A stretch of DNA of 64,000 nucleotides, taken from positions 434,001 through 498,000 of the forward strand of contig NZ_RBIQ01000007.1 of the NCBI RefSeq assembly GCF_003634105.1. Direction: 5' to 3'. This DNA is from Maribacter vaceletii. Lineage in GTDB: Bacteria > Bacteroidota > Bacteroidia > Flavobacteriales > Flavobacteriaceae. The position numbers and the translations under genes are program-made. The notes beneath the pieces were generated by a model. That model searched no databases, was not told the origin of the DNA, and saw only the letters and a program-made list of their open reading frames with translations. Shown in pieces: positions 1 to 64,000 of this stretch (its first letter is position 1; each line of letters begins with the position of its first letter).

Positions 1-1365
1 ATTCTTCTATTTATAGGAGCAAAAACAAGTGCTCAAGAAGCACCCAAGAAACCTAATATTATCGTAATTCTTACAGACGACCAAGGCTGGGCAGATGTTG
101 GTTTTAATGGCGGCACAGATATCCCCACACCAAACCTAGACGAACTAGCCGAAAGTGGCGTAATTTTCTCTAATGGTTATGTATCTCACCCCTACTGTAG
201 CCCTTCTAGAGCTGGTTTACTTACGGGAAGGTACCAAGCAAGGTTTGGTCATGATTGCAACATGACCTATGATACAGACAATGATAATAGCATAGGAACA
301 CCTTTGTCTGAAGTTATGATATCTGAAGCCTTAAAAGAAGAAGGCTATAGAACTTGTGCTATAGGCAAATGGCATGTAGGTGACCATCCTGATTTACACC
401 CAACCAACCAAGGTTTTGATTATTGGTTTGGATTTTCTGGAGGAAACATGAATTATTGGGGAATTCCAGATGGTCCATTAAAAACTATCCTTAGAAATGG
501 TAAACCTGTACCGCAGAAAGAATTAAGTTATTTAACAGATGACTTTACAAACGAAGCTATTAACTACATAAACAAAAAATCTGATAAACCATTTTTTATA
601 TACCTAGCGTATAATGCGCCACACTCTCCTGATCATGCTATTGAAAAATATTTAGAACAAACTAAACATATTGAGTATAGTGACAGAAGTATATATGGTG
701 CTATGGTAAATGCCGTAGATAATGGTGTAGGTAAAATAAATAAAGCTCTTATAGCTAACGGAATAAAGGATAATACTATAATTGTTTTCCTTAGTGATAA
801 TGGCGGAAGAAAAGAACATGCAGACAATAGACCTAATAGAGGTCATAAAGGAATGCTTTTTGAAGGCGGAATAAAAGTTCCTTTTTTTATCACTTGGCCT
901 AAAAAAATAAAGCCAAAACAGACGTATAACCAAAATGTTATTTCTTTAGATTTATATCCTACATTTTTAGAAGCTGCAGGAGTAAATGTTACTTCCAAAA
1001 AACAATTAGATGGAAAAAGTTTATTACCTTACTTAAAAGGAAACCTATCTACCGTGCCACACAACACTCTTTTTTGGCGCTCTGTTGGTGGTTTTGAATA
1101 TGCTGTTAGAAAAGGGGATTTTAAACTTTACAAAAGTTCTTATAAGAATAAAACTATGCTTTTTAATTTAAAAAATGATTCCTATGAGCGTCATGATATT
1201 GCGGAAAACAACCCTAATATCATAAAAGAATTAGAAGAAGAATATAAAACTTGGGATAGTAAAAATATAGCTCCAGGGTGGTTAGACCCCCACCCCGAGA
1301 ATGTAATTAAGGAAGAGAAAAAACTTCAAGATGCTAGAAAAAAATCTACCCGGAAAATAAAATAA
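1..1365 (+). CDS. S1 family sulfatase (5' end cut by window edge)
   Basis: This is the C-terminal, nearly complete part of a type I sulfatase, which would hydrolyse a sulfate ester on a sugar. The reading frame is open from base 1. The first visible residues look like the end of a signal peptide (..TSAQE), so only its first part is missing. Visible features are the metal-binding LTDDQGW stretch, the formylglycine motif CSPSR with its Cys codon at 196-198, GKWH, and a second metal site FLSDNGG. The ATG at 262 lies downstream of the catalytic Cys and cannot be the true start. The next gene, another sulfatase, begins 30 bases later. The general layout resembles arylsulfatase B-like members, but the substrate is unknown. 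Confidence 0.93.
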   Translation: MLLFIGAKTSAQEAPKKPNIIVILTDDQGWADVGFNGGTDIPTPNLDELAESGVIFSNGYVSHPYCSPSRAGLLTGRYQARFGHDCNMTYDTDNDNSIGTPLSEVMISEALKEEGYRTCAIGKWHVGDHPDLHPTNQGFDYWFGFSGGNMNYWGIPDGPLKTILRNGKPVPQKELSYLTDDFTNEAINYINKKSDKPFFIYLAYNAPHSPDHAIEKYLEQTKHIEYSDRSIYGAMVNAVDNGVGKINKALIANGIKDNTIIVFLSDNGGRKEHADNRPNRGHKGMLFEGGIKVPFFITWPKKIKPKQTYNQNVISLDLYPTFLEAAGVNVTSKKQLDGKSLLPYLKGNLSTVPHNTLFWRSVGGFEYAVRKGDFKLYKSSYKNKTMLFNLKNDSYERHDIAENNPNIIKELEEEYKTWDSKNIAPGWLDPHPENVIKEEKKLQDARKKSTRKIK

Positions 1366-1395
1366 TTAAGTATTAAAAAATCATCTTAAATAATT

Positions 1396-3252
1396 ATGAG
1401 AAATATATTTATAAAAAAAACAATCCTTATTTTTCTTAGCGTAATCACTTTTTTTTCCTGTAAAACAGCAGAAAAAACTCCTGAAAAACAGCCTAACATT
1501 GTATGGATAGTTTCTGAAGATAACTCTAAGCATTATTTAAAACTGTTTGATGAAAATGGAATAGAGACTCCCAATATTGCCTCTTTAACCAATCAAGGAG
1601 TTATGTTTACCAGAGCGTTCTCTAATGCTCCAGTATGTAGTGTTGCTAGATCTACAATAATTTCTGGAACTTATGCTCCAAGAACTGGAGTACAGTTTCA
1701 TCGAAAAAGCGAGTTAGCACCATTACCAGATGGCCTACATATGTTTCCTGCGTACCTAAAACAAGCCGGATATTACACAACTAACAACAGTAAAGAAGAT
1801 TATAATTTTGTAAAAAGTGATACGGTTTGGGATGATTCTTCAAAAAAAGCTAGCTACAGAAATAGAAGTGAAAACCAACCATTCTTCCATGTTTTTAATA
1901 TAGGTACAAGTCATGAATCTAGAATTCATTTTACCAAGGAAGATATGGATGCCGCTTTAGCAAAAGGTGAATTAGATAGTTTTAACATTCAACCTAATCA
2001 CCCACAAACAGAATTATTTCAATACACTAATGTTCATTATCGAAATAAAATTCAGGAGATGGACCAAGAAGTTGGTGCTGTGATTAAAGAATTAAAAGAA
2101 GATGGATTATTAGAAGACACCTTCATTTTTTACTATGGTGACCACGGAGGAGTTTTACCAGGAAGTAAAGGATATTTATACGAAACCGGACTTCACGTTC
2201 CTATGATAGTTCGCGTTCCTGAAAACTATAAACATTTAACACATTTAAAACCTGGAAGCACTACTGAAAACTTTGTGAGTTTCATAGATTTGGCTCCAAC
2301 GGTTTTAAAACTAGCTAACGTGTCTATTCCCGAACAAATAGACGGTAAACCTTTTCTTACTCCAGAAGAAACAAAACAAGACCATACAACATTTGGATAC
2401 GCAGATAGATTTGATGAAAAGTACGATTTAGTACGATCAGTGCGTAAAGGGAAATATAAATACATCCGTAATTTTCAACCTTTCAATTTTGATGGATTAA
2501 TGAATAACTATCGTTACAAACAGTTAGCATATAAAGAATGGGAAACACTTTATAACGAAGGTAAATTAAACGATGTACAATCCACATTTTTTAAATCAAA
2601 AGCACCTGAAATGCTTTTTGATGTAGAAAATGACCCTTATGAAACTAAGAATTTAGCAAACGATGCAGCACACAAAAACACCCTTTTAGATCTAAGAAGC
2701 TCTTTAAATACATGGATAGAAGGAATGCCTGACCTTTCTTTTTACCCAGAACACTATATTATTGACAATGCTTTAAAAAATCCAGTAAAATGGGGGCAAG
2801 AGCATAAAAAAGACATTAAAAAATATATTACAACGGCAAATTTAATGTTACAAGATTTTAGTTCTATTAAGGAGAAAGTAAAAGTAAGTTTAGCTTCTAA
2901 AGACCCTTGGGAACGTTATTGGGCACTGATAGTTTGCAGTAGTTTTGGTAAAGAAGCAAATGCATTAAAAACTACCATTAAAAACATAGCTAAAACAGAC
3001 CCACAAGCTTTAAATAAAGTTAGAGCTGCAGAGTTTTTAGGACTTACTAAAAATGATAATCCAGAACAAATATGTTTAGAGGCTTTATATAGCACAAATA
3101 ATCCTGTTGAAGCTTTACTTATACTCAATTCTATAACGCTTTTAAGTTCTAAAGATTTTGGATATTCAATACAAATAGATACCTCAAAATTAAAACCAAC
3201 TGTACTAAAAGATGCACAAGTACTTAGGCGAATTGAATATTTAATACCTTAA
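1396..3252 (+). CDS. S1 family sulfatase lipoprotein with atypical CSVAR motif and C-terminal helical extension
   Basis: A type I sulfatase of 618 aa. The N-terminus has a lipoprotein signal ending in FFSC, so it is probably anchored in the periplasm or outer membrane. The metal site reads SEDNS near residue 41, and the second site is GDHGG near residue 233. The formylglycine position is Cys81 in CSVAR. This keeps Cys and Arg but has Val where Pro or Ala is usual in CxPxR/CxAxR. After about residue 490 the protein has a leucine- and alanine-rich helical tail that looks like HEAT-type repeats (WERYWALIVCSSFG, VRAAEFLGL), which also occurs in some heparan N-sulfatase-like members. The gene ends against the convergent LacI gene with no spacer. 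The sulfatase fold is certain; whether the Cys is converted to formylglycine is less so. Confidence 0.92.
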   Translation: MRNIFIKKTILIFLSVITFFSCKTAEKTPEKQPNIVWIVSEDNSKHYLKLFDENGIETPNIASLTNQGVMFTRAFSNAPVCSVARSTIISGTYAPRTGVQFHRKSELAPLPDGLHMFPAYLKQAGYYTTNNSKEDYNFVKSDTVWDDSSKKASYRNRSENQPFFHVFNIGTSHESRIHFTKEDMDAALAKGELDSFNIQPNHPQTELFQYTNVHYRNKIQEMDQEVGAVIKELKEDGLLEDTFIFYYGDHGGVLPGSKGYLYETGLHVPMIVRVPENYKHLTHLKPGSTTENFVSFIDLAPTVLKLANVSIPEQIDGKPFLTPEETKQDHTTFGYADRFDEKYDLVRSVRKGKYKYIRNFQPFNFDGLMNNYRYKQLAYKEWETLYNEGKLNDVQSTFFKSKAPEMLFDVENDPYETKNLANDAAHKNTLLDLRSSLNTWIEGMPDLSFYPEHYIIDNALKNPVKWGQEHKKDIKKYITTANLMLQDFSSIKEKVKVSLASKDPWERYWALIVCSSFGKEANALKTTIKNIAKTDPQALNKVRAAEFLGLTKNDNPEQICLEALYSTNNPVEALLILNSITLLSSKDFGYSIQIDTSKLKPTVLKDAQVLRRIEYLIP

Positions 3253-4263
3253 TTAATTTCTAACTGATGATTCTCTAATGGTTAGCTCTCCATTTAAAAC
3301 AATGGTTTGAGGTTCCATTAGAGAATTGTTTATTTGTTTAAATAAAAGTTCTGCCGCATTTTTACCCATATCAAAAGTTGGTTGTTTTACGCTACTTAAT
3401 TTTGGAGTTATTAAATCTACCATACGAGTCTCTGTAAAACCCATTACAGCTATATCTTCAGGCACTTTAATACCATTACTTTTTAGTTTTGCAATTGCAC
3501 CCATTGCCACACGATCATTAAAACAAAAAATAGCATCTGGCAAATCATGATTATAAATTAGATCTTCTATAACCTGCATACCTTCTTCTGCTAGTAATCC
3601 TGTTTCTATAACCTTGTAATTTTCTTTAGGTATTTTATGCTTATTCATAGCTCTTTTAAACCCCTCTATTCTATCTATAGAAACATTTAAACTTTTATAC
3701 CCAGCTAGGTAATAAATATTTTTATACCGTTGTCTTATTAGGTGTTCTGCAGCAAAAAAAGCCCATTTTTTATTGTTAAAATATACTTTAGAAGCCTCTA
3801 ATGTTTCTTTAACTCTACTCATAAAAACAATGGGATATCCAGCATTTAATTCTTTTAGATAGTACTCCATATTTCCACTGTCCATGGTGGGAGCAATTAT
3901 TAAACCATCAACCATACTATGAATTAAAGTTTTTACATTTTTTAATTCAATTTCAGGTTTTTCATCAGATTGAGCAATTAGTACCTGATAACCATGTGCC
4001 ATAAACACTTCTTGTATTCCTATTATAATCTCAGAATAATATTCATTTATAAATTCTGGTACAACAACACCAATATTAAAGGTTTTATTTTGACTTAATT
4101 TTTTTGCAATAGGATTAGGAAAATAACCCATTTCCTCTGCCGTTTTTAGTATAAGTTCTTTAGTTTCTTTTTTAATATCATACTTATCATTAAAAGCCCT
4201 AGATACAGATGAGATAGAAACATTTAATCTTTTTGCTACATCTTTTATAGTAACGTGCTTCAT
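3253..4263 (-). CDS. LacI/GalR family transcriptional regulator
   Basis: A 336 aa regulator that would bind operator DNA and respond to a small sugar effector. Residues 1-50 hold the LacI helix-turn-helix (TIKDVAKRLNVSISSVSRAFN) and the hinge helix (PNPIAKKLSQ). The remainder is a periplasmic-binding-protein-like effector domain with the usual FNDRVAMGA and AVMGFTETR segments. It is divergent from susC across a 342 bp region that carries paired GAAAC/CG/GTTTC operators, so it is the likely regulator of the main operon. A similar operator pair precedes the symporter at 13097. A related half-site pair about 30 bases upstream of its own start suggests autoregulation. It has no gap to the convergent sulfatase gene. 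Confidence 0.95.
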   Translation of the reverse strand: MKHVTIKDVAKRLNVSISSVSRAFNDKYDIKKETKELILKTAEEMGYFPNPIAKKLSQNKTFNIGVVVPEFINEYYSEIIIGIQEVFMAHGYQVLIAQSDEKPEIELKNVKTLIHSMVDGLIIAPTMDSGNMEYYLKELNAGYPIVFMSRVKETLEASKVYFNNKKWAFFAAEHLIRQRYKNIYYLAGYKSLNVSIDRIEGFKRAMNKHKIPKENYKVIETGLLAEEGMQVIEDLIYNHDLPDAIFCFNDRVAMGAIAKLKSNGIKVPEDIAVMGFTETRMVDLITPKLSSVKQPTFDMGKNAAELLFKQINNSLMEPQTIVLNGELTIRESSVRN

Positions 4264-4455
4264 AATTAAAGTATTAAGTTTTTAAATAAATTTTCGGAAA
4301 TAAATATACCTTCTTAAAAAAACAATCTTTTCCAATAACAAAAAATCTTTTTCAAATTATATAATAAGCAATAAAATAGCTTTTAAAATTACAATAATAA
4401 ACAATATAATGAACATTAATAAGAATACACTAAATACTAAAAATAGTTTGTTTCC

Positions 4456-4467
4456 GAAACCGTTTCC
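4456..4467. promoter_or_regulatory. Candidate LacI operator 1 upstream of susC
   Basis: The site GAAACCGTTTCC has a central CG at 4461-4462 and near-symmetric arms (GAAAC-C-GTTTC). It matches GGAAACGTTTCC at 10 of 12 positions. Its centre is exactly 31 bp from that of operator 2, about three helical turns. The same spacing recurs in front of the symporter gene. Confidence 0.65.
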
Positions 4468-4486
4468 GAATATTTAAACCGTTTCC

Positions 4487-4498
4487 GGTATCGTTTCC
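4487..4498. promoter_or_regulatory. Candidate LacI operator 2 upstream of susC
   Basis: The site GGTATCGTTTCC is flanked to give CCGG...CCGG at 4485-4500 and has a central CG at 4492-4493. It lies 108 bases upstream of the susC ATG and 31 bp from operator 1. A central CG with flanking A/T arms is typical of LacI-family operators, and the lacI-type gene is adjacent. Confidence 0.65.
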
Positions 4499-4605
4499 GG
4501 TAAAATAAAATCTTCGCTTACACTTTTCTAACATCTTCTAATACTAAATTACCCCAAGAATTAACTTAAAATTAACTTAAATCATTATTAATTAACAGAC
4601 AAATT

Positions 4606-7600
4606 ATGAAAAGAAAACATGTCTATTTAATTTTCTTCTTTTGCTGTAGTGCTATGCTATGGTCTCAAGAGAAAATAGTAAATGGGTCTATTACAGATTC
4701 AGATGGAGTACCACTTCCTGGAGCTAATGTTGTAGAAGTAGGTACAACCAATGGAACCCAATCCGATTTTGATGGTAATTACCAAATTACCGTAAATCAA
4801 GGGGCTTCATTATCCTTTTCTTACATTGGTATGGTTAGTCAAACTATTGTAGTTTCTAATCAAGAGAATCTTAATGTTGCATTACAGGAAGACGCCGCTC
4901 AGTTAGATGAAGTTGTGGTTGTAGGTTACGGCACACAAAAGGTTGTAAATTTAACAGGATCTGTAGAAGTAGTTAAAGCTGCTGAAATCACAAGACAACC
5001 TGTAGCACAGGCTTCTCAAGCATTAGCTGGTTTAGTTCCTGGTTTAACAGCCACACAATCTAGTGGACAACCTGGAGGAGATAATGCAACTTTAAGAATT
5101 AGAGGTGTTGGTACTTTAGGTAATGGAGCTAAGAACAATCCACTAGTTTTAATTGACGGAATCCCAGATGACATCAATGGTTTAGACCCAAGTGACATTG
5201 AGTCTATATCGGTCTTAAAAGACGCTTCTGCTGCGGCAATTTATGGCTCAAGAGCTGCTAATGGTGTTATTCTTGTAACAACAAAAAGAGGTAAGGAAGG
5301 CAGAATATCTACTTCCTATAATACCTATATTGGTGTACAAAGTATTGCTCAAAACCTTCAATTTCTTGATGCTTTGGGGTATATGGAAGCATTTAACTCT
5401 GCACAACCAGGAGCTTTTCCAGAAGAAACATTGCAAGCCTACAGAAATGGAGATGGTGTTGGTACAGAAGCATTACCAAATACAGACTGGGTAGATTTAC
5501 TATTCTCGTCAGCTGCTATTCAACAATACCATAGTATCTCTGTAAGAGGAGGGTCTGAAAAAGCAAAAATGTCTAGTTCTATTTCATATACAGATCAAGA
5601 TGGTAATGTTCCAAACTTTAACTTTAAAAGATATAATGGTCGTTTTAATTTAGATTTTAAATTAAGTGAAAAAATAGATTTAGCTTTTGATTTAAATTTT
5701 AGAAGAGAAGATAGAAAACAACCAGGAGAACTTAATAGTATTACTAGGTCGGCATATAGGTTACAACCCTTATTTGTTGCGATTAACGATGACGGCACAA
5801 ACGGGCAAGGCTTTTCTGGCGGTAACCCAGTTGCATATGCAAATTCTACAGCTTTAGACCAAACTATTACTAACTATTTTAGAGGGCTAGTAAAAGCTAC
5901 GTATAGACCTTTTAATAACTTTTCTATATCTGCAACCTATGCACCACAGTATACAGATCGCGACCAAGATAATTTTCAAACAGGGTTTACGTATTATGAA
6001 TTCTCTGGTGGACCGGCTATTAACAGAAGTTCCCCTAGCTTAGAAAAAGAAACCTTTACATCTTTCCAAGATAATTTTAATGCTATCATGAACTATAGTA
6101 AAGATTTTGGAAATCATAGCGTTTCTGCTTTAGCAGGGTACGAAATATTAAAATTTCAATCCGAAACATGGGGAGCTAGTCGTAAAAATTATGTGTTAGA
6201 CGATTTTAGAGGATTGGATAATGGAGATGCAGATACGCAATTAAACTACGGGTCTTCTACTTTAAATGGTTTAGAATCTTTATTTGGAAGAATAAATTAT
6301 TCCTATAAAGATAAATACCTTTTAGAAGCAAATGTAAGACGTGATGCTTCTTCTCGTTTTGCTCCTGGTTTCCGTTCGGCAACATTCCCTTCTTTTTCTT
6401 TAGGTTGGGTAGCTTCACAAGAAGGTTTTCTACAGGATAGTGAAACTATAAATTTCTTAAAATTTAGAGCTTCATGGGGTCAATTAGGAAATCAATTTGT
6501 TTATGGTACTAATGCAGATGGTGAATCCGTTCTTAACAACTTTGTTTATACTTCATTGTTTGGTTTGGGTAACGCTAACCCTACTATTGGTGGCGTACCA
6601 ATTACTGGAGGCGCACAGGAAACTTTATCAAATCCAGAGTTACGTTGGGAAACTGGTGAAACTCAAAATATTGGTTTCGATGCCAAACTTTTTCAAAGTA
6701 AATTATCATTAACGGGAGAGTATTATGTTCGTAAAACAAAAGATATTTTATTAGATGTTACTATCCCAAGTTCTACAGGCTTATTATCTCCAGCACAAAA
6801 TGCCGGAGAAGTATGGAACACTGGTTACGATTTATCTATAGGTTGGCAAGATATGATTGGCGAAAACTTTAGATATGGATTTAACTTTAATTATTCTGAT
6901 TTTAAAAACGAAATTAAAAACTTAGGTGGTTTAGATCAATTACCTCCAGGAAATAGAATTAATAGAGTTGGAGAAGAAATTGGAGCAATTCATGGTCTAA
7001 AAGTAGAAGGATTATACCAAGAGAGTGATTTTGATTCTAGTGGAGCTTTAAACCCTGACTTACCTACTCCAGGATTTGGAGCAATTCAAGCAGGTGATAT
7101 AAAGTATGCCGATATTTCTGGCCCTGATGGAGTTCCTGATGGAGAAATCACAAATGATGATCGTACAATTATTGGAAGTGATATCGCAAATAAAAATTGG
7201 GGATTAGAACTATTTACAGAATATAAAAACATAGATCTTTCTATATCTTTATTAGGCTCTGGAGGAAGAGATATTGTATTACAAGGTGATGCTGGTTATG
7301 CATTCTTTAATGCTGGTAAAATCCAGGAATGGCAAGCAGATTATTGGACACCAACAAATACTAATGCTGCTTATCCTCGTTTACATCCTGCAAGTTCGCA
7401 TCCAAACTGGAGGACAAATGAAACTTGGATGCATGATGCATCATATGTAAGATTAAGAAATATTACACTAGGTTATAATTTATCTAGAGACTTTTTAGAT
7501 AAAATAAGTCTTTCCAGAGCAAGAATATATTTGTCAGGACAAAATTTAGCTACATGGGATAATATGCCAGAAGGGATAGACCCATTAACCCCTCAATTTT

Positions 7601-7662
7601 CATCTGGTGCATTCTACCCTGTGACTAAGGTGTTTTCATTAGGCCTTAACGTAACTTTTTAG
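4606..7662 (+). CDS. susC-like: SusC-like TonB-dependent outer-membrane transporter
   Basis: A 1018 aa outer-membrane importer for oligosaccharides, energised through TonB. The signal peptide ends near residue 20 (LWSQ). A carboxypeptidase-regulatory-like domain follows at about 24-97 (VNGSITDSDGVPLPGANV), then the TonB-box region DEVVVVGYGTQK near 101, and the plug at about 115-235 with the SusC-typical VLIDGIPDDIN and SVLKDASAAAIYGSRAANG motifs. A 22-stranded barrel should follow, ending in Phe (LGLNVTF) as expected for barrel insertion. The gene is first in a long operon and is followed 19 bases later by its SusD partner. Two operator-like sites upstream suggest control by the adjacent LacI regulator. 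The ligand cannot be read from the sequence. Confidence 0.97.
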   Translation: MKRKHVYLIFFFCCSAMLWSQEKIVNGSITDSDGVPLPGANVVEVGTTNGTQSDFDGNYQITVNQGASLSFSYIGMVSQTIVVSNQENLNVALQEDAAQLDEVVVVGYGTQKVVNLTGSVEVVKAAEITRQPVAQASQALAGLVPGLTATQSSGQPGGDNATLRIRGVGTLGNGAKNNPLVLIDGIPDDINGLDPSDIESISVLKDASAAAIYGSRAANGVILVTTKRGKEGRISTSYNTYIGVQSIAQNLQFLDALGYMEAFNSAQPGAFPEETLQAYRNGDGVGTEALPNTDWVDLLFSSAAIQQYHSISVRGGSEKAKMSSSISYTDQDGNVPNFNFKRYNGRFNLDFKLSEKIDLAFDLNFRREDRKQPGELNSITRSAYRLQPLFVAINDDGTNGQGFSGGNPVAYANSTALDQTITNYFRGLVKATYRPFNNFSISATYAPQYTDRDQDNFQTGFTYYEFSGGPAINRSSPSLEKETFTSFQDNFNAIMNYSKDFGNHSVSALAGYEILKFQSETWGASRKNYVLDDFRGLDNGDADTQLNYGSSTLNGLESLFGRINYSYKDKYLLEANVRRDASSRFAPGFRSATFPSFSLGWVASQEGFLQDSETINFLKFRASWGQLGNQFVYGTNADGESVLNNFVYTSLFGLGNANPTIGGVPITGGAQETLSNPELRWETGETQNIGFDAKLFQSKLSLTGEYYVRKTKDILLDVTIPSSTGLLSPAQNAGEVWNTGYDLSIGWQDMIGENFRYGFNFNYSDFKNEIKNLGGLDQLPPGNRINRVGEEIGAIHGLKVEGLYQESDFDSSGALNPDLPTPGFGAIQAGDIKYADISGPDGVPDGEITNDDRTIIGSDIANKNWGLELFTEYKNIDLSISLLGSGGRDIVLQGDAGYAFFNAGKIQEWQADYWTPTNTNAAYPRLHPASSHPNWRTNETWMHDASYVRLRNITLGYNLSRDFLDKISLSRARIYLSGQNLATWDNMPEGIDPLTPQFSSGAFYPVTKVFSLGLNVTF

Positions 7663-7681
7663 AACCATAATTATAAACAAA

Positions 7682-9481
7682 ATGAAAAAAATAAAATATA
7701 TAATAACAATATGTCTTAGCGCTCTTATTTTAGGAGCCTGTGAAGACACTGTATTAAATCTAGAGGATCCTGGAGCACCAACAGATGCTACTTTTTTTCA
7801 AACACAAGATCATTTAGAGGTTGCACTTGCTGGTACTTATGAAAGTTTAAACTATGTAAGGACAGTACCCTTTCCTCAATTATTAGACCATACTACCGAT
7901 TATGCTTTTAATCGTGGTAATGTAGGAGGCACCGTTGCTACTACTACTGGCGGTTTAACCTCAACAGAAGCAATTGTTAATGCCTTTTGGGATAGATTTT
8001 ATACTGGTGTTCAACGTGCCAACAATCTATTATCTAATATGCATAAAGCTAAAGATGTTACAGACCCAGAAAGGTTTGAACAAATTAAAGCAGAAGCTTT
8101 ATTTTTAAGAGCTATGTTTTATAGTTACTTAACAGAACTTTATGGTGATATCCCTTTTAGAACAGAAATAGTTACTTCTTTAGATGATTTAACAATTCCA
8201 AAAACTTCTAAAACAGAAATTGTAGCAAATATTCTTACTAATTTAGAAGAAGCTGCTAGTATACTTCCTGCGGTACAATCTAGTGGCGAAAGAGGTAGAG
8301 CATCTGCAAATGCAGCAAATGCATTGATTGCTAGAATTGCATTATATAATGGAGACATGTTACTTGCAGAAAGTGCTGCTTTAAAAGTAATGAACTCAGA
8401 AGCAACGCCAACTTTACATACTAACTATGAAGAATTATTTACTGCATCGGGTATTGGCTCTCCCGAAGTAATCCTTGATTTATCATATACTGATGGTACA
8501 AGGGTTCATGAAATATCGCAAAGACAAGGAAGTCGTTTTGGTGGATGGTGCCAATTAGTACCTGCACAACAAATAGTAGATAGTTATGAGACTATTAATG
8601 GATTACCAATAGACGAAGACCCAACCTATGACCCAGAAAACCCATTTAATAATAGAGACCCAAGATTAAAAGCTACAATTGCAATTCCTGGTGAGGTATG
8701 GGCAAATCATGAAATACAACAGCATAGTGATAGTATTGCTGTTTGGAAAGTAGAAAATGGAGTAAATATAGAACGAGTTTTTAACCCAAATGCCGCTAAT
8801 CCAGGAGGAAGAAAAATAATAGACCCATATGATGGCACAGAATATACTACAGGTGGAGCAAATCGTTTTACATCTTTTACAGGCTATTTCTGGAAAAAAT
8901 TCTCAGATGAACCTGCCTTAATCGCCAATGATGGCTCTCAAAGAAGATCAGAACAACCTGTTTATTTATTACGTTATGCAGAAGTTTTATTAACTTATGC
9001 AGAAGCTAAAATTGAAGCCGGAAATATAGATAACTCTGTATTAAATGCAATTAATTTAGTTAGAGAAAGAGCCTACAACAACAGTGGCATTCCTTATCCA
9101 GCAATTACAACAACCGATCAAGAAGAGCTAAGAAAAATTATTAGGAGAGAACGAAAAATAGAATTTGCAGATGAAGGATTACGACTTTTTGATATTAAAA
9201 GATGGCGAATTGCAGAAAAAGTCATGAATACCGAAGTGTTTGGTAGTCCTGCCAATGGGTTTAGCAAAATAGGATCTCTTAACTACATACCTAGTATCGA
9301 TGATGACGGTTTTGTAACTTACCCTGGAGCACCATCACAACCCAGAGTTGAACTTGGAAATTTAGACTATAGAGAATTAGAGGTGAGAGTTTTTGATCCA
9401 AATAAACATTACTTATGGCCTATTCCTCAATCAGAAATAGATGCTAGCGAAGGTATTGTAGAACAAAACCCTGGTTACTAA
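7682..9481 (+). CDS. susD-like: SusD-like (RagB/SusD) surface glycan-binding lipoprotein
   Basis: A 599 aa partner of the SusC channel, expected to form the lid that binds oligosaccharide at the cell surface. The lipoprotein signal ends in LILGAC. The N-terminal SusD helical part (FFQTQDHLEVALAGTYESL) and TPR-like helices (EQIKAEALFLRAMFYSYLTELYGDIPF) are clear. So is the C-terminal signature (YLLRYAEVLLTYAEAKIEAG, then IIRRERKIEFADEGLRLFDIKRW and HYLWPIPQSEID). The length is normal for the family. An intrinsic terminator-like hairpin lies about 40 bases after the stop, so downstream genes may be expressed at a lower level than susCD. Confidence 0.97.
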   Translation: MKKIKYIITICLSALILGACEDTVLNLEDPGAPTDATFFQTQDHLEVALAGTYESLNYVRTVPFPQLLDHTTDYAFNRGNVGGTVATTTGGLTSTEAIVNAFWDRFYTGVQRANNLLSNMHKAKDVTDPERFEQIKAEALFLRAMFYSYLTELYGDIPFRTEIVTSLDDLTIPKTSKTEIVANILTNLEEAASILPAVQSSGERGRASANAANALIARIALYNGDMLLAESAALKVMNSEATPTLHTNYEELFTASGIGSPEVILDLSYTDGTRVHEISQRQGSRFGGWCQLVPAQQIVDSYETINGLPIDEDPTYDPENPFNNRDPRLKATIAIPGEVWANHEIQQHSDSIAVWKVENGVNIERVFNPNAANPGGRKIIDPYDGTEYTTGGANRFTSFTGYFWKKFSDEPALIANDGSQRRSEQPVYLLRYAEVLLTYAEAKIEAGNIDNSVLNAINLVRERAYNNSGIPYPAITTTDQEELRKIIRRERKIEFADEGLRLFDIKRWRIAEKVMNTEVFGSPANGFSKIGSLNYIPSIDDDGFVTYPGAPSQPRVELGNLDYRELEVRVFDPNKHYLWPIPQSEIDASEGIVEQNPGY

Positions 9482-9520
9482 AAAAATTGAGTTTATAAGT
9501 TCGAGTTAGTTTTTTAGTTT

Positions 9521-9547
9521 AAAAGGGAGCTGAATAGCTCCCTTTTT
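9521..9547 (+). terminator. Intrinsic terminator/attenuator after susD
   Basis: An 11 bp perfect stem (9521-9531 with 9536-9546; core AGGGAGCT/AGCTCCCT) with a GAAT loop is followed by T-rich sequence. It sits between susD and the next gene of the operon, whose ATG is only 16 bases past it. It therefore probably acts as a partial terminator that favours high susCD expression, or as a transcript-stabilising hairpin. Confidence 0.8.
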
Positions 9548-9562
9548 CTAATTTTTAATACA

Positions 9563-12500
9563 ATGATAAACTATCAAAAAACAACATATTTAGTATTTGT
9601 TATTATCACCTTGTTATTTTCATGTTCTAAACCTGAAAATAACAAAACAATAAACTCCAAACTATTTGAAATAGTCCCAGACTCCATTAGCAACATAACT
9701 TTTTCTAACAATCCAAAAGAAAATGCTTTTATGAGTGCTTTAAATTATGATTACATGTACAATGGCGCAGGTGTATCTGTAGGAGATGTAAATGGCGACT
9801 CTTTACCAGATATTTTCTTTGTATCTAACCAAAATAAAAACGAATTATATTTAAACAATGGTGCATTAGAATTTAAAAATGTTTCTAAAATTGCAGGTAT
9901 TACAGGAGTATCTGGCTTTAAAACCGGAAGTACTTTTATAGATATAAATAATGACGGTTTACTAGATATTTACATATGTAAATCTGGGTTATACAAAGAT
10001 TCCGAAAAAAGAAAAAATGAGCTCTATATAAATCAAGGAAATAACCAAAACGGAATCCCCACTTTTATAGAAGAAGCCCATAAATACAAATTAGATTTAG
10101 AACATTATTCTACTCAAGCATCTTTTTTCGACTATGACAAAGATGGAGATTTAGATATGTTTTTAATCAATCATAATGTCGATTCTAATGTACACTACAA
10201 TTTTAATCACTATAAAAAAATAAAATCCGACCTCACTAGCGATAGATTATACCAAAACAATAATAATATTTTTAAAGATATCTCCAAAGAAGCTGGTTTA
10301 TTAAATGATGGCATCGGATATGGATTAGGAATTGCCATAGGTGACTTAAATAATGATACATGGCCAGACGTAATAGTAAGTCAAGATTTCACATCTAAAG
10401 ACCGCATGTACCTCAATCAGAAAAATGGCACTTTTAAAGAAATTATTAGCACCGCTACAGGACACATTTCTAACTTTTCCATGGGTAATGATATTGCCGA
10501 TTTTAATAATGACGGCTGGTTGGATTTCGTTTCTCTTGATATGGTTTCTGAAGACAACTATGGCATAAAAGCTAGTATGAGTGGCATGAACCCGGAACGA
10601 TTTAATTCCTTAATAGATCAAGGGTTTCACCATCAATATATGTATAATACCCTTCAAATAAATAACGGCATTTCTACGAAGAAGAAAATTCCTGTCTTTT
10701 CAGATGTTGCTGCCATGGCAGGCGTTGCGAGTACGGATTGGAGTTGGGGTCCTCTCTTTTTTGATATGGATAATGATGGTGACAAAGACCTATTTGTATC
10801 CAACGGAATAAAAAGAGACTTTAGAAATGTAGATTATATACATTACAGAGAACGTAAAGAGATTGAATTTGAAGAGAAAATAAAAAAAATATCCAAAAAA
10901 CTACGCCCCCTTTTTCAAGAACAGCATGATGCCGACATTATAAAAAACATGCCGCCAAGAAAAAAAGATAATTACTTCTATGAAAACCTTGGAGATGCGC
11001 AATTCCTCAAAAAGAATGGAGACTGGACAGTAGAAAAATTAACTGCAACCAATGGCGCTTCTTATGCCGACTTAGATAATGATGGTGATTTAGACTTAAT
11101 CACTAATAATATGAATGATAAAGCTTTTATTTACAAAAATAATAGCAGAGAATTAGGACTTGGAAGCTATTTAAAAATAAAATTAAAAGGTTCCTCTAAA
11201 AACATAAATGGTATTGGTGTAAGAGTTAGTATTATTACAACTCAAGGAACTCAAATTCTAGAGCAATATGCTTCAAGAGGGTTTCAATCTTCCAAAGATT
11301 ATTCACTACATTTTGGAGTAGGGAAAGAAACAATTATTGATACTCTAAAAATTAATTGGCCTAATGGTAAATCACAGTTATTAACAAATACTAAAAGCAA
11401 CCAAACTATAATATTAAATTATAAAGATGCTATAAATAGTATTGAAACAAAATCAACAAAAAAAACTAAATTTCAAGACATTACAAGCCAAATAAATCTT
11501 AATCATTACATTCCGCAAAACACTTTTGACGATTTTAAACGCGAAAGTCTATTACCTCATAAAATGTCTGAAGAAAGTATTGCCTTAGCTGTTGGCGATA
11601 TTAATAACGATGGTTTAGATGATTTTTTTGTAGGTGGAGCTTTAGGTTTCCCTGGAGCATTATATACACAAAATGAAAAAGGCAGATTTAAAATAGTAAA
11701 AACCAATCTTTTTATAAATGATAAAGAATATGAAGATGTTAATGCTACTTTTTCAGACTTAGATAAAGATGGCGATTTAGACTTGTACGTTGTTAGTGGT
11801 GGTAATGAACATAAAGTAGGGTCTAAATATTACAGTGATCGTATTTATTTTAACCAAAATGGTGTTTTTCATAAAACAAACATCCCATTTAACACTACAT
11901 TTTGTCATAGCGGAAGCATTGTAAAACCTTACGATTTTGATAGTGATGGCGATTTAGACCTTTTTGTTGGTAGCAGGCAAACACCTAATAAATACCCGTT
12001 TCCAGGAAGTAGTTTTCTTTTAAAAAATGAATCAAAAAAAGACCAAATAAAATTCTCTCTAATTACAAATAAAGAGCTTAACCAAATTGGAATGGTCACC
12101 GATGCTAATTGGGTTAATATAGATTCTGATGAGAAAAAAGAACTAGTAATTGTTGGAGAATGGATGCCCATAACCATATTTAAACAAGTAGATGGAAAAT
12201 TTATTAATTATACAGAAAAAACTGGTTTAGCAAAGAGTTCTGGTTGGTGGAACACAATAAAATCTCTTGATATTGACAAAGATGGCGACATGGATTTTAT
12301 TGCAGGTAATTTGGGACTAAATTCTAAATACAAAGCATCTACAGAAGCTCCTTTTGAAATATTCAGTAATGATTTTGATGATTCTGGCTCTTTAGACATT
12401 GTCTTAAGTTATCATCAAAATGGAGAGAAATTTCCTTTAAGAGGAAGACAGTGCAGTTCGCAACAAATGCCTTTCATTCAAAAAAAATTCCCAAACTATC

Positions 12501-12955
12501 ATACGTATGCTTCCGCCAGATTAGAAGAAGTGTATCCGCCAGAAAAAATGAAAGAAGCCTTGACATATAAGGCAAATACTTTTGCAACAAGCTACATAGA
12601 AAATAATGGGAATGGGACTTTTAATATCAAAAAAATGCCCCTTGGAGCCCAACAAAGTAGTGTAAAAAGTATATGTGCATTAGCAAATAAAAAAAATGAA
12701 ACTACAGATTTTCTTTTATTTGGAAACACTTACGGTTTTGAAGTAGAAACTCCAAGACAAGATGCTAGTTTTGGCACCTATTTACAAAAAGACAAAAACA
12801 ATTTTTATAAAGTAATAGAACCATCTAAAACTGGATTATACATTTCTGGTGAGATTACTAATGCAAAAAATATTTCATTAACAAATAATGAAAAAGGAAT
12901 ATTGATTGTAAAAAACAACGACAACCTACAATTAATTAAAGTAAATAATAGGTGA
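9563..12955 (+). CDS. FG-GAP/VCBS repeat lipoprotein with ASPIC/UnbV domain
   Basis: A large 1130 aa lipoprotein (signal ends LLFSC) of the CRTAC1-like type. Many FG-GAP/VCBS blades are visible through calcium-loop motifs such as DVNGDSLPD, DINNDGLLD, DYDKDGDLD, DLNNDTWPD, DMDNDGDKD, DLDNDGDLD and DINNDGLDD. These imply one or two beta-propellers that bind calcium. An ASPIC/UnbV domain lies near residues 533-620 (GVRVSIITTQGTQ, INWPNGKSQ). Its place directly after susCD suggests a surface glycan-binding or complex-stabilising role, though this is inference. Proteins of this type recur beside SusC/D pairs in marine Bacteroidota and their function is not settled. No catalytic motif was recognised. 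Confidence 0.88.
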   Translation: MINYQKTTYLVFVIITLLFSCSKPENNKTINSKLFEIVPDSISNITFSNNPKENAFMSALNYDYMYNGAGVSVGDVNGDSLPDIFFVSNQNKNELYLNNGALEFKNVSKIAGITGVSGFKTGSTFIDINNDGLLDIYICKSGLYKDSEKRKNELYINQGNNQNGIPTFIEEAHKYKLDLEHYSTQASFFDYDKDGDLDMFLINHNVDSNVHYNFNHYKKIKSDLTSDRLYQNNNNIFKDISKEAGLLNDGIGYGLGIAIGDLNNDTWPDVIVSQDFTSKDRMYLNQKNGTFKEIISTATGHISNFSMGNDIADFNNDGWLDFVSLDMVSEDNYGIKASMSGMNPERFNSLIDQGFHHQYMYNTLQINNGISTKKKIPVFSDVAAMAGVASTDWSWGPLFFDMDNDGDKDLFVSNGIKRDFRNVDYIHYRERKEIEFEEKIKKISKKLRPLFQEQHDADIIKNMPPRKKDNYFYENLGDAQFLKKNGDWTVEKLTATNGASYADLDNDGDLDLITNNMNDKAFIYKNNSRELGLGSYLKIKLKGSSKNINGIGVRVSIITTQGTQILEQYASRGFQSSKDYSLHFGVGKETIIDTLKINWPNGKSQLLTNTKSNQTIILNYKDAINSIETKSTKKTKFQDITSQINLNHYIPQNTFDDFKRESLLPHKMSEESIALAVGDINNDGLDDFFVGGALGFPGALYTQNEKGRFKIVKTNLFINDKEYEDVNATFSDLDKDGDLDLYVVSGGNEHKVGSKYYSDRIYFNQNGVFHKTNIPFNTTFCHSGSIVKPYDFDSDGDLDLFVGSRQTPNKYPFPGSSFLLKNESKKDQIKFSLITNKELNQIGMVTDANWVNIDSDEKKELVIVGEWMPITIFKQVDGKFINYTEKTGLAKSSGWWNTIKSLDIDKDGDMDFIAGNLGLNSKYKASTEAPFEIFSNDFDDSGSLDIVLSYHQNGEKFPLRGRQCSSQQMPFIQKKFPNYHTYASARLEEVYPPEKMKEALTYKANTFATSYIENNGNGTFNIKKMPLGAQQSSVKSICALANKKNETTDFLLFGNTYGFEVETPRQDASFGTYLQKDKNNFYKVIEPSKTGLYISGEITNAKNISLTNNEKGILIVKNNDNLQLIKVNNR

Positions 12956-13096
12956 TTTTAATTGTTTTATCGAATGTTCGGAAACGTTTTCGAAAATTAA
13001 CCCCCCTTTCGGAAAGGTTTTCGGAAATAAAATTTTTGAATTAATTAAAAACTAAAAAAAATAACACTTTATTGTAACTACAAACCACTCAAAACT
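12956..13096 (+). promoter_or_regulatory. Control region of the symporter gene with paired operators
   Basis: A 141 bp gap holding two operator-like sites, GGAAACGTTTTC at 12980-12991 and GGAAAGGTTTTC at 13011-13022. They are identical at 11 of 12 positions and their centres are 31 bp apart. The first is part of a near-perfect 18 bp palindrome at 12977-12994 with one mismatched pair. TTTTCGGAAATAAA at 13018-13031 repeats exactly at 4291-4304 near lacI. An internal, LacI-controlled promoter for the symporter and downstream genes is the likely meaning. No clear -7 box was identified. Confidence 0.7.
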
Positions 13097-14749
13097 ATGA
13101 CTAAAATTGATATTGGAGTAATTATAATTTTCACCTTACTAGTTTTTGTATGCGGAATGAGTTTCTCTAAATCTGGCAAAAACATGAAATCTTTTTTTGC
13201 TGCCGGTGGTGCACTTCCTTGGTGGATGAGTGGATTATCTTTATTCATGAGTTTCTTTTCTGCTGGTACTTTTGTGGTATGGGGTTCTATTGCATACAAA
13301 AGTGGTATGGTTGCTATTGCTATTCAATGGACCATGTGTATTGCAGGTATAATTATTGCCTTTTGGATTGCACCAAAATGGCAAAAAACCAAAGCCCTAA
13401 CCACTGCCGAATTTATAACCGATAGATTAGGTAAAAGCACCCAAAAAATTTACACCTATCTATTTCTTGTAATTTCAATTTTTAGCACCGGCGCCTTTCT
13501 ATATCCAGTTGCTAAAATTGTAGAAGTATCAACAGGGATTCCAATATACACAAGTATCATCTTTTTAGGAATTCTTATCCTAATTTACACCGCAGTTGGT
13601 GGCTTATGGGCTGTAATTGTTACCGATGTTTTGCAATTTGTTGTATTAACAGCTGCTGTATTAATTGTGGTTCCATTATCTTTTGATAAAATAGGAGGCT
13701 TAGATAATTTTATAACTAAAGCGCCAGAACATTTTTTCGATTTTGTAAATACAGAGTACTCCCCTTTATTTATGATTGCTTTTGGATTGTATAATCTATT
13801 CTTTATTGCTGGTAATTGGGCATACGTACAACGCTATACAAGTGTAGCAACACCTAAAGACGCAAAAAAAGTAGGACTTCTTTTTGGTGGCCTTTATACT
13901 ATTAGTCCATTAATATGGATGCTACCTCCAATGATTTACAGAATATTAAATCCAGAATTAGGGAATCTTGCCGAAGAAGGGGCTTATTTATTAATGTGTA
14001 AAGAAGTATTACCTGTTGGAATGTTAGGTTTAATGCTCGGAGGAATGGTTTTTGCCACTTCTAGCTCTGTAAATACTACATTAAATATTTCTGCTGGAGT
14101 TTTAGCAAATGACATATATAAACATTTAAAGCCTAAAGCCAGTAATGACCAACTAGTAAAAGTGGGTCGTATAGCTACTATAATTTTAGGGGTATTAACT
14201 ATAGGAATTGCATTACTAGTTCCCTTTTTAGGAGGAATTGTGGAAGTAGTAATGAGTTTAGCTGCATTAACAGGTGGTGCTATGTTCTTACCTCCATTAT
14301 GGGCATTATTTTCTAAAAGACAAACTGGAAAAACAGTGCTATTAGTTACCATAATATCTTTAGTAATTAATGCTTTCTTTAAATTTTTAAGTCCAACTAT
14401 ATTAAACATCACTTTAGATAGAGCTCAAGAAATGGGACTAGGAGCTGCAGTTCCTATTCTCTCTTTAGCAATTATAGAGTTTTATTTATACAATAAAAAA
14501 ACAAGTACAGTACAACATGACAACCATGCAAAACTTGTAATTACAAAATTAGAAGAAGCGCAAGAGGAAGAAGAGTCTAACGAAGGAAATAAAAAAGGAA
14601 CAAAAGTAATTGGGATTGGGGTTGCTGCAACAGGATTACTAATATTATTACTTTCTTTTATAGCAGAAAACGGAGCGTTATTAGTAGGCGGAATGGGCGT
14701 TTTGGTTCTTTTCCTTGGAATCTTCATCATTAAAAAATCGAGAATATAA
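13097..14749 (+). CDS. Sodium/solute symporter (SSS family)
   Basis: A 550 aa inner-membrane protein with about 13-14 hydrophobic helices, typical of SSS-family sodium-coupled sugar carriers. The family signature is visible at the N-terminus (FFAAGGALPWWMSGLSLFMSFFSAGTF) and in the helix GNWAYVQRYTSVATPKDAKK. An acidic, lysine-rich cytoplasmic loop (EEAQEEEESNEGNKKG) precedes the last two helices. The gene has its own upstream operator pair matching that of susC, so it probably belongs to the same LacI regulon. It would import the monosaccharide or anhydro-sugar released in the periplasm. The sugar itself cannot be deduced. Confidence 0.94.
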   Translation: MTKIDIGVIIIFTLLVFVCGMSFSKSGKNMKSFFAAGGALPWWMSGLSLFMSFFSAGTFVVWGSIAYKSGMVAIAIQWTMCIAGIIIAFWIAPKWQKTKALTTAEFITDRLGKSTQKIYTYLFLVISIFSTGAFLYPVAKIVEVSTGIPIYTSIIFLGILILIYTAVGGLWAVIVTDVLQFVVLTAAVLIVVPLSFDKIGGLDNFITKAPEHFFDFVNTEYSPLFMIAFGLYNLFFIAGNWAYVQRYTSVATPKDAKKVGLLFGGLYTISPLIWMLPPMIYRILNPELGNLAEEGAYLLMCKEVLPVGMLGLMLGGMVFATSSSVNTTLNISAGVLANDIYKHLKPKASNDQLVKVGRIATIILGVLTIGIALLVPFLGGIVEVVMSLAALTGGAMFLPPLWALFSKRQTGKTVLLVTIISLVINAFFKFLSPTILNITLDRAQEMGLGAAVPILSLAIIEFYLYNKKTSTVQHDNHAKLVITKLEEAQEEEESNEGNKKGTKVIGIGVAATGLLILLLSFIAENGALLVGGMGVLVLFLGIFIIKKSRI

Positions 14750-14797
14750 AGCAAATACAACTGCCATTAAATAGAATATAAAATAATAGATTATTAC

Positions 14798-17077
14798 ATG
14801 TTAATACAAAATTTCCAAGAAAAGATACGCGATAACAAAACCATTATTACAAATACTGATTTTGTAATTGTTGGTGGAGGAACAGCTGGTGTATGTGCTG
14901 CTATTACAGCAGCTAGAAAAGGAACAAAAACAGTACTTATTCAAGACAGACCAGTATTGGGTGGTAATGCCTCCTCAGAAGTTCGTTTATGGATTTTAGG
15001 AGCTACCTCTCACATGGGAAACAATAACCGTTGGGCTCGTGAAGGTGGAGTTATGGATGAGATACTTGTAGAAAACATGTATCGTAATAAAGAAGGAAAT
15101 GCTGTTATTTTTGATACTATCCTTCTTGAAAAAGTAATGCTAGAAAAAAACATTACGCTCTTGCTAAATACTAGTGTTTATGATATAACAAAAACGAGTG
15201 ATACAAAAATAGAATCAGTTAAAGCTTTTTGTTCTCAGAATTCTACCGAATATAAAATAAAAGCCCCTATTTTTTGTGATGCCTCTGGAGATGGAATTGT
15301 TGCTTTTAAAGCTGGTGCTTCTTTTAGAATGGGTGCTGAAACCAGAGAAGAGTTTGGAGAATTATTTGCTCCAGACAAAGCATACGGAGAGCTTTTAGGG
15401 CACTCTATGTACTTTTACAGTAAAAGAGAAAATACTCCTGTAAAATATACTCCTCCTGCTTTTGCTTTAAAAGACATTACAGAAATTCCAAGGTATAAAG
15501 CGATTGATAAGGATGATAAAGGATGTCGCTTTTGGTGGTTTGAATATGGAGGAAGAGGCGATACTATTTATGACACCGAAGAAATAAAACAGGAACTATG
15601 GAAAGTAATTTATGGTGTTTGGGATTATATTAAAAACTCCGGGGAATTTGATGATGTAGAAAACCATACTTTAGAATGGGTGGGTACAATTCCTGGAAAG
15701 AGAGAAAGTCGTCGTTTTGAAGGTTTGTATATGATGAAACAGCAAGATGTTTTGAATCAGTGCCAATTTGATGATGCAATTGCACACGGAGGTTGGGCCA
15801 TAGATTTACACCCTGCAGATGGCATATACAGTGAACTTTCAGGTTGCACACAATGGCATTCTAAAGGTATTTATCAAATCCCATATCGTTCTTTTGTAAG
15901 TAAAGACATTGATAACCTTCTACTAGCCGGTAGAATCATTAGTGCTACGCATGTAGCTTTTGGTTCTACAAGAGTAATGGCTACTACTGGTTTATGCGGC
16001 CAAGCTGTTGGTATGGCTGCTGCCGTTTGTAATGAAAAAAACATTTTGCCAGCACAAATTCTTGAAGAGAATAGAATTAACTATTTGCAAAACGAATTAA
16101 ATAAAATTGGTCAGAGTATTCCAAATATTCCTATAGAGAAAACAAGTAATCTACTTAATAAAGCAACTATAAGTTCCTCTTCAGAATTACAATTATCAAA
16201 AATTCCGTTTAATGGAGAATGGATGCCTCTTAGCACTGCTTCTGCGCAACTCTTACCTTTATCTGCGAATAAAAAATATACTTTTAAAGTTAACGTAAAA
16301 GCCGAAGAAAATACAGCAATTACCGCACAATTGCGTACTTCTGAAAAAACAAATAACTATACCCCTGAAGTAATTTTAGAAACTCAAGAAATTACATTAT
16401 CTGAAGGAGAGCAATACATTACTATTTCTTTTGATGTTGTACTTCCTAAGGAACAATATGCTTTTATAACCTTTTTAGTTAACGATAAGGTTAGTATACT
16501 AACCAGCGAAGAAAGATATTCTGGTGTCTTATCTGTATTTAATGGTGTTAACAAAGCAGTTTCTAATAACGGAAAACAAACCCCACCAGACGGAATTGGA
16601 GTAGATACTTTTGAATTCTGGATTCCTCATCGTAGACCAGAAGGAAAAAACATAGCAATGGAAATTATTCCTGCATTATCCTCTTTTAATATAACAAACC
16701 TTGGTAATGGATATGTTAGACCAGGAATAGGAGCCAATGCATGGGTTGCTGACATTAATGATTCTAAACCTAGTATAAAAGTGGAATGGGACACAGAACA
16801 AACCATTTCAGAGATTAAACTATTTTTAGATACCGATTATGACCATCCAATGGAATCTACTTTGTACGGACATCCAGAATCTGTTATTCCTTTTTGTATT
16901 CAAAAGTATATAATCAAAGATTTAGACGGTACTGTTTTGGCTTCTACAGAAGATAACCATCAAACTATAAACACCATTAAATTTAAAGATAGTATTACCA
17001 CTAAAGGTTTTACAATAGAAGTAGCGCATCCTTCTAAGGAAGTTCCTGCAGCCATTTTTGAAATATTATGTAGTTAA
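14798..17077 (+). CDS. Cytosolic FAD-dependent oxidoreductase with C-terminal beta-sandwich region
   Basis: A 759 aa flavoprotein resembling the FAD_oxidored (PF12831-type) family. The dinucleotide-binding fold starts at residue 21 (DFVIVGGGTAGVCAA, GGGTAG at 26-31) and continues with VLGGNASSEVRLWI. A second FAD-contact region lies near residues 365-410 (LLLAGRIISATHVAFGSTRVMATTGLCGQAVG). Residues from about 430 to the end form one or two beta-rich domains, the last resembling a discoidin-like sandwich. There is no signal peptide and no plausible upstream start, so it should be cytosolic, unlike nearly all neighbours. It follows the symporter by 48 bases, which suggests oxidation of the imported sugar, but that is inference. 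The substrate is unknown. Confidence 0.85.
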   Translation: MLIQNFQEKIRDNKTIITNTDFVIVGGGTAGVCAAITAARKGTKTVLIQDRPVLGGNASSEVRLWILGATSHMGNNNRWAREGGVMDEILVENMYRNKEGNAVIFDTILLEKVMLEKNITLLLNTSVYDITKTSDTKIESVKAFCSQNSTEYKIKAPIFCDASGDGIVAFKAGASFRMGAETREEFGELFAPDKAYGELLGHSMYFYSKRENTPVKYTPPAFALKDITEIPRYKAIDKDDKGCRFWWFEYGGRGDTIYDTEEIKQELWKVIYGVWDYIKNSGEFDDVENHTLEWVGTIPGKRESRRFEGLYMMKQQDVLNQCQFDDAIAHGGWAIDLHPADGIYSELSGCTQWHSKGIYQIPYRSFVSKDIDNLLLAGRIISATHVAFGSTRVMATTGLCGQAVGMAAAVCNEKNILPAQILEENRINYLQNELNKIGQSIPNIPIEKTSNLLNKATISSSSELQLSKIPFNGEWMPLSTASAQLLPLSANKKYTFKVNVKAEENTAITAQLRTSEKTNNYTPEVILETQEITLSEGEQYITISFDVVLPKEQYAFITFLVNDKVSILTSEERYSGVLSVFNGVNKAVSNNGKQTPPDGIGVDTFEFWIPHRRPEGKNIAMEIIPALSSFNITNLGNGYVRPGIGANAWVADINDSKPSIKVEWDTEQTISEIKLFLDTDYDHPMESTLYGHPESVIPFCIQKYIIKDLDGTVLASTEDNHQTINTIKFKDSITTKGFTIEVAHPSKEVPAAIFEILCS

Positions 17078-17092
17078 CCAAATTAAAGAAAA

Positions 17093-19066
17093 ATGAAGCT
17101 ATCTAAAATCAACTTTAACACTATAACATTTAAACAAATAGCCAATATACTTTCTATTGTTTGTATTCTAATTTCTGTTGTTTCTTGTTCCACTAAAAAA
17201 GAGCAACTCATAATAACTAACGGCGCTGTTAAAGTTGATATAATTACCCTTGACAATAACCAACTTGCGTATACAATTACTAAAGAAAATCAAATAGTAC
17301 TAGATACTTCTTTATTGGGCATTGTAGTAAATAATCGTTCTTTAGGGAGTAATTCTGAAATAATAAAGAAGGAAGCTTCTACTATCTCTACTAGTTTTCC
17401 TTTATTAGGAATAAAGGAAAAGGCAATTTATAATGCTAATCAGACCAATTTTACATTAAAAGAAGAAGATGGTTTTACTTGGAATATAGAGTTTAACGTT
17501 TCTTCTGAAGGTGTAGCATATCGTTATATAGTTCCAGGAGAAGGACATCAAACAGTAAATACAGAAATAACATCTTTTAAACTACCTAATAAAACAAAAG
17601 TTTGGTACTTTGAAAGAGATAGTGACTGGAAGCTAAAATCGCATGCAGGAGAATGGTTATCAACAGACATTTCTGCTATGCCAACAGTTTCTAAAATGGG
17701 CCCTATACAAGGTCTAACTTTAACTTGCGAATTACCAAATGGGGGTTATGCCCTTATAGCAGAATCTGCCTTGTTTAATTATAGCGGTTTACGCTTAAAA
17801 GCTATCGGAAATAATACTTTTAAAGCAAACTTTACAGAAGAAGAAACTGGTTTTGTTGTAGAAAACCAAGTAACCTCTGCATGGCGTTGTATTTTGTTAG
17901 CAGATGATTTAAATGCATTAGCAAACAATACTATGGTTGCCGCTTTAAACCCTGCACCAGACCCAAGTATATTTACAAATACAAGCTGGATTAAACCAGG
18001 AAAATCGGTTTGGCATTGGTGGTCTGGAAAATACGTTAATTACAAAGAAGAAAGAGAAATGGTAGAAGATGCCGAAGCTCTCAATTTTGAGTATTCCATG
18101 GTCGATGAAGGCTGGGAAAGATGGGATAACAAGTGGAAAAGCGTAAAAGAATTATGCGATTTTGCTAAAACAAAAGACGTTGGTATTTTTCTTTGGAAGC
18201 ATTCCAAAGAAATAAACTTTCCAGAAAATGATTATGCTGTTATGCGTCATTTTTTAGATAGTGTAAAGCAAGTAGGAGCTGTTGGTGTAAAAGTAGATTT
18301 TATGAATGGCCAGAGTAAATCCTTAATTGCTTTTGATGAAGCCCTTTTAAAAAATACTGCTAAACGACAGTTAATGGTTAACTTTCATGGCTGCCAACAA
18401 AGCTCAGGAGAATACAGAACCTACCCTAATGAAGTAACTAGGGAAGGTATTAGAGGTTTAGAAGTAAACCATATGAAAGAAGGGCCTTTACCAGCATCAC
18501 ACAACGCTGCCTTACCATTTACAAGATATGTAACTGGTCATGCAGATTACACTCCTATTGGGTTTACAGAGCCAGGGGAAACAACATGGGCGCACCAATT
18601 AGGAACCTTAGTAGCATTTTATTCTCCATTTAATTGTATTGCAGAGAATACGCAATTTCTACTAAAAAACGAATCTGTACAACCAGCTATAAACTTTATT
18701 AAAGAAGTTCCTTCCGTTTGGGATGAAACTTTGGTACTACCAGAAAGTAAAATAGGAGAATTGGCGGCCATCGCAAGAAGAGATAAGCAAGATTGGTATG
18801 TTGGTGTATTACATGCAAGAGAGCAAGAAAAACTTATTATAGATTGTAGTTTTCTAGAAGAAGGAGATTATACAGCAACCATTTTTACAGATGATATAGG
18901 TGCTAAAAGAATTAATCTAGAAGGATTAAACAAAGAGGCAAACTTAAGACAATGGAATACTGCCGTACCATTTAAAAAAGAAACACAAGTAGTACATAAA
19001 AATTCTAAAATAGAGATAACCTTAGCTCCTAAAGGAGGAGCCGCAATTCAATTTAAAAGAAACTAG
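17093..19066 (+). CDS. GH97 family glycoside hydrolase lipoprotein, probably alpha-galactosidase type
   Basis: A 657 aa lipoprotein (signal ends VVSC) with the three-part GH97 layout: an N-terminal super-sandwich, a central barrel with SVWHWWSG and YSMVDEGWERW, and a C-terminal sheet domain. GH97 includes inverting alpha-glucosidases and retaining alpha-galactosidases. Here the barrel has KVDFM with Asp402 where retaining members carry the nucleophile, and a downstream TREGIRGLE segment that could supply the acid/base. I therefore favour a retaining, alpha-galactosidase-like enzyme, inferred by motif only. It lies 15 bases after the FAD oxidoreductase and 3 bases before a sulfatase. It would remove terminal alpha-linked hexoses in the periplasm. 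Confidence 0.88.
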   Translation: MKLSKINFNTITFKQIANILSIVCILISVVSCSTKKEQLIITNGAVKVDIITLDNNQLAYTITKENQIVLDTSLLGIVVNNRSLGSNSEIIKKEASTISTSFPLLGIKEKAIYNANQTNFTLKEEDGFTWNIEFNVSSEGVAYRYIVPGEGHQTVNTEITSFKLPNKTKVWYFERDSDWKLKSHAGEWLSTDISAMPTVSKMGPIQGLTLTCELPNGGYALIAESALFNYSGLRLKAIGNNTFKANFTEEETGFVVENQVTSAWRCILLADDLNALANNTMVAALNPAPDPSIFTNTSWIKPGKSVWHWWSGKYVNYKEEREMVEDAEALNFEYSMVDEGWERWDNKWKSVKELCDFAKTKDVGIFLWKHSKEINFPENDYAVMRHFLDSVKQVGAVGVKVDFMNGQSKSLIAFDEALLKNTAKRQLMVNFHGCQQSSGEYRTYPNEVTREGIRGLEVNHMKEGPLPASHNAALPFTRYVTGHADYTPIGFTEPGETTWAHQLGTLVAFYSPFNCIAENTQFLLKNESVQPAINFIKEVPSVWDETLVLPESKIGELAAIARRDKQDWYVGVLHAREQEKLIIDCSFLEEGDYTATIFTDDIGAKRINLEGLNKEANLRQWNTAVPFKKETQVVHKNSKIEITLAPKGGAAIQFKRN

Positions 19067-19069
19067 ATT

Positions 19070-20488
19070 ATGCAAAAAACATACATCTATATTCTATGCT
19101 TAATGGTAATTTCTTTGCAATCTTGCGGAGAGAAGTCTAAAAAAGTACATAAATCAAAAGAAACAACCGTTACTGAAATAATTAAAAAACCAAATATTCT
19201 TTTCTTACTTGCTGATGATTTGGGTTATGGAGAATTAGGTTCTTATGGGCAAAAAATACTAGAGACGCCTGTTTTAGATAGTCTGGCTAGAGAAGGAATG
19301 CGATTTACTAATTTTTATGCTGGCAGCGCGGTATGCTCTCCTTCAAGAGCTGTATTAATGACCGGAAAAAAATCGTCTACAAATACTATAAGAGCCAATA
19401 AAGGGTATTACCCAGATGGTTCTTCTAGGAGGGTTTCTTTACAAAAAGAAGACCTTACGCTTGCAGAGATGTTAGGAGATAACGGCTACCAAACTGCTTT
19501 TATAGGAAAATGGCATTTAGGATTACCAGATGATGTTAGTTCTTGGGCGCATGGAAGAGGATTTCAATATGCGGTACAAGAACAATGGAGCCACAAATAC
19601 GACCAAAGTAATTTTGATGGCCCTATGGAATATATAAATGGCATGCAAGATTCTATAAACTTCGATTATACAAAATGGGATAGTCACGATGATTACAGGA
19701 CAAACCTAGCGCTAGATTATTTAGACAAACAATATAATAAAGACAAGCCCTTATTTTTATTCATGTCTTTTAGAGCTCCTCATGGGCATGAAAAAGTCAT
19801 AGGAAACAACACCCTTTATATGGATAAAGGCTGGCCAGCTGCAGAACGCTTACACGCTGCAAAAATTAATTTATTAGATAAGCAGGTTGGTCGTTTACTT
19901 AAAAAATTGGATGCTATGGGTCAATTAGAAAACACCCTAGTAATCTTCACAAGCGATAATGGGCCTCATCATGAAGGAGAAGGCCACGACCACGAATTTT
20001 TCAATAGTAATGGTGCGCTTAAAGGGTATAAAAGAGATTTATATGAAGGAGGTATCCGCGTACCTATGATTGCTTATTGGAAAGGAAAAATTAATAGTAA
20101 TTCTACAAATAATCTGGTAGCAGGTTTTCAAGATTTTATGCCAACACTGGCAGAAATAGCAAATATTGAAACTCCCAAACAATCGAACGGAATTTCTATC
20201 CTTCCCGTATTATTAAATACTACGAAAAAAGTTAATCGAAAATACTTAAACTGGGAAACAAGTGAAAAAGGATTTCGACAATCTATACGTATTAACCATT
20301 TAAAAGGGGTTCGTTACGGTGTAAATTCTACTATAGAATTATATGATATGAATACTGACATTTCTGAAACCAAAAACATAGCAGCTAAATACCCTGAACT
20401 AATTCAAAAAATAGATTCCATTTTTAAAAACGACCGTACGGAAAATCAATATTACCCATATGGAGGTAAAACAAAACTAAAAAAATGA
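19070..20488 (+). CDS. S1 family sulfatase lipoprotein
   Basis: A type I sulfatase of 472 aa with a lipoprotein signal ending in LQSC. All key elements are canonical: LADDLGYGELGSYG for the metal site, CSPSR with the formylglycine Cys at residue 89, GKWHLG, and TSDNGPH. The protein has the compact arylsulfatase A-like organisation. Its stop overlaps the start of the following GH2 gene (ATGA), so the two are probably translationally coupled and may act on the same oligosaccharide, with desulfation before glycosidic cleavage. The substrate is not deducible. Confidence 0.95.
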   Translation: MQKTYIYILCLMVISLQSCGEKSKKVHKSKETTVTEIIKKPNILFLLADDLGYGELGSYGQKILETPVLDSLAREGMRFTNFYAGSAVCSPSRAVLMTGKKSSTNTIRANKGYYPDGSSRRVSLQKEDLTLAEMLGDNGYQTAFIGKWHLGLPDDVSSWAHGRGFQYAVQEQWSHKYDQSNFDGPMEYINGMQDSINFDYTKWDSHDDYRTNLALDYLDKQYNKDKPLFLFMSFRAPHGHEKVIGNNTLYMDKGWPAAERLHAAKINLLDKQVGRLLKKLDAMGQLENTLVIFTSDNGPHHEGEGHDHEFFNSNGALKGYKRDLYEGGIRVPMIAYWKGKINSNSTNNLVAGFQDFMPTLAEIANIETPKQSNGISILPVLLNTTKKVNRKYLNWETSEKGFRQSIRINHLKGVRYGVNSTIELYDMNTDISETKNIAAKYPELIQKIDSIFKNDRTENQYYPYGGKTKLKK

Positions 20489-22995
20489 GAATAATTTCTA
20501 TATACATATTCTTATTTACAGTCCTTTCTGTAACAGGGCAAAAAATCAATAATGAGAATCATCTCTTATTAAATGGGAATTGGTCTTTCGCGGATTCTAC
20601 GGAATATAAAAATAACCGTTGGAATACGCTTCCTGTTCCTGCAAGTTGGAACACCTTTACAGAATACGCAGATTATATAGGCGATGCTTGGTATAAAAAG
20701 ACTATTTCTATTCCTAAAGATTGGAGCAACAAACGAATTTATTTAAAGTTTGATGCTGTTTATGACATTGCAGATGTTTGGTATAACGATACTTATCTAG
20801 GGCAACATACTGGCGGATATACACCTTTTGAATTTGATATAACAAAGCATGCAAAACCAGGAGAAAAAGGAGAACTTAAAGTAAAAGCAAATAACGAACA
20901 TGTAGTTGGCGCTTGGTTTCAATGGGGAGGAATTAATCGAGACGTTCATCTTTTTACTAAAGAAGAAGTTCGTATAATTAGACAGAAAATAGAACCTGTA
21001 TTAGATGTTGTTACAGGAACTTCTCAAATAAAATTGATAGTTACTATTGAGAATAAATCAGACTCCAATAAAGAAATTAAAATCAATGGTATTCTAAAAG
21101 AATTAAAGGATACAGGGTTTGTTTTAACAGGATGGTTAAAAGGAAAAGAAACTACAAATTTCAGCGAAATTATTACTTTAAATTCTAAACAAACAAGACC
21201 TTGGCATTTTGATGACCCACAACTATACAATTTAAAAACTGTTTTAAGCATCTCCGAAAAACCTATGGATACTATTCATAATCGTTTTGGGATTCGAAAA
21301 ATAGATATAAAGCCAGACGGTTTTTACCTAAACGGCGAAAAGGTTCGTATGATGGGCTATAATAGAGTACATGACCATAGAGCATATGGCAACACAGAAC
21401 CTAAACATTTAGTGCGTTCTGATATTGACATGATGAAACGCTCCGGCGCCAATTTCTCTAGACTAATGCATGCTCCTAGTTCTCCCGAATTGTTAGACTA
21501 TGCAGATGAACGTGGTTTATTACTATGGGCAGAAATACCTATGTGGCAAACAGTGTACAGAACTCCAATGAATTCTGAAAATGATGCTAAAAATGCTCCA
21601 AAAAACTTCCCAGGAACAACCATTAGAGAAATGATGGAACGCGATTGGAACCATCCTTCCATAGTTGGTTGGTCTCCAGGAAACGAGTTGAGAGGCGAAG
21701 CAAGTAGTTATGTTACTGCTATGCGTCCTTTTGTAAAAGAAATAGACCCAACACGTTTTTATGCTAATATTCATGATCAAGGTTTTCAGAAGACCTCTCA
21801 AGGAGGTTTTAAAGGAGTAGAATCTAATAGTGTAGATATCATTTTTATGAATAAATATAGAGATGATAGTACCAAAATAAAAGCTGTATTAGCACAACAT
21901 AAATCTATTCCGAATCTCCCAATTTTTTATAGCGAATATGGCGAGACAAGAAGCGAATCATTAAACCATACGCAAGATTATTCTGCACTATGGGAACGTT
22001 TAGGCAAAGAACCTTATGTTATTGGTGGTTCTCATTGGACTTTTAACGACTATCGTAGTTACTGGCACAAGAGTAATCCTGCTAGTCAGAATAGAGATTG
22101 GGGATTGGTAGATGTTTGGCGTAATCCTAAAACATTCTATTTTCAAATGTCTAAAATGCATTGGCCAGTACATGCCATTAATGCAACTATAAAAAATAAA
22201 AAAGCAACCATTACTCTTGAACCTAGAAGTAAAGAAGAAATACCTTCTTTTACCTTACGTGGGTATCATTGGAGTTATGAATTACAAAACGACAAAGGAG
22301 AAACTATAGAGGGTAACATTTATGACTTAGACACTATTGTTCCAGGGGATTCCGCCATTATAAAAGATATCACATTTAATTCCGACTCAGGAAAAATATT
22401 GGTTATTTCACTACTTTCTAATAATGGGTATACGGTAGCCGAAAACAAATTTGATACTACAACTGGCAAAGAATTACCGCTTCCCTCCTATCCTAAAGCA
22501 AAAAATCCTGAAGTTCGTAAAGTGTTACCACTTCCTAACAGCTTTATGGTTGGTGTAACTAGTAAAGAAGGTGATAAAGGTCTAGAAATTAAATACGGAA
22601 CAAGTTCTGGTAAGTATACAAAAACAATTTCTGCTCCAGTTATGGGTGCAATCAGAGTAAGGAACCTAAAAAATGGAAAAAAATACTATGCAAAAATTCG
22701 AAGAATTTTAGCTCAAGACTATAGTCCTTGGTCATCAGAATTTGAAATTACTCCAGATGGAGGTCTTTTACCAGAACCACCCAAAATACTAGGTGTAATT
22801 AATGGCAATAAACATAAAGCTGTTCGCTTAAAAGTACAAGAAAAAACAACAGGATATGAACTTACTCTAAGTAACGGCAACAAAATGGAATTATCCTGTG
22901 TAAACCCAGGATTATTAATAGTACCAAAAAATTGTATCAGCATTGCTGTTATCAATGTAAATGGAATATCAAAGTCAATAAAAATAGTAAAGTAA
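20485..22995 (+). CDS. GH2 family exo-beta-glycosidase (beta-galactosidase-like)
   Basis: An 836 aa enzyme with an exported N-terminus (MRIISIYIFLFTVLSVTGQ). Domain order is the sugar-binding jelly roll (NRWNTLPVPASWNTF), an immunoglobulin-like domain, the GH2 barrel at about 270-560, and C-terminal Fn3-like sheets. The acid/base Glu401 is in WSPGNELRGE and the nucleophile Glu484 in FYSEYGE, so the site is intact. The start lies inside the stop of the preceding sulfatase. It probably cleaves a beta-linked galactose-type residue from the non-reducing end after desulfation. Glucuronidase or mannosidase activity is also possible within GH2. Confidence 0.93.
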   Translation: MRIISIYIFLFTVLSVTGQKINNENHLLLNGNWSFADSTEYKNNRWNTLPVPASWNTFTEYADYIGDAWYKKTISIPKDWSNKRIYLKFDAVYDIADVWYNDTYLGQHTGGYTPFEFDITKHAKPGEKGELKVKANNEHVVGAWFQWGGINRDVHLFTKEEVRIIRQKIEPVLDVVTGTSQIKLIVTIENKSDSNKEIKINGILKELKDTGFVLTGWLKGKETTNFSEIITLNSKQTRPWHFDDPQLYNLKTVLSISEKPMDTIHNRFGIRKIDIKPDGFYLNGEKVRMMGYNRVHDHRAYGNTEPKHLVRSDIDMMKRSGANFSRLMHAPSSPELLDYADERGLLLWAEIPMWQTVYRTPMNSENDAKNAPKNFPGTTIREMMERDWNHPSIVGWSPGNELRGEASSYVTAMRPFVKEIDPTRFYANIHDQGFQKTSQGGFKGVESNSVDIIFMNKYRDDSTKIKAVLAQHKSIPNLPIFYSEYGETRSESLNHTQDYSALWERLGKEPYVIGGSHWTFNDYRSYWHKSNPASQNRDWGLVDVWRNPKTFYFQMSKMHWPVHAINATIKNKKATITLEPRSKEEIPSFTLRGYHWSYELQNDKGETIEGNIYDLDTIVPGDSAIIKDITFNSDSGKILVISLLSNNGYTVAENKFDTTTGKELPLPSYPKAKNPEVRKVLPLPNSFMVGVTSKEGDKGLEIKYGTSSGKYTKTISAPVMGAIRVRNLKNGKKYYAKIRRILAQDYSPWSSEFEITPDGGLLPEPPKILGVINGNKHKAVRLKVQEKTTGYELTLSNGNKMELSCVNPGLLIVPKNCISIAVINVNGISKSIKIVK

Positions 22996-22999
22996 TATA

Positions 23000-24451
23000 A
23001 TGGATATACTCAAAAAAACATTCCTTGGAATTAGTTTAGTATTCGCTTTTAGTTGTTCGGAAACTAAAAAAGAAAACACACCCAAAGAACGTCCTAATAT
23101 TGTTTGGATAATGTTAGAAGACTGGAGTCCAGACTTAGGCTGCTATGGAACAAAAGGTATAGAAACTCCTGTAACAGATAGACTAGCATCTGAAGGTGTA
23201 ATGTATACCAACGCATTTTGTACCGCTCCAGTATGCTCTGCTTCTAGATCTGCAATGATGACAGGCTTTCATCAAGATTATATAGGTGGCGAAGAACATA
23301 GAACCTTTAAAGAAGACAAAAAACCATTACCATACGGTATAAAACCTATGCCTCTATTATTAAAAGAAGCAGGATATTATACCGCATTAATGGCATCTAA
23401 TAAAACAGATTGCAACTTTAAAGCTGACCTTGGTTTTATGGGAAATGACTGGAAAAAAAGAAAAAAAGACCAACCATTTTTTGCTCAAATTACTTTACAG
23501 GGAACGCATAGAAAATGGGAAAGAGATTCTATTAACCCTATAGACCCAAAAGATATTGAATTACCTCCTTATTATGCAGATACTCCAATGGCCAGACGCG
23601 ATTGGGCTAATGGTTTAGAACAAATGCAAATTTGTGATAGAGAAATTGGTGACATCCTTTCTAGAATAGAAAAAGAGGGGTTATCAGACAACACTTTGAT
23701 ATTTCTAATAGGCGATAATGGAAGATGCCACATAAGGGGAAAACAATTCTTGTACGACCCAGGGTTACAGGTACCTCTTATTATCAAATGGCCAGGAAAA
23801 GTAAAATCAAATCAAATTAATAAAAACTTAGTTCAAACTATAGATATTACAAAAACTATTCTTGATATAGCAGGCGCAAAATCACCTCATAGATTGCAAG
23901 GTGAAAACCTTTTTGAAGATGCGGCAAACAATAGAGAATACATTTTCGCTGCTCGTAGTCGTATGGGCTCTACCCATGATGCAATGCGTACAGTTAGATC
24001 TAAAAAATACAAACTCATTCATAACTTAATGCCGGAACGTGCTTGGTTGCAATACAGCGGCTACAAAGAAGATATGTATCCTATGCTAGCAGAAATGAAC
24101 ATCCTAAATATACAAGGAAAATTAAATGATGTACAAGCTCAATTTTTTGCACCATCGAAACCAGAATTTGAACTGTTTGATATTGAAAATGATCCGCATG
24201 AGATAAACAATCTAGCAAACGATAAAGAATACGCTCCTGTAAAAGAGAAAATGCTTGCCTCTTTAAATGAATGGAGAACTGTAATAAAAGACAAAGGCGT
24301 TTCTTCTGAATTTAGAGCTGGAGGAGCTTCTTCTAAATATCCAACTCGCACTTTAGAAGAATGGCAAAAAAGATATGAATTATGGAAACCTTGGGTTTTT
24401 AGAACACCTACAGAAAAGATAGATCATCCATTTGTAAAAAAACATTATTAA
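23000..24451 (+). CDS. S1 family sulfatase lipoprotein (CSASR motif)
   Basis: A type I sulfatase of 483 aa with the lipobox FSC at its N-terminus. The metal site is LEDWSPDLGCYG, the formylglycine motif is CSASR with Cys79 (Ala replaces Pro, which maturation systems accept), and the second site is GDNGRCHIRGKQFLY. The C-terminal part includes LFDIENDPHEINNLA, common in this clade. The overall style is heparan N-sulfatase-like, as in the genes at 1396 and 50980, although those differ in the motif. It lies 4 bases after the GH2 gene and 6 bases before the discoidin/GH9-like gene. Confidence 0.94.
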   Translation: MDILKKTFLGISLVFAFSCSETKKENTPKERPNIVWIMLEDWSPDLGCYGTKGIETPVTDRLASEGVMYTNAFCTAPVCSASRSAMMTGFHQDYIGGEEHRTFKEDKKPLPYGIKPMPLLLKEAGYYTALMASNKTDCNFKADLGFMGNDWKKRKKDQPFFAQITLQGTHRKWERDSINPIDPKDIELPPYYADTPMARRDWANGLEQMQICDREIGDILSRIEKEGLSDNTLIFLIGDNGRCHIRGKQFLYDPGLQVPLIIKWPGKVKSNQINKNLVQTIDITKTILDIAGAKSPHRLQGENLFEDAANNREYIFAARSRMGSTHDAMRTVRSKKYKLIHNLMPERAWLQYSGYKEDMYPMLAEMNILNIQGKLNDVQAQFFAPSKPEFELFDIENDPHEINNLANDKEYAPVKEKMLASLNEWRTVIKDKGVSSEFRAGGASSKYPTRTLEEWQKRYELWKPWVFRTPTEKIDHPFVKKHY

Positions 24452-24457
24452 AAAATT

Positions 24458-26779
24458 ATGTTCGCAAAAAGTAGAAAAAAAACAGCAACTAACTTCCTAA
24501 ATATAGTTTTAGGTATATTTTCCCTGGGGTGTATTTCTACAGCTTATGCTCAAAATAATCTATCTACTACTGGTACCGCTACATCTAACAACACCATTGA
24601 TAAAACAAATGAAAAATTTGTAAATGATGGTAATTTAGAAACTGCTTGGGTAAGTGATTCCCAAAATATTGAAAAATGGGTAAGTGTTGAACTTCCAGGA
24701 AACACTGAAGTAACAAAAATTGATATTCAGTTAGATTATAGCCCTAACACTCCCCCTACTTCTTATGCTTTACAAACTTATATGAATGGACGTTGGCGAG
24801 AGTTTGTTAAAAAAGATTTTAAGAGCAATGAGTCCATAAGTATTATACTTAAAAAGCCTATGCTTACAGACCATATTCGTTTTTCTGTAAATTCTTCGGA
24901 TAAAATTGTAGTTAAAGAATTTGAAATTTATGGTATTGCTTACAAAGCAGACTTAACTAAACTCAAAGAGATTTTAATAAATCAAAGTGGATATAATTTA
25001 GGGCAACCAAAACGCTTTACTGCTCCAAATGTAAAAGACAATACTTCTTTTGTTATTAAAAATACAACAACACAGAAAGATGCTTACAAAGGAAAAATTA
25101 AAAACCATGTTGGAGATTTCACTTCTTTTAATCCTAATTCTAAAGATGAATACATAATTATTGTCAACAAATTTGAATCTTACCCATTTCGTATTGGCCC
25201 ATATTGGCTAGAACGTGTGTCCTATCAGAATGCAGTTGATTTTATGGCTGGTGCAAGACATTATGTAGGTACTACCAAAAAAATAAGTAAACTATCTTGG
25301 GCATATCGCGATGGAGATTTTTTTAATTGGGCTTTACAGGGATTAATAGCGCAATACTTATCTAACCCAGAAGCATATAAAAGGTTAGAAAAAAAGATTA
25401 ACTATGTAGATAACTCTTCATTCAGCAAGGAATATAATGGTCTTTGGGGAGCTTTAGAAAAATACAAGGATAGTGCTCCTGATATTGTAAAAATAATACA
25501 TTGGGATGTCGATGTGAAAATTTCTCAAAAGCTAGAACACGAGCATCAAAAAGCAGAATTGGCTCATTTTCTATATGCCTATCCCTATTTAAAAGAATGG
25601 TTACCACAACAAAATTACGATGTTGTTTACGAGTACCTTACAAACGTATGGGACAAAGAAGATGTTAGAGAAACCTCAACAACTAAATATGACAAAAGTG
25701 AAGGACATAACCTTTTCGCTTTAAAAACTAAGATGGGAACTAACAAAGGAGAATTACCACCAGGACATTCCGTTATCCCAAATTTAATGATGTATGAGGT
25801 GGTAAAAAGAAAATCTCCTAAAGACGCTCAAAAATATTTCGATGCAGCATTTACACAGATGCAGTGGATGATTGAAAATTTAGATTGGAAAGACCCAATT
25901 ACTACAAAAGGGCAGCGTATGTCCGAACATATTACCATGCGTGCTTTTGCATATTTCTACAACCAATATCCAAATAAAGCTCCAAAAGGACTTCAGAAAA
26001 AAGTAACCCAATGGATAAAAGTAATGGTTGCTCGTTCTAATAATATGTGGGACTTTAGAAAATACACAGATAATAAAGAGTGGGCTCCAATTGGTTGGAA
26101 TGAAACTGGGAATGTTTTAGGGTTTCCTGCAGCTGCTTTAGCCGCTAAAAGTGTTATGAAAGATACTCTATTAAAAAAAGAGTTAAATAGAATAGCTTGG
26201 TCTCATTTAGATAACTCCTTTGGAAGAAATCCAACAGGGAGGCATTTTTCTTTTGATGGCCCTAGAGAGATTGAAGGAGTAGATTTAGGATGGTATAATG
26301 ATATTGAAGGCGGAATAGGATTATTAGCTCCTGTACCTTTTGTTTTTGATGGTTCTCCTAAAGCAGAGCACTACCCTAACCATCCAGAACTTGGAAATAT
26401 AGGATGGACAGAAGGCTGGGTACAATTCAACACAGCTTTTAATGCTAGTTTGGCATATTTAGCTAATGATAATACCAATATAAAATTTATCAAAACAGCA
26501 TTGAACAAAGTAAAATTACAACTACAAGCTCCAATCAATTTTAGTGAAGAAGAGCAAGATAGTGTTCGTATAAAGTTACAAACATCCAAAGGGCAAACAT
26601 TTTACATAAAATGTACAGAACAAGGCCCTTTCTCTAAGTATCTAGTGGCTGATATTGTTTTAAAACGAAACAAAATGATTTTCCAAAATCAGACTATCAA
26701 ATTAAAAAAAGGAGAAACTATTACCGCTAGTTATGGTTTGGGATATTTTAAAAAAGAGGCAAAATTTAAAATAGAATAG
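24458..26779 (+). CDS. Exported discoidin (F5/8C) plus GH9-like (alpha/alpha)6 protein, probable unassigned glycoside hydrolase
   Basis: A 773 aa exported protein I cannot place in a named family. Residues about 33-165 form an F5/8 type C-like domain (NDGNLETAWVSD, WVSVELPG). Next comes a segment like the immunoglobulin-like N-domain of GH9 enzymes (EILINQSGYNLGQPKRFTA). A helical region follows, with GH9-like landmarks DNSFGRNPTGRHFSF and GWTEGWVQFNTAFNASLAYL; Glu652 there sits where GH9 has its acid. The GH9 base motif DAGDY is not evident, and YRDGDFFNWAL may be the equivalent region. The setting among sulfatases and GH2 enzymes supports a glycosidase role, but a lyase or non-catalytic function is possible. 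Confidence 0.6.
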   Translation: MFAKSRKKTATNFLNIVLGIFSLGCISTAYAQNNLSTTGTATSNNTIDKTNEKFVNDGNLETAWVSDSQNIEKWVSVELPGNTEVTKIDIQLDYSPNTPPTSYALQTYMNGRWREFVKKDFKSNESISIILKKPMLTDHIRFSVNSSDKIVVKEFEIYGIAYKADLTKLKEILINQSGYNLGQPKRFTAPNVKDNTSFVIKNTTTQKDAYKGKIKNHVGDFTSFNPNSKDEYIIIVNKFESYPFRIGPYWLERVSYQNAVDFMAGARHYVGTTKKISKLSWAYRDGDFFNWALQGLIAQYLSNPEAYKRLEKKINYVDNSSFSKEYNGLWGALEKYKDSAPDIVKIIHWDVDVKISQKLEHEHQKAELAHFLYAYPYLKEWLPQQNYDVVYEYLTNVWDKEDVRETSTTKYDKSEGHNLFALKTKMGTNKGELPPGHSVIPNLMMYEVVKRKSPKDAQKYFDAAFTQMQWMIENLDWKDPITTKGQRMSEHITMRAFAYFYNQYPNKAPKGLQKKVTQWIKVMVARSNNMWDFRKYTDNKEWAPIGWNETGNVLGFPAAALAAKSVMKDTLLKKELNRIAWSHLDNSFGRNPTGRHFSFDGPREIEGVDLGWYNDIEGGIGLLAPVPFVFDGSPKAEHYPNHPELGNIGWTEGWVQFNTAFNASLAYLANDNTNIKFIKTALNKVKLQLQAPINFSEEEQDSVRIKLQTSKGQTFYIKCTEQGPFSKYLVADIVLKRNKMIFQNQTIKLKKGETITASYGLGYFKKEAKFKIE

Positions 26780-26781
26780 TT

Positions 26782-29700
26782 ATGCAAATGGCTAAATATA
26801 TATCATGGTTTTGGTCTAAAAACAGAAGCTATTTTAGCTTTGTTTTTATACTTATAATTACAGCAAGTTGCTCTTCACAAACAACGAATGTAACAAATGA
26901 TGGTGAAGAACAAATATCACTTTCTGGAATTTGGAAATTCAATACTTTTTTAGGGGATGGGTCTAACTATTTAGACATTCAACCAGAGGAAAATGATATA
27001 GTTATAGATAATAGCCAAACTCAACATATTATAATTAAAGGTAAATGGGTTACTAAAACAGTTGCTGATAGAGAAACCTCATTTTGGAAAGAAGATTATT
27101 TAAGTTATGACTACCGCAAAAACAACGACCCTGCTTCAGTAAAATTTAAAACCAATGTTCCAAAAACTGGGTATTACGAGCATTTCATTTATTATCCTGC
27201 TGGGAGCCATATGGCAACACATGTAAATGTAAAGCATGCCAATGGCATTTATATTAAAGATTTTAATCAGAAAACAAGACCAAGTGTTTGGCTAAGTTTA
27301 GGGATTTTTAAAATACAAAAAAACAGCTCTAGTTATATTGAATTTAACGCCTTTAGAAAAGGAACGGCAACCGTAGATGCTGTAATGTTAAGACCAGTAA
27401 ACGAAAAAGAATTTACCAAAGAACTCCAAAACAAAAAAGGAGCTGCACTTCTAGAATATGATGATTCGGATTGGCACAATTTAAAAGTACCAGGACATTT
27501 TGGAATGATTAATAAGTACAGCAACTATTCTGGTAAAGGTTGGTATCGTAAAGAAATAAGTTTACCAAAAAGCTGGAAAAAAAATTCTAAAGAAAGAATA
27601 AGAGTTCAATTTGAAGGGGTCTATCATGTAGCTCGAGTGTTTTTAAATGGAAAATATATTGGTCGTCATCAAGGTGGATTTACTCCTTTTGAGTTTGATA
27701 TTACAGATGAAATTAGCTTTTCAGGTAAAAATATATTGGCTGTAGAGGCTGATAATAATTATTTGGTGGGAGCAACTTGGAATTGGGGAGGAATTATAAG
27801 AGAGGTTACTTTGGTAAAAAATAAAGAAGTACGTGTAAAATCGCAATATATACATGCGGAGCCAAATTTAAAATCAGGAACGGCATCTTATAAGGTAAAA
27901 GTACGGGTAGAGAACAATTCAGGAAAGACTAAATCTTTAAAGCTTACATCTGTCCTTATAAAAGAGAAACCAATACACAGTACTTCTACACAAATTACTA
28001 TTGCCCCTAATAGTATTAAAGAATTTGAACTAGAAGGTTTACTACAAAAAGAAGATGTTAAACTATGGCATTTTGACAACCCCCAACTCTATAACATAGA
28101 AACTTCCGTAACGGAAAACAACAATCTATTGCATAGAAAAATAGACCGTTTTGGAATACGAAAATTTGAAGCCACTGCTACCCAAATGTTATTAAATGGG
28201 GAACCAGTACGTTTAGTTGGTTTTAATAGAGTCAGCGACCACAGGTATTGGGGTTCTTCTGAGCCTCAGGAACTGATAAATAAAGATGTTGATTTAATGA
28301 AAAATGCAGGAGCCAATTTTAATCGTATTATGCATGGCACTCAAAACAAAAAACTATTAGATAGATGCGATGAAAAGGGAATATTAATTTTTGAAGAAGC
28401 TAATATTAGAGAATTAAAAATGCCCGAAATCTATGAAGATGATTTCGCATATCCTAAGCAATGGATTCGCGAAATGATTGAACGCGATGCAAACCATCCT
28501 TCTATCGTAGGTTGGAGTGTTGGCAATGAATTAGAAGACCATTTTGAGTATGTAAAAATGGCCTATGAATATGCGAAAAAAATAGACCCAAATCGTTTAG
28601 TACTGCATGTAAGTAATAGAGGGTATAGAAAAGGGGAATCTCCTTCTAATAATCCATTACAATATGGCGATATGATTTTTCAAAACATATACCAAAAAGA
28701 CCCTGGTGCCGTAATGGACACCTTACATGCCCGTTGGCCAAATAAAGCAATGTTCTTTTCTGAATTTGGCGTAGAAAGATTTACCACTGCCAGTTTAGAT
28801 AATAATGTTACAAAACTTGGTGATTGGTATAACCATATGCGAAACCAGCGACCATATACTACTGGAGCTTCTATCTGGACATATAACGATTATAAAAGTG
28901 GATATTCCCAAACGCTTCCAGATGAAAATAGAGCGTGGGGTATGGTAAATGCGTGGAGAACCAAACGTAGAGCATTTTATACACACCAAAAAGAAAATAG
29001 TCCTGTTACCAATTTTAAAATAGAAAATGTAAACTTAAAAAAAGGAAGTGCAGTTGTCTCTTTTAAGGTAAGGGATCTTGAAGATTTTCCAAGTTTTACA
29101 ATGAAGGATTATACATTACAGTATTCTTTCAAAAACAATCTAGGAATAGAGTTAATAAAAGAAAAGGTTAACCTCCCAATTTTAACACCTGGTATGGGAC
29201 AATGGCAAGGCAATATTTTCTGGAAATCATTAAAAGAAACACCATACTCACTTTCTGTTGCACTTGTTTCTACCAATGGCTATACAAGGAGAGAAAAAAC
29301 TATTTATTTTAATGTCCCTTCTAAACCAGTCATCGAGGAAGTAAAAGCATCTGAAAATAAAATCAGAGTGCATTTTACAAAAAATATAGATGCCTTTGAG
29401 TATTATTTAAAGTACAGCATAGATGGACAAGAAAAAGAGAGCTATAAAACCATTGCAAACTATATAGACTTAGATAGTTTACCGTCTAACAAAGTAATAG
29501 AATTACAACTTATTTCTAGTAATTCTAAAGGAGATAGTAAAGCTTCAAAAAGCAGTACAATTACAACCAAAGGCACGCCATTAGCTCCAATTGTATGGGA
29601 TTATTTTATAAAAGACAACAATCTTATAATTGGTTATTCTGGAGCTTTTGAAGATATATCCTATACCGTTAAATACGGGAGCTCTACGAATAACTTATCT

Positions 29701-29835
29701 AGAGAGGAAAAAAGTAATTCTCGAGGTATTATGATTATTCCTATTGCTAACCAAGAACAAATTTACTTTCAAATAAAAAGAACAACTACCTCTGGAGACA
29801 GCCAGTGGTCTAATAGCTTACACCTAAAAAAATGA
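26782..29835 (+). CDS. GH2 family exo-beta-glycosidase lipoprotein with inserted golvesin/CBM-like domain
   Basis: A 1017 aa GH2 enzyme with a lipoprotein signal ending in TASC. The GH2 jelly roll begins at ISLSGIWKFNTF (about residue 45), is interrupted at about residues 70-215, and resumes at LLEYDDSDWHNLKVPGHFG. The interruption (GYYEHFIYYPAGS, VWLSLGIFKI, TATVDAVMLRPV) looks like a golvesin/xanthan-lyase-type carbohydrate-binding domain. Catalytic residues are intact: acid/base Glu583 in WSVGNELEDH and nucleophile Glu661 in FFSEFG. Fn3-like domains form the C-terminus. The stop overlaps the next GH2 start (ATGA). The specificity is probably a beta-galactoside. Confidence 0.9.
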   Translation: MQMAKYISWFWSKNRSYFSFVFILIITASCSSQTTNVTNDGEEQISLSGIWKFNTFLGDGSNYLDIQPEENDIVIDNSQTQHIIIKGKWVTKTVADRETSFWKEDYLSYDYRKNNDPASVKFKTNVPKTGYYEHFIYYPAGSHMATHVNVKHANGIYIKDFNQKTRPSVWLSLGIFKIQKNSSSYIEFNAFRKGTATVDAVMLRPVNEKEFTKELQNKKGAALLEYDDSDWHNLKVPGHFGMINKYSNYSGKGWYRKEISLPKSWKKNSKERIRVQFEGVYHVARVFLNGKYIGRHQGGFTPFEFDITDEISFSGKNILAVEADNNYLVGATWNWGGIIREVTLVKNKEVRVKSQYIHAEPNLKSGTASYKVKVRVENNSGKTKSLKLTSVLIKEKPIHSTSTQITIAPNSIKEFELEGLLQKEDVKLWHFDNPQLYNIETSVTENNNLLHRKIDRFGIRKFEATATQMLLNGEPVRLVGFNRVSDHRYWGSSEPQELINKDVDLMKNAGANFNRIMHGTQNKKLLDRCDEKGILIFEEANIRELKMPEIYEDDFAYPKQWIREMIERDANHPSIVGWSVGNELEDHFEYVKMAYEYAKKIDPNRLVLHVSNRGYRKGESPSNNPLQYGDMIFQNIYQKDPGAVMDTLHARWPNKAMFFSEFGVERFTTASLDNNVTKLGDWYNHMRNQRPYTTGASIWTYNDYKSGYSQTLPDENRAWGMVNAWRTKRRAFYTHQKENSPVTNFKIENVNLKKGSAVVSFKVRDLEDFPSFTMKDYTLQYSFKNNLGIELIKEKVNLPILTPGMGQWQGNIFWKSLKETPYSLSVALVSTNGYTRREKTIYFNVPSKPVIEEVKASENKIRVHFTKNIDAFEYYLKYSIDGQEKESYKTIANYIDLDSLPSNKVIELQLISSNSKGDSKASKSSTITTKGTPLAPIVWDYFIKDNNLIIGYSGAFEDISYTVKYGSSTNNLSREEKSNSRGIMIIPIANQEQIYFQIKRTTTSGDSQWSNSLHLKK

Positions 29836-31601
29836 AACAATTTACAAAACTAACTATCGCTTTAATTACATTAATTTTTGTTTGTTGTGCACCAACAAAC
29901 AAAGATTATAATGCTTCCATTATTGATGCTACACAATCCTTATCTGGAGACTGGTTTTTTCTTGCCTCAAATGAAATATCAGAAGCAAATGTTTTAAAAG
30001 AAACCTATTCTAATTGGGACACTTTACAAGTTCCTGGAAATTGGGATACTCAAAAAAAATATTCTGAATATGTAGGGAAAGGGTATTATCAAAAAACATT
30101 TACTATTCCTGAAAATTGGAAAGAGAAACAAATAAGGTTAAAGTTTAATGCTGTGTATGAGACCTCTAAAGTTTGGCTAAATGGCGAATTATTAGGAGAA
30201 CACATTGGCGGCTATACTCCGTTTGAGTTTAATATTACAAAAAAGGTAAAATTAAACGCCCCAAATTCAGTAATTGTCATGGCAAATAACACCTATAAAC
30301 GTGGTGCTTGGTGGGCATGGGGAGGTATTAGTAGAGACGTGTCATTAATTGCAGATAATGATGTAAGAATTGTGTACCAACACATTACTTCGGAACCTGA
30401 TTTTGAAAACCAAATAGTAAATTTCACTATTAAATATAAGATTAAAAACAACGGCAATACATCTGCAATTACAAATATTCTTTCAGAAATAGGAGATATT
30501 CATAAAGATTCTATAAAAATAAATGTTGACAAAGCAGCAACAGCGGTTTCTTATATAAAGTTTAAAAAACCACTTAAAGAAGTTAAACTTTGGGATTTTA
30601 ACAGCCCTAACCTTTATGAGTTAAAGAGTTCTATTTTAATTAATAACAATATAGTTACTACAGCAGCTGATAAATTTGGTATAAGAAAATTTGAGGTTAA
30701 AGGCGAACAGTTTTATTTAAACAATGTAGCCGTTCGGATGAATGGGTTAAACCGAGTACATGACCATCCAGATTATGGAAATACAGAGCCAGATAATTTG
30801 ATATTACAAGATATGTTAGATATTAAATCTTTAGGTTGTAATTTTTCAAGATTAATGCACGCCCCACTATCTAAAAACTTATTAAGAGTATGCGATAGTA
30901 TAGGTTTTTTATTAGTAGAAGAAATACCTGTTTGGGGAGATGATGACCCACAGTCCTATCCAAATAACCCATTAACAAAAAAATGGTTAAAAGAAATGAT
31001 AGAACGCGATTACAATCACCCATCCGTTGTAGCATGGAGCGTTGGTAATGAGTTGCGAGAAGATGATTCTATTACCGCTACCTGGCCTGAAAAAAAGATG
31101 ACTAAAAATCAGTATGAATATGTTAATTCGATGTTAGATTATGTGGACAAACTAGATACAAGTCGTTTAAAAACTTATGTAAGTATTACAGGGTACCGTA
31201 AAGGGCAAATTGGCACAGAACCATACGAAAAAGTAGACTTCCTATCTATGAACACTTATGGCAAAGCTGTTGAACTTGCTAAAAAAACGCATGAAAAATT
31301 CCCCGGAAAGCCAATTTTTATCTCTGAAATAGGAAAAGGGCAAATAGGCCCTGCTCCGAAAGGAAAATTAACAGATGAATTAGTGAGGTATCTTAAAGAA
31401 TTAAAAGAATTTCCATGGGTTACTGGTATTTCTCTTTGGAGTTATAATGACTATAGAAGTAACTATAAAGGAACCCCAGAGTCTGGTTTTAGAGAGTGGG
31501 GCATTGTTGACGAAAATCGCAATAAAAAAGAAGCTTATAAGCAGCTAAAAGAAATATATGATTATTGGGGGGTAAAAGAATTACCTGAGAATAAAAAATA
31601 A
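29832..31601 (+). CDS. GH2 family exo-beta-glycosidase lipoprotein (short form)
   Basis: A 589 aa GH2 enzyme with the signal ending FVCC. It has the jelly roll, immunoglobulin-like and barrel domains only, without the C-terminal Fn3 domains of its two upstream relatives. The acid/base is Glu407 (WSVGNELRED) and the nucleophile Glu499 (FISEIGKG). It shares the signatures RMNGLNRVHDHPDYGNTEP and GCNFSRLMHAP with the GH2 at 20485, so the two are clear paralogues. It is translationally coupled to the preceding GH2 and lies 7 bases before a GH117-like gene. This fits alternating removal of beta- and alpha-linked residues from an alternating galactan. Confidence 0.92.
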   Translation: MKQFTKLTIALITLIFVCCAPTNKDYNASIIDATQSLSGDWFFLASNEISEANVLKETYSNWDTLQVPGNWDTQKKYSEYVGKGYYQKTFTIPENWKEKQIRLKFNAVYETSKVWLNGELLGEHIGGYTPFEFNITKKVKLNAPNSVIVMANNTYKRGAWWAWGGISRDVSLIADNDVRIVYQHITSEPDFENQIVNFTIKYKIKNNGNTSAITNILSEIGDIHKDSIKINVDKAATAVSYIKFKKPLKEVKLWDFNSPNLYELKSSILINNNIVTTAADKFGIRKFEVKGEQFYLNNVAVRMNGLNRVHDHPDYGNTEPDNLILQDMLDIKSLGCNFSRLMHAPLSKNLLRVCDSIGFLLVEEIPVWGDDDPQSYPNNPLTKKWLKEMIERDYNHPSVVAWSVGNELREDDSITATWPEKKMTKNQYEYVNSMLDYVDKLDTSRLKTYVSITGYRKGQIGTEPYEKVDFLSMNTYGKAVELAKKTHEKFPGKPIFISEIGKGQIGPAPKGKLTDELVRYLKELKEFPWVTGISLWSYNDYRSNYKGTPESGFREWGIVDENRNKKEAYKQLKEIYDYWGVKELPENKK

Positions 31602-31608
31602 TTTAAAA

Positions 31609-32913
31609 ATGAAAGAAATAAAAAATCTATTAATAATAGGAATTATATCCGCCATTGTAACTTTTACTTTTTCCTGCTCTAATAGCGAAAAAAAATCAAA
31701 AGAAATTCCTAAAAAGCAAGTTGAAGGGGTTTTTCCTTTTAAAATGCCTACTGAAAAACCAAACATTCCTTTAAGTGCTTCTTCGGAACGAATGTTTGAT
31801 TATCCAACCCCTAGGGTTCAGGACAATGAACTTTTTTCACAATTTAAGTATACAAGATTAAAAGGATTTGATTATAATGATGGTGATGGTACAATTTCTC
31901 GTAGAGACCCTTCCAGACCAATTCTTGTAGATGGTACATATTATGTATGGTACACAAAACGACATACAAAAGTCCCTCCAATAGGATGGAGTCGTGCTGC
32001 TGAAGCCACCGATGACATTCCTTCTACAGATTGGGATTTAGCAGAAATATGGTTCGCAACAAGTGAAGATGGCATTACATGGGAAGAACAAGGTGTTGCT
32101 ATTTCAAGACCTGAAAAACCTAAATCTGGCTGGCGTTCTGTAGCCACTCCCGATATTTTAGTATGGAAAGAGAAATACTATTTATACTACCAAGCTTTTG
32201 ATGAGCCAAGCGGGTTACGAGGTGATTTATGTCCTGTTTCTATTTCCTATGCAGATTCTCCAAATGGTCCATGGACTCATGGCGGAGATAAAGTTATACC
32301 ATTTGGAAAAGAAAATGAATGGGACCATAAGGCAACTCACGACCCTCAACCCTTAGTTCGTAATGGTAAAATTCATGTGTATTATAAAGCAGCGTATAAT
32401 AAATGGCCAGATAACAGATCTAATTATGCTGTTGGTCATGGATTAGCAATTGCCGATGATCCTTTAGGACCCTATACAAAACATCCATTAAACCCAGTTA
32501 TGCAATCTGGTCATGAAACCACCTATTGGCCATATAAAGAAGGTGTAGCAACTCTAGCAATTAAAGATGGAAATGAACGTGAAACTATACAATATGCTAA
32601 AGACGGTGTAAATTTTAAAATAGCATCATGTGTTTCATTAGTCCCATCTGCAGGAGCTCCTTTTGCGGCAGATGCTTTTACAGATACTAAAAATGGAAGA
32701 GGTTTTACTTGGGGATTATCGCACTTTATTAATGCAGGAAAAGCTAAAAAAAGCTATTCTATCATTGCTCGTTTTGATTGCGACCTCAGCTTAGATTATG
32801 ACGAACCAGCATATAAAAGCACTGGTGTTTGGCACAAGCCCGACGTATATTTTGCACAAGGAACAGGAAGCATTAACAAACATCCCGAAGGAAGAGGTGT
32901 CAAACAAAAATAA
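31609..32913 (+). CDS. GH117-like alpha-1,3-(3,6-anhydro)galactosidase lipoprotein (copy 1)
   Basis: A 434 aa lipoprotein (signal ends FSC) with a five-bladed propeller closely resembling GH117. Characterised GH117 enzymes release 3,6-anhydro-L-galactose from neoagaro-oligosaccharides. The segment SRRDPSRPILVDGTYYVWYTKR and later STDWDLAEIWFATSEDGITWEEQG are typical. The expected acidic residues are present: Asp100 (RRDPS), Asp245 (THDPQ) and His302-Glu303 (SGHET). A near copy follows 34 bases downstream. Because GH117 has inactive or differently specific clades, and some lie in carrageenan loci, the exact anhydro-sugar is not certain. The N-terminal helix that drives domain-swapped dimers in this family seems to be present. 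Confidence 0.87.
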   Translation: MKEIKNLLIIGIISAIVTFTFSCSNSEKKSKEIPKKQVEGVFPFKMPTEKPNIPLSASSERMFDYPTPRVQDNELFSQFKYTRLKGFDYNDGDGTISRRDPSRPILVDGTYYVWYTKRHTKVPPIGWSRAAEATDDIPSTDWDLAEIWFATSEDGITWEEQGVAISRPEKPKSGWRSVATPDILVWKEKYYLYYQAFDEPSGLRGDLCPVSISYADSPNGPWTHGGDKVIPFGKENEWDHKATHDPQPLVRNGKIHVYYKAAYNKWPDNRSNYAVGHGLAIADDPLGPYTKHPLNPVMQSGHETTYWPYKEGVATLAIKDGNERETIQYAKDGVNFKIASCVSLVPSAGAPFAADAFTDTKNGRGFTWGLSHFINAGKAKKSYSIIARFDCDLSLDYDEPAYKSTGVWHKPDVYFAQGTGSINKHPEGRGVKQK

Positions 32914-32947
32914 ATAGCACTTTAATTTAATTACAAAAATATAAATC

Positions 32948-34216
32948 ATGAAAAGATTTTATTTAGCATTTTTAGTAATGGGATTACTTTCTTGTAAAAA
33001 TTCGAAAAAGGATACGGAAGTATTAGAAAACCAAAAGCCTTTTCCATATACGGTTACAGATAGTTCTAAAAATCGAAAATTAAGTGCTGCTATGGATAGA
33101 AGTTTTAATCATTATAGTAATATTCATCCAAAAAATAATGAGTTATATACTAACTTTAAATATACGGAATTAAAAGGCTTTGATTATAATAGTCATGATG
33201 GTACTGTATCTCGCCGAGATCCTTCCAAAGTTATTTTTGAAAATGGAAAATACTACGTTTGGTATACAAAAAGAGATACTCCTGTAATACCAGTGGGCGC
33301 CAAAAACGCTGAAAAAAGTAATGATACTATTCCTTCTACAGACTGGGATTTATCAGAAATTTGGTTCGCCACAAGTAAAGATGGTTTTACATGGGAAGAG
33401 CAAGGGGTTGCTGTTCCAAGGCCTCCAAAACCCGAAGTAGGTTGGCGTGCTGTAACAACAACCGATATTTTAAAGTGGAAAGGCAAATACTATTTGTATT
33501 ATCAAGGTTTCATGGAAGCTAGTGGTAAAAGAGGTGATTATTGCCCAGTAACAGCCTCTTATGCAGATTCTCCAGATGGTCCATGGACACCTGCTGGAAA
33601 AGTTGTTATTGAAAACGGTCCAGAAGGCTCTTGGGATCAATATGCCATTCATGACCCCTACCCTCTTGTACATAATGGTCAAATTTATATATATTATAAA
33701 TCTGCTTTTAATAGACCAAACCCAGTATGGGTTGGAGGAGGTTTGGTTACTGGAGACAATCCCCTTGGACCATTTAAAAAACATCTATTAAATCCACTTA
33801 CAAGTTCTGGGCATGAAGTAACACTCTTTCCTTTTAAGGAAGGATTAGGAGCTATTGTTGCTAAAGATGGGACCGAGCATTTTACTATCCAATATGCTAA
33901 AGATTGGGTAAACTTTGAAATTGCATCTATATGCGAGTTAGTACCAGTAGCAACTGGACCATTTGTTCCGGATGCTTTTACAGACACAAAATATGGTAGA
34001 GGTATTACATGGGGAATGTCTCATTTTGTTAATGCAGGAAAACCAGGTATTAATCCACACTCCATTTTAGTACGTTTTGATTGCGATTTAAGTCTTGATG
34101 TGGATGACCCTGAAATGAAAACTACAGGAATACGCCATGATATTAATGTATACTACCAACAAGGATTAAGCAAAAAGCAGTTAAAAAGAATTAAAAAAAA
34201 TATTCATTCTAAATAA
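32948..34216 (+). CDS. GH117-like alpha-1,3-(3,6-anhydro)galactosidase lipoprotein (copy 2)
   Basis: A 422 aa paralogue of the preceding gene, with signal ending LLSC. It has the same motifs: SRRDPSKVIFENGKYYVWYTKR, DWDLSEIWFATSKDGFTWEEQG, and putative catalytic Asp91, Asp236 (IHDPYP) and His289-Glu290 (SGHEV). The two copies agree over most of their length but differ in the N-terminal linker and in loops around the active site (copy 1 PFAADAF, copy 2 PFVPDAF). They may therefore act on differently sulfated or methylated oligosaccharides. It is followed 7 bases later by another propeller protein. Confidence 0.87.
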   Translation: MKRFYLAFLVMGLLSCKNSKKDTEVLENQKPFPYTVTDSSKNRKLSAAMDRSFNHYSNIHPKNNELYTNFKYTELKGFDYNSHDGTVSRRDPSKVIFENGKYYVWYTKRDTPVIPVGAKNAEKSNDTIPSTDWDLSEIWFATSKDGFTWEEQGVAVPRPPKPEVGWRAVTTTDILKWKGKYYLYYQGFMEASGKRGDYCPVTASYADSPDGPWTPAGKVVIENGPEGSWDQYAIHDPYPLVHNGQIYIYYKSAFNRPNPVWVGGGLVTGDNPLGPFKKHLLNPLTSSGHEVTLFPFKEGLGAIVAKDGTEHFTIQYAKDWVNFEIASICELVPVATGPFVPDAFTDTKYGRGITWGMSHFVNAGKPGINPHSILVRFDCDLSLDVDDPEMKTTGIRHDINVYYQQGLSKKQLKRIKKNIHSK

Positions 34217-34223
34217 TAATAAC

Positions 34224-35348
34224 ATGAATTTATCAAAACTAACTACACTATTCTTTTTAGCAATATGTATTCTCTCCTGCAAAGAAGAAAAAGCAAAAAA
34301 AGAAATAACACACGAGATTCCAGATTATAAAATTGAATTGGGAAAAGTATCTAAAAACTCTATTTTTAAAAATGATAGCCTTAGTATTTGGGGAGGTTCT
34401 TTAGTAAAAGGAGAAGACAACCTTTATCATATGTTTTATTCACAATGGCCAAAAAAAATTGGATGGGAATGGGTTAATTATTCTGTAATTTCTCACGCAA
34501 CATCTACATCTCCTTTTGGACCTTTTACTACTAAAGATGATGCTCTACCAGACCGTGGCGCCGAACATTGGGATGGTTCCACAACACACAATCCAACGGT
34601 ACATAAATTCAATGGTAAATATTACCTCTATTATATGGGAAATACTGGAGATAAAAAAATTGTAAGTGTTCCTGGTAAAGCAAGAATTAATTGGGTGCAC
34701 AGAAACAACCAACGAATTGGCGTTGCAGTTGCAGATAGTCCAAATGGTCCATGGAAACGATTTGACAAGCCTGTTTTAGATATAACAGAAAACGACTCTT
34801 TAGCTCATGATGCATTAATGACATCAAACCCATCAGTATGCCAAATGGCCGATGGAAAAATATTAATGGTATATAAGGCTGTAGGCAAAAAACGTAAATT
34901 ACCAAATGGTGGTCCAGTAGTACATATGGTTGCTATTGCAGATACTCCTACCGGACCTTTCAAAAAATATCCAGACCCTGTATTTACATTTAAAGGCGAG
35001 ACTTTTCCTGCGGAAGACCCATACATTTGGTACCAAGATGGTAAATACAGAGCTATTGTAAAACGTATTAAGCATGAAGGGAAAAAACGTATATTTTCTT
35101 TGGTTCATTATGACTCAGAGAATGGTATAAACTGGAATAAAGCCAAACATTTTGAAATATCAGATAGAACAGTAACATGGGAAGACGGTTCTTCTTATAA
35201 ATTTGACCACTTGGAGCGCCCACAAGTGTTTATGGAAAATAATGAACCTATTGCGTTGCTTTGTGCTGCGGATAGTATCGATAGTAATAATGTTCGCCAT
35301 TCCTTTAACATCCAAATTCCTATTACTATTAAAAAGTCTAATGACTAA
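34224..35348 (+). CDS. Five-bladed beta-propeller lipoprotein, GH43/GH117-superfamily-like, family unassigned
   Basis: A 374 aa lipoprotein with signal ending ILSC. Repeated blade motifs (DNLYHMFYSQW, NGKYYLYYMGN, SPNGPWKRFDKP, DGKYRAIVKRI) indicate a five-bladed propeller like clan GH-F and GH117 enzymes. Candidate acidic residues occur in THNPT, PAEDPYIW and DHLERPQVF. It shares the signature (R/L)ERPxV followed by a hydrophobic strand with the gene at 48178 and with the C-terminal part of the gene at 45727, so the three form a group. I cannot name its family. It is the last gene before a strong terminator. Confidence 0.72.
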   Translation: MNLSKLTTLFFLAICILSCKEEKAKKEITHEIPDYKIELGKVSKNSIFKNDSLSIWGGSLVKGEDNLYHMFYSQWPKKIGWEWVNYSVISHATSTSPFGPFTTKDDALPDRGAEHWDGSTTHNPTVHKFNGKYYLYYMGNTGDKKIVSVPGKARINWVHRNNQRIGVAVADSPNGPWKRFDKPVLDITENDSLAHDALMTSNPSVCQMADGKILMVYKAVGKKRKLPNGGPVVHMVAIADTPTGPFKKYPDPVFTFKGETFPAEDPYIWYQDGKYRAIVKRIKHEGKKRIFSLVHYDSENGINWNKAKHFEISDRTVTWEDGSSYKFDHLERPQVFMENNEPIALLCAADSIDSNNVRHSFNIQIPITIKKSND

Positions 35349-35357
35349 TATTTAAAT

Positions 35358-35401
35358 ACAACATAACCGGGGTTTAAGTTTCGGTTATGTTGTTCTTTTT
35401 T
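35358..35401 (+). terminator. Intrinsic terminator of the main operon
   Basis: A 12 bp perfect stem (35358-35369 with 35382-35393; ACAACATAACCG arms), a 12-base loop, and a following TCTTTTTT run. It lies 9 bases after the stop of the propeller gene and marks the end of the transcript that begins at susC. Confidence 0.92.
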
Positions 35402-35693
35402 AAAGTAAACTACCTCGGGGCAAGCTCACGAGGCATTTATTAGGAAGCTAATTTTGATTTCGAGGCAAGCCTCGGAGCATTTAAATCTCTATTATAGAGT
35501 AAATTCTTCAAGAATAAACACCCATTTTTAGATGGGTAAAATAAAGTAAGCCTCTGTTAATTTTCGCCCATAGCTCAAGCTCAGAACTAGGTAACTTTAA
35601 GCCTTGGAACAAGGCTTAAAAATTGTCGTTTCAGCACCTTTTTAAGGTTCTATTTACCTATAAAAAGTTAACTACAAACAAAATATTAAAAGA
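35402..35693. repeat. Cluster of short palindromic (REP-like) repeats before the GH127 genes
   Basis: A gene-free stretch of about 290 bp with at least five potential hairpins. Two are degenerate copies of one unit: CCTCG/CGAGG at 35413-35433, and CGAGGC-AA-GCCTCG at 35461-35474, each followed by GCATTTA. The others are CTCTA/TAGAG at 35487-35499, CCCAT/ATGGG at 35521-35536, and a perfect 10 bp stem with a 5-base loop at 35596-35620 (TTTAAGCCTT arms). Local G+C is higher than around it. No ORF or transposase is present. The promoter for the GH127 operon must lie here or just downstream, but no clear -7 box was seen. Confidence 0.7.
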
Positions 35694-37742
35694 ATGAAAA
35701 AGGTACTTTTAGTAGCAATCGCTATAGCGATGCTACAGGCTTCTTATGGTCAAGAAAAAGCGGTGTTAAATAACTCCAAAACACCATATATGCGTTTAAA
35801 AACTATTGACATAAATGACTGTCAATGGATAGATGGTTTTTGGGCAGATAAATTAAAATTAGCACATAAAACTATGATCCCTAATCTTGGGAGATTAATG
35901 GCTGATCCAGAAATAATACATGCCTATGACAACTTTAAAGTTGCTGCGGGTTTAAAAGAAGGAGAATTCAGAGGATGGTCCTTTCATGACGGTGATTTTT
36001 ATAAATATGTTGAAGCGCTAGCATATGATTACGCAGTTACTAAAGATGAAACCATTAATACAAAAATGGATGAAATCATCGCTGTTATAGCTAAAGCACA
36101 AAGGCCAGATGGTTATTTACATACTAAAAAACAAATAGGACATGGTATTGCCGGCTTTTTACACGAATCTGCTCGTCCATTTAAAAATGGAAAAACAAAA
36201 GCCTTTACACATGGGCCAGAGCATGAATTTTACAATTTTGGCCACTTAATGACCGCAGCGTGTGTGCATTATAGAATTACTGGAAAAAAGAATTTTTTAA
36301 ATATAGCCATAAAAGCTAGTGACCTTATTTATGAAAAATTTATAAACCCTTCCCCAGAATTAGCAAGAATAGACTGGAATCCCCCACATTATATGGGATT
36401 TGTTGAAATGTACCGTACTACCGGAGATAAAAAATATTTAGATGTAGCAGAATCTTTTATTAATATGTTGGGTTCTGGTAAAGCTAAAAAAGGGGACCAT
36501 AGAGCTATGGCTCACAGCCAAAGAGCGACACCAATTAGAGAGGAAAATGAAGCAGTTGGCCACGCAGGGCATGGTAATTATTTATATGCTGGTGTTGCAG
36601 ATTTATATGCAGAAACTGGTGATAAAGAATTATTAGCCGCTCTAGAGCGAATATGGAAGAATGTTACTACCCAAAAAATGTATATAACTGGTGCTACAGG
36701 ACCTCATCATTTTATGGCAACAAGAAAAGGAATGGAAACAGAAGCTTATGGCAAAAACTATGAGTTACCTAACCTTAAAGCATACAATGAAACCTGTGCT
36801 AACATTGGTAATGCTATGTGGAATTGGCGTATGTTTCTTTTTAATGGAGAAGGACGCTTTGCAGACATTATGGAATTAGTATTTTATAATAGTGCTATTT
36901 CTGGAATATCATTAGAGGGTAATCAATTTTTTTACACTAACCCATTACGTTTTATAGACGGGCATGCTTTAAACACAAAAGACGAAGGCGAACGTAACGA
37001 TTTTATGTCTGTATTTTGTTGTCCTCCAAACATTATACGTACTATAGCTAAAATGCATACCTACGCATACTCTAAATCTGACAAGGGTGTTTGGGTCAAT
37101 CTATATGGTAGCAATCAATTGGATACGAAATTAGAAGATGGAACTACAATAAATCTTACGCAAAAAACAAATTACCCTTGGGATGGTCATATAGAAATAA
37201 CTACGAATAATAAGCGCAAAAAAGAATTTTCTATAATGTTACGTATACCTGGTTGGGCAAATGAAGGAACCATAAAAATAAATGGAGAGCCTTTTAATAC
37301 GGATATTAAATCAGGAACCTATGTTGAGGTAAATCGTAAATGGAAAAAAGGAGATGTACTAACTTTAGATTTACCAATGCCAACTCAATTACTTACCGCA
37401 GATCCTAAGGTTGAAGAAACTCGTAATCAGGTGGCTGTTAAACGTGGCCCATTAGTTTATTGTTTAGAATCTGCTGATTTACCAAAAGATGTTTCAATGA
37501 CAGATGTTGTAATTCCACAAGATATTACGTTATCCCCGCGTTTTGATTCCAATTTATTGTCAGGGGTAACAGTATTAGAAGGCCAAGGAGAAATGCTTTC
37601 TAAAGAAAATTGGTCAAATAATCTTTACAAACCATTAACTCGCCAAAAACTAAAGAAGGTTGACATTACCTTAATTCCATACTTTACATGGAGTAATCGT
37701 GAAAAATCGGATATGACGGTTTGGATTCCACTTAAATATTAA
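35694..37742 (+). CDS. GH127 family glycoside hydrolase, exported
   Basis: A 682 aa enzyme with a cleavable signal (MKKVLLVAIAIAMLQASYGQ). The (alpha/alpha)6 core of GH127 (formerly DUF1680) is evident. The zinc-thiolate site of characterised GH127 beta-L-arabinofuranosidases, Glu-x-Cys plus Cys-Cys, is intact as Glu366, Cys368, Cys442 and Cys443 (NETCANIG, FCCPPN). Family members act on beta-L-arabinofuranosides. In marine Bacteroidota, relatives cleave alpha-1,3-linked 3,6-anhydro-D-galactose from carrageenan oligosaccharides. The setting among GH117, GH2 and sulfatase genes favours the second role, by inference. A very similar gene without a signal peptide follows 57 bases later. Confidence 0.92.
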   Translation: MKKVLLVAIAIAMLQASYGQEKAVLNNSKTPYMRLKTIDINDCQWIDGFWADKLKLAHKTMIPNLGRLMADPEIIHAYDNFKVAAGLKEGEFRGWSFHDGDFYKYVEALAYDYAVTKDETINTKMDEIIAVIAKAQRPDGYLHTKKQIGHGIAGFLHESARPFKNGKTKAFTHGPEHEFYNFGHLMTAACVHYRITGKKNFLNIAIKASDLIYEKFINPSPELARIDWNPPHYMGFVEMYRTTGDKKYLDVAESFINMLGSGKAKKGDHRAMAHSQRATPIREENEAVGHAGHGNYLYAGVADLYAETGDKELLAALERIWKNVTTQKMYITGATGPHHFMATRKGMETEAYGKNYELPNLKAYNETCANIGNAMWNWRMFLFNGEGRFADIMELVFYNSAISGISLEGNQFFYTNPLRFIDGHALNTKDEGERNDFMSVFCCPPNIIRTIAKMHTYAYSKSDKGVWVNLYGSNQLDTKLEDGTTINLTQKTNYPWDGHIEITTNNKRKKEFSIMLRIPGWANEGTIKINGEPFNTDIKSGTYVEVNRKWKKGDVLTLDLPMPTQLLTADPKVEETRNQVAVKRGPLVYCLESADLPKDVSMTDVVIPQDITLSPRFDSNLLSGVTVLEGQGEMLSKENWSNNLYKPLTRQKLKKVDITLIPYFTWSNREKSDMTVWIPLKY

Positions 37743-37799
37743 ACAGAAACAATCGTTACAAACAAACTATTAAATAATACATCTTTTAGCACAGAATTA

Positions 37800-39800
37800 A
37801 TGAAAACGCAGATTAAAGAAATAGCCAGTCCATATTTTAAATTACAAAAACCAAAAATTGATGCTTGTCAATGGACAGATGGTTTTTGGGCACAAAAATT
37901 AGAACTTTGTCATACCGAGATGATTCCTAATTTAGGGAGATTAATGGATGACCCAAAAATCATTCATGCCTATGAAAATTTTAAGGTTGCTGCTGGTCTA
38001 GCAGAAGGAGAATTTAAAGGATGGCCTTTTCATGATGGTGATTTTTACAAATACTTAGAGGCTTTAAGCCATGCATATGCTATATCTAAAGATGAAAAAA
38101 TAAATGCCCTTTTAGATGAAAAAATTACTGTTATTGCAAAAGCACAAAGAAAAGATGGATACCTAGGTACTTACATAACTATTGGGCATGGAACTGAGGG
38201 ATTTGGGCATCCGTCAGAATTTAAATACAAAGATAAAACAGAGGCTTTTCAAATAGATTTTGATCACGAATTTTACAATTTTGGTCACTTAATGACTTCT
38301 GCTTGTGCGCACTATAACTCTACTGGTAAAACAAATTTCTTAGATATTGCCATAAAGGCCAGTAACCATTTATATGATAGATTCGGAGAACTTTCTCCTG
38401 AATTGGCTTATGTAGATTGGAACCCTCCTCATTATATGGGATTGGTAGAAATGTATCGCACCACAGGGGATAAAAAATATTTAGAATTAGCAGAGTCTTT
38501 TGTAAATATGCGCGGTAATGGAGAAAAAGGAAAAAATGAAACTAGAGGCGGCAGAGGGTTAGATCATAGTCAAAAAAGAACTCCTATACGAGATGAAAAA
38601 CAAGCTGTAGGTCATGCCGGTCATGCGAATTATTTGTACTGTGGCGTAACTGATGTTTATGGAGAAACAGGAGATTGTGGCTTATGGGATGCACTAGAAA
38701 GAATCTGGAAAAATGTTACCACTAGAAAAATGTATATCACGGGTGCTACTGGACCACATCATTTTGGATTATCAGATAATTTAGATTTTGTTTGTGAATC
38801 TTATGGAAAAGAATATGAGTTACCTAACATAAAAGCATATAACGAAACGTGTGCCAATATAGGAAATGCAATGTGGAATTACCGTATGTTCCGTGCAACT
38901 GGAGAAGCTCGCTTTATGGATATTGTTGAATTGGTGTTTTATAATAGTGCTCTATCAGGAATAGCTCTAGATGGTAAACATTATTGCTATACTAACCCAT
39001 TACGTTTTATAGAAGGGCATCCACAAAACACAAAAGATAATGGAGCAAGAAGTACATCTTTATCCGTTTTTTGTTGTCCTCCAAACATAATAAGAACAAT
39101 AGCCCAATTACAGACATATGCCTATAGTATTTCTAAAAAAGGTGTTTGGGTAAACCTATATGGCAGTAATGTAATTAATACAGAATTAGAAGATGGTTCA
39201 GCAATACAACTAACACAACAAACCAATTATCCATGGGACGGAAAAATAAGTATTAGTGTTGAAGCAGAAAAAAAGGATGAATTTGCTATAATGCTTCGTA
39301 TACCAGCATGGGCAAAAGAAGTATCTTTAAAAATCAATGGAAAACCTATTAAAGAAAATTTAGTTAGAGGTAGTTATTTTGAGTTATCTCGCACTTGGAC
39401 TTCTGGTGATACTGTTGAGTTAAATTTACCAATGTCCCCTGTTCTTATGGCTGCCAACCCAGCTGTAGAAGAAACGAGAAATCAAGTTGCCATTAAAAGA
39501 GGACCATTGGTATATTGTTTAGAAGCAATTGACTTACCTTCTAATGTAAAACTTTCAGAAATAAGTATTCCTAATACTATTAACCTTACCCCAATTTATG
39601 ATGAAAAACTTTTATCTGGCGTAACAGTTCTAGAAGGAGAAGCTTTAGTTACTAAAGAGACCCAAGATTGGAATACTACTTTATACCAAGAATTAGACAA
39701 CTCCGTTTCTGAAAAATCAAAAATTAAGTTTGTACCATACTATGCATGGAATAATCGGGGCAGTGTAGATATGAGTGTATGGTTGCCTTCTAAAAATTAA
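37800..39800 (+). CDS. GH127 family glycoside hydrolase, apparently cytosolic
   Basis: A 666 aa close paralogue of the preceding gene, conserved along the whole length (SPELAYVDWNPPHYMGLVEMYRTTGDKKYL and others). The metal/thiol residues are Glu349, Cys351, Cys425 and Cys426. The N-terminus (MKTQIKEIASPYFKLQK) has no signal peptide. The frame upstream runs to the stop of the previous gene without another ATG, so the protein should stay in the cytoplasm. This splits the pair between compartments: one copy may trim oligosaccharides in the periplasm and the other imported disaccharides. It lies 12 bases before a sulfatase gene. Confidence 0.92.
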   Translation: MKTQIKEIASPYFKLQKPKIDACQWTDGFWAQKLELCHTEMIPNLGRLMDDPKIIHAYENFKVAAGLAEGEFKGWPFHDGDFYKYLEALSHAYAISKDEKINALLDEKITVIAKAQRKDGYLGTYITIGHGTEGFGHPSEFKYKDKTEAFQIDFDHEFYNFGHLMTSACAHYNSTGKTNFLDIAIKASNHLYDRFGELSPELAYVDWNPPHYMGLVEMYRTTGDKKYLELAESFVNMRGNGEKGKNETRGGRGLDHSQKRTPIRDEKQAVGHAGHANYLYCGVTDVYGETGDCGLWDALERIWKNVTTRKMYITGATGPHHFGLSDNLDFVCESYGKEYELPNIKAYNETCANIGNAMWNYRMFRATGEARFMDIVELVFYNSALSGIALDGKHYCYTNPLRFIEGHPQNTKDNGARSTSLSVFCCPPNIIRTIAQLQTYAYSISKKGVWVNLYGSNVINTELEDGSAIQLTQQTNYPWDGKISISVEAEKKDEFAIMLRIPAWAKEVSLKINGKPIKENLVRGSYFELSRTWTSGDTVELNLPMSPVLMAANPAVEETRNQVAIKRGPLVYCLEAIDLPSNVKLSEISIPNTINLTPIYDEKLLSGVTVLEGEALVTKETQDWNTTLYQELDNSVSEKSKIKFVPYYAWNNRGSVDMSVWLPSKN

Positions 39801-39812
39801 CATCTGTATATC

Positions 39813-41447
39813 ATGAAAAAATTAGTAGCATTACTATTCGTTCTAATACATATTTGCAGCTGTACATCTTCTCAAAAAAAAGAAGAAAAATCACTTATAA
39901 AACCTAATATACTATTCATTGCTATAGATGACCTTAGACCAGAATTAGGTTGTTATGAATCTGAAATTGCCAAAAGTCCAAATTTAGATAAACTAGCAAG
40001 CCAAGGATTACTCTTTAACAATGCCTATTGCCAACAAGCCATTTGCGGGCCATCTAGAGCTAGTGTTATGACCGGAATACGGCCAGAAAACAGCGGCGTA
40101 ATTCACAACTATATTAGGTTTCGAGAAAAGAACCCAACTATTAAAACTATCCCACAACACTTTGTAGAAAATGGATATGAATCTGTTTATTATGGTAAAA
40201 TTTTTCATCATGGAGATGAAGACGAAATATCATGGTCTAGAACACAACTAAAAGAGCTCAAAAACACACCTAAACCTGTTCCTTTTGCATTACCTGAGAA
40301 TCAAAAAATAAAAGCAGATACTCGAAAAGAAATGTTTTCTAAATATGGAGACGTTGCTAAATACGGATTAGCCATGGGGCCTGCTTATGAATCTGCTGAT
40401 GTTCCAGACAACACCTATTCAGATGGGTATAATACCGATTTAGCCATTGAAACTATGAAAGCAATGGCAAAAGAAGGAAACAAACCTTTCTTTTTAGGTT
40501 TAGGTTTTCAAAAACCACATTTAAACTGGGTGGCTCCAAAAAAATATTGGGATTTATATGACGAATCAAAAATTCCAATGGCCACACAAACCAGCGCCCC
40601 AAAAAATGGAGCATCAATAGGTTTACATCCTTCTTTTGAATTACGAGTACGTTCTGGAATTCCTAAAAATGGAGATTTAAACCCGGAACTATCCAAAACA
40701 TTAAAACACGCTTATTTAGCTTGTGTAAGTTATGTAGATGCACAAATTGGACGAATGATTACTGCTCTAGAAGATGCAGGCTTAAGAGAAAATACAATCA
40801 TCGTAGTATGGAGCGATCATGGTTGGCATTTAGGCGATATGGGAATTTGGGGGAAAGCTACAAATTACGAAATAGCAACCAGAGTACCAATGATGATATG
40901 GACACCTGAGATGCCTACAAATAGTAGAGGAATAAAAACAAATGCTTTAGTTGAGTTAGTTGATATATATCCTAGTCTATGCGATTTAGCTGGTATAGAT
41001 ATTCCTAAAGAAATTGACGGGAAAAGCTTTGCTCCATTATTAAAAAACCCATCTCAAGAGTGGAAAAAAGCCGTATTTAGTCAATTCCCATCTCCCGCTT
41101 TAAGAGAATGGGGAGCTTTTCCTTTACGACCTGCGATGCGAGAAACCTATTTTGGACCGCTACTTAATGAGGTAGAAGAAAAAATAAAAATTCAGCAAAA
41201 AGAAAAATGGGATAGAAATTTATTTGAGAATCACTTAATGGGCTACGCTATGAGAACAAGCCGGTACAGACTTGTTGTTTGGAAAGATATTAGAAATAAA
41301 AAATCGGAACCTTTAGCTGTAGAAGTATACGATCATATTACAGATCCAAAAGAGACTATAAATATCGCAAAATTAGATGTAAACTTAACTACTTCTTTAT
41401 TGGACATGTTTAATACCGAATGGAAAAAGAACACTACAATCCAATAA
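39813..41447 (+). CDS. S1 family sulfatase lipoprotein, iduronate-2-sulfatase-like
   Basis: A type I sulfatase of 544 aa with a lipoprotein signal ending in CSC. The sequence FIAIDDLRPELGCYE, the formylglycine motif CGPSR with Cys78, and SDHGWHLGDMGIWGK near residue 334 are all typical of the iduronate-2-sulfatase-like clade (commonly S1_7). In algal polysaccharide loci this clade acts on uronate or galactose sulfates. The last gene of the short GH127 operon, it is followed by a 217 bp gap. Confidence 0.94.
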   Translation: MKKLVALLFVLIHICSCTSSQKKEEKSLIKPNILFIAIDDLRPELGCYESEIAKSPNLDKLASQGLLFNNAYCQQAICGPSRASVMTGIRPENSGVIHNYIRFREKNPTIKTIPQHFVENGYESVYYGKIFHHGDEDEISWSRTQLKELKNTPKPVPFALPENQKIKADTRKEMFSKYGDVAKYGLAMGPAYESADVPDNTYSDGYNTDLAIETMKAMAKEGNKPFFLGLGFQKPHLNWVAPKKYWDLYDESKIPMATQTSAPKNGASIGLHPSFELRVRSGIPKNGDLNPELSKTLKHAYLACVSYVDAQIGRMITALEDAGLRENTIIVVWSDHGWHLGDMGIWGKATNYEIATRVPMMIWTPEMPTNSRGIKTNALVELVDIYPSLCDLAGIDIPKEIDGKSFAPLLKNPSQEWKKAVFSQFPSPALREWGAFPLRPAMRETYFGPLLNEVEEKIKIQQKEKWDRNLFENHLMGYAMRTSRYRLVVWKDIRNKKSEPLAVEVYDHITDPKETINIAKLDVNLTTSLLDMFNTEWKKNTTIQ

Positions 41448-41664
41448 TTTTTTTCAATAACAAATTTTCTCTTTTTCATTTAAATAACTGAAAATGTGAG
41501 GATTTTATTATTTTATTTTTAAACTCTAACCATTTATTCTACAGACAAGACCATTTGTTTAAGCTTTAATAGTTGTTAAAGTATAGTTTTGACTTTCTAG
41601 ATTAAGTACTCTGTTATAATCTAAAAAGAGAATAAATTATAATTCAATTAACACTACAAGTAAA
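41448..41664 (+). promoter_or_regulatory. Promoter region of the GH29-GH2 operon
   Basis: A 217 bp gap. A good match to the Bacteroidota -7 box TAnnTTTG is TAGTTTTG at 41584-41591. Upstream lies ACAAGACCATTTGTTTAAG at 41545-41563, which recurs with one change at 63149-63167. In both places the TTG inside it is 26 bases before the -7-like box. That spacing is too long for a normal -33 element, so an activator site is more likely. No terminator was seen after the upstream sulfatase. Confidence 0.5.
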
Positions 41665-43227
41665 ATGAGAATAGTCCCTTTAAAATCACTATTTTTTTGC
41701 ACTTTTTTATTTCTTTCTGCAATAAGTTTTTCGCAAGAAAATCCTCCAAAAAAGTTTGAACAAAACTGGGAGTCTTTAAGTAAAATAAATGAAACTCCTG
41801 ATTGGTTTCTAGATGCTAAATTTGGAATATATGCCCACTGGGGACCTGTTTCATCTGCATTTGTTGGTGCAGATCCAGACAAACATTATGCTGGTTGGCA
41901 TGGTATGAAAATGTATGATAATGGTAAATTAGATAAAACAAAAAAAGGACAACCAACAAACAATTACATACACCACAGAAAAAAGTATGGTAATCCATCT
42001 AAGTATGGTTATAAACATATTATAGAGCAATTTGACCCTTCTGGTTTTAACGCCAAAGAATGGGCAAATTTATTTGCGCTATCTGGTGCTAAATTTGCTG
42101 GACCTGTTGCCATGCATCATGATAATTTTGCAATGTGGGACTCTAAAGCTACACGATGGAATTCTATGAATTACGGAGGCATTGATCCATCTGCAGAACT
42201 AAAAAAAGAAATTGAAGCTAAAGGTTTAAAATACATGGGATCTTTTCACCATGCATTTACCTGGAAATACTTTTCTACAGCACATGCTTATGGCGGAGTT
42301 AAAGCCAAAGATTACGACCTTTATACTAATCCACATAGTTTAGACTCAGACGTGCCTGACGAACAATTTTATAAAGATTGGTGGGCTAAATTAAAAGAGT
42401 TTATTGATGTGTATCAGCCAGATTTAATTTGGTTTGATTGGTGGCTAGAAAATATGACAGATGAATCTAGACAAAAATTCTTAGCATACTACTACAATAA
42501 AGGAATTGAGTGGAATAAAGAAGTAGCTGTTTGTTATAAAGAAAGTACTTTCCCTGAAGATACCGCTATTAAAGATTATGAGCGTGGACGCCCTAACCAA
42601 CCAAAAGAACAAGCATGGTTAACAGACACATCACCTGGAGCATGGTTTTACAGACCAAATGCTGAATTTAAAACTCCTAACGAATTAGTAGATATTCTGA
42701 TTGATATTGTTTCTAAAAATGGAAATATGTTATTAAACGTGCCTCCAAATCCAGATGGTTCTATTCCGCCTGTTATGGTAAATTTGCTTACCGAAATGGG
42801 GCAATGGCTTAAAATTAATGGAGATGCTATCTATGGGACACGTCCTTGGACTGTATTTGGAGAAGGACCTACTCGTTTACCAGAAGGCGGACATAAAGTA
42901 GAAAAAATAAAAATTGAATATACAGACAAAGATATTCGCTTTACTAAAAAATCGGATAAAGAGTTTTATGCTATTGTTATGGCCGAAGCAAATGGTGAAA
43001 CAGTAATTAAAACTTTAAGTACGGATATAGGAGTTCTTAACTCTAAAATTACTAAAATAGAGCTTTTGGGTAGTTCTGAAAAAGTAGTTTGGGAAAGAAA
43101 CAGTAAGGGGTTAGTAATTAAGGCTCCAAAGAAAACGCCATCAACATATGCCCATGCTTATAAAATTCTTTTAGAAGGTTACACAGAGAATAATATTGGT
43201 GGAGACCAAAATGCACATACTGAATAA
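41665..43227 (+). CDS. GH29 family alpha-L-fucosidase/alpha-L-galactosidase
   Basis: A 520 aa exported enzyme (signal ends ISFSQ). It has the GH29 barrel with DAKFGIYAHWGP at the N-terminus, AMHHDNFAMWDS, and the nucleophile Asp258 in LIWFDWW. The C-terminal sheet domain contains YGTRPWTVFGEGPT, common in the family. GH29 covers alpha-L-fucosidases, and in porphyran systems some members cleave alpha-L-galactose after desulfation. The neighbours fit the second role better, since no fucose pathway is present here, but both are possible. It lies 6 bases before a GH2 gene. Confidence 0.93.
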   Translation: MRIVPLKSLFFCTFLFLSAISFSQENPPKKFEQNWESLSKINETPDWFLDAKFGIYAHWGPVSSAFVGADPDKHYAGWHGMKMYDNGKLDKTKKGQPTNNYIHHRKKYGNPSKYGYKHIIEQFDPSGFNAKEWANLFALSGAKFAGPVAMHHDNFAMWDSKATRWNSMNYGGIDPSAELKKEIEAKGLKYMGSFHHAFTWKYFSTAHAYGGVKAKDYDLYTNPHSLDSDVPDEQFYKDWWAKLKEFIDVYQPDLIWFDWWLENMTDESRQKFLAYYYNKGIEWNKEVAVCYKESTFPEDTAIKDYERGRPNQPKEQAWLTDTSPGAWFYRPNAEFKTPNELVDILIDIVSKNGNMLLNVPPNPDGSIPPVMVNLLTEMGQWLKINGDAIYGTRPWTVFGEGPTRLPEGGHKVEKIKIEYTDKDIRFTKKSDKEFYAIVMAEANGETVIKTLSTDIGVLNSKITKIELLGSSEKVVWERNSKGLVIKAPKKTPSTYAHAYKILLEGYTENNIGGDQNAHTE

Positions 43228-43233
43228 AAAAAA

Positions 43234-45687
43234 ATGAAAAAAATAATACTATTTTGCTATATACTACTTGGTTCTTGTGGTATAATTAATGCTCAAGACA
43301 TAAACTTTAATGCCGATTGGAAATTTCACAACCAAGAAGCAGAAGGAGCAGAAAAACCAACGTATAATGACTCCTCTTGGAGAAACTTAAGTCTACCACA
43401 TGATTGGGCAATAGAAGGTCCTTTTGATGTTAAATATAATGCTCGTGCTGGCGGATTACCTTTTCATGGAACAGGATGGTATCGTAAGCATTTTACCATG
43501 GAAGCTAATGCCAAAGGAAAAGTAGTTACTCTAGAATTTGAAGGAGCTATGTATGATGCCTATGTATGGGTAAATGGAACCTTAGTAGGTAATAGACCTT
43601 ATGGTTATATTGGTTTTGAGTTCGACATTAGTGAACATCTAAAGTATGATGGTTCAGATAACACCATTGCCGTTCGTTTAAGACCACAAGATTTATCGTC
43701 TAGATGGTATCCTGGCGCAGGCTTATATCGTTCTGTTTGGCTAAAAATTGATAATCCAATTCATGTTGGGCAATGGGGAACTTATATTACTACGCCAACA
43801 GTTACCAAAGAAATAGCTGTTGTACAAAACGAGACTACAGTAGTTAACAAAAATAATAAAGAAGTAACTGTAAATGTAAAACAAGAATACGTATCTCCTG
43901 AAGGTAAAGTTGTTGCCACGGTAAATGAAGACATAACCATAAAACCTAATGCAACAGCAATTTCACAGTTGTATACAAATATAGAAAACCCACAGCGCTG
44001 GGATACAGAAAATCCTAATTTATATAAAACAATAACGACTATCACAGAAAATAATACTGTGGTAGATACACACCATAGTAAAATTGGGTTAAGATCAATT
44101 GCTTATACTAAAGAAGGTTTTTTCTTAAACGGAAAAAAAGTGCGCTTTAATGGCGTTTGTTTACACCATGATAATGGTGCTTTAGGTTCTGCTGTCTACA
44201 AAAGAGCAGATGAAAGAAAATTACAAATCATGAAAAGTATGGGGGTAAATGCCATACGCACAAGTCATAACCCACCATCTAGAGAGTTTTTAGAAGCATG
44301 TGATGAACTTGGTCTTCTTGTTCAAGATGAAGCTTTTGATGTTTGGAAAATGGAAAAAGTACCAAATGGATATAATGTGTTTTTTGATGAGTGGGCAGAA
44401 ACCGACTTAAAAGATATGATTCGTAGAGATAGAAATCATCCTTCAATCGTAATGTGGAGTATTGGCAATGAAATTATTGAACAAAAAGATGCCAAAAACG
44501 GATGGAAAGTTGCTAAACAATTAAATACCTATTGTAAAGAAATAGACCCTACTAGACCAACCTCAGCAGGATTTAACAATTACCCTGGACCATATAAAAA
44601 TAATATGGCACAGCAGGTAGATATTGCTGGTGTAAACTACAAACCTTCTAGTTATAAAACTTTAATAGACACCTATCCAGAATTACCACTTTATGGTTCT
44701 GAAACCTCTAGTTGTACAAGTAGTAGGGGGGTGTACCATTTACCTATAGAGAAATACAAAACACATGAATCTCTTCATGTAACAAGTTATGATATTATTG
44801 GCCCACCTTGGGCATATCCTCCAGATATAGAATTTCATTTTCAAGAAGAAAACCCAAATATTATGGGAGAGTTTATTTGGACAGGTTTTGATTATTTAGG
44901 AGAACCAACGCCATATGGAGGGAAAGACAACTCTACAAATGGATATTGGAATGCAGACTGGCCTTCTCATAGCTCTTATTTTGGAGCTGTAGATTTAGCT
45001 GGCTTCCCTAAAGATAGATTCTTCTTATACCAAAGTCACTGGACAACAAAACCTATGGTTCATCTTCTACCACATTGGAACTGGCAAGGTATGGAAGGCA
45101 AAGATATTCCTGTATATTGTTATACAAATTGCGATGAAGCAGAACTTTTTGTGAACGGAAAATCTATGGGTAGAAAAGTAAAAGGGAAAGATTTGACTTC
45201 ACTTCTTATAGATTTCTCTAGATACGAGCCAAAAACTTTTGACTCTAAGTACAGATTATCATGGAACGTTCCTTACCAAGCTGGTAACATTAAAGTTGTG
45301 GGCTACAAAGACGGTAAAGTGGTACAAGAAGAGCAGATTTTTACAGCAAGTAAGCCTTCAAAAATATCCTTATCTGTAGATAGAACAGAAATAAATGCAG
45401 ACGGAGAGGACTTAGCCTATGTAACAGTGCGTATCGAAGATAAAAATGGTAACCTTTGTCCTAATGCAGATAACCTAGTTAATTTCTCGGTAAAAGGAGC
45501 AGGTAAATTATTAGCTGTAGATAATGGAAATCAAATTAGTTTAGAGTCTTTCCAAGCTAATCAAAGAAAAGCATTTAGCGGAATGTGTTTAGCTATACTT
45601 AAATCTTCTAAAACTTCAGGTAAAATAACATTAACTGCAAAATCTAAAGGTTTAAAAAGCGGAAAAATACTCACCATATCTAAGTAA
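43234..45687 (+). CDS. GH2 family beta-galactosidase with DUF4982-like and Ig-like C-terminal domains
   Basis: An 817 aa exported GH2 enzyme of the classical Bacteroidota beta-galactosidase type. Order: jelly roll (NLSLPHDWAIEGPFD, GTGWYRKHF), immunoglobulin-like domain, barrel with acid/base Glu413 (WSIGNEI) and nucleophile Glu490 (YGSETSS), a DUF4982-like domain near 600-670 (YTNCDEAELFVNGKSMGRK), and a bacterial Ig-like domain at the end (DRTEINADGEDLAYVTVRI). It differs in layout from the other three GH2 proteins here, so it is not a recent copy. Paired with the GH29 gene, it likely removes the beta-D-galactose exposed when alpha-L-linked units leave. Confidence 0.95.
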   Translation: MKKIILFCYILLGSCGIINAQDINFNADWKFHNQEAEGAEKPTYNDSSWRNLSLPHDWAIEGPFDVKYNARAGGLPFHGTGWYRKHFTMEANAKGKVVTLEFEGAMYDAYVWVNGTLVGNRPYGYIGFEFDISEHLKYDGSDNTIAVRLRPQDLSSRWYPGAGLYRSVWLKIDNPIHVGQWGTYITTPTVTKEIAVVQNETTVVNKNNKEVTVNVKQEYVSPEGKVVATVNEDITIKPNATAISQLYTNIENPQRWDTENPNLYKTITTITENNTVVDTHHSKIGLRSIAYTKEGFFLNGKKVRFNGVCLHHDNGALGSAVYKRADERKLQIMKSMGVNAIRTSHNPPSREFLEACDELGLLVQDEAFDVWKMEKVPNGYNVFFDEWAETDLKDMIRRDRNHPSIVMWSIGNEIIEQKDAKNGWKVAKQLNTYCKEIDPTRPTSAGFNNYPGPYKNNMAQQVDIAGVNYKPSSYKTLIDTYPELPLYGSETSSCTSSRGVYHLPIEKYKTHESLHVTSYDIIGPPWAYPPDIEFHFQEENPNIMGEFIWTGFDYLGEPTPYGGKDNSTNGYWNADWPSHSSYFGAVDLAGFPKDRFFLYQSHWTTKPMVHLLPHWNWQGMEGKDIPVYCYTNCDEAELFVNGKSMGRKVKGKDLTSLLIDFSRYEPKTFDSKYRLSWNVPYQAGNIKVVGYKDGKVVQEEQIFTASKPSKISLSVDRTEINADGEDLAYVTVRIEDKNGNLCPNADNLVNFSVKGAGKLLAVDNGNQISLESFQANQRKAFSGMCLAILKSSKTSGKITLTAKSKGLKSGKILTISK

Positions 45688-45726
45688 TTTAGTTTAGCAA
45701 AACAGTTTGTAAAATAAATTCCCATC

Positions 45727-48165
45727 ATGAATAGAGCAAAAAATTATTATTTCTGCATTTTGTTTTTGATGGGATTTTTAGTACCCCTATCTGCTCAAAT
45801 TGTTCTATTAGGAGAAAATATCCCTTATGCAAATGTTAACGATGGTGACTTTGAAGCTATTCCTGGATATTGGCGACAATCCAAACAATCTCCGTTTTGG
45901 AAAACCTATAATGTTAAAGGCCCAGGGGAATATAAAATGGGTATACACAACGGTACTATGTTTAGTATAAATGATGTTGGTATAACCGAATCTAAAATAC
46001 TAAACACCAATCCCAATTATCAAAATCCAAAAGCAGGAGATATTATAAATTGGAGTTTTGGAGCCGATTTAGAATATATAAGCAATGGGAGTATTTCGCT
46101 TAGTCTGGTTTTTGGAAAACACGAACGAATATTAGCTAATAAAATTAAATTAGAAGGTTCCGATAAAATTGTAGAACACTTTTATGGAACATATACTGTG
46201 AACCAAGAAGATGTTAGCGCAGGATTACCTTTTGTTAGAGTAACTTTTTATTCCGAAGATCAAATTAAAGTATTCTTGCATTATGTAAATATTAGTGTTG
46301 CTGATGAAATAAATAAAGGCCCAGAATTAGTGGCTAGTGTAAAAGGCAATGGAATTAAACTACATTGGGAAGACAAGCACGCAGATAAAAAAAGTGTATT
46401 TCATGTCTATCGTCAACTTAAAGAAAAAGAAAAGTATAAACAGATTGGAAAAACAACAAATTTTACTTTTCTAGACACTACAGTAATTAACGGTATAAAT
46501 TATTCTTACGTAATAACAAGGGTAAACAAAAAAGAATCTGGTGCATCAAACAAAATAGTTATTAGTAAAAAAGATACCATTGCACCTGCTAGTGCTACCG
46601 ACTTAAAAGCAGAAATACAAGATTCTGAAATAAAAATTTTATGGAAGAAAAGCGTCGATAAAGATGTAAAAAAATATTCTGTTTATAGAGGTGATGAAAA
46701 TGGAAATAATCTACAAGAAATTGCTCACGACATCACTAAAAATTTCTTCTTAGATTTTACACCAGCCAAAGACATTAAAAATACTTATGTGATTTTTGCA
46801 GAAGACTACAGCGGTAACAAAAGTATTGCTTCAAAACCATTAAAAGCTAAAGTAAAAATGGTCCCTGGAGCATCATTCAGCGATTTAATTTTACCAATGC
46901 CTATTTCCCATAAACTAACTTCAAAAACTTGGGGCACAGATGCTGTTTTACCTCGGAATATTAATAATGGTATAGAGGACCCTGAATGGAGTTATTGGGG
47001 TGGGCGCCCTGTAAAAGATAAAGATGGCAAGTACCATATGAATGTTACTCGTTGGCCAGCAAATGCTACTAAAGGTCATTGGGAATGGCCAAATTCTACT
47101 GTAGTACATGCTTTTTCCGAAAAACCAACGGGGCCATATAAGGTAAAAAAAGATATAGCTTACAATTACAATAATGGTCTAGGTCATAATCCAGATATCA
47201 TTATATTAAATGACGGCACTTACTTAATGTACTCCTTAATAAATTGGGAAGCTACTTTGTTTTCTAGCACATCTATGAATGGTCCATGGAAAAGATTAGG
47301 GATAATGCAAGTAAACAAAAATACTGCATTGGAAAAACCAGAAAGGTATTATCGATTTGAAAGAAATTTATCTGGAATTCATTTAGAAGATGGTCGCTTT
47401 TTATTTGTTACCAAAGGAGGCGCAATGATGCTTAGTAAAGGAACCAACCCTCTAGGACCTTATGACATTAAAACTGGACCATTACAAGGAAATACAATAA
47501 TACCTGAAAAATACAGAAATTCTAATTTTGAAGACCCTGTTCTATGGAAAGACGAAGTGCAATACCATATGATGATTAATGCATTTATTGATTACCGTGC
47601 CATATACTTACGTTCTCCAGATGGTATTCATTGGAAATTTAATCCAGGAACTGCTTATACACCTAATAATACATTATATGAAAATGACACACAAACACAT
47701 TGGTACAAATTAGAACGACCACATGTTTTAACAGATAAATATGGACGTGCGACACACTTATCACTAGCTGTTATTGATGTACCCAAAGCAGATGATTTAG
47801 CAAAGGATAAACATAGTTCTAAAAACATTATTCTTCCATTGGTAGTCCATAAAAGAATTAAACTATTAAATAAGAATAAAATATCAGCGACCACCAAAAA
47901 AATTAAAATCTTAATAGCTTCAGAAAAAGGTTTTAATCCTCAAAAGGATATAGACCTAAACTCATTAAGATATGGCGCTTCCGAAGAAGTGAACTTCGGG
48001 AGAGGTGCGCGGCTTATAAATACTAAAAAGAAAGGAAAAGATTTACTCCTCTTTTTTGATGGTAAGGGCAACGGTATTACTAAAAATAATTTTGCCGGAA
48101 AACTCTTAGGCAAAACTAGAGAAGGCAAATTATTAATTGGTTTTTCTAAATTAAGCACTAATTAA
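45727..48165 (+). CDS. Modular exported protein: jelly-roll module, two Fn3-like domains, C-terminal beta-propeller of unassigned GH type
   Basis: An 812 aa exported protein (signal ends PLSAQ). Residues about 28-200 resemble a carbohydrate-binding jelly roll (VNDGDFEAIPGYWRQS). Two Fn3-like repeats follow at about 205-375 (GIKLHWEDKHADKKSVFHVYRQ and EIKILWKKSVDKDVKKYSVYRG). The C-terminal half is a five-bladed propeller (DKDGKYHMNVTRWP, GLGHNPDIIIL, FEDPVLWKDEVQYHM, YKLERPHVLTD) related to the genes at 34224 and 48178. Acidic residues in HNPD, FEDPV and LERPH are candidate catalytic positions by analogy with clan GH-F. No family can be named from memory. Confidence 0.68.
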   Translation: MNRAKNYYFCILFLMGFLVPLSAQIVLLGENIPYANVNDGDFEAIPGYWRQSKQSPFWKTYNVKGPGEYKMGIHNGTMFSINDVGITESKILNTNPNYQNPKAGDIINWSFGADLEYISNGSISLSLVFGKHERILANKIKLEGSDKIVEHFYGTYTVNQEDVSAGLPFVRVTFYSEDQIKVFLHYVNISVADEINKGPELVASVKGNGIKLHWEDKHADKKSVFHVYRQLKEKEKYKQIGKTTNFTFLDTTVINGINYSYVITRVNKKESGASNKIVISKKDTIAPASATDLKAEIQDSEIKILWKKSVDKDVKKYSVYRGDENGNNLQEIAHDITKNFFLDFTPAKDIKNTYVIFAEDYSGNKSIASKPLKAKVKMVPGASFSDLILPMPISHKLTSKTWGTDAVLPRNINNGIEDPEWSYWGGRPVKDKDGKYHMNVTRWPANATKGHWEWPNSTVVHAFSEKPTGPYKVKKDIAYNYNNGLGHNPDIIILNDGTYLMYSLINWEATLFSSTSMNGPWKRLGIMQVNKNTALEKPERYYRFERNLSGIHLEDGRFLFVTKGGAMMLSKGTNPLGPYDIKTGPLQGNTIIPEKYRNSNFEDPVLWKDEVQYHMMINAFIDYRAIYLRSPDGIHWKFNPGTAYTPNNTLYENDTQTHWYKLERPHVLTDKYGRATHLSLAVIDVPKADDLAKDKHSSKNIILPLVVHKRIKLLNKNKISATTKKIKILIASEKGFNPQKDIDLNSLRYGASEEVNFGRGARLINTKKKGKDLLLFFDGKGNGITKNNFAGKLLGKTREGKLLIGFSKLSTN

Positions 48166-48177
48166 ATTATTGTACGT

Positions 48178-49296
48178 ATGCTAAAACAAATAATTATTCT
48201 GCTTTCCATTATCACAATTGGCTCTTGCAAACCTAGCAATGTAGTAAGCAAAGCAAATTCTGATTTGGAAAACTACAAAAATTTGGATTTTACCCCTCTA
48301 TCGCCTGAGGTTGTAGACAATTTTAATAACACTACCAAGGTTGCCCAAGTTCTTGTGGATCCTGGTTATTATGTTTGGGGATTGAGCGTTGTACTATGGA
48401 AAGGAAAATACCATGCCTATTATTCTAGATGGAACAAAAAATACGAGCATAAAGGCTGGATGACAAATTGTGAAATTGCACATGCAATATCAGATACTCC
48501 AGAAGGGCCCTTTAAATTTGTGAATGTTGTTTTAAAAGACAAGAAAGTTGGTGGCTGGGATATAAACAATTCTCACAATCCATATGCAACTATTGCCGAA
48601 GGGAAAATTTGTTTATACTACATAGCCAACGACATCAATCCATTATTAAAAAAAGATAACATTAAGTTTCCATCAGAAAAATGGTTTAATGACAATAGAC
48701 AACCCATTAGAGAAAGTCAACGCATAGGTGTTGCTATCGCTAATAATCCTGATGGTCCTTTTATACGTTCTGAAAAAGTTGTTGTAGAACCAGATAACAT
48801 CAAATTCAGAAAAATTGCTGTAAACCCCGCTGTAATATATCGAAATAATCAATATTATATGGTTATGAAAGGGGACGACTTACAACACAAAGAACCATTT
48901 AGAATACAATTAATAGGTAATTCTAACAAACCTGAAGGCCCTTTCAATTTTAAAGAAAAGCCAGTTTATGCAGAAGCACAAACAGAAGATGCTTGTATTT
49001 GGTTTGATCAAGTGTTGAACAAATATTATATGGTTTGCCATGTGATGGGAAAGAGTGAATTAGCACTTTTTAATTCTATTAATGGTTTCGACTGGCAACC
49101 CGATGAAAGAAGAGTTTTCATGAAAAAAGAATTCGTACTTTCGGATGGCACTTTATGGAAACCTAAACGCGTAGAACGACCTTTTGTATTAACCAATGAA
49201 AAAGGACAACCAATTATGCTGTATGTTGCAGTTTATGATAAGAATGTAAATGGTAATATCGCTATTCCAATTGTATTTAAATCGGACACTAAATAG
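48178..49296 (+). CDS. Five-bladed beta-propeller lipoprotein, family unassigned
   Basis: A 372 aa lipoprotein (signal ends IGSC) with the same five-bladed propeller pattern as the gene at 34224. Blade motifs include LWKGKYHAYYSRWNKK, EGKICLYYIAND, NNQYYMVMKGDD and QVLNKYYMVCHVM. Conserved positions are NSHNPYA, VNPAV, TEDACIWF and VERPFVLTNEKGQP. The gene directly follows the modular propeller protein, so two members of the group sit in tandem here and one at the end of the main operon. It is probably an exo-glycosidase on the oligosaccharide, but this is unproven. Confidence 0.7.
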   Translation: MLKQIIILLSIITIGSCKPSNVVSKANSDLENYKNLDFTPLSPEVVDNFNNTTKVAQVLVDPGYYVWGLSVVLWKGKYHAYYSRWNKKYEHKGWMTNCEIAHAISDTPEGPFKFVNVVLKDKKVGGWDINNSHNPYATIAEGKICLYYIANDINPLLKKDNIKFPSEKWFNDNRQPIRESQRIGVAIANNPDGPFIRSEKVVVEPDNIKFRKIAVNPAVIYRNNQYYMVMKGDDLQHKEPFRIQLIGNSNKPEGPFNFKEKPVYAEAQTEDACIWFDQVLNKYYMVCHVMGKSELALFNSINGFDWQPDERRVFMKKEFVLSDGTLWKPKRVERPFVLTNEKGQPIMLYVAVYDKNVNGNIAIPIVFKSDTK

Positions 49297-49302
49297 AATA
49301 AA

Positions 49303-50904
49303 ATGAAAAGAATAACAACCCTTTTTACGTTAGTATTTGTTGTACTTACATCTTGTAAAGATAAAAAAGCCGAAACAACTAAAACTATAGAAACAGAACC
49401 TGAAAAGAAAAACATCCTATTTATTCTAGCCGATGATTATGGTTATAATGATATGAGTTTTAGGAATGATTCTTTTTACGAAACTCCAAATATTGATTTA
49501 ATTGCCCAAGAAGGGACGGTTTTTAATAATGGTTACGCCAATTGTCAAGTTTGTAGCCCGTCTAGAGCAAGTATAATGAACGGCAAGTTTCCTGCAAGAC
49601 ATGGAATTACAGATTGGATTGGTGCTCGTGAAGGAGAAAAATGGAGAGAGAAAAAAAGATTCAATAAACTTATGCCTGCCACATACGAACACAATTTAGC
49701 ACATAAAGATATTACATTACCAGAGGCTCTAAAAGAAGAAGGCTACACGACATATTTTGCGGGTAAGTGGCATCTAGGAGAAAAAGGCTCATGGCCAGAA
49801 GATCACGGTTTCGATATTAATGTTGGTGGTTGGGATGCTGGCGGCCCACGTGGTGGATATTATTCTCCATATAATAATCCAAATTTAAAAGATGGAAAAG
49901 ATGGCGAAAACCTTAGTATGCGTCTTGCAAAAGAAACTGTAAAGTTTATGAAAGAAAACAAAGATGAAAAATTCTTTGCTTATCTATCTTTCTATGCCGT
50001 GCACGGGCCAATTCAATCTACTAAAGAAAAATGGGAGAAGTATCGTAATAAAGCCGAGAAAAACGGCATAGCAGAAAGCTCATTTAAAATGAAAAAGTTT
50101 TTTCCGATGCGAGAAACGCAAGACAACCCAATATATGCTGGTTTAGTTGAATCAATGGATGATGCGGTAGGAACTGTTTTACAGGGGCTAAAAGATTTAG
50201 GCTTAGATAAAAATACTATCGTTGTATTTACTTCTGATAATGGTGGCGTATCTGCTGGCGATGCTTTCTCTACCTCTAACCTACCATTAAGAGGTGGCAA
50301 AGGGTATCAATATGAAGGCGGAATTAGAGAACCTTATTTTATAAAAGTTCCATGGTTAAATAACAATGTAAAAGAAAATAACGTCCCTGTTACTGGGGCC
50401 GATTTTTATCCAACATTATTAGACTTGGTTGGCGCCGAGTTAAAACCTAATGAGCATATGGATGGTGTAAGTCTAGCTCCCCTATTAAAAGGAGAAAATA
50501 TTGAAGAACGTGAACTTATTTGGCATTATCCTCACTATGGAAACCAAGGAGGAGAACCTTCTTCTATTATTAGAAAAGGAGATTGGAAATTAATTCATTA
50601 TTACGAAGACGGAAGAAATGAGTTGTTTAATCTAAAAAATGACCTTGGAGAAAAGAATGAAATATCAAAAGAGAATACAGAGATAGTTACCAACCTGAAA
50701 GTTGCACTTTTTGACTATTTAGAAAATGTAGGTGCCAGGTTTCCCGCAAAAGACCCTTTATACAGTGCTGCATTAGAAGCCAAACATTTAGAAAAAATGG
50801 CAACAAAGAAATTAGAAAGTTTAGAGAAGCAAAGAAGTCTTTTTTTATCTCCAGATTTTGACCCCAAAAACAATTGGTGGGGAAGTTTGCAAACCGAAGA
50901 TTAA
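49303..50904 (+). CDS. S1 family sulfatase lipoprotein
   Basis: A type I sulfatase of 533 aa with the signal ending LTSC. The motifs are canonical: LADDYGYNDMSFRND, CSPSR with Cys84, GKWHLGEKGSWPEDHGFD, TSDNGGVSAGD. The GGxxxxYEGGIREP segment is typical of the arylsulfatase A-like clade. It lies 6 bases after the propeller gene. A 75 bp gap with a perfect palindrome separates it from the next sulfatase. The substrate is not deducible. Confidence 0.95.
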   Translation: MKRITTLFTLVFVVLTSCKDKKAETTKTIETEPEKKNILFILADDYGYNDMSFRNDSFYETPNIDLIAQEGTVFNNGYANCQVCSPSRASIMNGKFPARHGITDWIGAREGEKWREKKRFNKLMPATYEHNLAHKDITLPEALKEEGYTTYFAGKWHLGEKGSWPEDHGFDINVGGWDAGGPRGGYYSPYNNPNLKDGKDGENLSMRLAKETVKFMKENKDEKFFAYLSFYAVHGPIQSTKEKWEKYRNKAEKNGIAESSFKMKKFFPMRETQDNPIYAGLVESMDDAVGTVLQGLKDLGLDKNTIVVFTSDNGGVSAGDAFSTSNLPLRGGKGYQYEGGIREPYFIKVPWLNNNVKENNVPVTGADFYPTLLDLVGAELKPNEHMDGVSLAPLLKGENIEERELIWHYPHYGNQGGEPSSIIRKGDWKLIHYYEDGRNELFNLKNDLGEKNEISKENTEIVTNLKVALFDYLENVGARFPAKDPLYSAALEAKHLEKMATKKLESLEKQRSLFLSPDFDPKNNWWGSLQTED

Positions 50905-50941
50905 AATGATTTAAAAAATTCAAAAATTACTTATCTCAACA

Positions 50942-50965
50942 AATTACGTTAACGTTAACGTAATT
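50942..50965. promoter_or_regulatory. Perfect 24 bp palindrome, probable operator
   Basis: Positions 50942-50965 form an exact inverted repeat with centre CG at 50953-50954 and core GTTAACGTTAAC. It ends 14 bases before the next ATG. A CG-centred palindrome of this kind is typical of LacI-family operators. Its core differs from the GGAAACGTTTCC-type sites near susC, so a regulator other than the one encoded here probably binds it. Confidence 0.7.
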
Positions 50966-50979
50966 ATATAAGACTTAAA

Positions 50980-52551
50980 ATGAAAGATTTAAAAGTAACT
51001 AATAAAACACTCCTAAGAACAACTAAAAAAGTTCATTTTTTGTATACTATATATTTAGTAATTCTATTGTTATTGTTTTTTATTTTAAGTGCATGTTCCT
51101 CCAAAAAAATCATACCTAAACCGTATCAGAAACCAAATGTTTTATTATTATTTCTAGATGATTTAGATCCTGATTTTGGTTGTTATGGAAATCCTTACAC
51201 CCAAACCCCAAACATTGATAATTTAGCCCAAGAAGGCGCTCTATTTACAAGAGCTTACGCATCTGCACCAGTATGCAGCCCTAGCCATAGTTCAATCCTT
51301 ACAGGCTGCTATCCTACTACAATAAAAGCCCAACATCACAGAAGTACGTATGCTAAAAAACTACCGAATGGTTATAGTATACTTACAGAATTACTTTCTA
51401 AAGCAGGTTATTTTACGGTGAATTTTAAAAGTAATGGAGACCGTATGTTCAATAAAATATATGGAGCTACTGCGAAAACCGATTTAAATTTTAATCGTGG
51501 AGAACCAGAAAATAATTTAGAGAGCGGAAAAGAAGTTTTTAACAACCTACAAATTATAGACCCATTTAACACTAATACTTACTTTCATGGAGGAGAGTGG
51601 TTAAAAAGAAAAGAAGGACAACCATTTTTTGCCTATGCAAATATAGAAACTGGAAAAAAACATGGTTTTGTTCCAGGTAGAAAATGGGCGAAAGAAAAAG
51701 GAATTGCTGTAGATTCTTCCAAACTAATAATACCTTCACATTATAAAGATACGGATGAAGTTCGCAGTACCTTAGCTGCCAGTTTAGACGCTGTTTCACA
51801 TGTAGACGTAGAAGTTGGTAAATTTTTAACAGCTTTAAAAGAATCTGGCCAAGCAGAAAATACTTTAGTTATACTATTATCAGATCATGGTGCAAGCTTA
51901 CCTAGACACAAACAATGTCTTTGGAAAACAGGTTTACATATTCCAATGATTATACGTTGGCCAGGAAAGCTAAATGCTGGTATAAAAAATGAGGAACTTG
52001 CTAGTATTGTTGATATTGCCCCTACTATTCTTTCGGCAGCAAAATTACCTATCCCTATATCTATGGAAGGGCTAAACCTTTTAGGGGATAAAACTGAGCT
52101 TCGAAAACACATTTTTGCTACTAGAGACGGAATGAATAATTTCTTTGATGCCTCTAGAACTATAATTACAAAAAAATATCAATACATCCATCATTTTTAT
52201 CCAGAACTCGGTTATCGTAACAATGCTTATGCTAAAAGAACATTAACATTTAAAAGTATGCTTCATTTATATAAAAAAGGAGAACTAAATCCTTTGCAGG
52301 AAATGTATTTTAACCCATCGAAACCCACAATAGAATTATACGACTTGGAAAACGATCCTCAAGAAATAGAGAATCTGTCTAATAATGTAAAATACCAAAG
52401 TGTGGTAGCTCAATTACGAACAGAACTATTTCGGTGGCAAAAAACATCAGGTGACACCATTCTAGATGCAAGAACTATTCTTGGGGTAAAAGAAGTCCCT
52501 ATAGGTACTAAAGTAGATAGTATTTTAAATAAAAAAGAAACTAAATTTTAA
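50980..52551 (+). CDS. S1 family sulfatase-like lipoprotein with CSPSH in place of CSPSR
   Basis: A 523 aa protein with the full sulfatase fold and a lipoprotein signal ending LSAC. Metal-site and binding segments are normal (LFLDDLDPDFGCYG; LLSDHGASLPRHKQCLW), and the C-terminal part matches heparan N-sulfatase-like members. The formylglycine motif reads Cys99-Ser-Pro-Ser-His103. The Arg needed for the CxPxR recognition core, and for holding formylglycine in the site, is His (codon CAT at 51286-51288, one base from CGT). It may be inactive, have altered activity, or reflect a base error. The rest of the gene is intact and shows no decay. A palindromic operator lies just upstream. Confidence 0.9.
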   Translation: MKDLKVTNKTLLRTTKKVHFLYTIYLVILLLLFFILSACSSKKIIPKPYQKPNVLLLFLDDLDPDFGCYGNPYTQTPNIDNLAQEGALFTRAYASAPVCSPSHSSILTGCYPTTIKAQHHRSTYAKKLPNGYSILTELLSKAGYFTVNFKSNGDRMFNKIYGATAKTDLNFNRGEPENNLESGKEVFNNLQIIDPFNTNTYFHGGEWLKRKEGQPFFAYANIETGKKHGFVPGRKWAKEKGIAVDSSKLIIPSHYKDTDEVRSTLAASLDAVSHVDVEVGKFLTALKESGQAENTLVILLSDHGASLPRHKQCLWKTGLHIPMIIRWPGKLNAGIKNEELASIVDIAPTILSAAKLPIPISMEGLNLLGDKTELRKHIFATRDGMNNFFDASRTIITKKYQYIHHFYPELGYRNNAYAKRTLTFKSMLHLYKKGELNPLQEMYFNPSKPTIELYDLENDPQEIENLSNNVKYQSVVAQLRTELFRWQKTSGDTILDARTILGVKEVPIGTKVDSILNKKETKF

Positions 52552-52555
52552 ACTA

Positions 52556-53929
52556 ATGAAAAAAATTACACTCCTTTTAATTGGCTTGCTTGTTTTCTCA
52601 AGTAACGTAATTACTTCCCAAGAACAAACTTACATCCCAGCTTGGAATTCTTTAAGAAACCATAGTACGCCACAATGGTTAATGGATGCAAAATTCGGAA
52701 TTTATTGTCACTGGGGTATTCAAACTATTAGTTACGAGAAAGGGAAAGAAAATTTATCTAACGATGCGTTGTTATCTCAATTTAAAGGAGAAAATTTTAA
52801 TGCAGATACCTGGGCACAACTATTTGAAACGGCAGGCGCAAAATTTGCAGGTGTTATAGGCTGGCATGGTAGTGACCTTAAACATTGGGACAGCGATATT
52901 TCTGACTATAATACAGTCAAATTAGGCCCAAAAATTGATATTGTTGGAGAGGTTTTTAAAGCTGTAAGAAAACGTAATATGAAAACGCTAGTTTCTTACC
53001 ATTCTGTAAAAGGAGAATCTTGGATAGATTTTGCCAAAGAGGGGGTGGATAAATATAGTCCAGATATTTTTTGGGTAGATGCCAGTTTTGGAGGAACAAA
53101 GGGAGCACATAACAAAAAAGTAGTACAAAAGTCTAAATATATTGGAGAAGGCAATTTACAATCTCCTGTTTTCCAAGATGCTTATCAAAAAGAATTTATT
53201 TCTTATTTCTATAATGATGCTTTAAAAAAAGATAAAAAAGTAGAGTTTGTTTATAAATCTAATGATATTCCTCCTTCAGTAGGAATGCGAGATTTAGAGA
53301 ATGGTATTCTTACAGAAACTGCCTATGATGTTTGGATGACAGATATGGATATGAATGTACCGCCAGATTTTCCAACACACGGATGGTTCTATAGAGAAAA
53401 TATTCCTTTACGCTCTACAAACGAATTAGTAGATATGCTAATGGATGTTATTAGCAAAAATGGAGTATTCTTACTAAACATCCCACCAAAAGCAGATGGC
53501 ACATTCCCTAAAGAAATAGAAGCCAATTTAACGAAATTAGGAAAATGGTTAAAGATGAATGGAGAAGCCGTTTATAAAACTTCCTCATGGATTATTTATG
53601 GAGAAGGACCAACTAATATACCAGAAGGTAATTACACGTACCACCATAATAACCACTTTGCTAAAATTCAATATACCAAAGAAGATATTAGGTTCACTGT
53701 AAATGGGAATAATCTATATGCAACATGCTTAGGAAAACCAGACGGGAATTTAAAGATTAACTCTCTAAATACTACTTTTAAAATAAGAAAAGGGTCTATA
53801 AAAAACATCGTTCATTTAGGCACAGGAAAAAGTATTTTATTTAACCATAATGAAAATAACCTAGAACTTAACCTTAGCGGAATTACCTTAGATGAATCTG
53901 CTAATGTCTTTAAAATAATTTTAAAGTAA
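52556..53929 (+). CDS. GH29 family alpha-L-fucosidase/alpha-L-galactosidase (second copy)
   Basis: A 457 aa exported GH29-like enzyme (N-terminus MKKITLLLIGLLVFSSNVITSQ). The barrel start is DAKFGIYCHWGIQ and the nucleophile is Asp175 in DIFWVDASFGG. The shared ELVDMLMDVISKNGVFLLNIPPKADG and YKTSSWIIYGEGPT segments identify the family. It is shorter than the GH29 at 41665, lacks part of the region between the first barrel strands, and has a different +1 face, so the two probably cut different linkages or substituted forms. It lies 4 bases after the unusual sulfatase and 25 bases before a GH28 gene. Confidence 0.9.
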   Translation: MKKITLLLIGLLVFSSNVITSQEQTYIPAWNSLRNHSTPQWLMDAKFGIYCHWGIQTISYEKGKENLSNDALLSQFKGENFNADTWAQLFETAGAKFAGVIGWHGSDLKHWDSDISDYNTVKLGPKIDIVGEVFKAVRKRNMKTLVSYHSVKGESWIDFAKEGVDKYSPDIFWVDASFGGTKGAHNKKVVQKSKYIGEGNLQSPVFQDAYQKEFISYFYNDALKKDKKVEFVYKSNDIPPSVGMRDLENGILTETAYDVWMTDMDMNVPPDFPTHGWFYRENIPLRSTNELVDMLMDVISKNGVFLLNIPPKADGTFPKEIEANLTKLGKWLKMNGEAVYKTSSWIIYGEGPTNIPEGNYTYHHNNHFAKIQYTKEDIRFTVNGNNLYATCLGKPDGNLKINSLNTTFKIRKGSIKNIVHLGTGKSILFNHNENNLELNLSGITLDESANVFKIILK

Positions 53930-53954
53930 TCCATCCATTTAACAATATAACTTA

Positions 53955-55373
53955 ATGAAAAAAACAACAATTCTTTTATTTACACTTCTAATATCAATTA
54001 GTTGTAGCAAAAAAAATAGCTGGAACATAAATGAATTTGGAGCCAAAGCAGATGGTAAAACAGTAAACACTGAGGCAATTCAGAAAGCTATAGACGCTTG
54101 TAGTGAAGAAGGTGGTGGCATAGTAACCATTGAAGGTGGCACATATATTTCTGGAACCATTCTTTTAAAAGATAATGTAAACCTTCATGTTTCTGAAAAT
54201 GCAATACTATTAGCAAGTGTTAACCCTAATGATTTTTATAGTATAGACCCATTCATTGATGCCACAGGCCAATACCGAGGGCAATGTTTTATTGGTGCGG
54301 CAGATGTAGAGAATATATCTATCACTGGTAAAGGTACAATAGATGGTCAAGGAAAAATGTTCACTCCTAATAACGCCAAAAAGACATTAAAGAAATTAGG
54401 TCTTAAAGAGAAAAAAGAAGATGTAACTAGCTTAATTGCCAAGGATAATCAATATGTAAGTAAAAATATTCGCTATTCTAATAGACCCTTTTTAGTTCGC
54501 TTAGTAAGGGTTACAAATAGCAAACTAAAAGATATTACACTAAGACAACCTGCTGCATGGACACTTCATTTTTTTCAATGCAATACGTTTGAGGTTGATG
54601 GAATAAAGATTTTTAGTAAAGCAAATAAAAACAATGATGGTATAGATATAGACTCTAGTACAGACGGAATTATAAAAAACTCTTTAATTAATTCTGATGA
54701 CGATGCTATTTGTTTTAAATCTACCAGCTTATTGCCCTCTAAAGATATAGTTGTGAAAGATTGCCGAATTAGTAGTGGCTGGGGTGCCATAAAATTCGGA
54801 ACAGAATCTCAGGGGAATTTTGAAAACATTACGGTAAAAGATTGTCATATTTTCGATACTCGTGGTGGCGGAATTAAAATATTAAGCGCCGACGGTGCTA
54901 ATGCGAGTAACATTTTAATTGATAATATTGATATGGTAAACGTGGAAATGCCAATTTTCATTAGACTTTGTGAGCGCAGATTAACCTATAGAGGAGCAGA
55001 ACAGCAACCGGTAGGAAGTATAAATAATGTTAAGATTTCCAACATTAATGCAGTTTCAAGAAAAATAGAAGATTTACGCATGTTTCCTACCGTTGGTTTT
55101 TACTTTTCCGGAACTCCTAACCATAAACTAGGAACTATTACTTTAGAGAACATAGATATTACATTACCTGGTGGCGGAACGGAAGAACATGCAAAAGTAA
55201 TTGTGCCTGAAAATGAAAAGGAGTACCCCGAATTTACCAAGCTAGGAATAACGCCTGCTTACGGAATGTACGCGCGTCATATTTCTAATTTAATCACCAA
55301 AAATATATCTTTTAAAACGACGTCTGATGATGCTAGAAAAGAGGTTATTACCATTAATGTAGATAATTTATAA
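53955..55373 (+). CDS. GH28-like right-handed beta-helix glycosidase lipoprotein (copy 1)
   Basis: A 472 aa lipoprotein (signal ends SISC) with the GH28/pectate-lyase-like helix: NEFGAKADGKTVNTEAIQKAIDAC, then repeated coil motifs. Active-site counterparts are NNDGIDID and SDDDAICF with Asp248-Asp250. The usual GHG is replaced by SGWGAIKFGTES and RIK by GIKI, so the His of GH28 is missing. GH28 acts on galacturonides, and exo-forms and divergent members exist. In a sulfated-galactan setting the linkage may be an alpha-galactoside. It forms a pair with the sulfatase that starts 2 bases after its stop, and the pair is repeated downstream. Confidence 0.85.
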   Translation: MKKTTILLFTLLISISCSKKNSWNINEFGAKADGKTVNTEAIQKAIDACSEEGGGIVTIEGGTYISGTILLKDNVNLHVSENAILLASVNPNDFYSIDPFIDATGQYRGQCFIGAADVENISITGKGTIDGQGKMFTPNNAKKTLKKLGLKEKKEDVTSLIAKDNQYVSKNIRYSNRPFLVRLVRVTNSKLKDITLRQPAAWTLHFFQCNTFEVDGIKIFSKANKNNDGIDIDSSTDGIIKNSLINSDDDAICFKSTSLLPSKDIVVKDCRISSGWGAIKFGTESQGNFENITVKDCHIFDTRGGGIKILSADGANASNILIDNIDMVNVEMPIFIRLCERRLTYRGAEQQPVGSINNVKISNINAVSRKIEDLRMFPTVGFYFSGTPNHKLGTITLENIDITLPGGGTEEHAKVIVPENEKEYPEFTKLGITPAYGMYARHISNLITKNISFKTTSDDARKEVITINVDNL

Positions 55374-55374
55374 A

Positions 55375-56931
55375 ATGAAACAGCAAAAACTATTACAAAC
55401 AGTCTTATTTGGGTTTGCACTAAGCATAGTTTTTCAATTTTCGAATACGCTAAATGCGCAAAGAAAAAAGAAACCTAATGTTTTATTAATATATACAGAT
55501 GACCATCGCTATACAGGAGTACATGCATTAGGTGGGCAAGACGTACAAACCCCAAATATAGATAGCCTAGCAGAGCAAGGCCTTATTTTTAGTAACACCT
55601 TTTTAATGGGATCCTTTAATGGAGGAACATGTGTGCCTAGTAGAGCTCAATTATTATCTGGCCGAAAGTTATTCGATTTAAAAGGAATAGGCAGAGTTAT
55701 ACCAAAAAAACATACTAGTATTGGAGAAGCCTTTCAAGAAGCAGGTTATCATTCTTTTATGAGCGGAAAATGGCATCAAGACAATGCCTCCTTAGCCAGG
55801 ATGTTTAATGATGGGGCAACAGTTATGAGTCGTGGTATATACCTTACAGACCATTATAGAATGCCACATTGGGATTGGGTTGCCGATGGCAATTATAAAA
55901 AAGAAGATGGTTACCTTTTAGTATATAATAAAAAAGGAGATATCGTAAGAAGACCAGTAACCAAAGAGGACAAAAAAGGGCCTTTTGGCACAGAAAAAAA
56001 TGGCCCGCATACTTCTGAGACTTACGCTAAAAATGCTGTAGATTTTATAACGAACCACAACTACAAAAAGCCTTTTTTTATGTACTTGGCTTTCCATGCA
56101 CCGCATGACCCAAGACAAGCACCTAAAAAATTTAAAGACATGTATCCGGAAGAAAACATAAAATTAACTCCGTCCTATTTAGCACAACACCCTTTTGATA
56201 ATGGGCATATGACCACTCGTGATGAATCTTTAGATATATGGCCCAGAACACCTAAAATTGCACGTAAACACTTATCTGATTATTATGCTACTATTACTCA
56301 TTTAGACCATCAAATAGGAAAAGTTATTACCTCTTTAAAAGAAAAGGGACAATATGAAAATACTATAATTGTACTTTCTGGCGACAGTGGACTTGGTGTA
56401 GGGAACCATGGACTTCTAGGTAAACAAAATATTTATGATGAAGATGGTGTTCATGTTCCATTTATCATTTCAGGAAAAATTAAGGGAGACGGAAGAAGAA
56501 TAGACGCCTTTAGTTATATTCATGATATTTTTCCAACCATTTGCGATTTAGCTAATATACCTATACCTACCTCTGTTTCTGGAAAAAGCTTGGCACCTGT
56601 AATAGACAATAAAAAGAAACAGATAAGAGATTATACCTACCATGCCTATAGACAACACCAAAGAGCATATAGAAAAGGAGAATACAAGTTAATAGAATTT
56701 GTACAAGCTCCAGATATTTCTAAAAGCAAAGAAAAGATAGTTTCTGGTAGCAAAACTACCCTTCTATTCCATATTAAAAAAGACCCATGGGAAGTCACCA
56801 ATTTGGCATTCTTAAAAGAATATAAAACTATTCTAAAAAACATGAGAAAAGAAATGAAAGCAAAAGCTTTAGAATTAAATGACTATAAAGAACGCTTAGA
56901 TTACCCTGTCGATTTTTGGGATTATTATTAA
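55375..56931 (+). CDS. S1 family sulfatase (copy 1 of GH28-sulfatase pair)
   Basis: A type I sulfatase of 518 aa, exported (signal ends LNAQ, no lipobox). Its motifs are YTDDHRYTGVHALGG, CVPSR with Cys86, SGKWHQD, and LSGDSGLGVGNHGLLGKQN. The second metal site reads GDSGLGVGNHG instead of DNG/DHG, a feature it shares with the paralogue at 58558 and which defines their clade. The gene starts 2 bases after the GH28 stop, so the two are tightly coupled. A 50-base stretch (56071-56120) is identical in the paralogue. The gene is followed by a 210 bp gap before the second pair. Confidence 0.94.
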   Translation: MKQQKLLQTVLFGFALSIVFQFSNTLNAQRKKKPNVLLIYTDDHRYTGVHALGGQDVQTPNIDSLAEQGLIFSNTFLMGSFNGGTCVPSRAQLLSGRKLFDLKGIGRVIPKKHTSIGEAFQEAGYHSFMSGKWHQDNASLARMFNDGATVMSRGIYLTDHYRMPHWDWVADGNYKKEDGYLLVYNKKGDIVRRPVTKEDKKGPFGTEKNGPHTSETYAKNAVDFITNHNYKKPFFMYLAFHAPHDPRQAPKKFKDMYPEENIKLTPSYLAQHPFDNGHMTTRDESLDIWPRTPKIARKHLSDYYATITHLDHQIGKVITSLKEKGQYENTIIVLSGDSGLGVGNHGLLGKQNIYDEDGVHVPFIISGKIKGDGRRIDAFSYIHDIFPTICDLANIPIPTSVSGKSLAPVIDNKKKQIRDYTYHAYRQHQRAYRKGEYKLIEFVQAPDISKSKEKIVSGSKTTLLFHIKKDPWEVTNLAFLKEYKTILKNMRKEMKAKALELNDYKERLDYPVDFWDYY

Positions 56932-57141
56932 ACACAATTTATTTTGTTTCATTAAAAAATACTCGTGTTTATTTAGCTTGTATAGAAAAAGTATAAACAA
57001 GAATAAATTTAACACAGCCGCAAAGAAGTAACTTACAACCTTAATAAAACATATGTGTTAGGGAATTACCTATTTGTAAACTAATTAAAGAACTAACCCT
57101 TGTATTTTTATAAGGTCTTCTTTTTAACACTACTATTAAAA
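56932..57141 (+). other. Gap between the two GH28-sulfatase pairs
   Basis: A 210 bp AT-rich stretch. An imperfect hairpin lies at 56968-57007 (arms TTTATT and CTTGT with a 3-base bulge and a 15-base loop). It has no T-run, so I do not call a terminator. A TTG codon at 57100 could extend the next reading frame, but the ATG at 57142 begins a normal signal peptide. No clear promoter box was seen. Confidence 0.4.
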
Positions 57142-58554
57142 ATGAAAATATACTTAAAAAAACAAAACTTATATACCGTTCTTATTATACTATTTACCCA
57201 CATTACTGTCTTTGCAACAGATTTTAATGTTCTAGACTATGGTGCAAAAGCAGATGGCATAACTCTAGACACCAAAGCAGTGCAAAATGCTATTGATGCC
57301 TGCACAAAAAGTGGCGGTGGCAAAGTAATTATTCCGTCTGGAAAAACCGTAGTTATAGGCACTATATACCTAAAAGACTTTGTTACTTTACATGTAGAAA
57401 ACGGTGGAGTTCTACTAGGTAGTCCTAATTACAATGATTATGCTACAGATACGCATAAAAACATGTACAAGAATGAACCACATATGAACCGTTGTCTCAT
57501 TTTTGCTAAAGATGCTAAAAACTTTGCAATTGAAGGATTTGGAAGTATAGACGGTAATGGTTACAAAAAAAACTTCACCAAAAAGAAAGGTGGCAGACCC
57601 ATGCTCCTTCGATTTTTAAATTGCAATAAAATACAACTAAAAAATATTACACTTAAAAACCCTGCAGCTTGGACATCTGCCTGGTTGTATTGCAATGAAA
57701 TAACTGTGGAAGGAATTAAAATTCTTAGTCGTGTTAACAACAATGGTGATGGTTTAGATTTTGATGGTTGTACCGATGTTAGAGTCTCTAACAGCTCTTT
57801 TGATACTAGTGATGATTCTATTTGCTTACAAGCATCTATGCCAGACAAACCATGTAAAAATGTTGTAGTTACCAATTGCACGTTTACTAGCAAATGGGCA
57901 GGAATGCGCATTGGATTGTTATCTAGAGGAAACATTGAATCTGTTACCGTTAGTAATTGTACTTTTAATGATATTCAAGATTCTGGACTAAAAATTCAGC
58001 TAAACGAAGGAGGTATTATGCAGAACATGGTGTTTTCTAACCTTGTAATGAAAAACGTACCAAGACCAGTGTTTATGACTTTTGCACAACAAAAGGCTTG
58101 CGTAGATGCTCCTGAAGAGATGTATCCCATGAAAGCAATGAAGAATTTTACATTTCAAAACATAATAGCAGATAATACGGCATTAGATAAAAACTCGGCC
58201 TTCTTCATAACGGGTATGCCCAAGCATTATATAGAAAATATTATTCTAAAAGATATACAATTTCTAGTCTCGGGAGGCGGTACACAAGAGGATGCCAATA
58301 AATCAAAAATTAATGAATACACATTAGAAGTTTTAAAAGGTTGGTGGCCAGAATTTAGTTTAGTGGGCACGCTCCCCGCATCAGGGATTTTTGCACGTCA
58401 TGTAGATGGATTAGTTGTAGATAATTTTAATTTAATCATTACAAACAACGACCACAGAAAACCTATTGTTTTGCACGATGTTTTAAATGATAATATCCAC
58501 AATGTATTTCTTAATAAAAAATCCATTGAAGCAAACCAAATAAACAGAAAATAA
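57142..58554 (+). CDS. GH28-like right-handed beta-helix glycosidase, exported (copy 2)
   Basis: A 470 aa exported enzyme. I chose the ATG at 57142, which gives a clean signal peptide (MKIYLKKQNLYTVLIILFTHITVFA), over the in-frame TTG at 57100. It is a paralogue of the gene at 53955: LDYGAKADGITLDTKAVQNAIDAC, DGLDFDG, and TSDDSICL with Asp224 and Asp225. As in copy 1, GHG is absent (SKWAGMRIGLLSRG) and RIK is replaced (SGLKIQ). The C-terminal FARHVDGL corresponds to YARHISNL in copy 1. It lies 3 bases before its sulfatase partner. Both copies probably cut a related alpha-linkage after desulfation, but specificity may have diverged. Confidence 0.85.
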   Translation: MKIYLKKQNLYTVLIILFTHITVFATDFNVLDYGAKADGITLDTKAVQNAIDACTKSGGGKVIIPSGKTVVIGTIYLKDFVTLHVENGGVLLGSPNYNDYATDTHKNMYKNEPHMNRCLIFAKDAKNFAIEGFGSIDGNGYKKNFTKKKGGRPMLLRFLNCNKIQLKNITLKNPAAWTSAWLYCNEITVEGIKILSRVNNNGDGLDFDGCTDVRVSNSSFDTSDDSICLQASMPDKPCKNVVVTNCTFTSKWAGMRIGLLSRGNIESVTVSNCTFNDIQDSGLKIQLNEGGIMQNMVFSNLVMKNVPRPVFMTFAQQKACVDAPEEMYPMKAMKNFTFQNIIADNTALDKNSAFFITGMPKHYIENIILKDIQFLVSGGGTQEDANKSKINEYTLEVLKGWWPEFSLVGTLPASGIFARHVDGLVVDNFNLIITNNDHRKPIVLHDVLNDNIHNVFLNKKSIEANQINRK

Positions 58555-58557
58555 ACT

Positions 58558-60108
58558 ATGCACACATATAGCACTATAAAAAACAAGCTCTTTCTTATAC
58601 TCCTCATAGCATACAGTATTACTTCTATTGCGCAAAAAAACAAGCCAAACGTTGTAGTTATTTACACAGATGACCATCGCTATTCTGGTGTACACGCACT
58701 TGGTGGCATGGCTGTACAAACGCCAAATTTAGATGCACTAGTAGATGCTGGAGTTTCATTCTCCAAAGGATATTTAATGGGTTCTTTTTCTGGAGCAACT
58801 TGTATTCCAAGTAGAGCTATGCTTATGACAGGAAGAAATGTTTTTGAGCTTCAAGGAATCGGAAAGACAATTCCTAAAGAGCATAAAACTATGGGAGAAG
58901 TTTTTCAAGAAAATGGATATCACTCTCAAATTGTTGGAAAGTGGCATCAAGATAAAGCCTCTTTACATCGCTCTTTTAATGATGGAGAAAAATTAATGGG
59001 TATAGGAGTGTATTTAACGGACCACTTTAGAATGCCATTATGGGATTGGGATAAAAAAGGCAAATTTTCTAAGGAAGATGCCTATCTCTTAACCTATAAT
59101 GAAGACGGGAAAATTGTTAGAAGACCTGTAAATAAAAATGACAAAAGAGGTCCAACAGGAACAGAAGAAGACGGGCCACACACTTCTGAAATTTTTGCAG
59201 AAGATGCTTCTAAATTCATCAAAAAATATAAAAAGAAGAAACCTTTTTTTATGTACTTGGCTTTCCATGCACCGCATGACCCAAGACAAGCGCCACAGGA
59301 GTATAGAGATATGTATCCTCCAGAAAATATAGAATTACCTCCCTCCTATTTAGCACAACATCCTTTTGATAATGGACACATGGTTCTCCGAGATGAAGAA
59401 TTGGCAGAATGGCCTAGAACACCAAAAATTGCTAAGCAACAATTAGCAGATTACTATGCAATTATTACGCATTTAGATGCTCAAGTTGGTAAGGTTATAT
59501 CTGCTCTAAAAGAAAGCGGCGCTTATGACAATACATTAATTGTATTTGCCGGAGATAGTGGTTTGGCCGTTGGTAATCATGGCTTAATGGGTAAGCAAAA
59601 CATATATGATGAAGATGGCGTTCATATCCCATTAGTTTTCTCAGGAAACTTAGTAAAAGACAAGGGCACTAAAAGAGATGCTTTTGCCTATAATTTTGAT
59701 ATTCTACCAACTTTATGTGAGTTTACTAATATTAAAAAACCATCCTCTGTAACTGGCTCAAGTTTATTACCCATAATAAATAAAAAAACCGATGCAGTTA
59801 GGGATTACACATACCATGCCTACAAACAATTCCAAAGAGCATATAGAAAAGGAGATTATAAGCTTATTGAATATGTTAGAGCTAAAGATTATCACAAAAA
59901 AAAGGGCGAATCTATTAGAGGCTCTAGGGTTACACAATTATTTAATATTACAAAAGACCCATGGGAAGTATATGACCTTTCTTTCTTTCCTGAATATGCA
60001 GAAACGGTTAAAATTATGCGTGTAGAAATGAAAGAAAAAGCGCGAGAATTAGGAGATAAAAAAGCCAATATAGAAGGCGAAAAATATGATTTTTGGGAAT
60101 TTTATTAA
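58558..60108 (+). CDS. S1 family sulfatase (copy 2 of GH28-sulfatase pair)
   Basis: A type I sulfatase of 516 aa, exported (signal ends SIAQ). It is a clear paralogue of the gene at 55375: YTDDHRYSGVHALGGMAVQTPN, CIPSR with Cys82, GKWHQD, and FAGDSGLAVGNHGLMGKQN. The C-terminal segments (HAYKQFQRAYRKGDYKLIEY, FNITKDPWEVYDLSFFPEY, YDFWEFY) also match. The stretch 59242-59291 is base-for-base identical to 56071-56120, which suggests recombination between the copies. The pair arrangement with the GH28 gene is the same as upstream. Confidence 0.94.
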   Translation: MHTYSTIKNKLFLILLIAYSITSIAQKNKPNVVVIYTDDHRYSGVHALGGMAVQTPNLDALVDAGVSFSKGYLMGSFSGATCIPSRAMLMTGRNVFELQGIGKTIPKEHKTMGEVFQENGYHSQIVGKWHQDKASLHRSFNDGEKLMGIGVYLTDHFRMPLWDWDKKGKFSKEDAYLLTYNEDGKIVRRPVNKNDKRGPTGTEEDGPHTSEIFAEDASKFIKKYKKKKPFFMYLAFHAPHDPRQAPQEYRDMYPPENIELPPSYLAQHPFDNGHMVLRDEELAEWPRTPKIAKQQLADYYAIITHLDAQVGKVISALKESGAYDNTLIVFAGDSGLAVGNHGLMGKQNIYDEDGVHIPLVFSGNLVKDKGTKRDAFAYNFDILPTLCEFTNIKKPSSVTGSSLLPIINKKTDAVRDYTYHAYKQFQRAYRKGDYKLIEYVRAKDYHKKKGESIRGSRVTQLFNITKDPWEVYDLSFFPEYAETVKIMRVEMKEKARELGDKKANIEGEKYDFWEFY

Positions 60109-60151
60109 CTTTTAAAAATTTTATTTGACTACTCATAAAAACTAACTAAAA

Positions 60152-61570
60152 ATGAAAAACTTAAGTCGTAGAAATTTCATGAGAACCACCGGAACAGCTG
60201 CAGCCGGAATAGCAATTCTTCCAAATTTACTAAGTGCTTCACCAAATAGCACTGTTAACATTGCTGTTGTTGGTGTTGGTGGTAGAGGCACAAATAACTG
60301 GACTCAAATTCAAGGTTTATATCCAATTTCTAACGATGATAAAACAAAACTAAGAAAGCCACATAAACACGTAAATATTGTTGCTTTATGTGATATAGAT
60401 GATTTGGCGTTAGAGAAAGCTTCTTCTAGACTTCCAAGAGCAAAAAAGTTTAAAGATTTTAGAGTTATGCTAGATAAAATGCATACTCAAATAGATGCTG
60501 TAATAGTTTCTACTCCAGACCATACACATTTTGCAGCTACCATGGCCGCAATGGAAATGGGAAAACATGTGTATGTAGAAAAACCTTTAGCACATAATAT
60601 ATGGCAATTACGCACTCTTAAAAAAGCAGCAGACAAATATGGTGTAATTAATCAAATGGGAAACCAAGGACATGCATCAGACGGTATACGAAATGTAAAA
60701 GAATGGTATGACCAAGGATATTTAGGGGAAGTAAAAGAAGTTTTAGCTTGGTTTAATGGTCCAAGATTTGAATGCCATGAGAAAGGATGGTTTTGTAAAC
60801 CAGAAACTTTCCCCCCTACAGCGCAACCTATCCCAGATAATATAGATTGGGATTTATGGCTAGGCCCTACAAAAAATAGACCTCATAACACACATTATAC
60901 GAGAAGATTTTGGCGTTCTTACTACGAATTAGGAAATGCAATGTTAGGAGATTGGGGTTGCCATACGTTAGATGCTCCATTTTGGGCTTTAGATTTAGGT
61001 ATGCCAACAACAGTAGAGCCATTACATGCTAAACTTAGTGAAGTACCAAATTCCTTTTTACCAGACGAATCTATCCTAAAATACCAATTTCCAGAAAGAG
61101 GTAACAAACCCCCGGTAACTTTAACCTGGCACGAAGGTGGTAAAAAACCAGAAAATCGTCCAGAATGGGAAATGGACAAACTACCCGGAAATGGTATGTT
61201 AATGATTGGTGAAAAAGCTACTGTTATGACAGGTGGAAGACCTAATGATGCAAGAATTCTTATGCCTAAAGTAGAATGGGAAGCTTTTAAAATAAAAGGA
61301 TGGAAAAAAACTATTCCAAGAATTCCCAGAGAAAGTCCACATGATGAGTTTATTGCAGCTATTAGAGGAAAAGGACCAAAACCCGGTTCTGACTTTGCTT
61401 ATGGAGCAGACCTAACAGAAATGTCTCTCCTTGGTGTTTTTGCACAGAGGTTCAATACTAAAATTGAATATGATGCTGCCACTATGAAAGTTACAAACCA
61501 GCCAGGTCTGCAATCTTATATTAAAGAAGAGGTTCGTGAAGGATGGGCTTATGGTGAGAATCTATGGTAG
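60152..61570 (+). CDS. Tat-exported Gfo/Idh/MocA-family oxidoreductase (possible GH109-like)
   Basis: A 472 aa protein with a twin-arginine signal (SRRNFM, Arg6-Arg7, then a short hydrophobic run ending LSAS). It should therefore fold with its NAD(P) cofactor before export. The nucleotide-binding GVGGRG is at 41-46, and VYVEKPLAHNIWQL carries the EKP lysine of the family. The C-terminal substrate domain includes GDWGCHTLDAPFWALDLG. Such proteins act as sugar dehydrogenases, as NAD-dependent glycosidases (GH109), or in 3-keto-sugar routes. It sits between two sulfatases, so an oxidised or NAD-assisted cleavage of a sugar is plausible but unproven. Confidence 0.85.
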   Translation: MKNLSRRNFMRTTGTAAAGIAILPNLLSASPNSTVNIAVVGVGGRGTNNWTQIQGLYPISNDDKTKLRKPHKHVNIVALCDIDDLALEKASSRLPRAKKFKDFRVMLDKMHTQIDAVIVSTPDHTHFAATMAAMEMGKHVYVEKPLAHNIWQLRTLKKAADKYGVINQMGNQGHASDGIRNVKEWYDQGYLGEVKEVLAWFNGPRFECHEKGWFCKPETFPPTAQPIPDNIDWDLWLGPTKNRPHNTHYTRRFWRSYYELGNAMLGDWGCHTLDAPFWALDLGMPTTVEPLHAKLSEVPNSFLPDESILKYQFPERGNKPPVTLTWHEGGKKPENRPEWEMDKLPGNGMLMIGEKATVMTGGRPNDARILMPKVEWEAFKIKGWKKTIPRIPRESPHDEFIAAIRGKGPKPGSDFAYGADLTEMSLLGVFAQRFNTKIEYDAATMKVTNQPGLQSYIKEEVREGWAYGENLW

Positions 61571-61591
61571 AATTAATTAAACATAAATAAG

Positions 61592-63070
61592 ATGAAAAAA
61601 GCACAAATTATATGGACGTTACTTTTATTACTTCCATTAAGTATTTTAGCTCAAGAAACTAAGCCAAATATTGTTTGGATTTTTTCCGATGACCATTCTT
61701 ACCAAACTATAGGAGCATATGGCGGAAGGCTACAACACCTTAACCCTACCCCTAATATAGACAAACTAGCAGAGCAAGGAATGCGCTTTGAAAGAAGTTA
61801 TGTAGAAAACTCTATTTGCGCACCAAGTAGAGCTGCTTTATTAACAGGAAAAATGAGCCATTTGCATGGTAAAACTATCAACAGGAAAGAAGCCATTTTT
61901 AATCATGACCAACAACAGTTTCAAAAAATATTACAACAAAATGGATACCAGACAGCAATGATTGGTAAAATACATTTAGATGGAAAAATGCAAGGTTTTA
62001 ATTATTGGGAGGTTTTACCTGGGCAAGGAAAGTACTACAATCCCCAATTTATCACAGAAGAAGGGGAAACCAATTATAAAGACCGTTATGTTACAGAAGT
62101 TATAACAGAACGTGCCTTAAATTGGTTAGAAAAAGAACGTGATAAAAGTAAACCATTTATGGTAATGGTACATCACAAAGCACCGCATCGTAATTGGGAC
62201 CCTGCTAAACAGCACATGGAATTATATGAAGATATAAAAATACCTGAACCCGATAATTTATTTGATGATTATAGCACCAGAGCTACCCCAGCTCATAATC
62301 AAGAGTTAGACATTGCAACGAGTATGAATCTAGATAGAGATTTAAAAGCTTCTGGAAAACTTTATGCAAAGGACCCTAGATTTACAAAACGTTATAAGAA
62401 AATTGCAAGCGGTGAACTAAAAGGGAAAGAATTAACAAGGTGGAAATACCAAAACTATATGAAAGATTACCTACGATGCATTAAATCTGTAGACGAAAGT
62501 GTAGGACAAGTAGTAAAATCTCTTAAAGAACAAGGTTTAGATAAAAATACAATAGTAATATATTCTTCGGATCAAGGGTTTTATATGGGAGAACATGGTT
62601 GGTTTGACAAACGTATGATGTATGAAGAATCTTTTAGAACTCCATTAATAGTAAAATGGCCTGGAAAAATTAAAGCCGGTAGTGTTAATACAGATTTAGT
62701 TCAAAATATTGATTTCGCAGAAACTTTTTTAGACATAGCAGGTGCTCCAATTCCAAACGATATGCAAGGAAAAAGTCTTGTCCCATTATTAGAAGGAGAA
62801 ACACCAAAAGACTGGAGGAAATCTTTATACTATCACTATTATGAATATCCAGGGGCACATGCCGTTAGAAGACATGAAGGAGTTGCTACAAAGCGTTATA
62901 AACTTATTCGTTTCTACGGTCCAGGTGTTTTAAACAATGAGGAATGGGAATTTTACGATTTAGAGAAAGACCCATCTGAAATGAATAACATGTATAGTAA
63001 TACTTCCAACACTGTATCTAAACTAAAAAAAGAACTTAGTAAACTCCGTAAAGAATATAAAGTAGAATAA
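61592..63070 (+). CDS. S1 family sulfatase, GlcNAc-6-sulfatase-like (S1_11 style)
   Basis: A type I sulfatase of 492 aa, exported (signal ends ILAQ). The motifs are FSDDHSYQTIGAYGG, CAPSR with Cys76, IGKIHLDG and SSDQGFYMGEHGWFDKRMMYEES. The segment GFNYWEVLPGQGKYYNPQFI strongly recalls the S1_11 clade, whose known members remove 6-O-sulfate from N-acetylglucosamine and, in porphyran systems, from L-galactose. The second role fits this locus better, by inference. It follows the Gfo/Idh/MocA gene by 21 bases and ends the operon. Confidence 0.93.
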   Translation: MKKAQIIWTLLLLLPLSILAQETKPNIVWIFSDDHSYQTIGAYGGRLQHLNPTPNIDKLAEQGMRFERSYVENSICAPSRAALLTGKMSHLHGKTINRKEAIFNHDQQQFQKILQQNGYQTAMIGKIHLDGKMQGFNYWEVLPGQGKYYNPQFITEEGETNYKDRYVTEVITERALNWLEKERDKSKPFMVMVHHKAPHRNWDPAKQHMELYEDIKIPEPDNLFDDYSTRATPAHNQELDIATSMNLDRDLKASGKLYAKDPRFTKRYKKIASGELKGKELTRWKYQNYMKDYLRCIKSVDESVGQVVKSLKEQGLDKNTIVIYSSDQGFYMGEHGWFDKRMMYEESFRTPLIVKWPGKIKAGSVNTDLVQNIDFAETFLDIAGAPIPNDMQGKSLVPLLEGETPKDWRKSLYYHYYEYPGAHAVRRHEGVATKRYKLIRFYGPGVLNNEEWEFYDLEKDPSEMNNMYSNTSNTVSKLKKELSKLRKEYKVE

Positions 63071-63222
63071 AACTAGCTAAAAACTATACAATACCGCAAA
63101 ATAACTAATAGTAATAGTCTTTGTTAGGACTAGACATATACTATAATAACAAAACCATTTGTTTAAGTAGTACTTATTTGTATAAGATAACTTTACGATT
63201 ATACTAATAGTAAAATATAATC
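63071..63222 (+). promoter_or_regulatory. Promoter region of the BNR-repeat gene
   Basis: A 152 bp gap. ACAAAACCATTTGTTTAAG at 63149-63167 repeats the site at 41545-41563 with one change. TAACTTTA at 63188-63195 is a one-mismatch -7 box and lies the same 26 bases after the shared TTG. No terminator was seen after the sulfatase. Confidence 0.45.
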
Positions 63223-64000
63223 ATGCTAAAGTTACAATATACTAGCCTCTTAATTTTGTTAGCTATTTTTCAGTTACAGTGTCAAAATAAAGAAACCTCA
63301 ACAAGTTCTTTTTTTAAAAAAATAAAAAATGAAAGAGTAACTTCAAATCAATCCGTAGAATGGAAAAACTTCGGGCCTGGAATGTCTGGTTATAATGAAG
63401 AGTTTTGGTGTCACCCAACAGATGAAAATGTGATGTTTATGGGGCCAGATATGCATGTGAGTTACGGTACATGGGATAATGGTAAATCATGGCATTCTAT
63501 TAAAGATTATGATGGTGATGGAAAATGTATGGAGCGTGTTCTAGATATTGTGTTTTCTATACAGAATCCAGATTTTGGATTAGCTCTAGAAAGGCGAGGG
63601 AAAATTTTTAAAACTACAAATAGAGGTAGAAATTGGGAATTAGTGTATACCATTCCAAGAGCTGAAAAATCGGCTTATAATGCCCATACTAAAATGGCTA
63701 TTCACCCCACTAATGATGCTATTTGGTTTGTGGGAGCGGGCGATTTTTGGAATGTCAAGAATAACCACCGTTCAGAAAAATTAATTCATGGGAAAAAGCA
63801 TTCAAGAGCAAGTTATGGTTATGTGTTAAAAACCACAAATGCCGGTAAAACATGGAAAAAAGTAGCTACTAATATTTCAGAAGATTTAGATATTGCAAGA
63901 ATTATAGTAAATCCTGTAACACCAAATCAGATGTACATTGCTACTAATTTTGGTTTTTTTGTAAGTAATGATACAGGAGAAACTTGGGAATCTAGTGGAA
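63223..64000 (+). CDS. BNR/Asp-box beta-propeller protein (3' end cut by window edge)
   Basis: The first 259 residues of an exported, probably lipid-anchored protein; the signal region is MLKLQYTSLLILLAIFQLQC, with a relaxed lipobox. Repeated Asp-box-like motifs (WDNGKSWH, TTNRGRNWE, TTNAGKTWK, SNDTGETWE) show a sortilin/sialidase-type multi-bladed propeller. No catalytic signature was recognised in the visible part. Similar proteins are often annotated as glycosyl hydrolase BNR-repeat or exo-alpha-sialidase-like without proof. It has its own promoter-like upstream region. The frame is open to the window edge. Confidence 0.8.
   Translation, partial: MLKLQYTSLLILLAIFQLQCQNKETSTSSFFKKIKNERVTSNQSVEWKNFGPGMSGYNEEFWCHPTDENVMFMGPDMHVSYGTWDNGKSWHSIKDYDGDGKCMERVLDIVFSIQNPDFGLALERRGKIFKTTNRGRNWELVYTIPRAEKSAYNAHTKMAIHPTNDAIWFVGAGDFWNVKNNHRSEKLIHGKKHSRASYGYVLKTTNAGKTWKKVATNISEDLDIARIIVNPVTPNQMYIATNFGFFVSNDTGETWESSG

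Follow-up and report, generated by a model that had tools for sequence, protein, structure and literature searches.

LacI-family proteins are usually taken for repressors, an assumption carried over into the annotation of marine polysaccharide loci. The closest described arrangements are those of the LacI-family survey of Ravcheev et al. (2014; PMC4052901), which, in the sections drawn on here, shares with the present locus tandem operators made of CG-centred even palindromes, overlapping sites about 13 bp apart and three-site groups; its intersite distances peak at 13, 22 and 32 bp, and its authors attribute the two wider peaks to cooperative dimers. As paired LacI sites at about these distances are already published, the spacing reported below is of a known kind. 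Two Escherichia coli regulators offer further parallels: GalR at gal OE (-60.5) is likewise a dimer upstream of the core promoter, where it contacts the alpha-CTD and activates or inhibits (excerpts of PMC4693257), and FruR/Cra is a LacI-family protein that is both repressor and activator, activating some promoters (PMC4052901, same sections). In the same phylum as the present locus, KdgR, UxaR, UxmR and UxuR of Bacteroides are LacI-family proteins serving sugar pathways (excerpts of PMC3878776). More distantly, E. coli LacI serves as a tool only in the excerpts of PMC9976891, and an AraC-type XylR homologue is described, in the extract consulted, as bearing a LacI-like ligand domain.

The window, by which we mean the whole 64,000-nucleotide stretch of Maribacter vaceletii DNA analysed here, carries a LacI-family regulator of 336 aa (P0001; 3253..4263, minus strand; Pfam LacI PF00356 at 4.7e-13 and Peripla_BP_3 at 8.3e-32) divergent from susC. 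The protein has the N-terminal HTH and periplasmic-binding-protein-like domain of the LacI/GalR family (PF00356, PF13377, PF00532). On the plus strand follow a SusC-like TonB-dependent receptor with Plug and CarbopepD_reg_2 domains (4606..7662), a SusD-like lipoprotein with a SusD_RagB domain (7682..9481) and, by domain matches, an FG-GAP/UnbV_ASPIC protein of 1130 aa (9563..12955), whose gene adjoins SusD in 6 of 42 relative loci. Beyond the second operator the first gene encodes an SSS-family symporter (SSF; TIGR00813 above cut-off; 13097..14749), followed by an FAD-dependent oxidoreductase (PF12831; 14798..17077) and by co-oriented GH97, GH2, GH43-like, GH127, GH29, GH28, GFO_IDH_MocA and sulfatase genes (17093..63070). 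The oxidoreductase and symporter are kept together in 27/42 relative loci.

Two composite operators of 45 bp, both on the plus strand, point into these gene runs. Operator A (4455..4499), whose architecture recurs in orthologous loci, points to susC and comprises a distal site 1, CGAAACCGTTTCCG (4455..4468), a third, middle element CGTTTC (4480..4485, plus strand) and a promoter-proximal site 2, CGGTATCGTTTCCG (4486..4499). Operator B (12979..13023) points to the symporter and comprises site 1, CGGAAACGTTTTCG (12979..12992), a degenerate middle element in which CC replaces CG (13004..13009, plus strand) and site 2, CGGAAAGGTTTTCG, with GG at its centre (13010..13023). An earlier, sequence-only reading had proposed two pairs of 12-mers here. 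All four are present at the positions it gave and match GGAAACGTTTCC at 10, 10, 11 and 10 of 12 positions, and 31 bp separates the sites in A as in B; the fourth is centred on GG (13016-13017) rather than CG. A match of at least 9 of 12, though true of each, is itself at chance level (24 found across the window, 22.0 +/- 4.8 expected), and the single 12-mer scan was dropped as evidence; what lifts the sites beyond chance is the paired 45-bp unit. Both sites assigned to A exist, but the stretch 4456-4498 really holds three to four elements: a TG variant at 4449 and CG(TTTCC) elements at 4461, 4480 and 4492, spaced 12-19-12 bp. CGGAAA-like elements show this 12-19-12 spacing in both operators. 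Scored with a matrix from which the sites of this genome were left out, A and B reach 60.7 and 48.9 bits, against 4.4 bits for the best non-overlapping window match and 5.2 for the best of five shuffles. A whole-genome scan, with a model whose training included A and B, returned only these two as full-length matches (46.4 and 40.9 bits, with 21 for A in reverse), followed by a partial match of 15.2 bits. Like LacI-family operators generally, the sites are even palindromes, and in most composites both are centred on CG; the exceptions include site 2 of B (GG).

When 31-bp paired sites were sought in this genome and in Flavobacteriaceae relatives, both the sites and their spacing proved conserved. 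Close site pairs number 63 across 42 LacI-relative loci and the window's first 21 kb: 39 are spaced at 31 bp, 4 at 30, 9 at 12, 8 at 19 and one each at 18, 37 and 49 bp. These counts, like those below, are not fully independent, since orthologous promoters share ancestry; ten Markov shuffles yielded no close site pairs. Each of the 46 relaxed 30/31-bp pairs has a gene start no more than 400 bp away, and one of them (L028) lies inside a likely over-long ORF start. In the non-redundant set, information content drops sharply outside the 45-bp unit, where weak A/T preferences remain. The arrangement is thus that of a tandem operator: two sites, whole helical turns apart, conserved among orthologues. 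Four relative loci carry one site only. An open-spacing scan for GGAAACGNTT pairs in 299 family genomes (20 matched) mixed chance with real pairs and was set aside as too loose, and a model search of 247 phylum genomes gave, beyond the genome itself, weak matches in 4 genomes, which were inspected for sequence and neighbours.

The composite also tracks its presumed regulator. Among 397 Flavobacteriaceae genomes scanned with strict filters, composites of at least 30 bits occur in 15/19 with the LacI orthologue and in 0/378 without it (Fisher 6.9e-24). Two orthologue-bearing genomes have weaker composites (G213, G260) and two have none at 1e-4 (G180, G609), of which G180 nevertheless has a 30-bp pair and a relaxed 31-bp pair. 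The absences are not airtight, because the strict filters missed the full-length operator A itself, listing it as a 27-bit piece only, against 46.4 bits in the whole-genome scan. No such pair was found within 450 bp upstream of the genome's six other LacI genes. A survey of PF00356 loci covered 30 of 94 matches, 6 of the 30 being left out as lacking a frame. At locus L168 the LacI is 64% identical with a changed recognition helix, and the operators are two perfect CGGGAACGTTCCCG sites 31 bp apart; the middle CG is present, and TACATTTG stands at offset 58. L016 also fits such a joint change of recognition helix and half-site, whereas L032, with its operator 4 kb from lacI, does not, so that covariation between the recognition residue and operator position 4 is no more than suggestive. 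A LacI regulon, with dimers that would cooperate from one face of the helix, is well supported by the conservation, the orthologue co-occurrence and L168; of the sequence-only proposal, the tetramer found no support. Its related half-site pair by the lacI start shrank to a single half-site, CGGAAA at 4295-4300, 32-37 bp before that start and of uncertain role. CGGAAA or TTTCCG occurs in the 120 bp preceding lacI in 6/14 susC-type loci, the window included and three of the six being close relatives, over an average background of 0.09 per 120 bp; this patchy conservation hints weakly at a half-site operator.

Two features missed by that reading give the composite a direction. The third element, CGTTTY, precedes the promoter-proximal site by 12 bp and is fixed in orientation: of 28 aligned composites, 21 have CG at positions 26-27 of the unit, and 0/28 have it in reverse orientation. 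It may be a conserved overlapping half-site that accompanies the 31-bp form. Its reading as a plain LacI half-site was rejected, as in L168 it is still CGGTTTC though the palindromes became GGGAAC. The second feature is a sigma-A -7 box at fixed offset in the relatives, which places the sites near -63.5 and -94.5. The box of Flavobacterium psychrophilum is TAnnTTTG at -12 to -5 (PMC9723704, in excerpt). At offset 58/59, this motif scores a mean of 4.39 of 6 over the 28 composites, out of 41, that are non-redundant, higher than in any of 500 shift permutations. Among 18 composites on which the model was not trained (target side assigned from a long reading frame where no lacI adjoins), 11 score at least 5 toward the target and none in the opposite direction. 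A good box stands at 58/59 in 29/49 composites and is lacking in 20/49, near-duplicates such as L005, L013, L026, L030, L033-L036 and L041 being left out; L021 and L022 (with L038 among ties) have it at offset 51, and L012 was excluded from all counts. The arrangement of LacI-family activators such as Cra, or GalR at P2, a site upstream of the core promoter in fixed helical phase, is thus found in relatives and is weak in the window, whose promoters fit poorly: the candidate susC box TAAATTAC (4545..4552, plus strand), its position inferred from relatives, matches 4/6 at offset 59 from the start of site 2, and B offers 3/6 at 58/59. A TTG 17-23 bp upstream of the -7 box occurs in 4/29 target and 13/28 control promoters (p = 0.0096), an unmatched comparison in that target boxes score 5 or 6 of 6 and control boxes 6 of 6.

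A sister LacI subfamily has closer pairs and a closer -7 box. An open-spacing search of 219 genomes gave pair spacings of 21 (11), 20 (6) and 27 bp (1). With the redundant targets L130, L131 and L134 dropped and L173 having no target in range, the -7 box lies at 48/49 in 13/20 targets and at 58/59 in 0/20, above all 500 permutations. Relative to the 31-bp class, the box is thus closer by exactly 10 bp, or one turn.

The composite, its orientation, its fixed promoter distance and its co-occurrence with the regulator are read directly from the genomes; that this LacI binds, that its dimers cooperate, whether it activates or represses, and its ligand are inferred. With a probability of about 0.6, the 45-bp units are operators at which two LacI dimers, probably cooperative, contact RNA polymerase and most likely activate. 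The divergently encoded LacI would bind as two dimers on two CG-centred palindromes, 31 bp or three turns apart on one helix face, each neighbour probably aiding the other's binding. Its targets would be two operons of one polysaccharide (algal-sugar) locus, susC-susD-(FG-GAP/UnbV) and the long symporter operon, activated, most likely through contact with RNA polymerase, when the sugar ligand is (or is not) bound. Contact and activation are proposed because, in the relatives, the pair lies upstream of the core promoter in fixed phase and the -33 TTG is usually absent.

The same LacI on the same operators could instead be a classical repressor that inhibits RNA polymerase by contact from upstream, as in gal P1, until a sugar inducer releases it. 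We consider this unlikely, though it is the most serious competitor. In its favour, GalR at -60.5 represses P1 through RNA polymerase contact (excerpts of PMC4693257), and the sections of the LacI-family survey drawn on here use 'repress' 29 times and 'activator' 3 times (PMC4052901). Moreover, 7/15 symporter-side loci have a perfect lacI -7 box at a distance of 6-10 bp from site 1's outer edge, which fits autorepression. The favoured reading, too, would expect autorepression in symporter-divergent loci, as the distal site often overlaps the lacI -33 region there. A fixed lacI-side promoter distance was rejected as a general rule, being seen only in part of the symporter-type loci. Against repression of the targets speak the -33 TTG mostly absent from their promoters (4/29, as opposed to 13/28 in controls) and a pair that lies fully upstream in both LacI classes at offsets one turn apart; the third element, with its set orientation, and the constant distance to the promoter likewise point away from a simple blocking repressor.

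It is very improbable that a LacI tetramer bridges both sites, or loops A to B across 8.5 kb, even if one locus has two composites and GalR loops are known (excerpts of PMC4693257). The nearest solved structure, CcpA, aligns with residues 3-332 of the 336 aa, PurR is also among the nearest, and the alignment to E. coli LacI stops at residue 309. The E. coli LacI tetramer helix lies beyond about residue 340, and one tetramer looping 31 bp is physically implausible. Ending where CcpA ends, the protein lacks the C-terminal tetramerisation segment and has no room for it, which leaves the tetramer unsupported.

Equally little credence goes to another regulator that binds direct CGGAAA repeats and lies near LacI incidentally. 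Such elements do recur at 12-19-12 bp in both operators, but the sites are CG-centred palindromes, like most LacI-family motifs (PMC4052901, sections drawn on here), strong composites are found only in genomes with this LacI, and in L168 the half-site has changed along with the recognition helix, a pattern that L016 fits and L032 does not. Chance matches, or ancestral conservation devoid of function, are a negligible prospect: single 9/12 matches do occur at chance level, but the leave-own-out scores dwarf those of the shuffles (60.7 and 48.9 bits against 5.2) and information content falls off outside the unit, save for weak A/T preferences.

Returning to two dimers that contact RNA polymerase, it is tempting, if somewhat short of an even bet, to propose a distinct class of LacI-type activators in Bacteroidota, with dimer pairs two or three turns apart, a proximal dimer in constant phase with RNA polymerase (closer by one turn in the 21-bp class than in the 31-bp class) and an oriented third half-site that would make the 31-bp enhancer directional. 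If such proteins do activate from a fixed helical address, many Bacteroidota loci would reveal the sign of their regulation by sequence, and the natural spacing series (31, 30, 21 and 20 bp; -7 offset 58 or 48) would open helix-phase dependence to direct test. In the sections of Ravcheev et al. (2014; PMC4052901) drawn on here, neither an oriented composite nor a fixed promoter distance was seen, the Bacteroides phylum is represented by one taxonomic group, and each peak lies one above the distances found here, perhaps by a counting convention. The predicted uronate regulators KdgR, UxaR, UxmR and UxuR are likened to this LacI by family and phylum (excerpts of PMC3878776). GalR at gal has one upstream site and a looping partner at +53.5 (excerpts of PMC4693257), whereas the operators described here have two sites at 31 bp and no partner was seen downstream; and whereas FruR/Cra is a global regulator of central metabolism (PMC4052901, same sections), the LacI described here would be local, serving one polysaccharide locus.

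Operator A, a 45-bp composite at 4455-4499 before susC (4606-7662), and operator B, at 12979-13023 before the symporter gene (13097-14749), each hold two palindromic sites 31 bp apart, with CGGAAA-like elements spaced 12-19-12 bp in both. All four 12-mers picked out by the sequence-only reading are present, as are both 31-bp spacings; the fourth site has GG in place of CG at its centre, and the matching at 9 or more of 12 positions is at chance level for single sites (24 in the window vs 22 in shuffles) and stands out only for the paired unit. The 45-bp units are not chance: a weight matrix built from 24 composites of other genomes, excluding the window's two and the close relative L001, scores A at 60.7 bits and B at 48.9, against 4.4 for the best position elsewhere in the window and 5.2 for the best of five shuffles. 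Across the whole 3.89-Mb genome, model R1, whose training includes these two units, finds them as its sole full-length matches (46.4 and 40.9 bits), followed by A in reverse (21 bits) and a partial match at 15.2 bits.

The arrangement recurs among the 42 loci examined for relatives of the LacI encoded at 3253-4263 on the minus strand (91-50% identity; mostly Flavobacteriaceae, but also Prolixibacteraceae, Cyclobacteriaceae and other Bacteroidota). Of these loci, 37 have lacI divergent from a susC (about 1,010 codons; 13 loci) or a symporter gene (about 548 codons; 24 loci), and in the window genes of these two kinds head the target operons; the exceptions are L007, L025, L026, L032 and L039. 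When CGGAAACGTTTCCG-like 14-mers (at least 11 of 14 positions) were counted in these loci and the first 21 kb of the window, 39 pairs lay 31 bp apart, 4 at 30, 9 at 12, 8 at 19 and one each at 18, 37 and 49 bp, and ten Markov shuffles gave no pairs. A relaxed threshold yielded 46 pairs at 30/31 bp, none farther than 400 bp from a gene start; one pair, in L028, falls within an ORF start that is likely over-long. Only one CGGAAACGTTTCCG-like site was found in L020, L021, L022 and L038, which belong to Ulvibacterium, Flagellimonas, a member of the Flavobacteriaceae and Carboxylicivirga. The Cellulophaga locus L007 carries four 31-bp composites inside 13 kb; for the one at 9778, the 400 bp on its aligned side yielded no long gene.

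Alignment of 27 non-redundant composites revealed a third, oriented element. Read towards the target, the consensus is CGGAAACGTTTYCG - A/T-rich spacer - CGTTTY - CGGWAACGTTTYCG, with flanks showing weak A/T preferences and nothing more. Of 28 aligned composites, 21 have a middle CG at positions 26-27, and none of the 28 does when read in the opposite direction; composite B has CC there. Outside the aligned set it is found in 10 of 11 pairs at 31-bp spacing vs 0 of 8 at 30 bp (Fisher 1.2e-4), and since genomes G002 and G180 each hold both forms, the middle element is linked with the promoter and not just with lineage.

Co-occurrence ties the composites to this LacI, which the sequence-only reading had named as the candidate regulator. 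An orthologue (E <= 1e-95) is encoded in 19 of 397 Flavobacteriaceae genomes, and composites of at least 30 bits occur in 15 of these 19 and in 0 of the 378 others (Fisher 6.9e-24), with a model trained on loci adjoining this LacI and a genome set that includes some training species. Among orthologue-bearing genomes, G213 and G260 gave weaker matches, whereas the scan found none at 1e-4 in G180 or G609; its strict filters missed operator A at full length, recovering a 27-bit piece vs 46.4 bits with R1, so its absences are not airtight. No such pair lies within 450 bp upstream of the genome's six other LacI genes. In L168, a locus from the same genus, the LacI is 64% identical with recognition helix NISTSS in place of NVSISS, and the operators are two perfect CGGGAACGTTCCCG sites 31 bp apart with the middle CG kept: the letters differ and the architecture is the same. 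The LacI of L016 has Lys at the same helix position and half-sites CGGGAAC, yet L032, with Val there, also uses CGGGAAC half-sites, 4 kb from lacI, so that a letter-for-letter link between helix residue and operator is only suggestive.

The composites are also fixed in phase with a promoter element. The sigma-A -7 box TAnnTTTG, reported to span -12 to -5 in Flavobacterium psychrophilum (PMC9723704), is enriched downstream of them at a single offset, 58/59 bp as counted from where the proximal site begins. Scores there average 4.39 of 6 (28 non-redundant of 41 composites), above all 500 shift permutations (maximum 3.5); 29 of 49 composites overall score at least 5, against a median over offsets of 1, and among composites outside the training set 11 of 18 do so towards the target and 0 of 18 on the other side. 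L168 has a perfect box at 58. By arithmetic from the F. psychrophilum box position, the site centres fall near -63.5 and -94.5. A TTG 17-23 bp upstream of the -7 box was found in 4 of 29 target promoters vs 13 of 28 controls (p = 0.0096), the controls being perfect boxes elsewhere in the same loci and the sets unmatched, as targets include 5/6 boxes. The window's own boxes are poor (4/6 before susC, at 4545-4552; 3/6 before the symporter), and the promoter position proposed for this genome is therefore inferred from relatives. At the one-site loci L021 and L022, a -7-like box lies at offset 51, not 58 (among ties in L038).

Weaker, partial matches (24-28 bits) in seven genomes that lack the orthologue led to a sister class, pairs of CGAAAACGTTTTCG-like sites that mostly neighbour a LacI of 31-35% identity. 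With spacings of 13-41 bp allowed, 18 of 219 genomes hold such pairs: the distance is 21 bp in 11 genomes, 20 bp in six and 27 bp in one. A reversed control pattern gave zero matches. In the sister loci (L091, L126, L128, L130-L132, L134, L171-L184, L186-L188) the 20/21-bp pairs lie mostly between lacI and the divergent gene, of which 420-475 codons are visible within the 3-kb loci; the one target tested, in L091, is a SusC-like receptor. Of 20 non-redundant targets, 13 have the -7 box at offset 48/49 and none has it at 58/59, an enrichment exceeding all 500 permutations, with TTG at -33 in 3 of 13. Compared with the 31-bp class, both the spacing of the sister pair and its distance from the promoter are shorter by one helical turn. 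Upstream of another LacI-type gene, in L142, lie three TGTGCTCGAACACA-like palindromes 22-23 bp apart.

As to the regulator's own promoter, 7 of the 15 symporter-side loci inspected show a perfect -7 box of lacI 6-10 bp off the outer edge of the distal site, which should thus overlie the -33 region of lacI. The distance to lacI is 93-313 bp in the nine susC-type loci inspected. The half-site pair earlier placed by the lacI start proved to be a single CGGAAA (4295-4300, 32-37 bp before the start); such lone half-sites are present in 6 of 14 susC-type loci, the window counted, no more than 120 bp upstream of lacI, and leave room for weak autoregulation.

Co-oriented from the symporter, a second putative operon encodes an FAD oxidoreductase, GH97, GH2, GH43-like, GH127, GH29 and GH28 proteins and, in the same run, many sulfatases; symporter and FAD oxidoreductase occur together in 27 of 42 relative loci. 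This gene content points to a sulfated, branched polysaccharide of algal origin as the probable substrate. Directly after SusD, 9563-12955 encodes a 1130-aa FG-GAP/UnbV_ASPIC protein, found in the same place at 59-81% identity in L001, L008, L013, L015, L017 and L041.

Conserved oriented composites, whole-turn spacing, a fixed -7 phase in relatives and a locus-specific regulon are established by the sequences. We propose that two LacI dimers would bind cooperatively on one DNA face and make contact with RNA polymerase from the upstream side. Activation appears the more likely sign of regulation, as the sites leave the core promoter unoccupied and its -33 region is poor. Contact repression from upstream is possible by analogy with GalR, described as acting in this way from -60.5 (PMC4693257). 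A tetramer, the other form the sequence-only reading had offered, is unlikely because the protein aligns with CcpA to residue 332 of 336.

In their treatment of tandem LacI-family sites, Ravcheev et al. 2014 (PMC4052901) report such sites at 1,118 operons with spacing peaks at 13, 22 and 32 bp, those at about 13 bp representing overlapping sites and those at 22 and 32 bp interpreted as cooperative dimers. Given the 32-bp peak in that account, the 31-bp spacing itself is of an already known kind. Within the literature searched, which took in few subscription papers and lay outside bioRxiv, three features are apparently new: a Bacteroidota composite that carries an oriented middle element, its constant phase relative to the promoter, and the relation between the two LacI classes, which differ by one turn.
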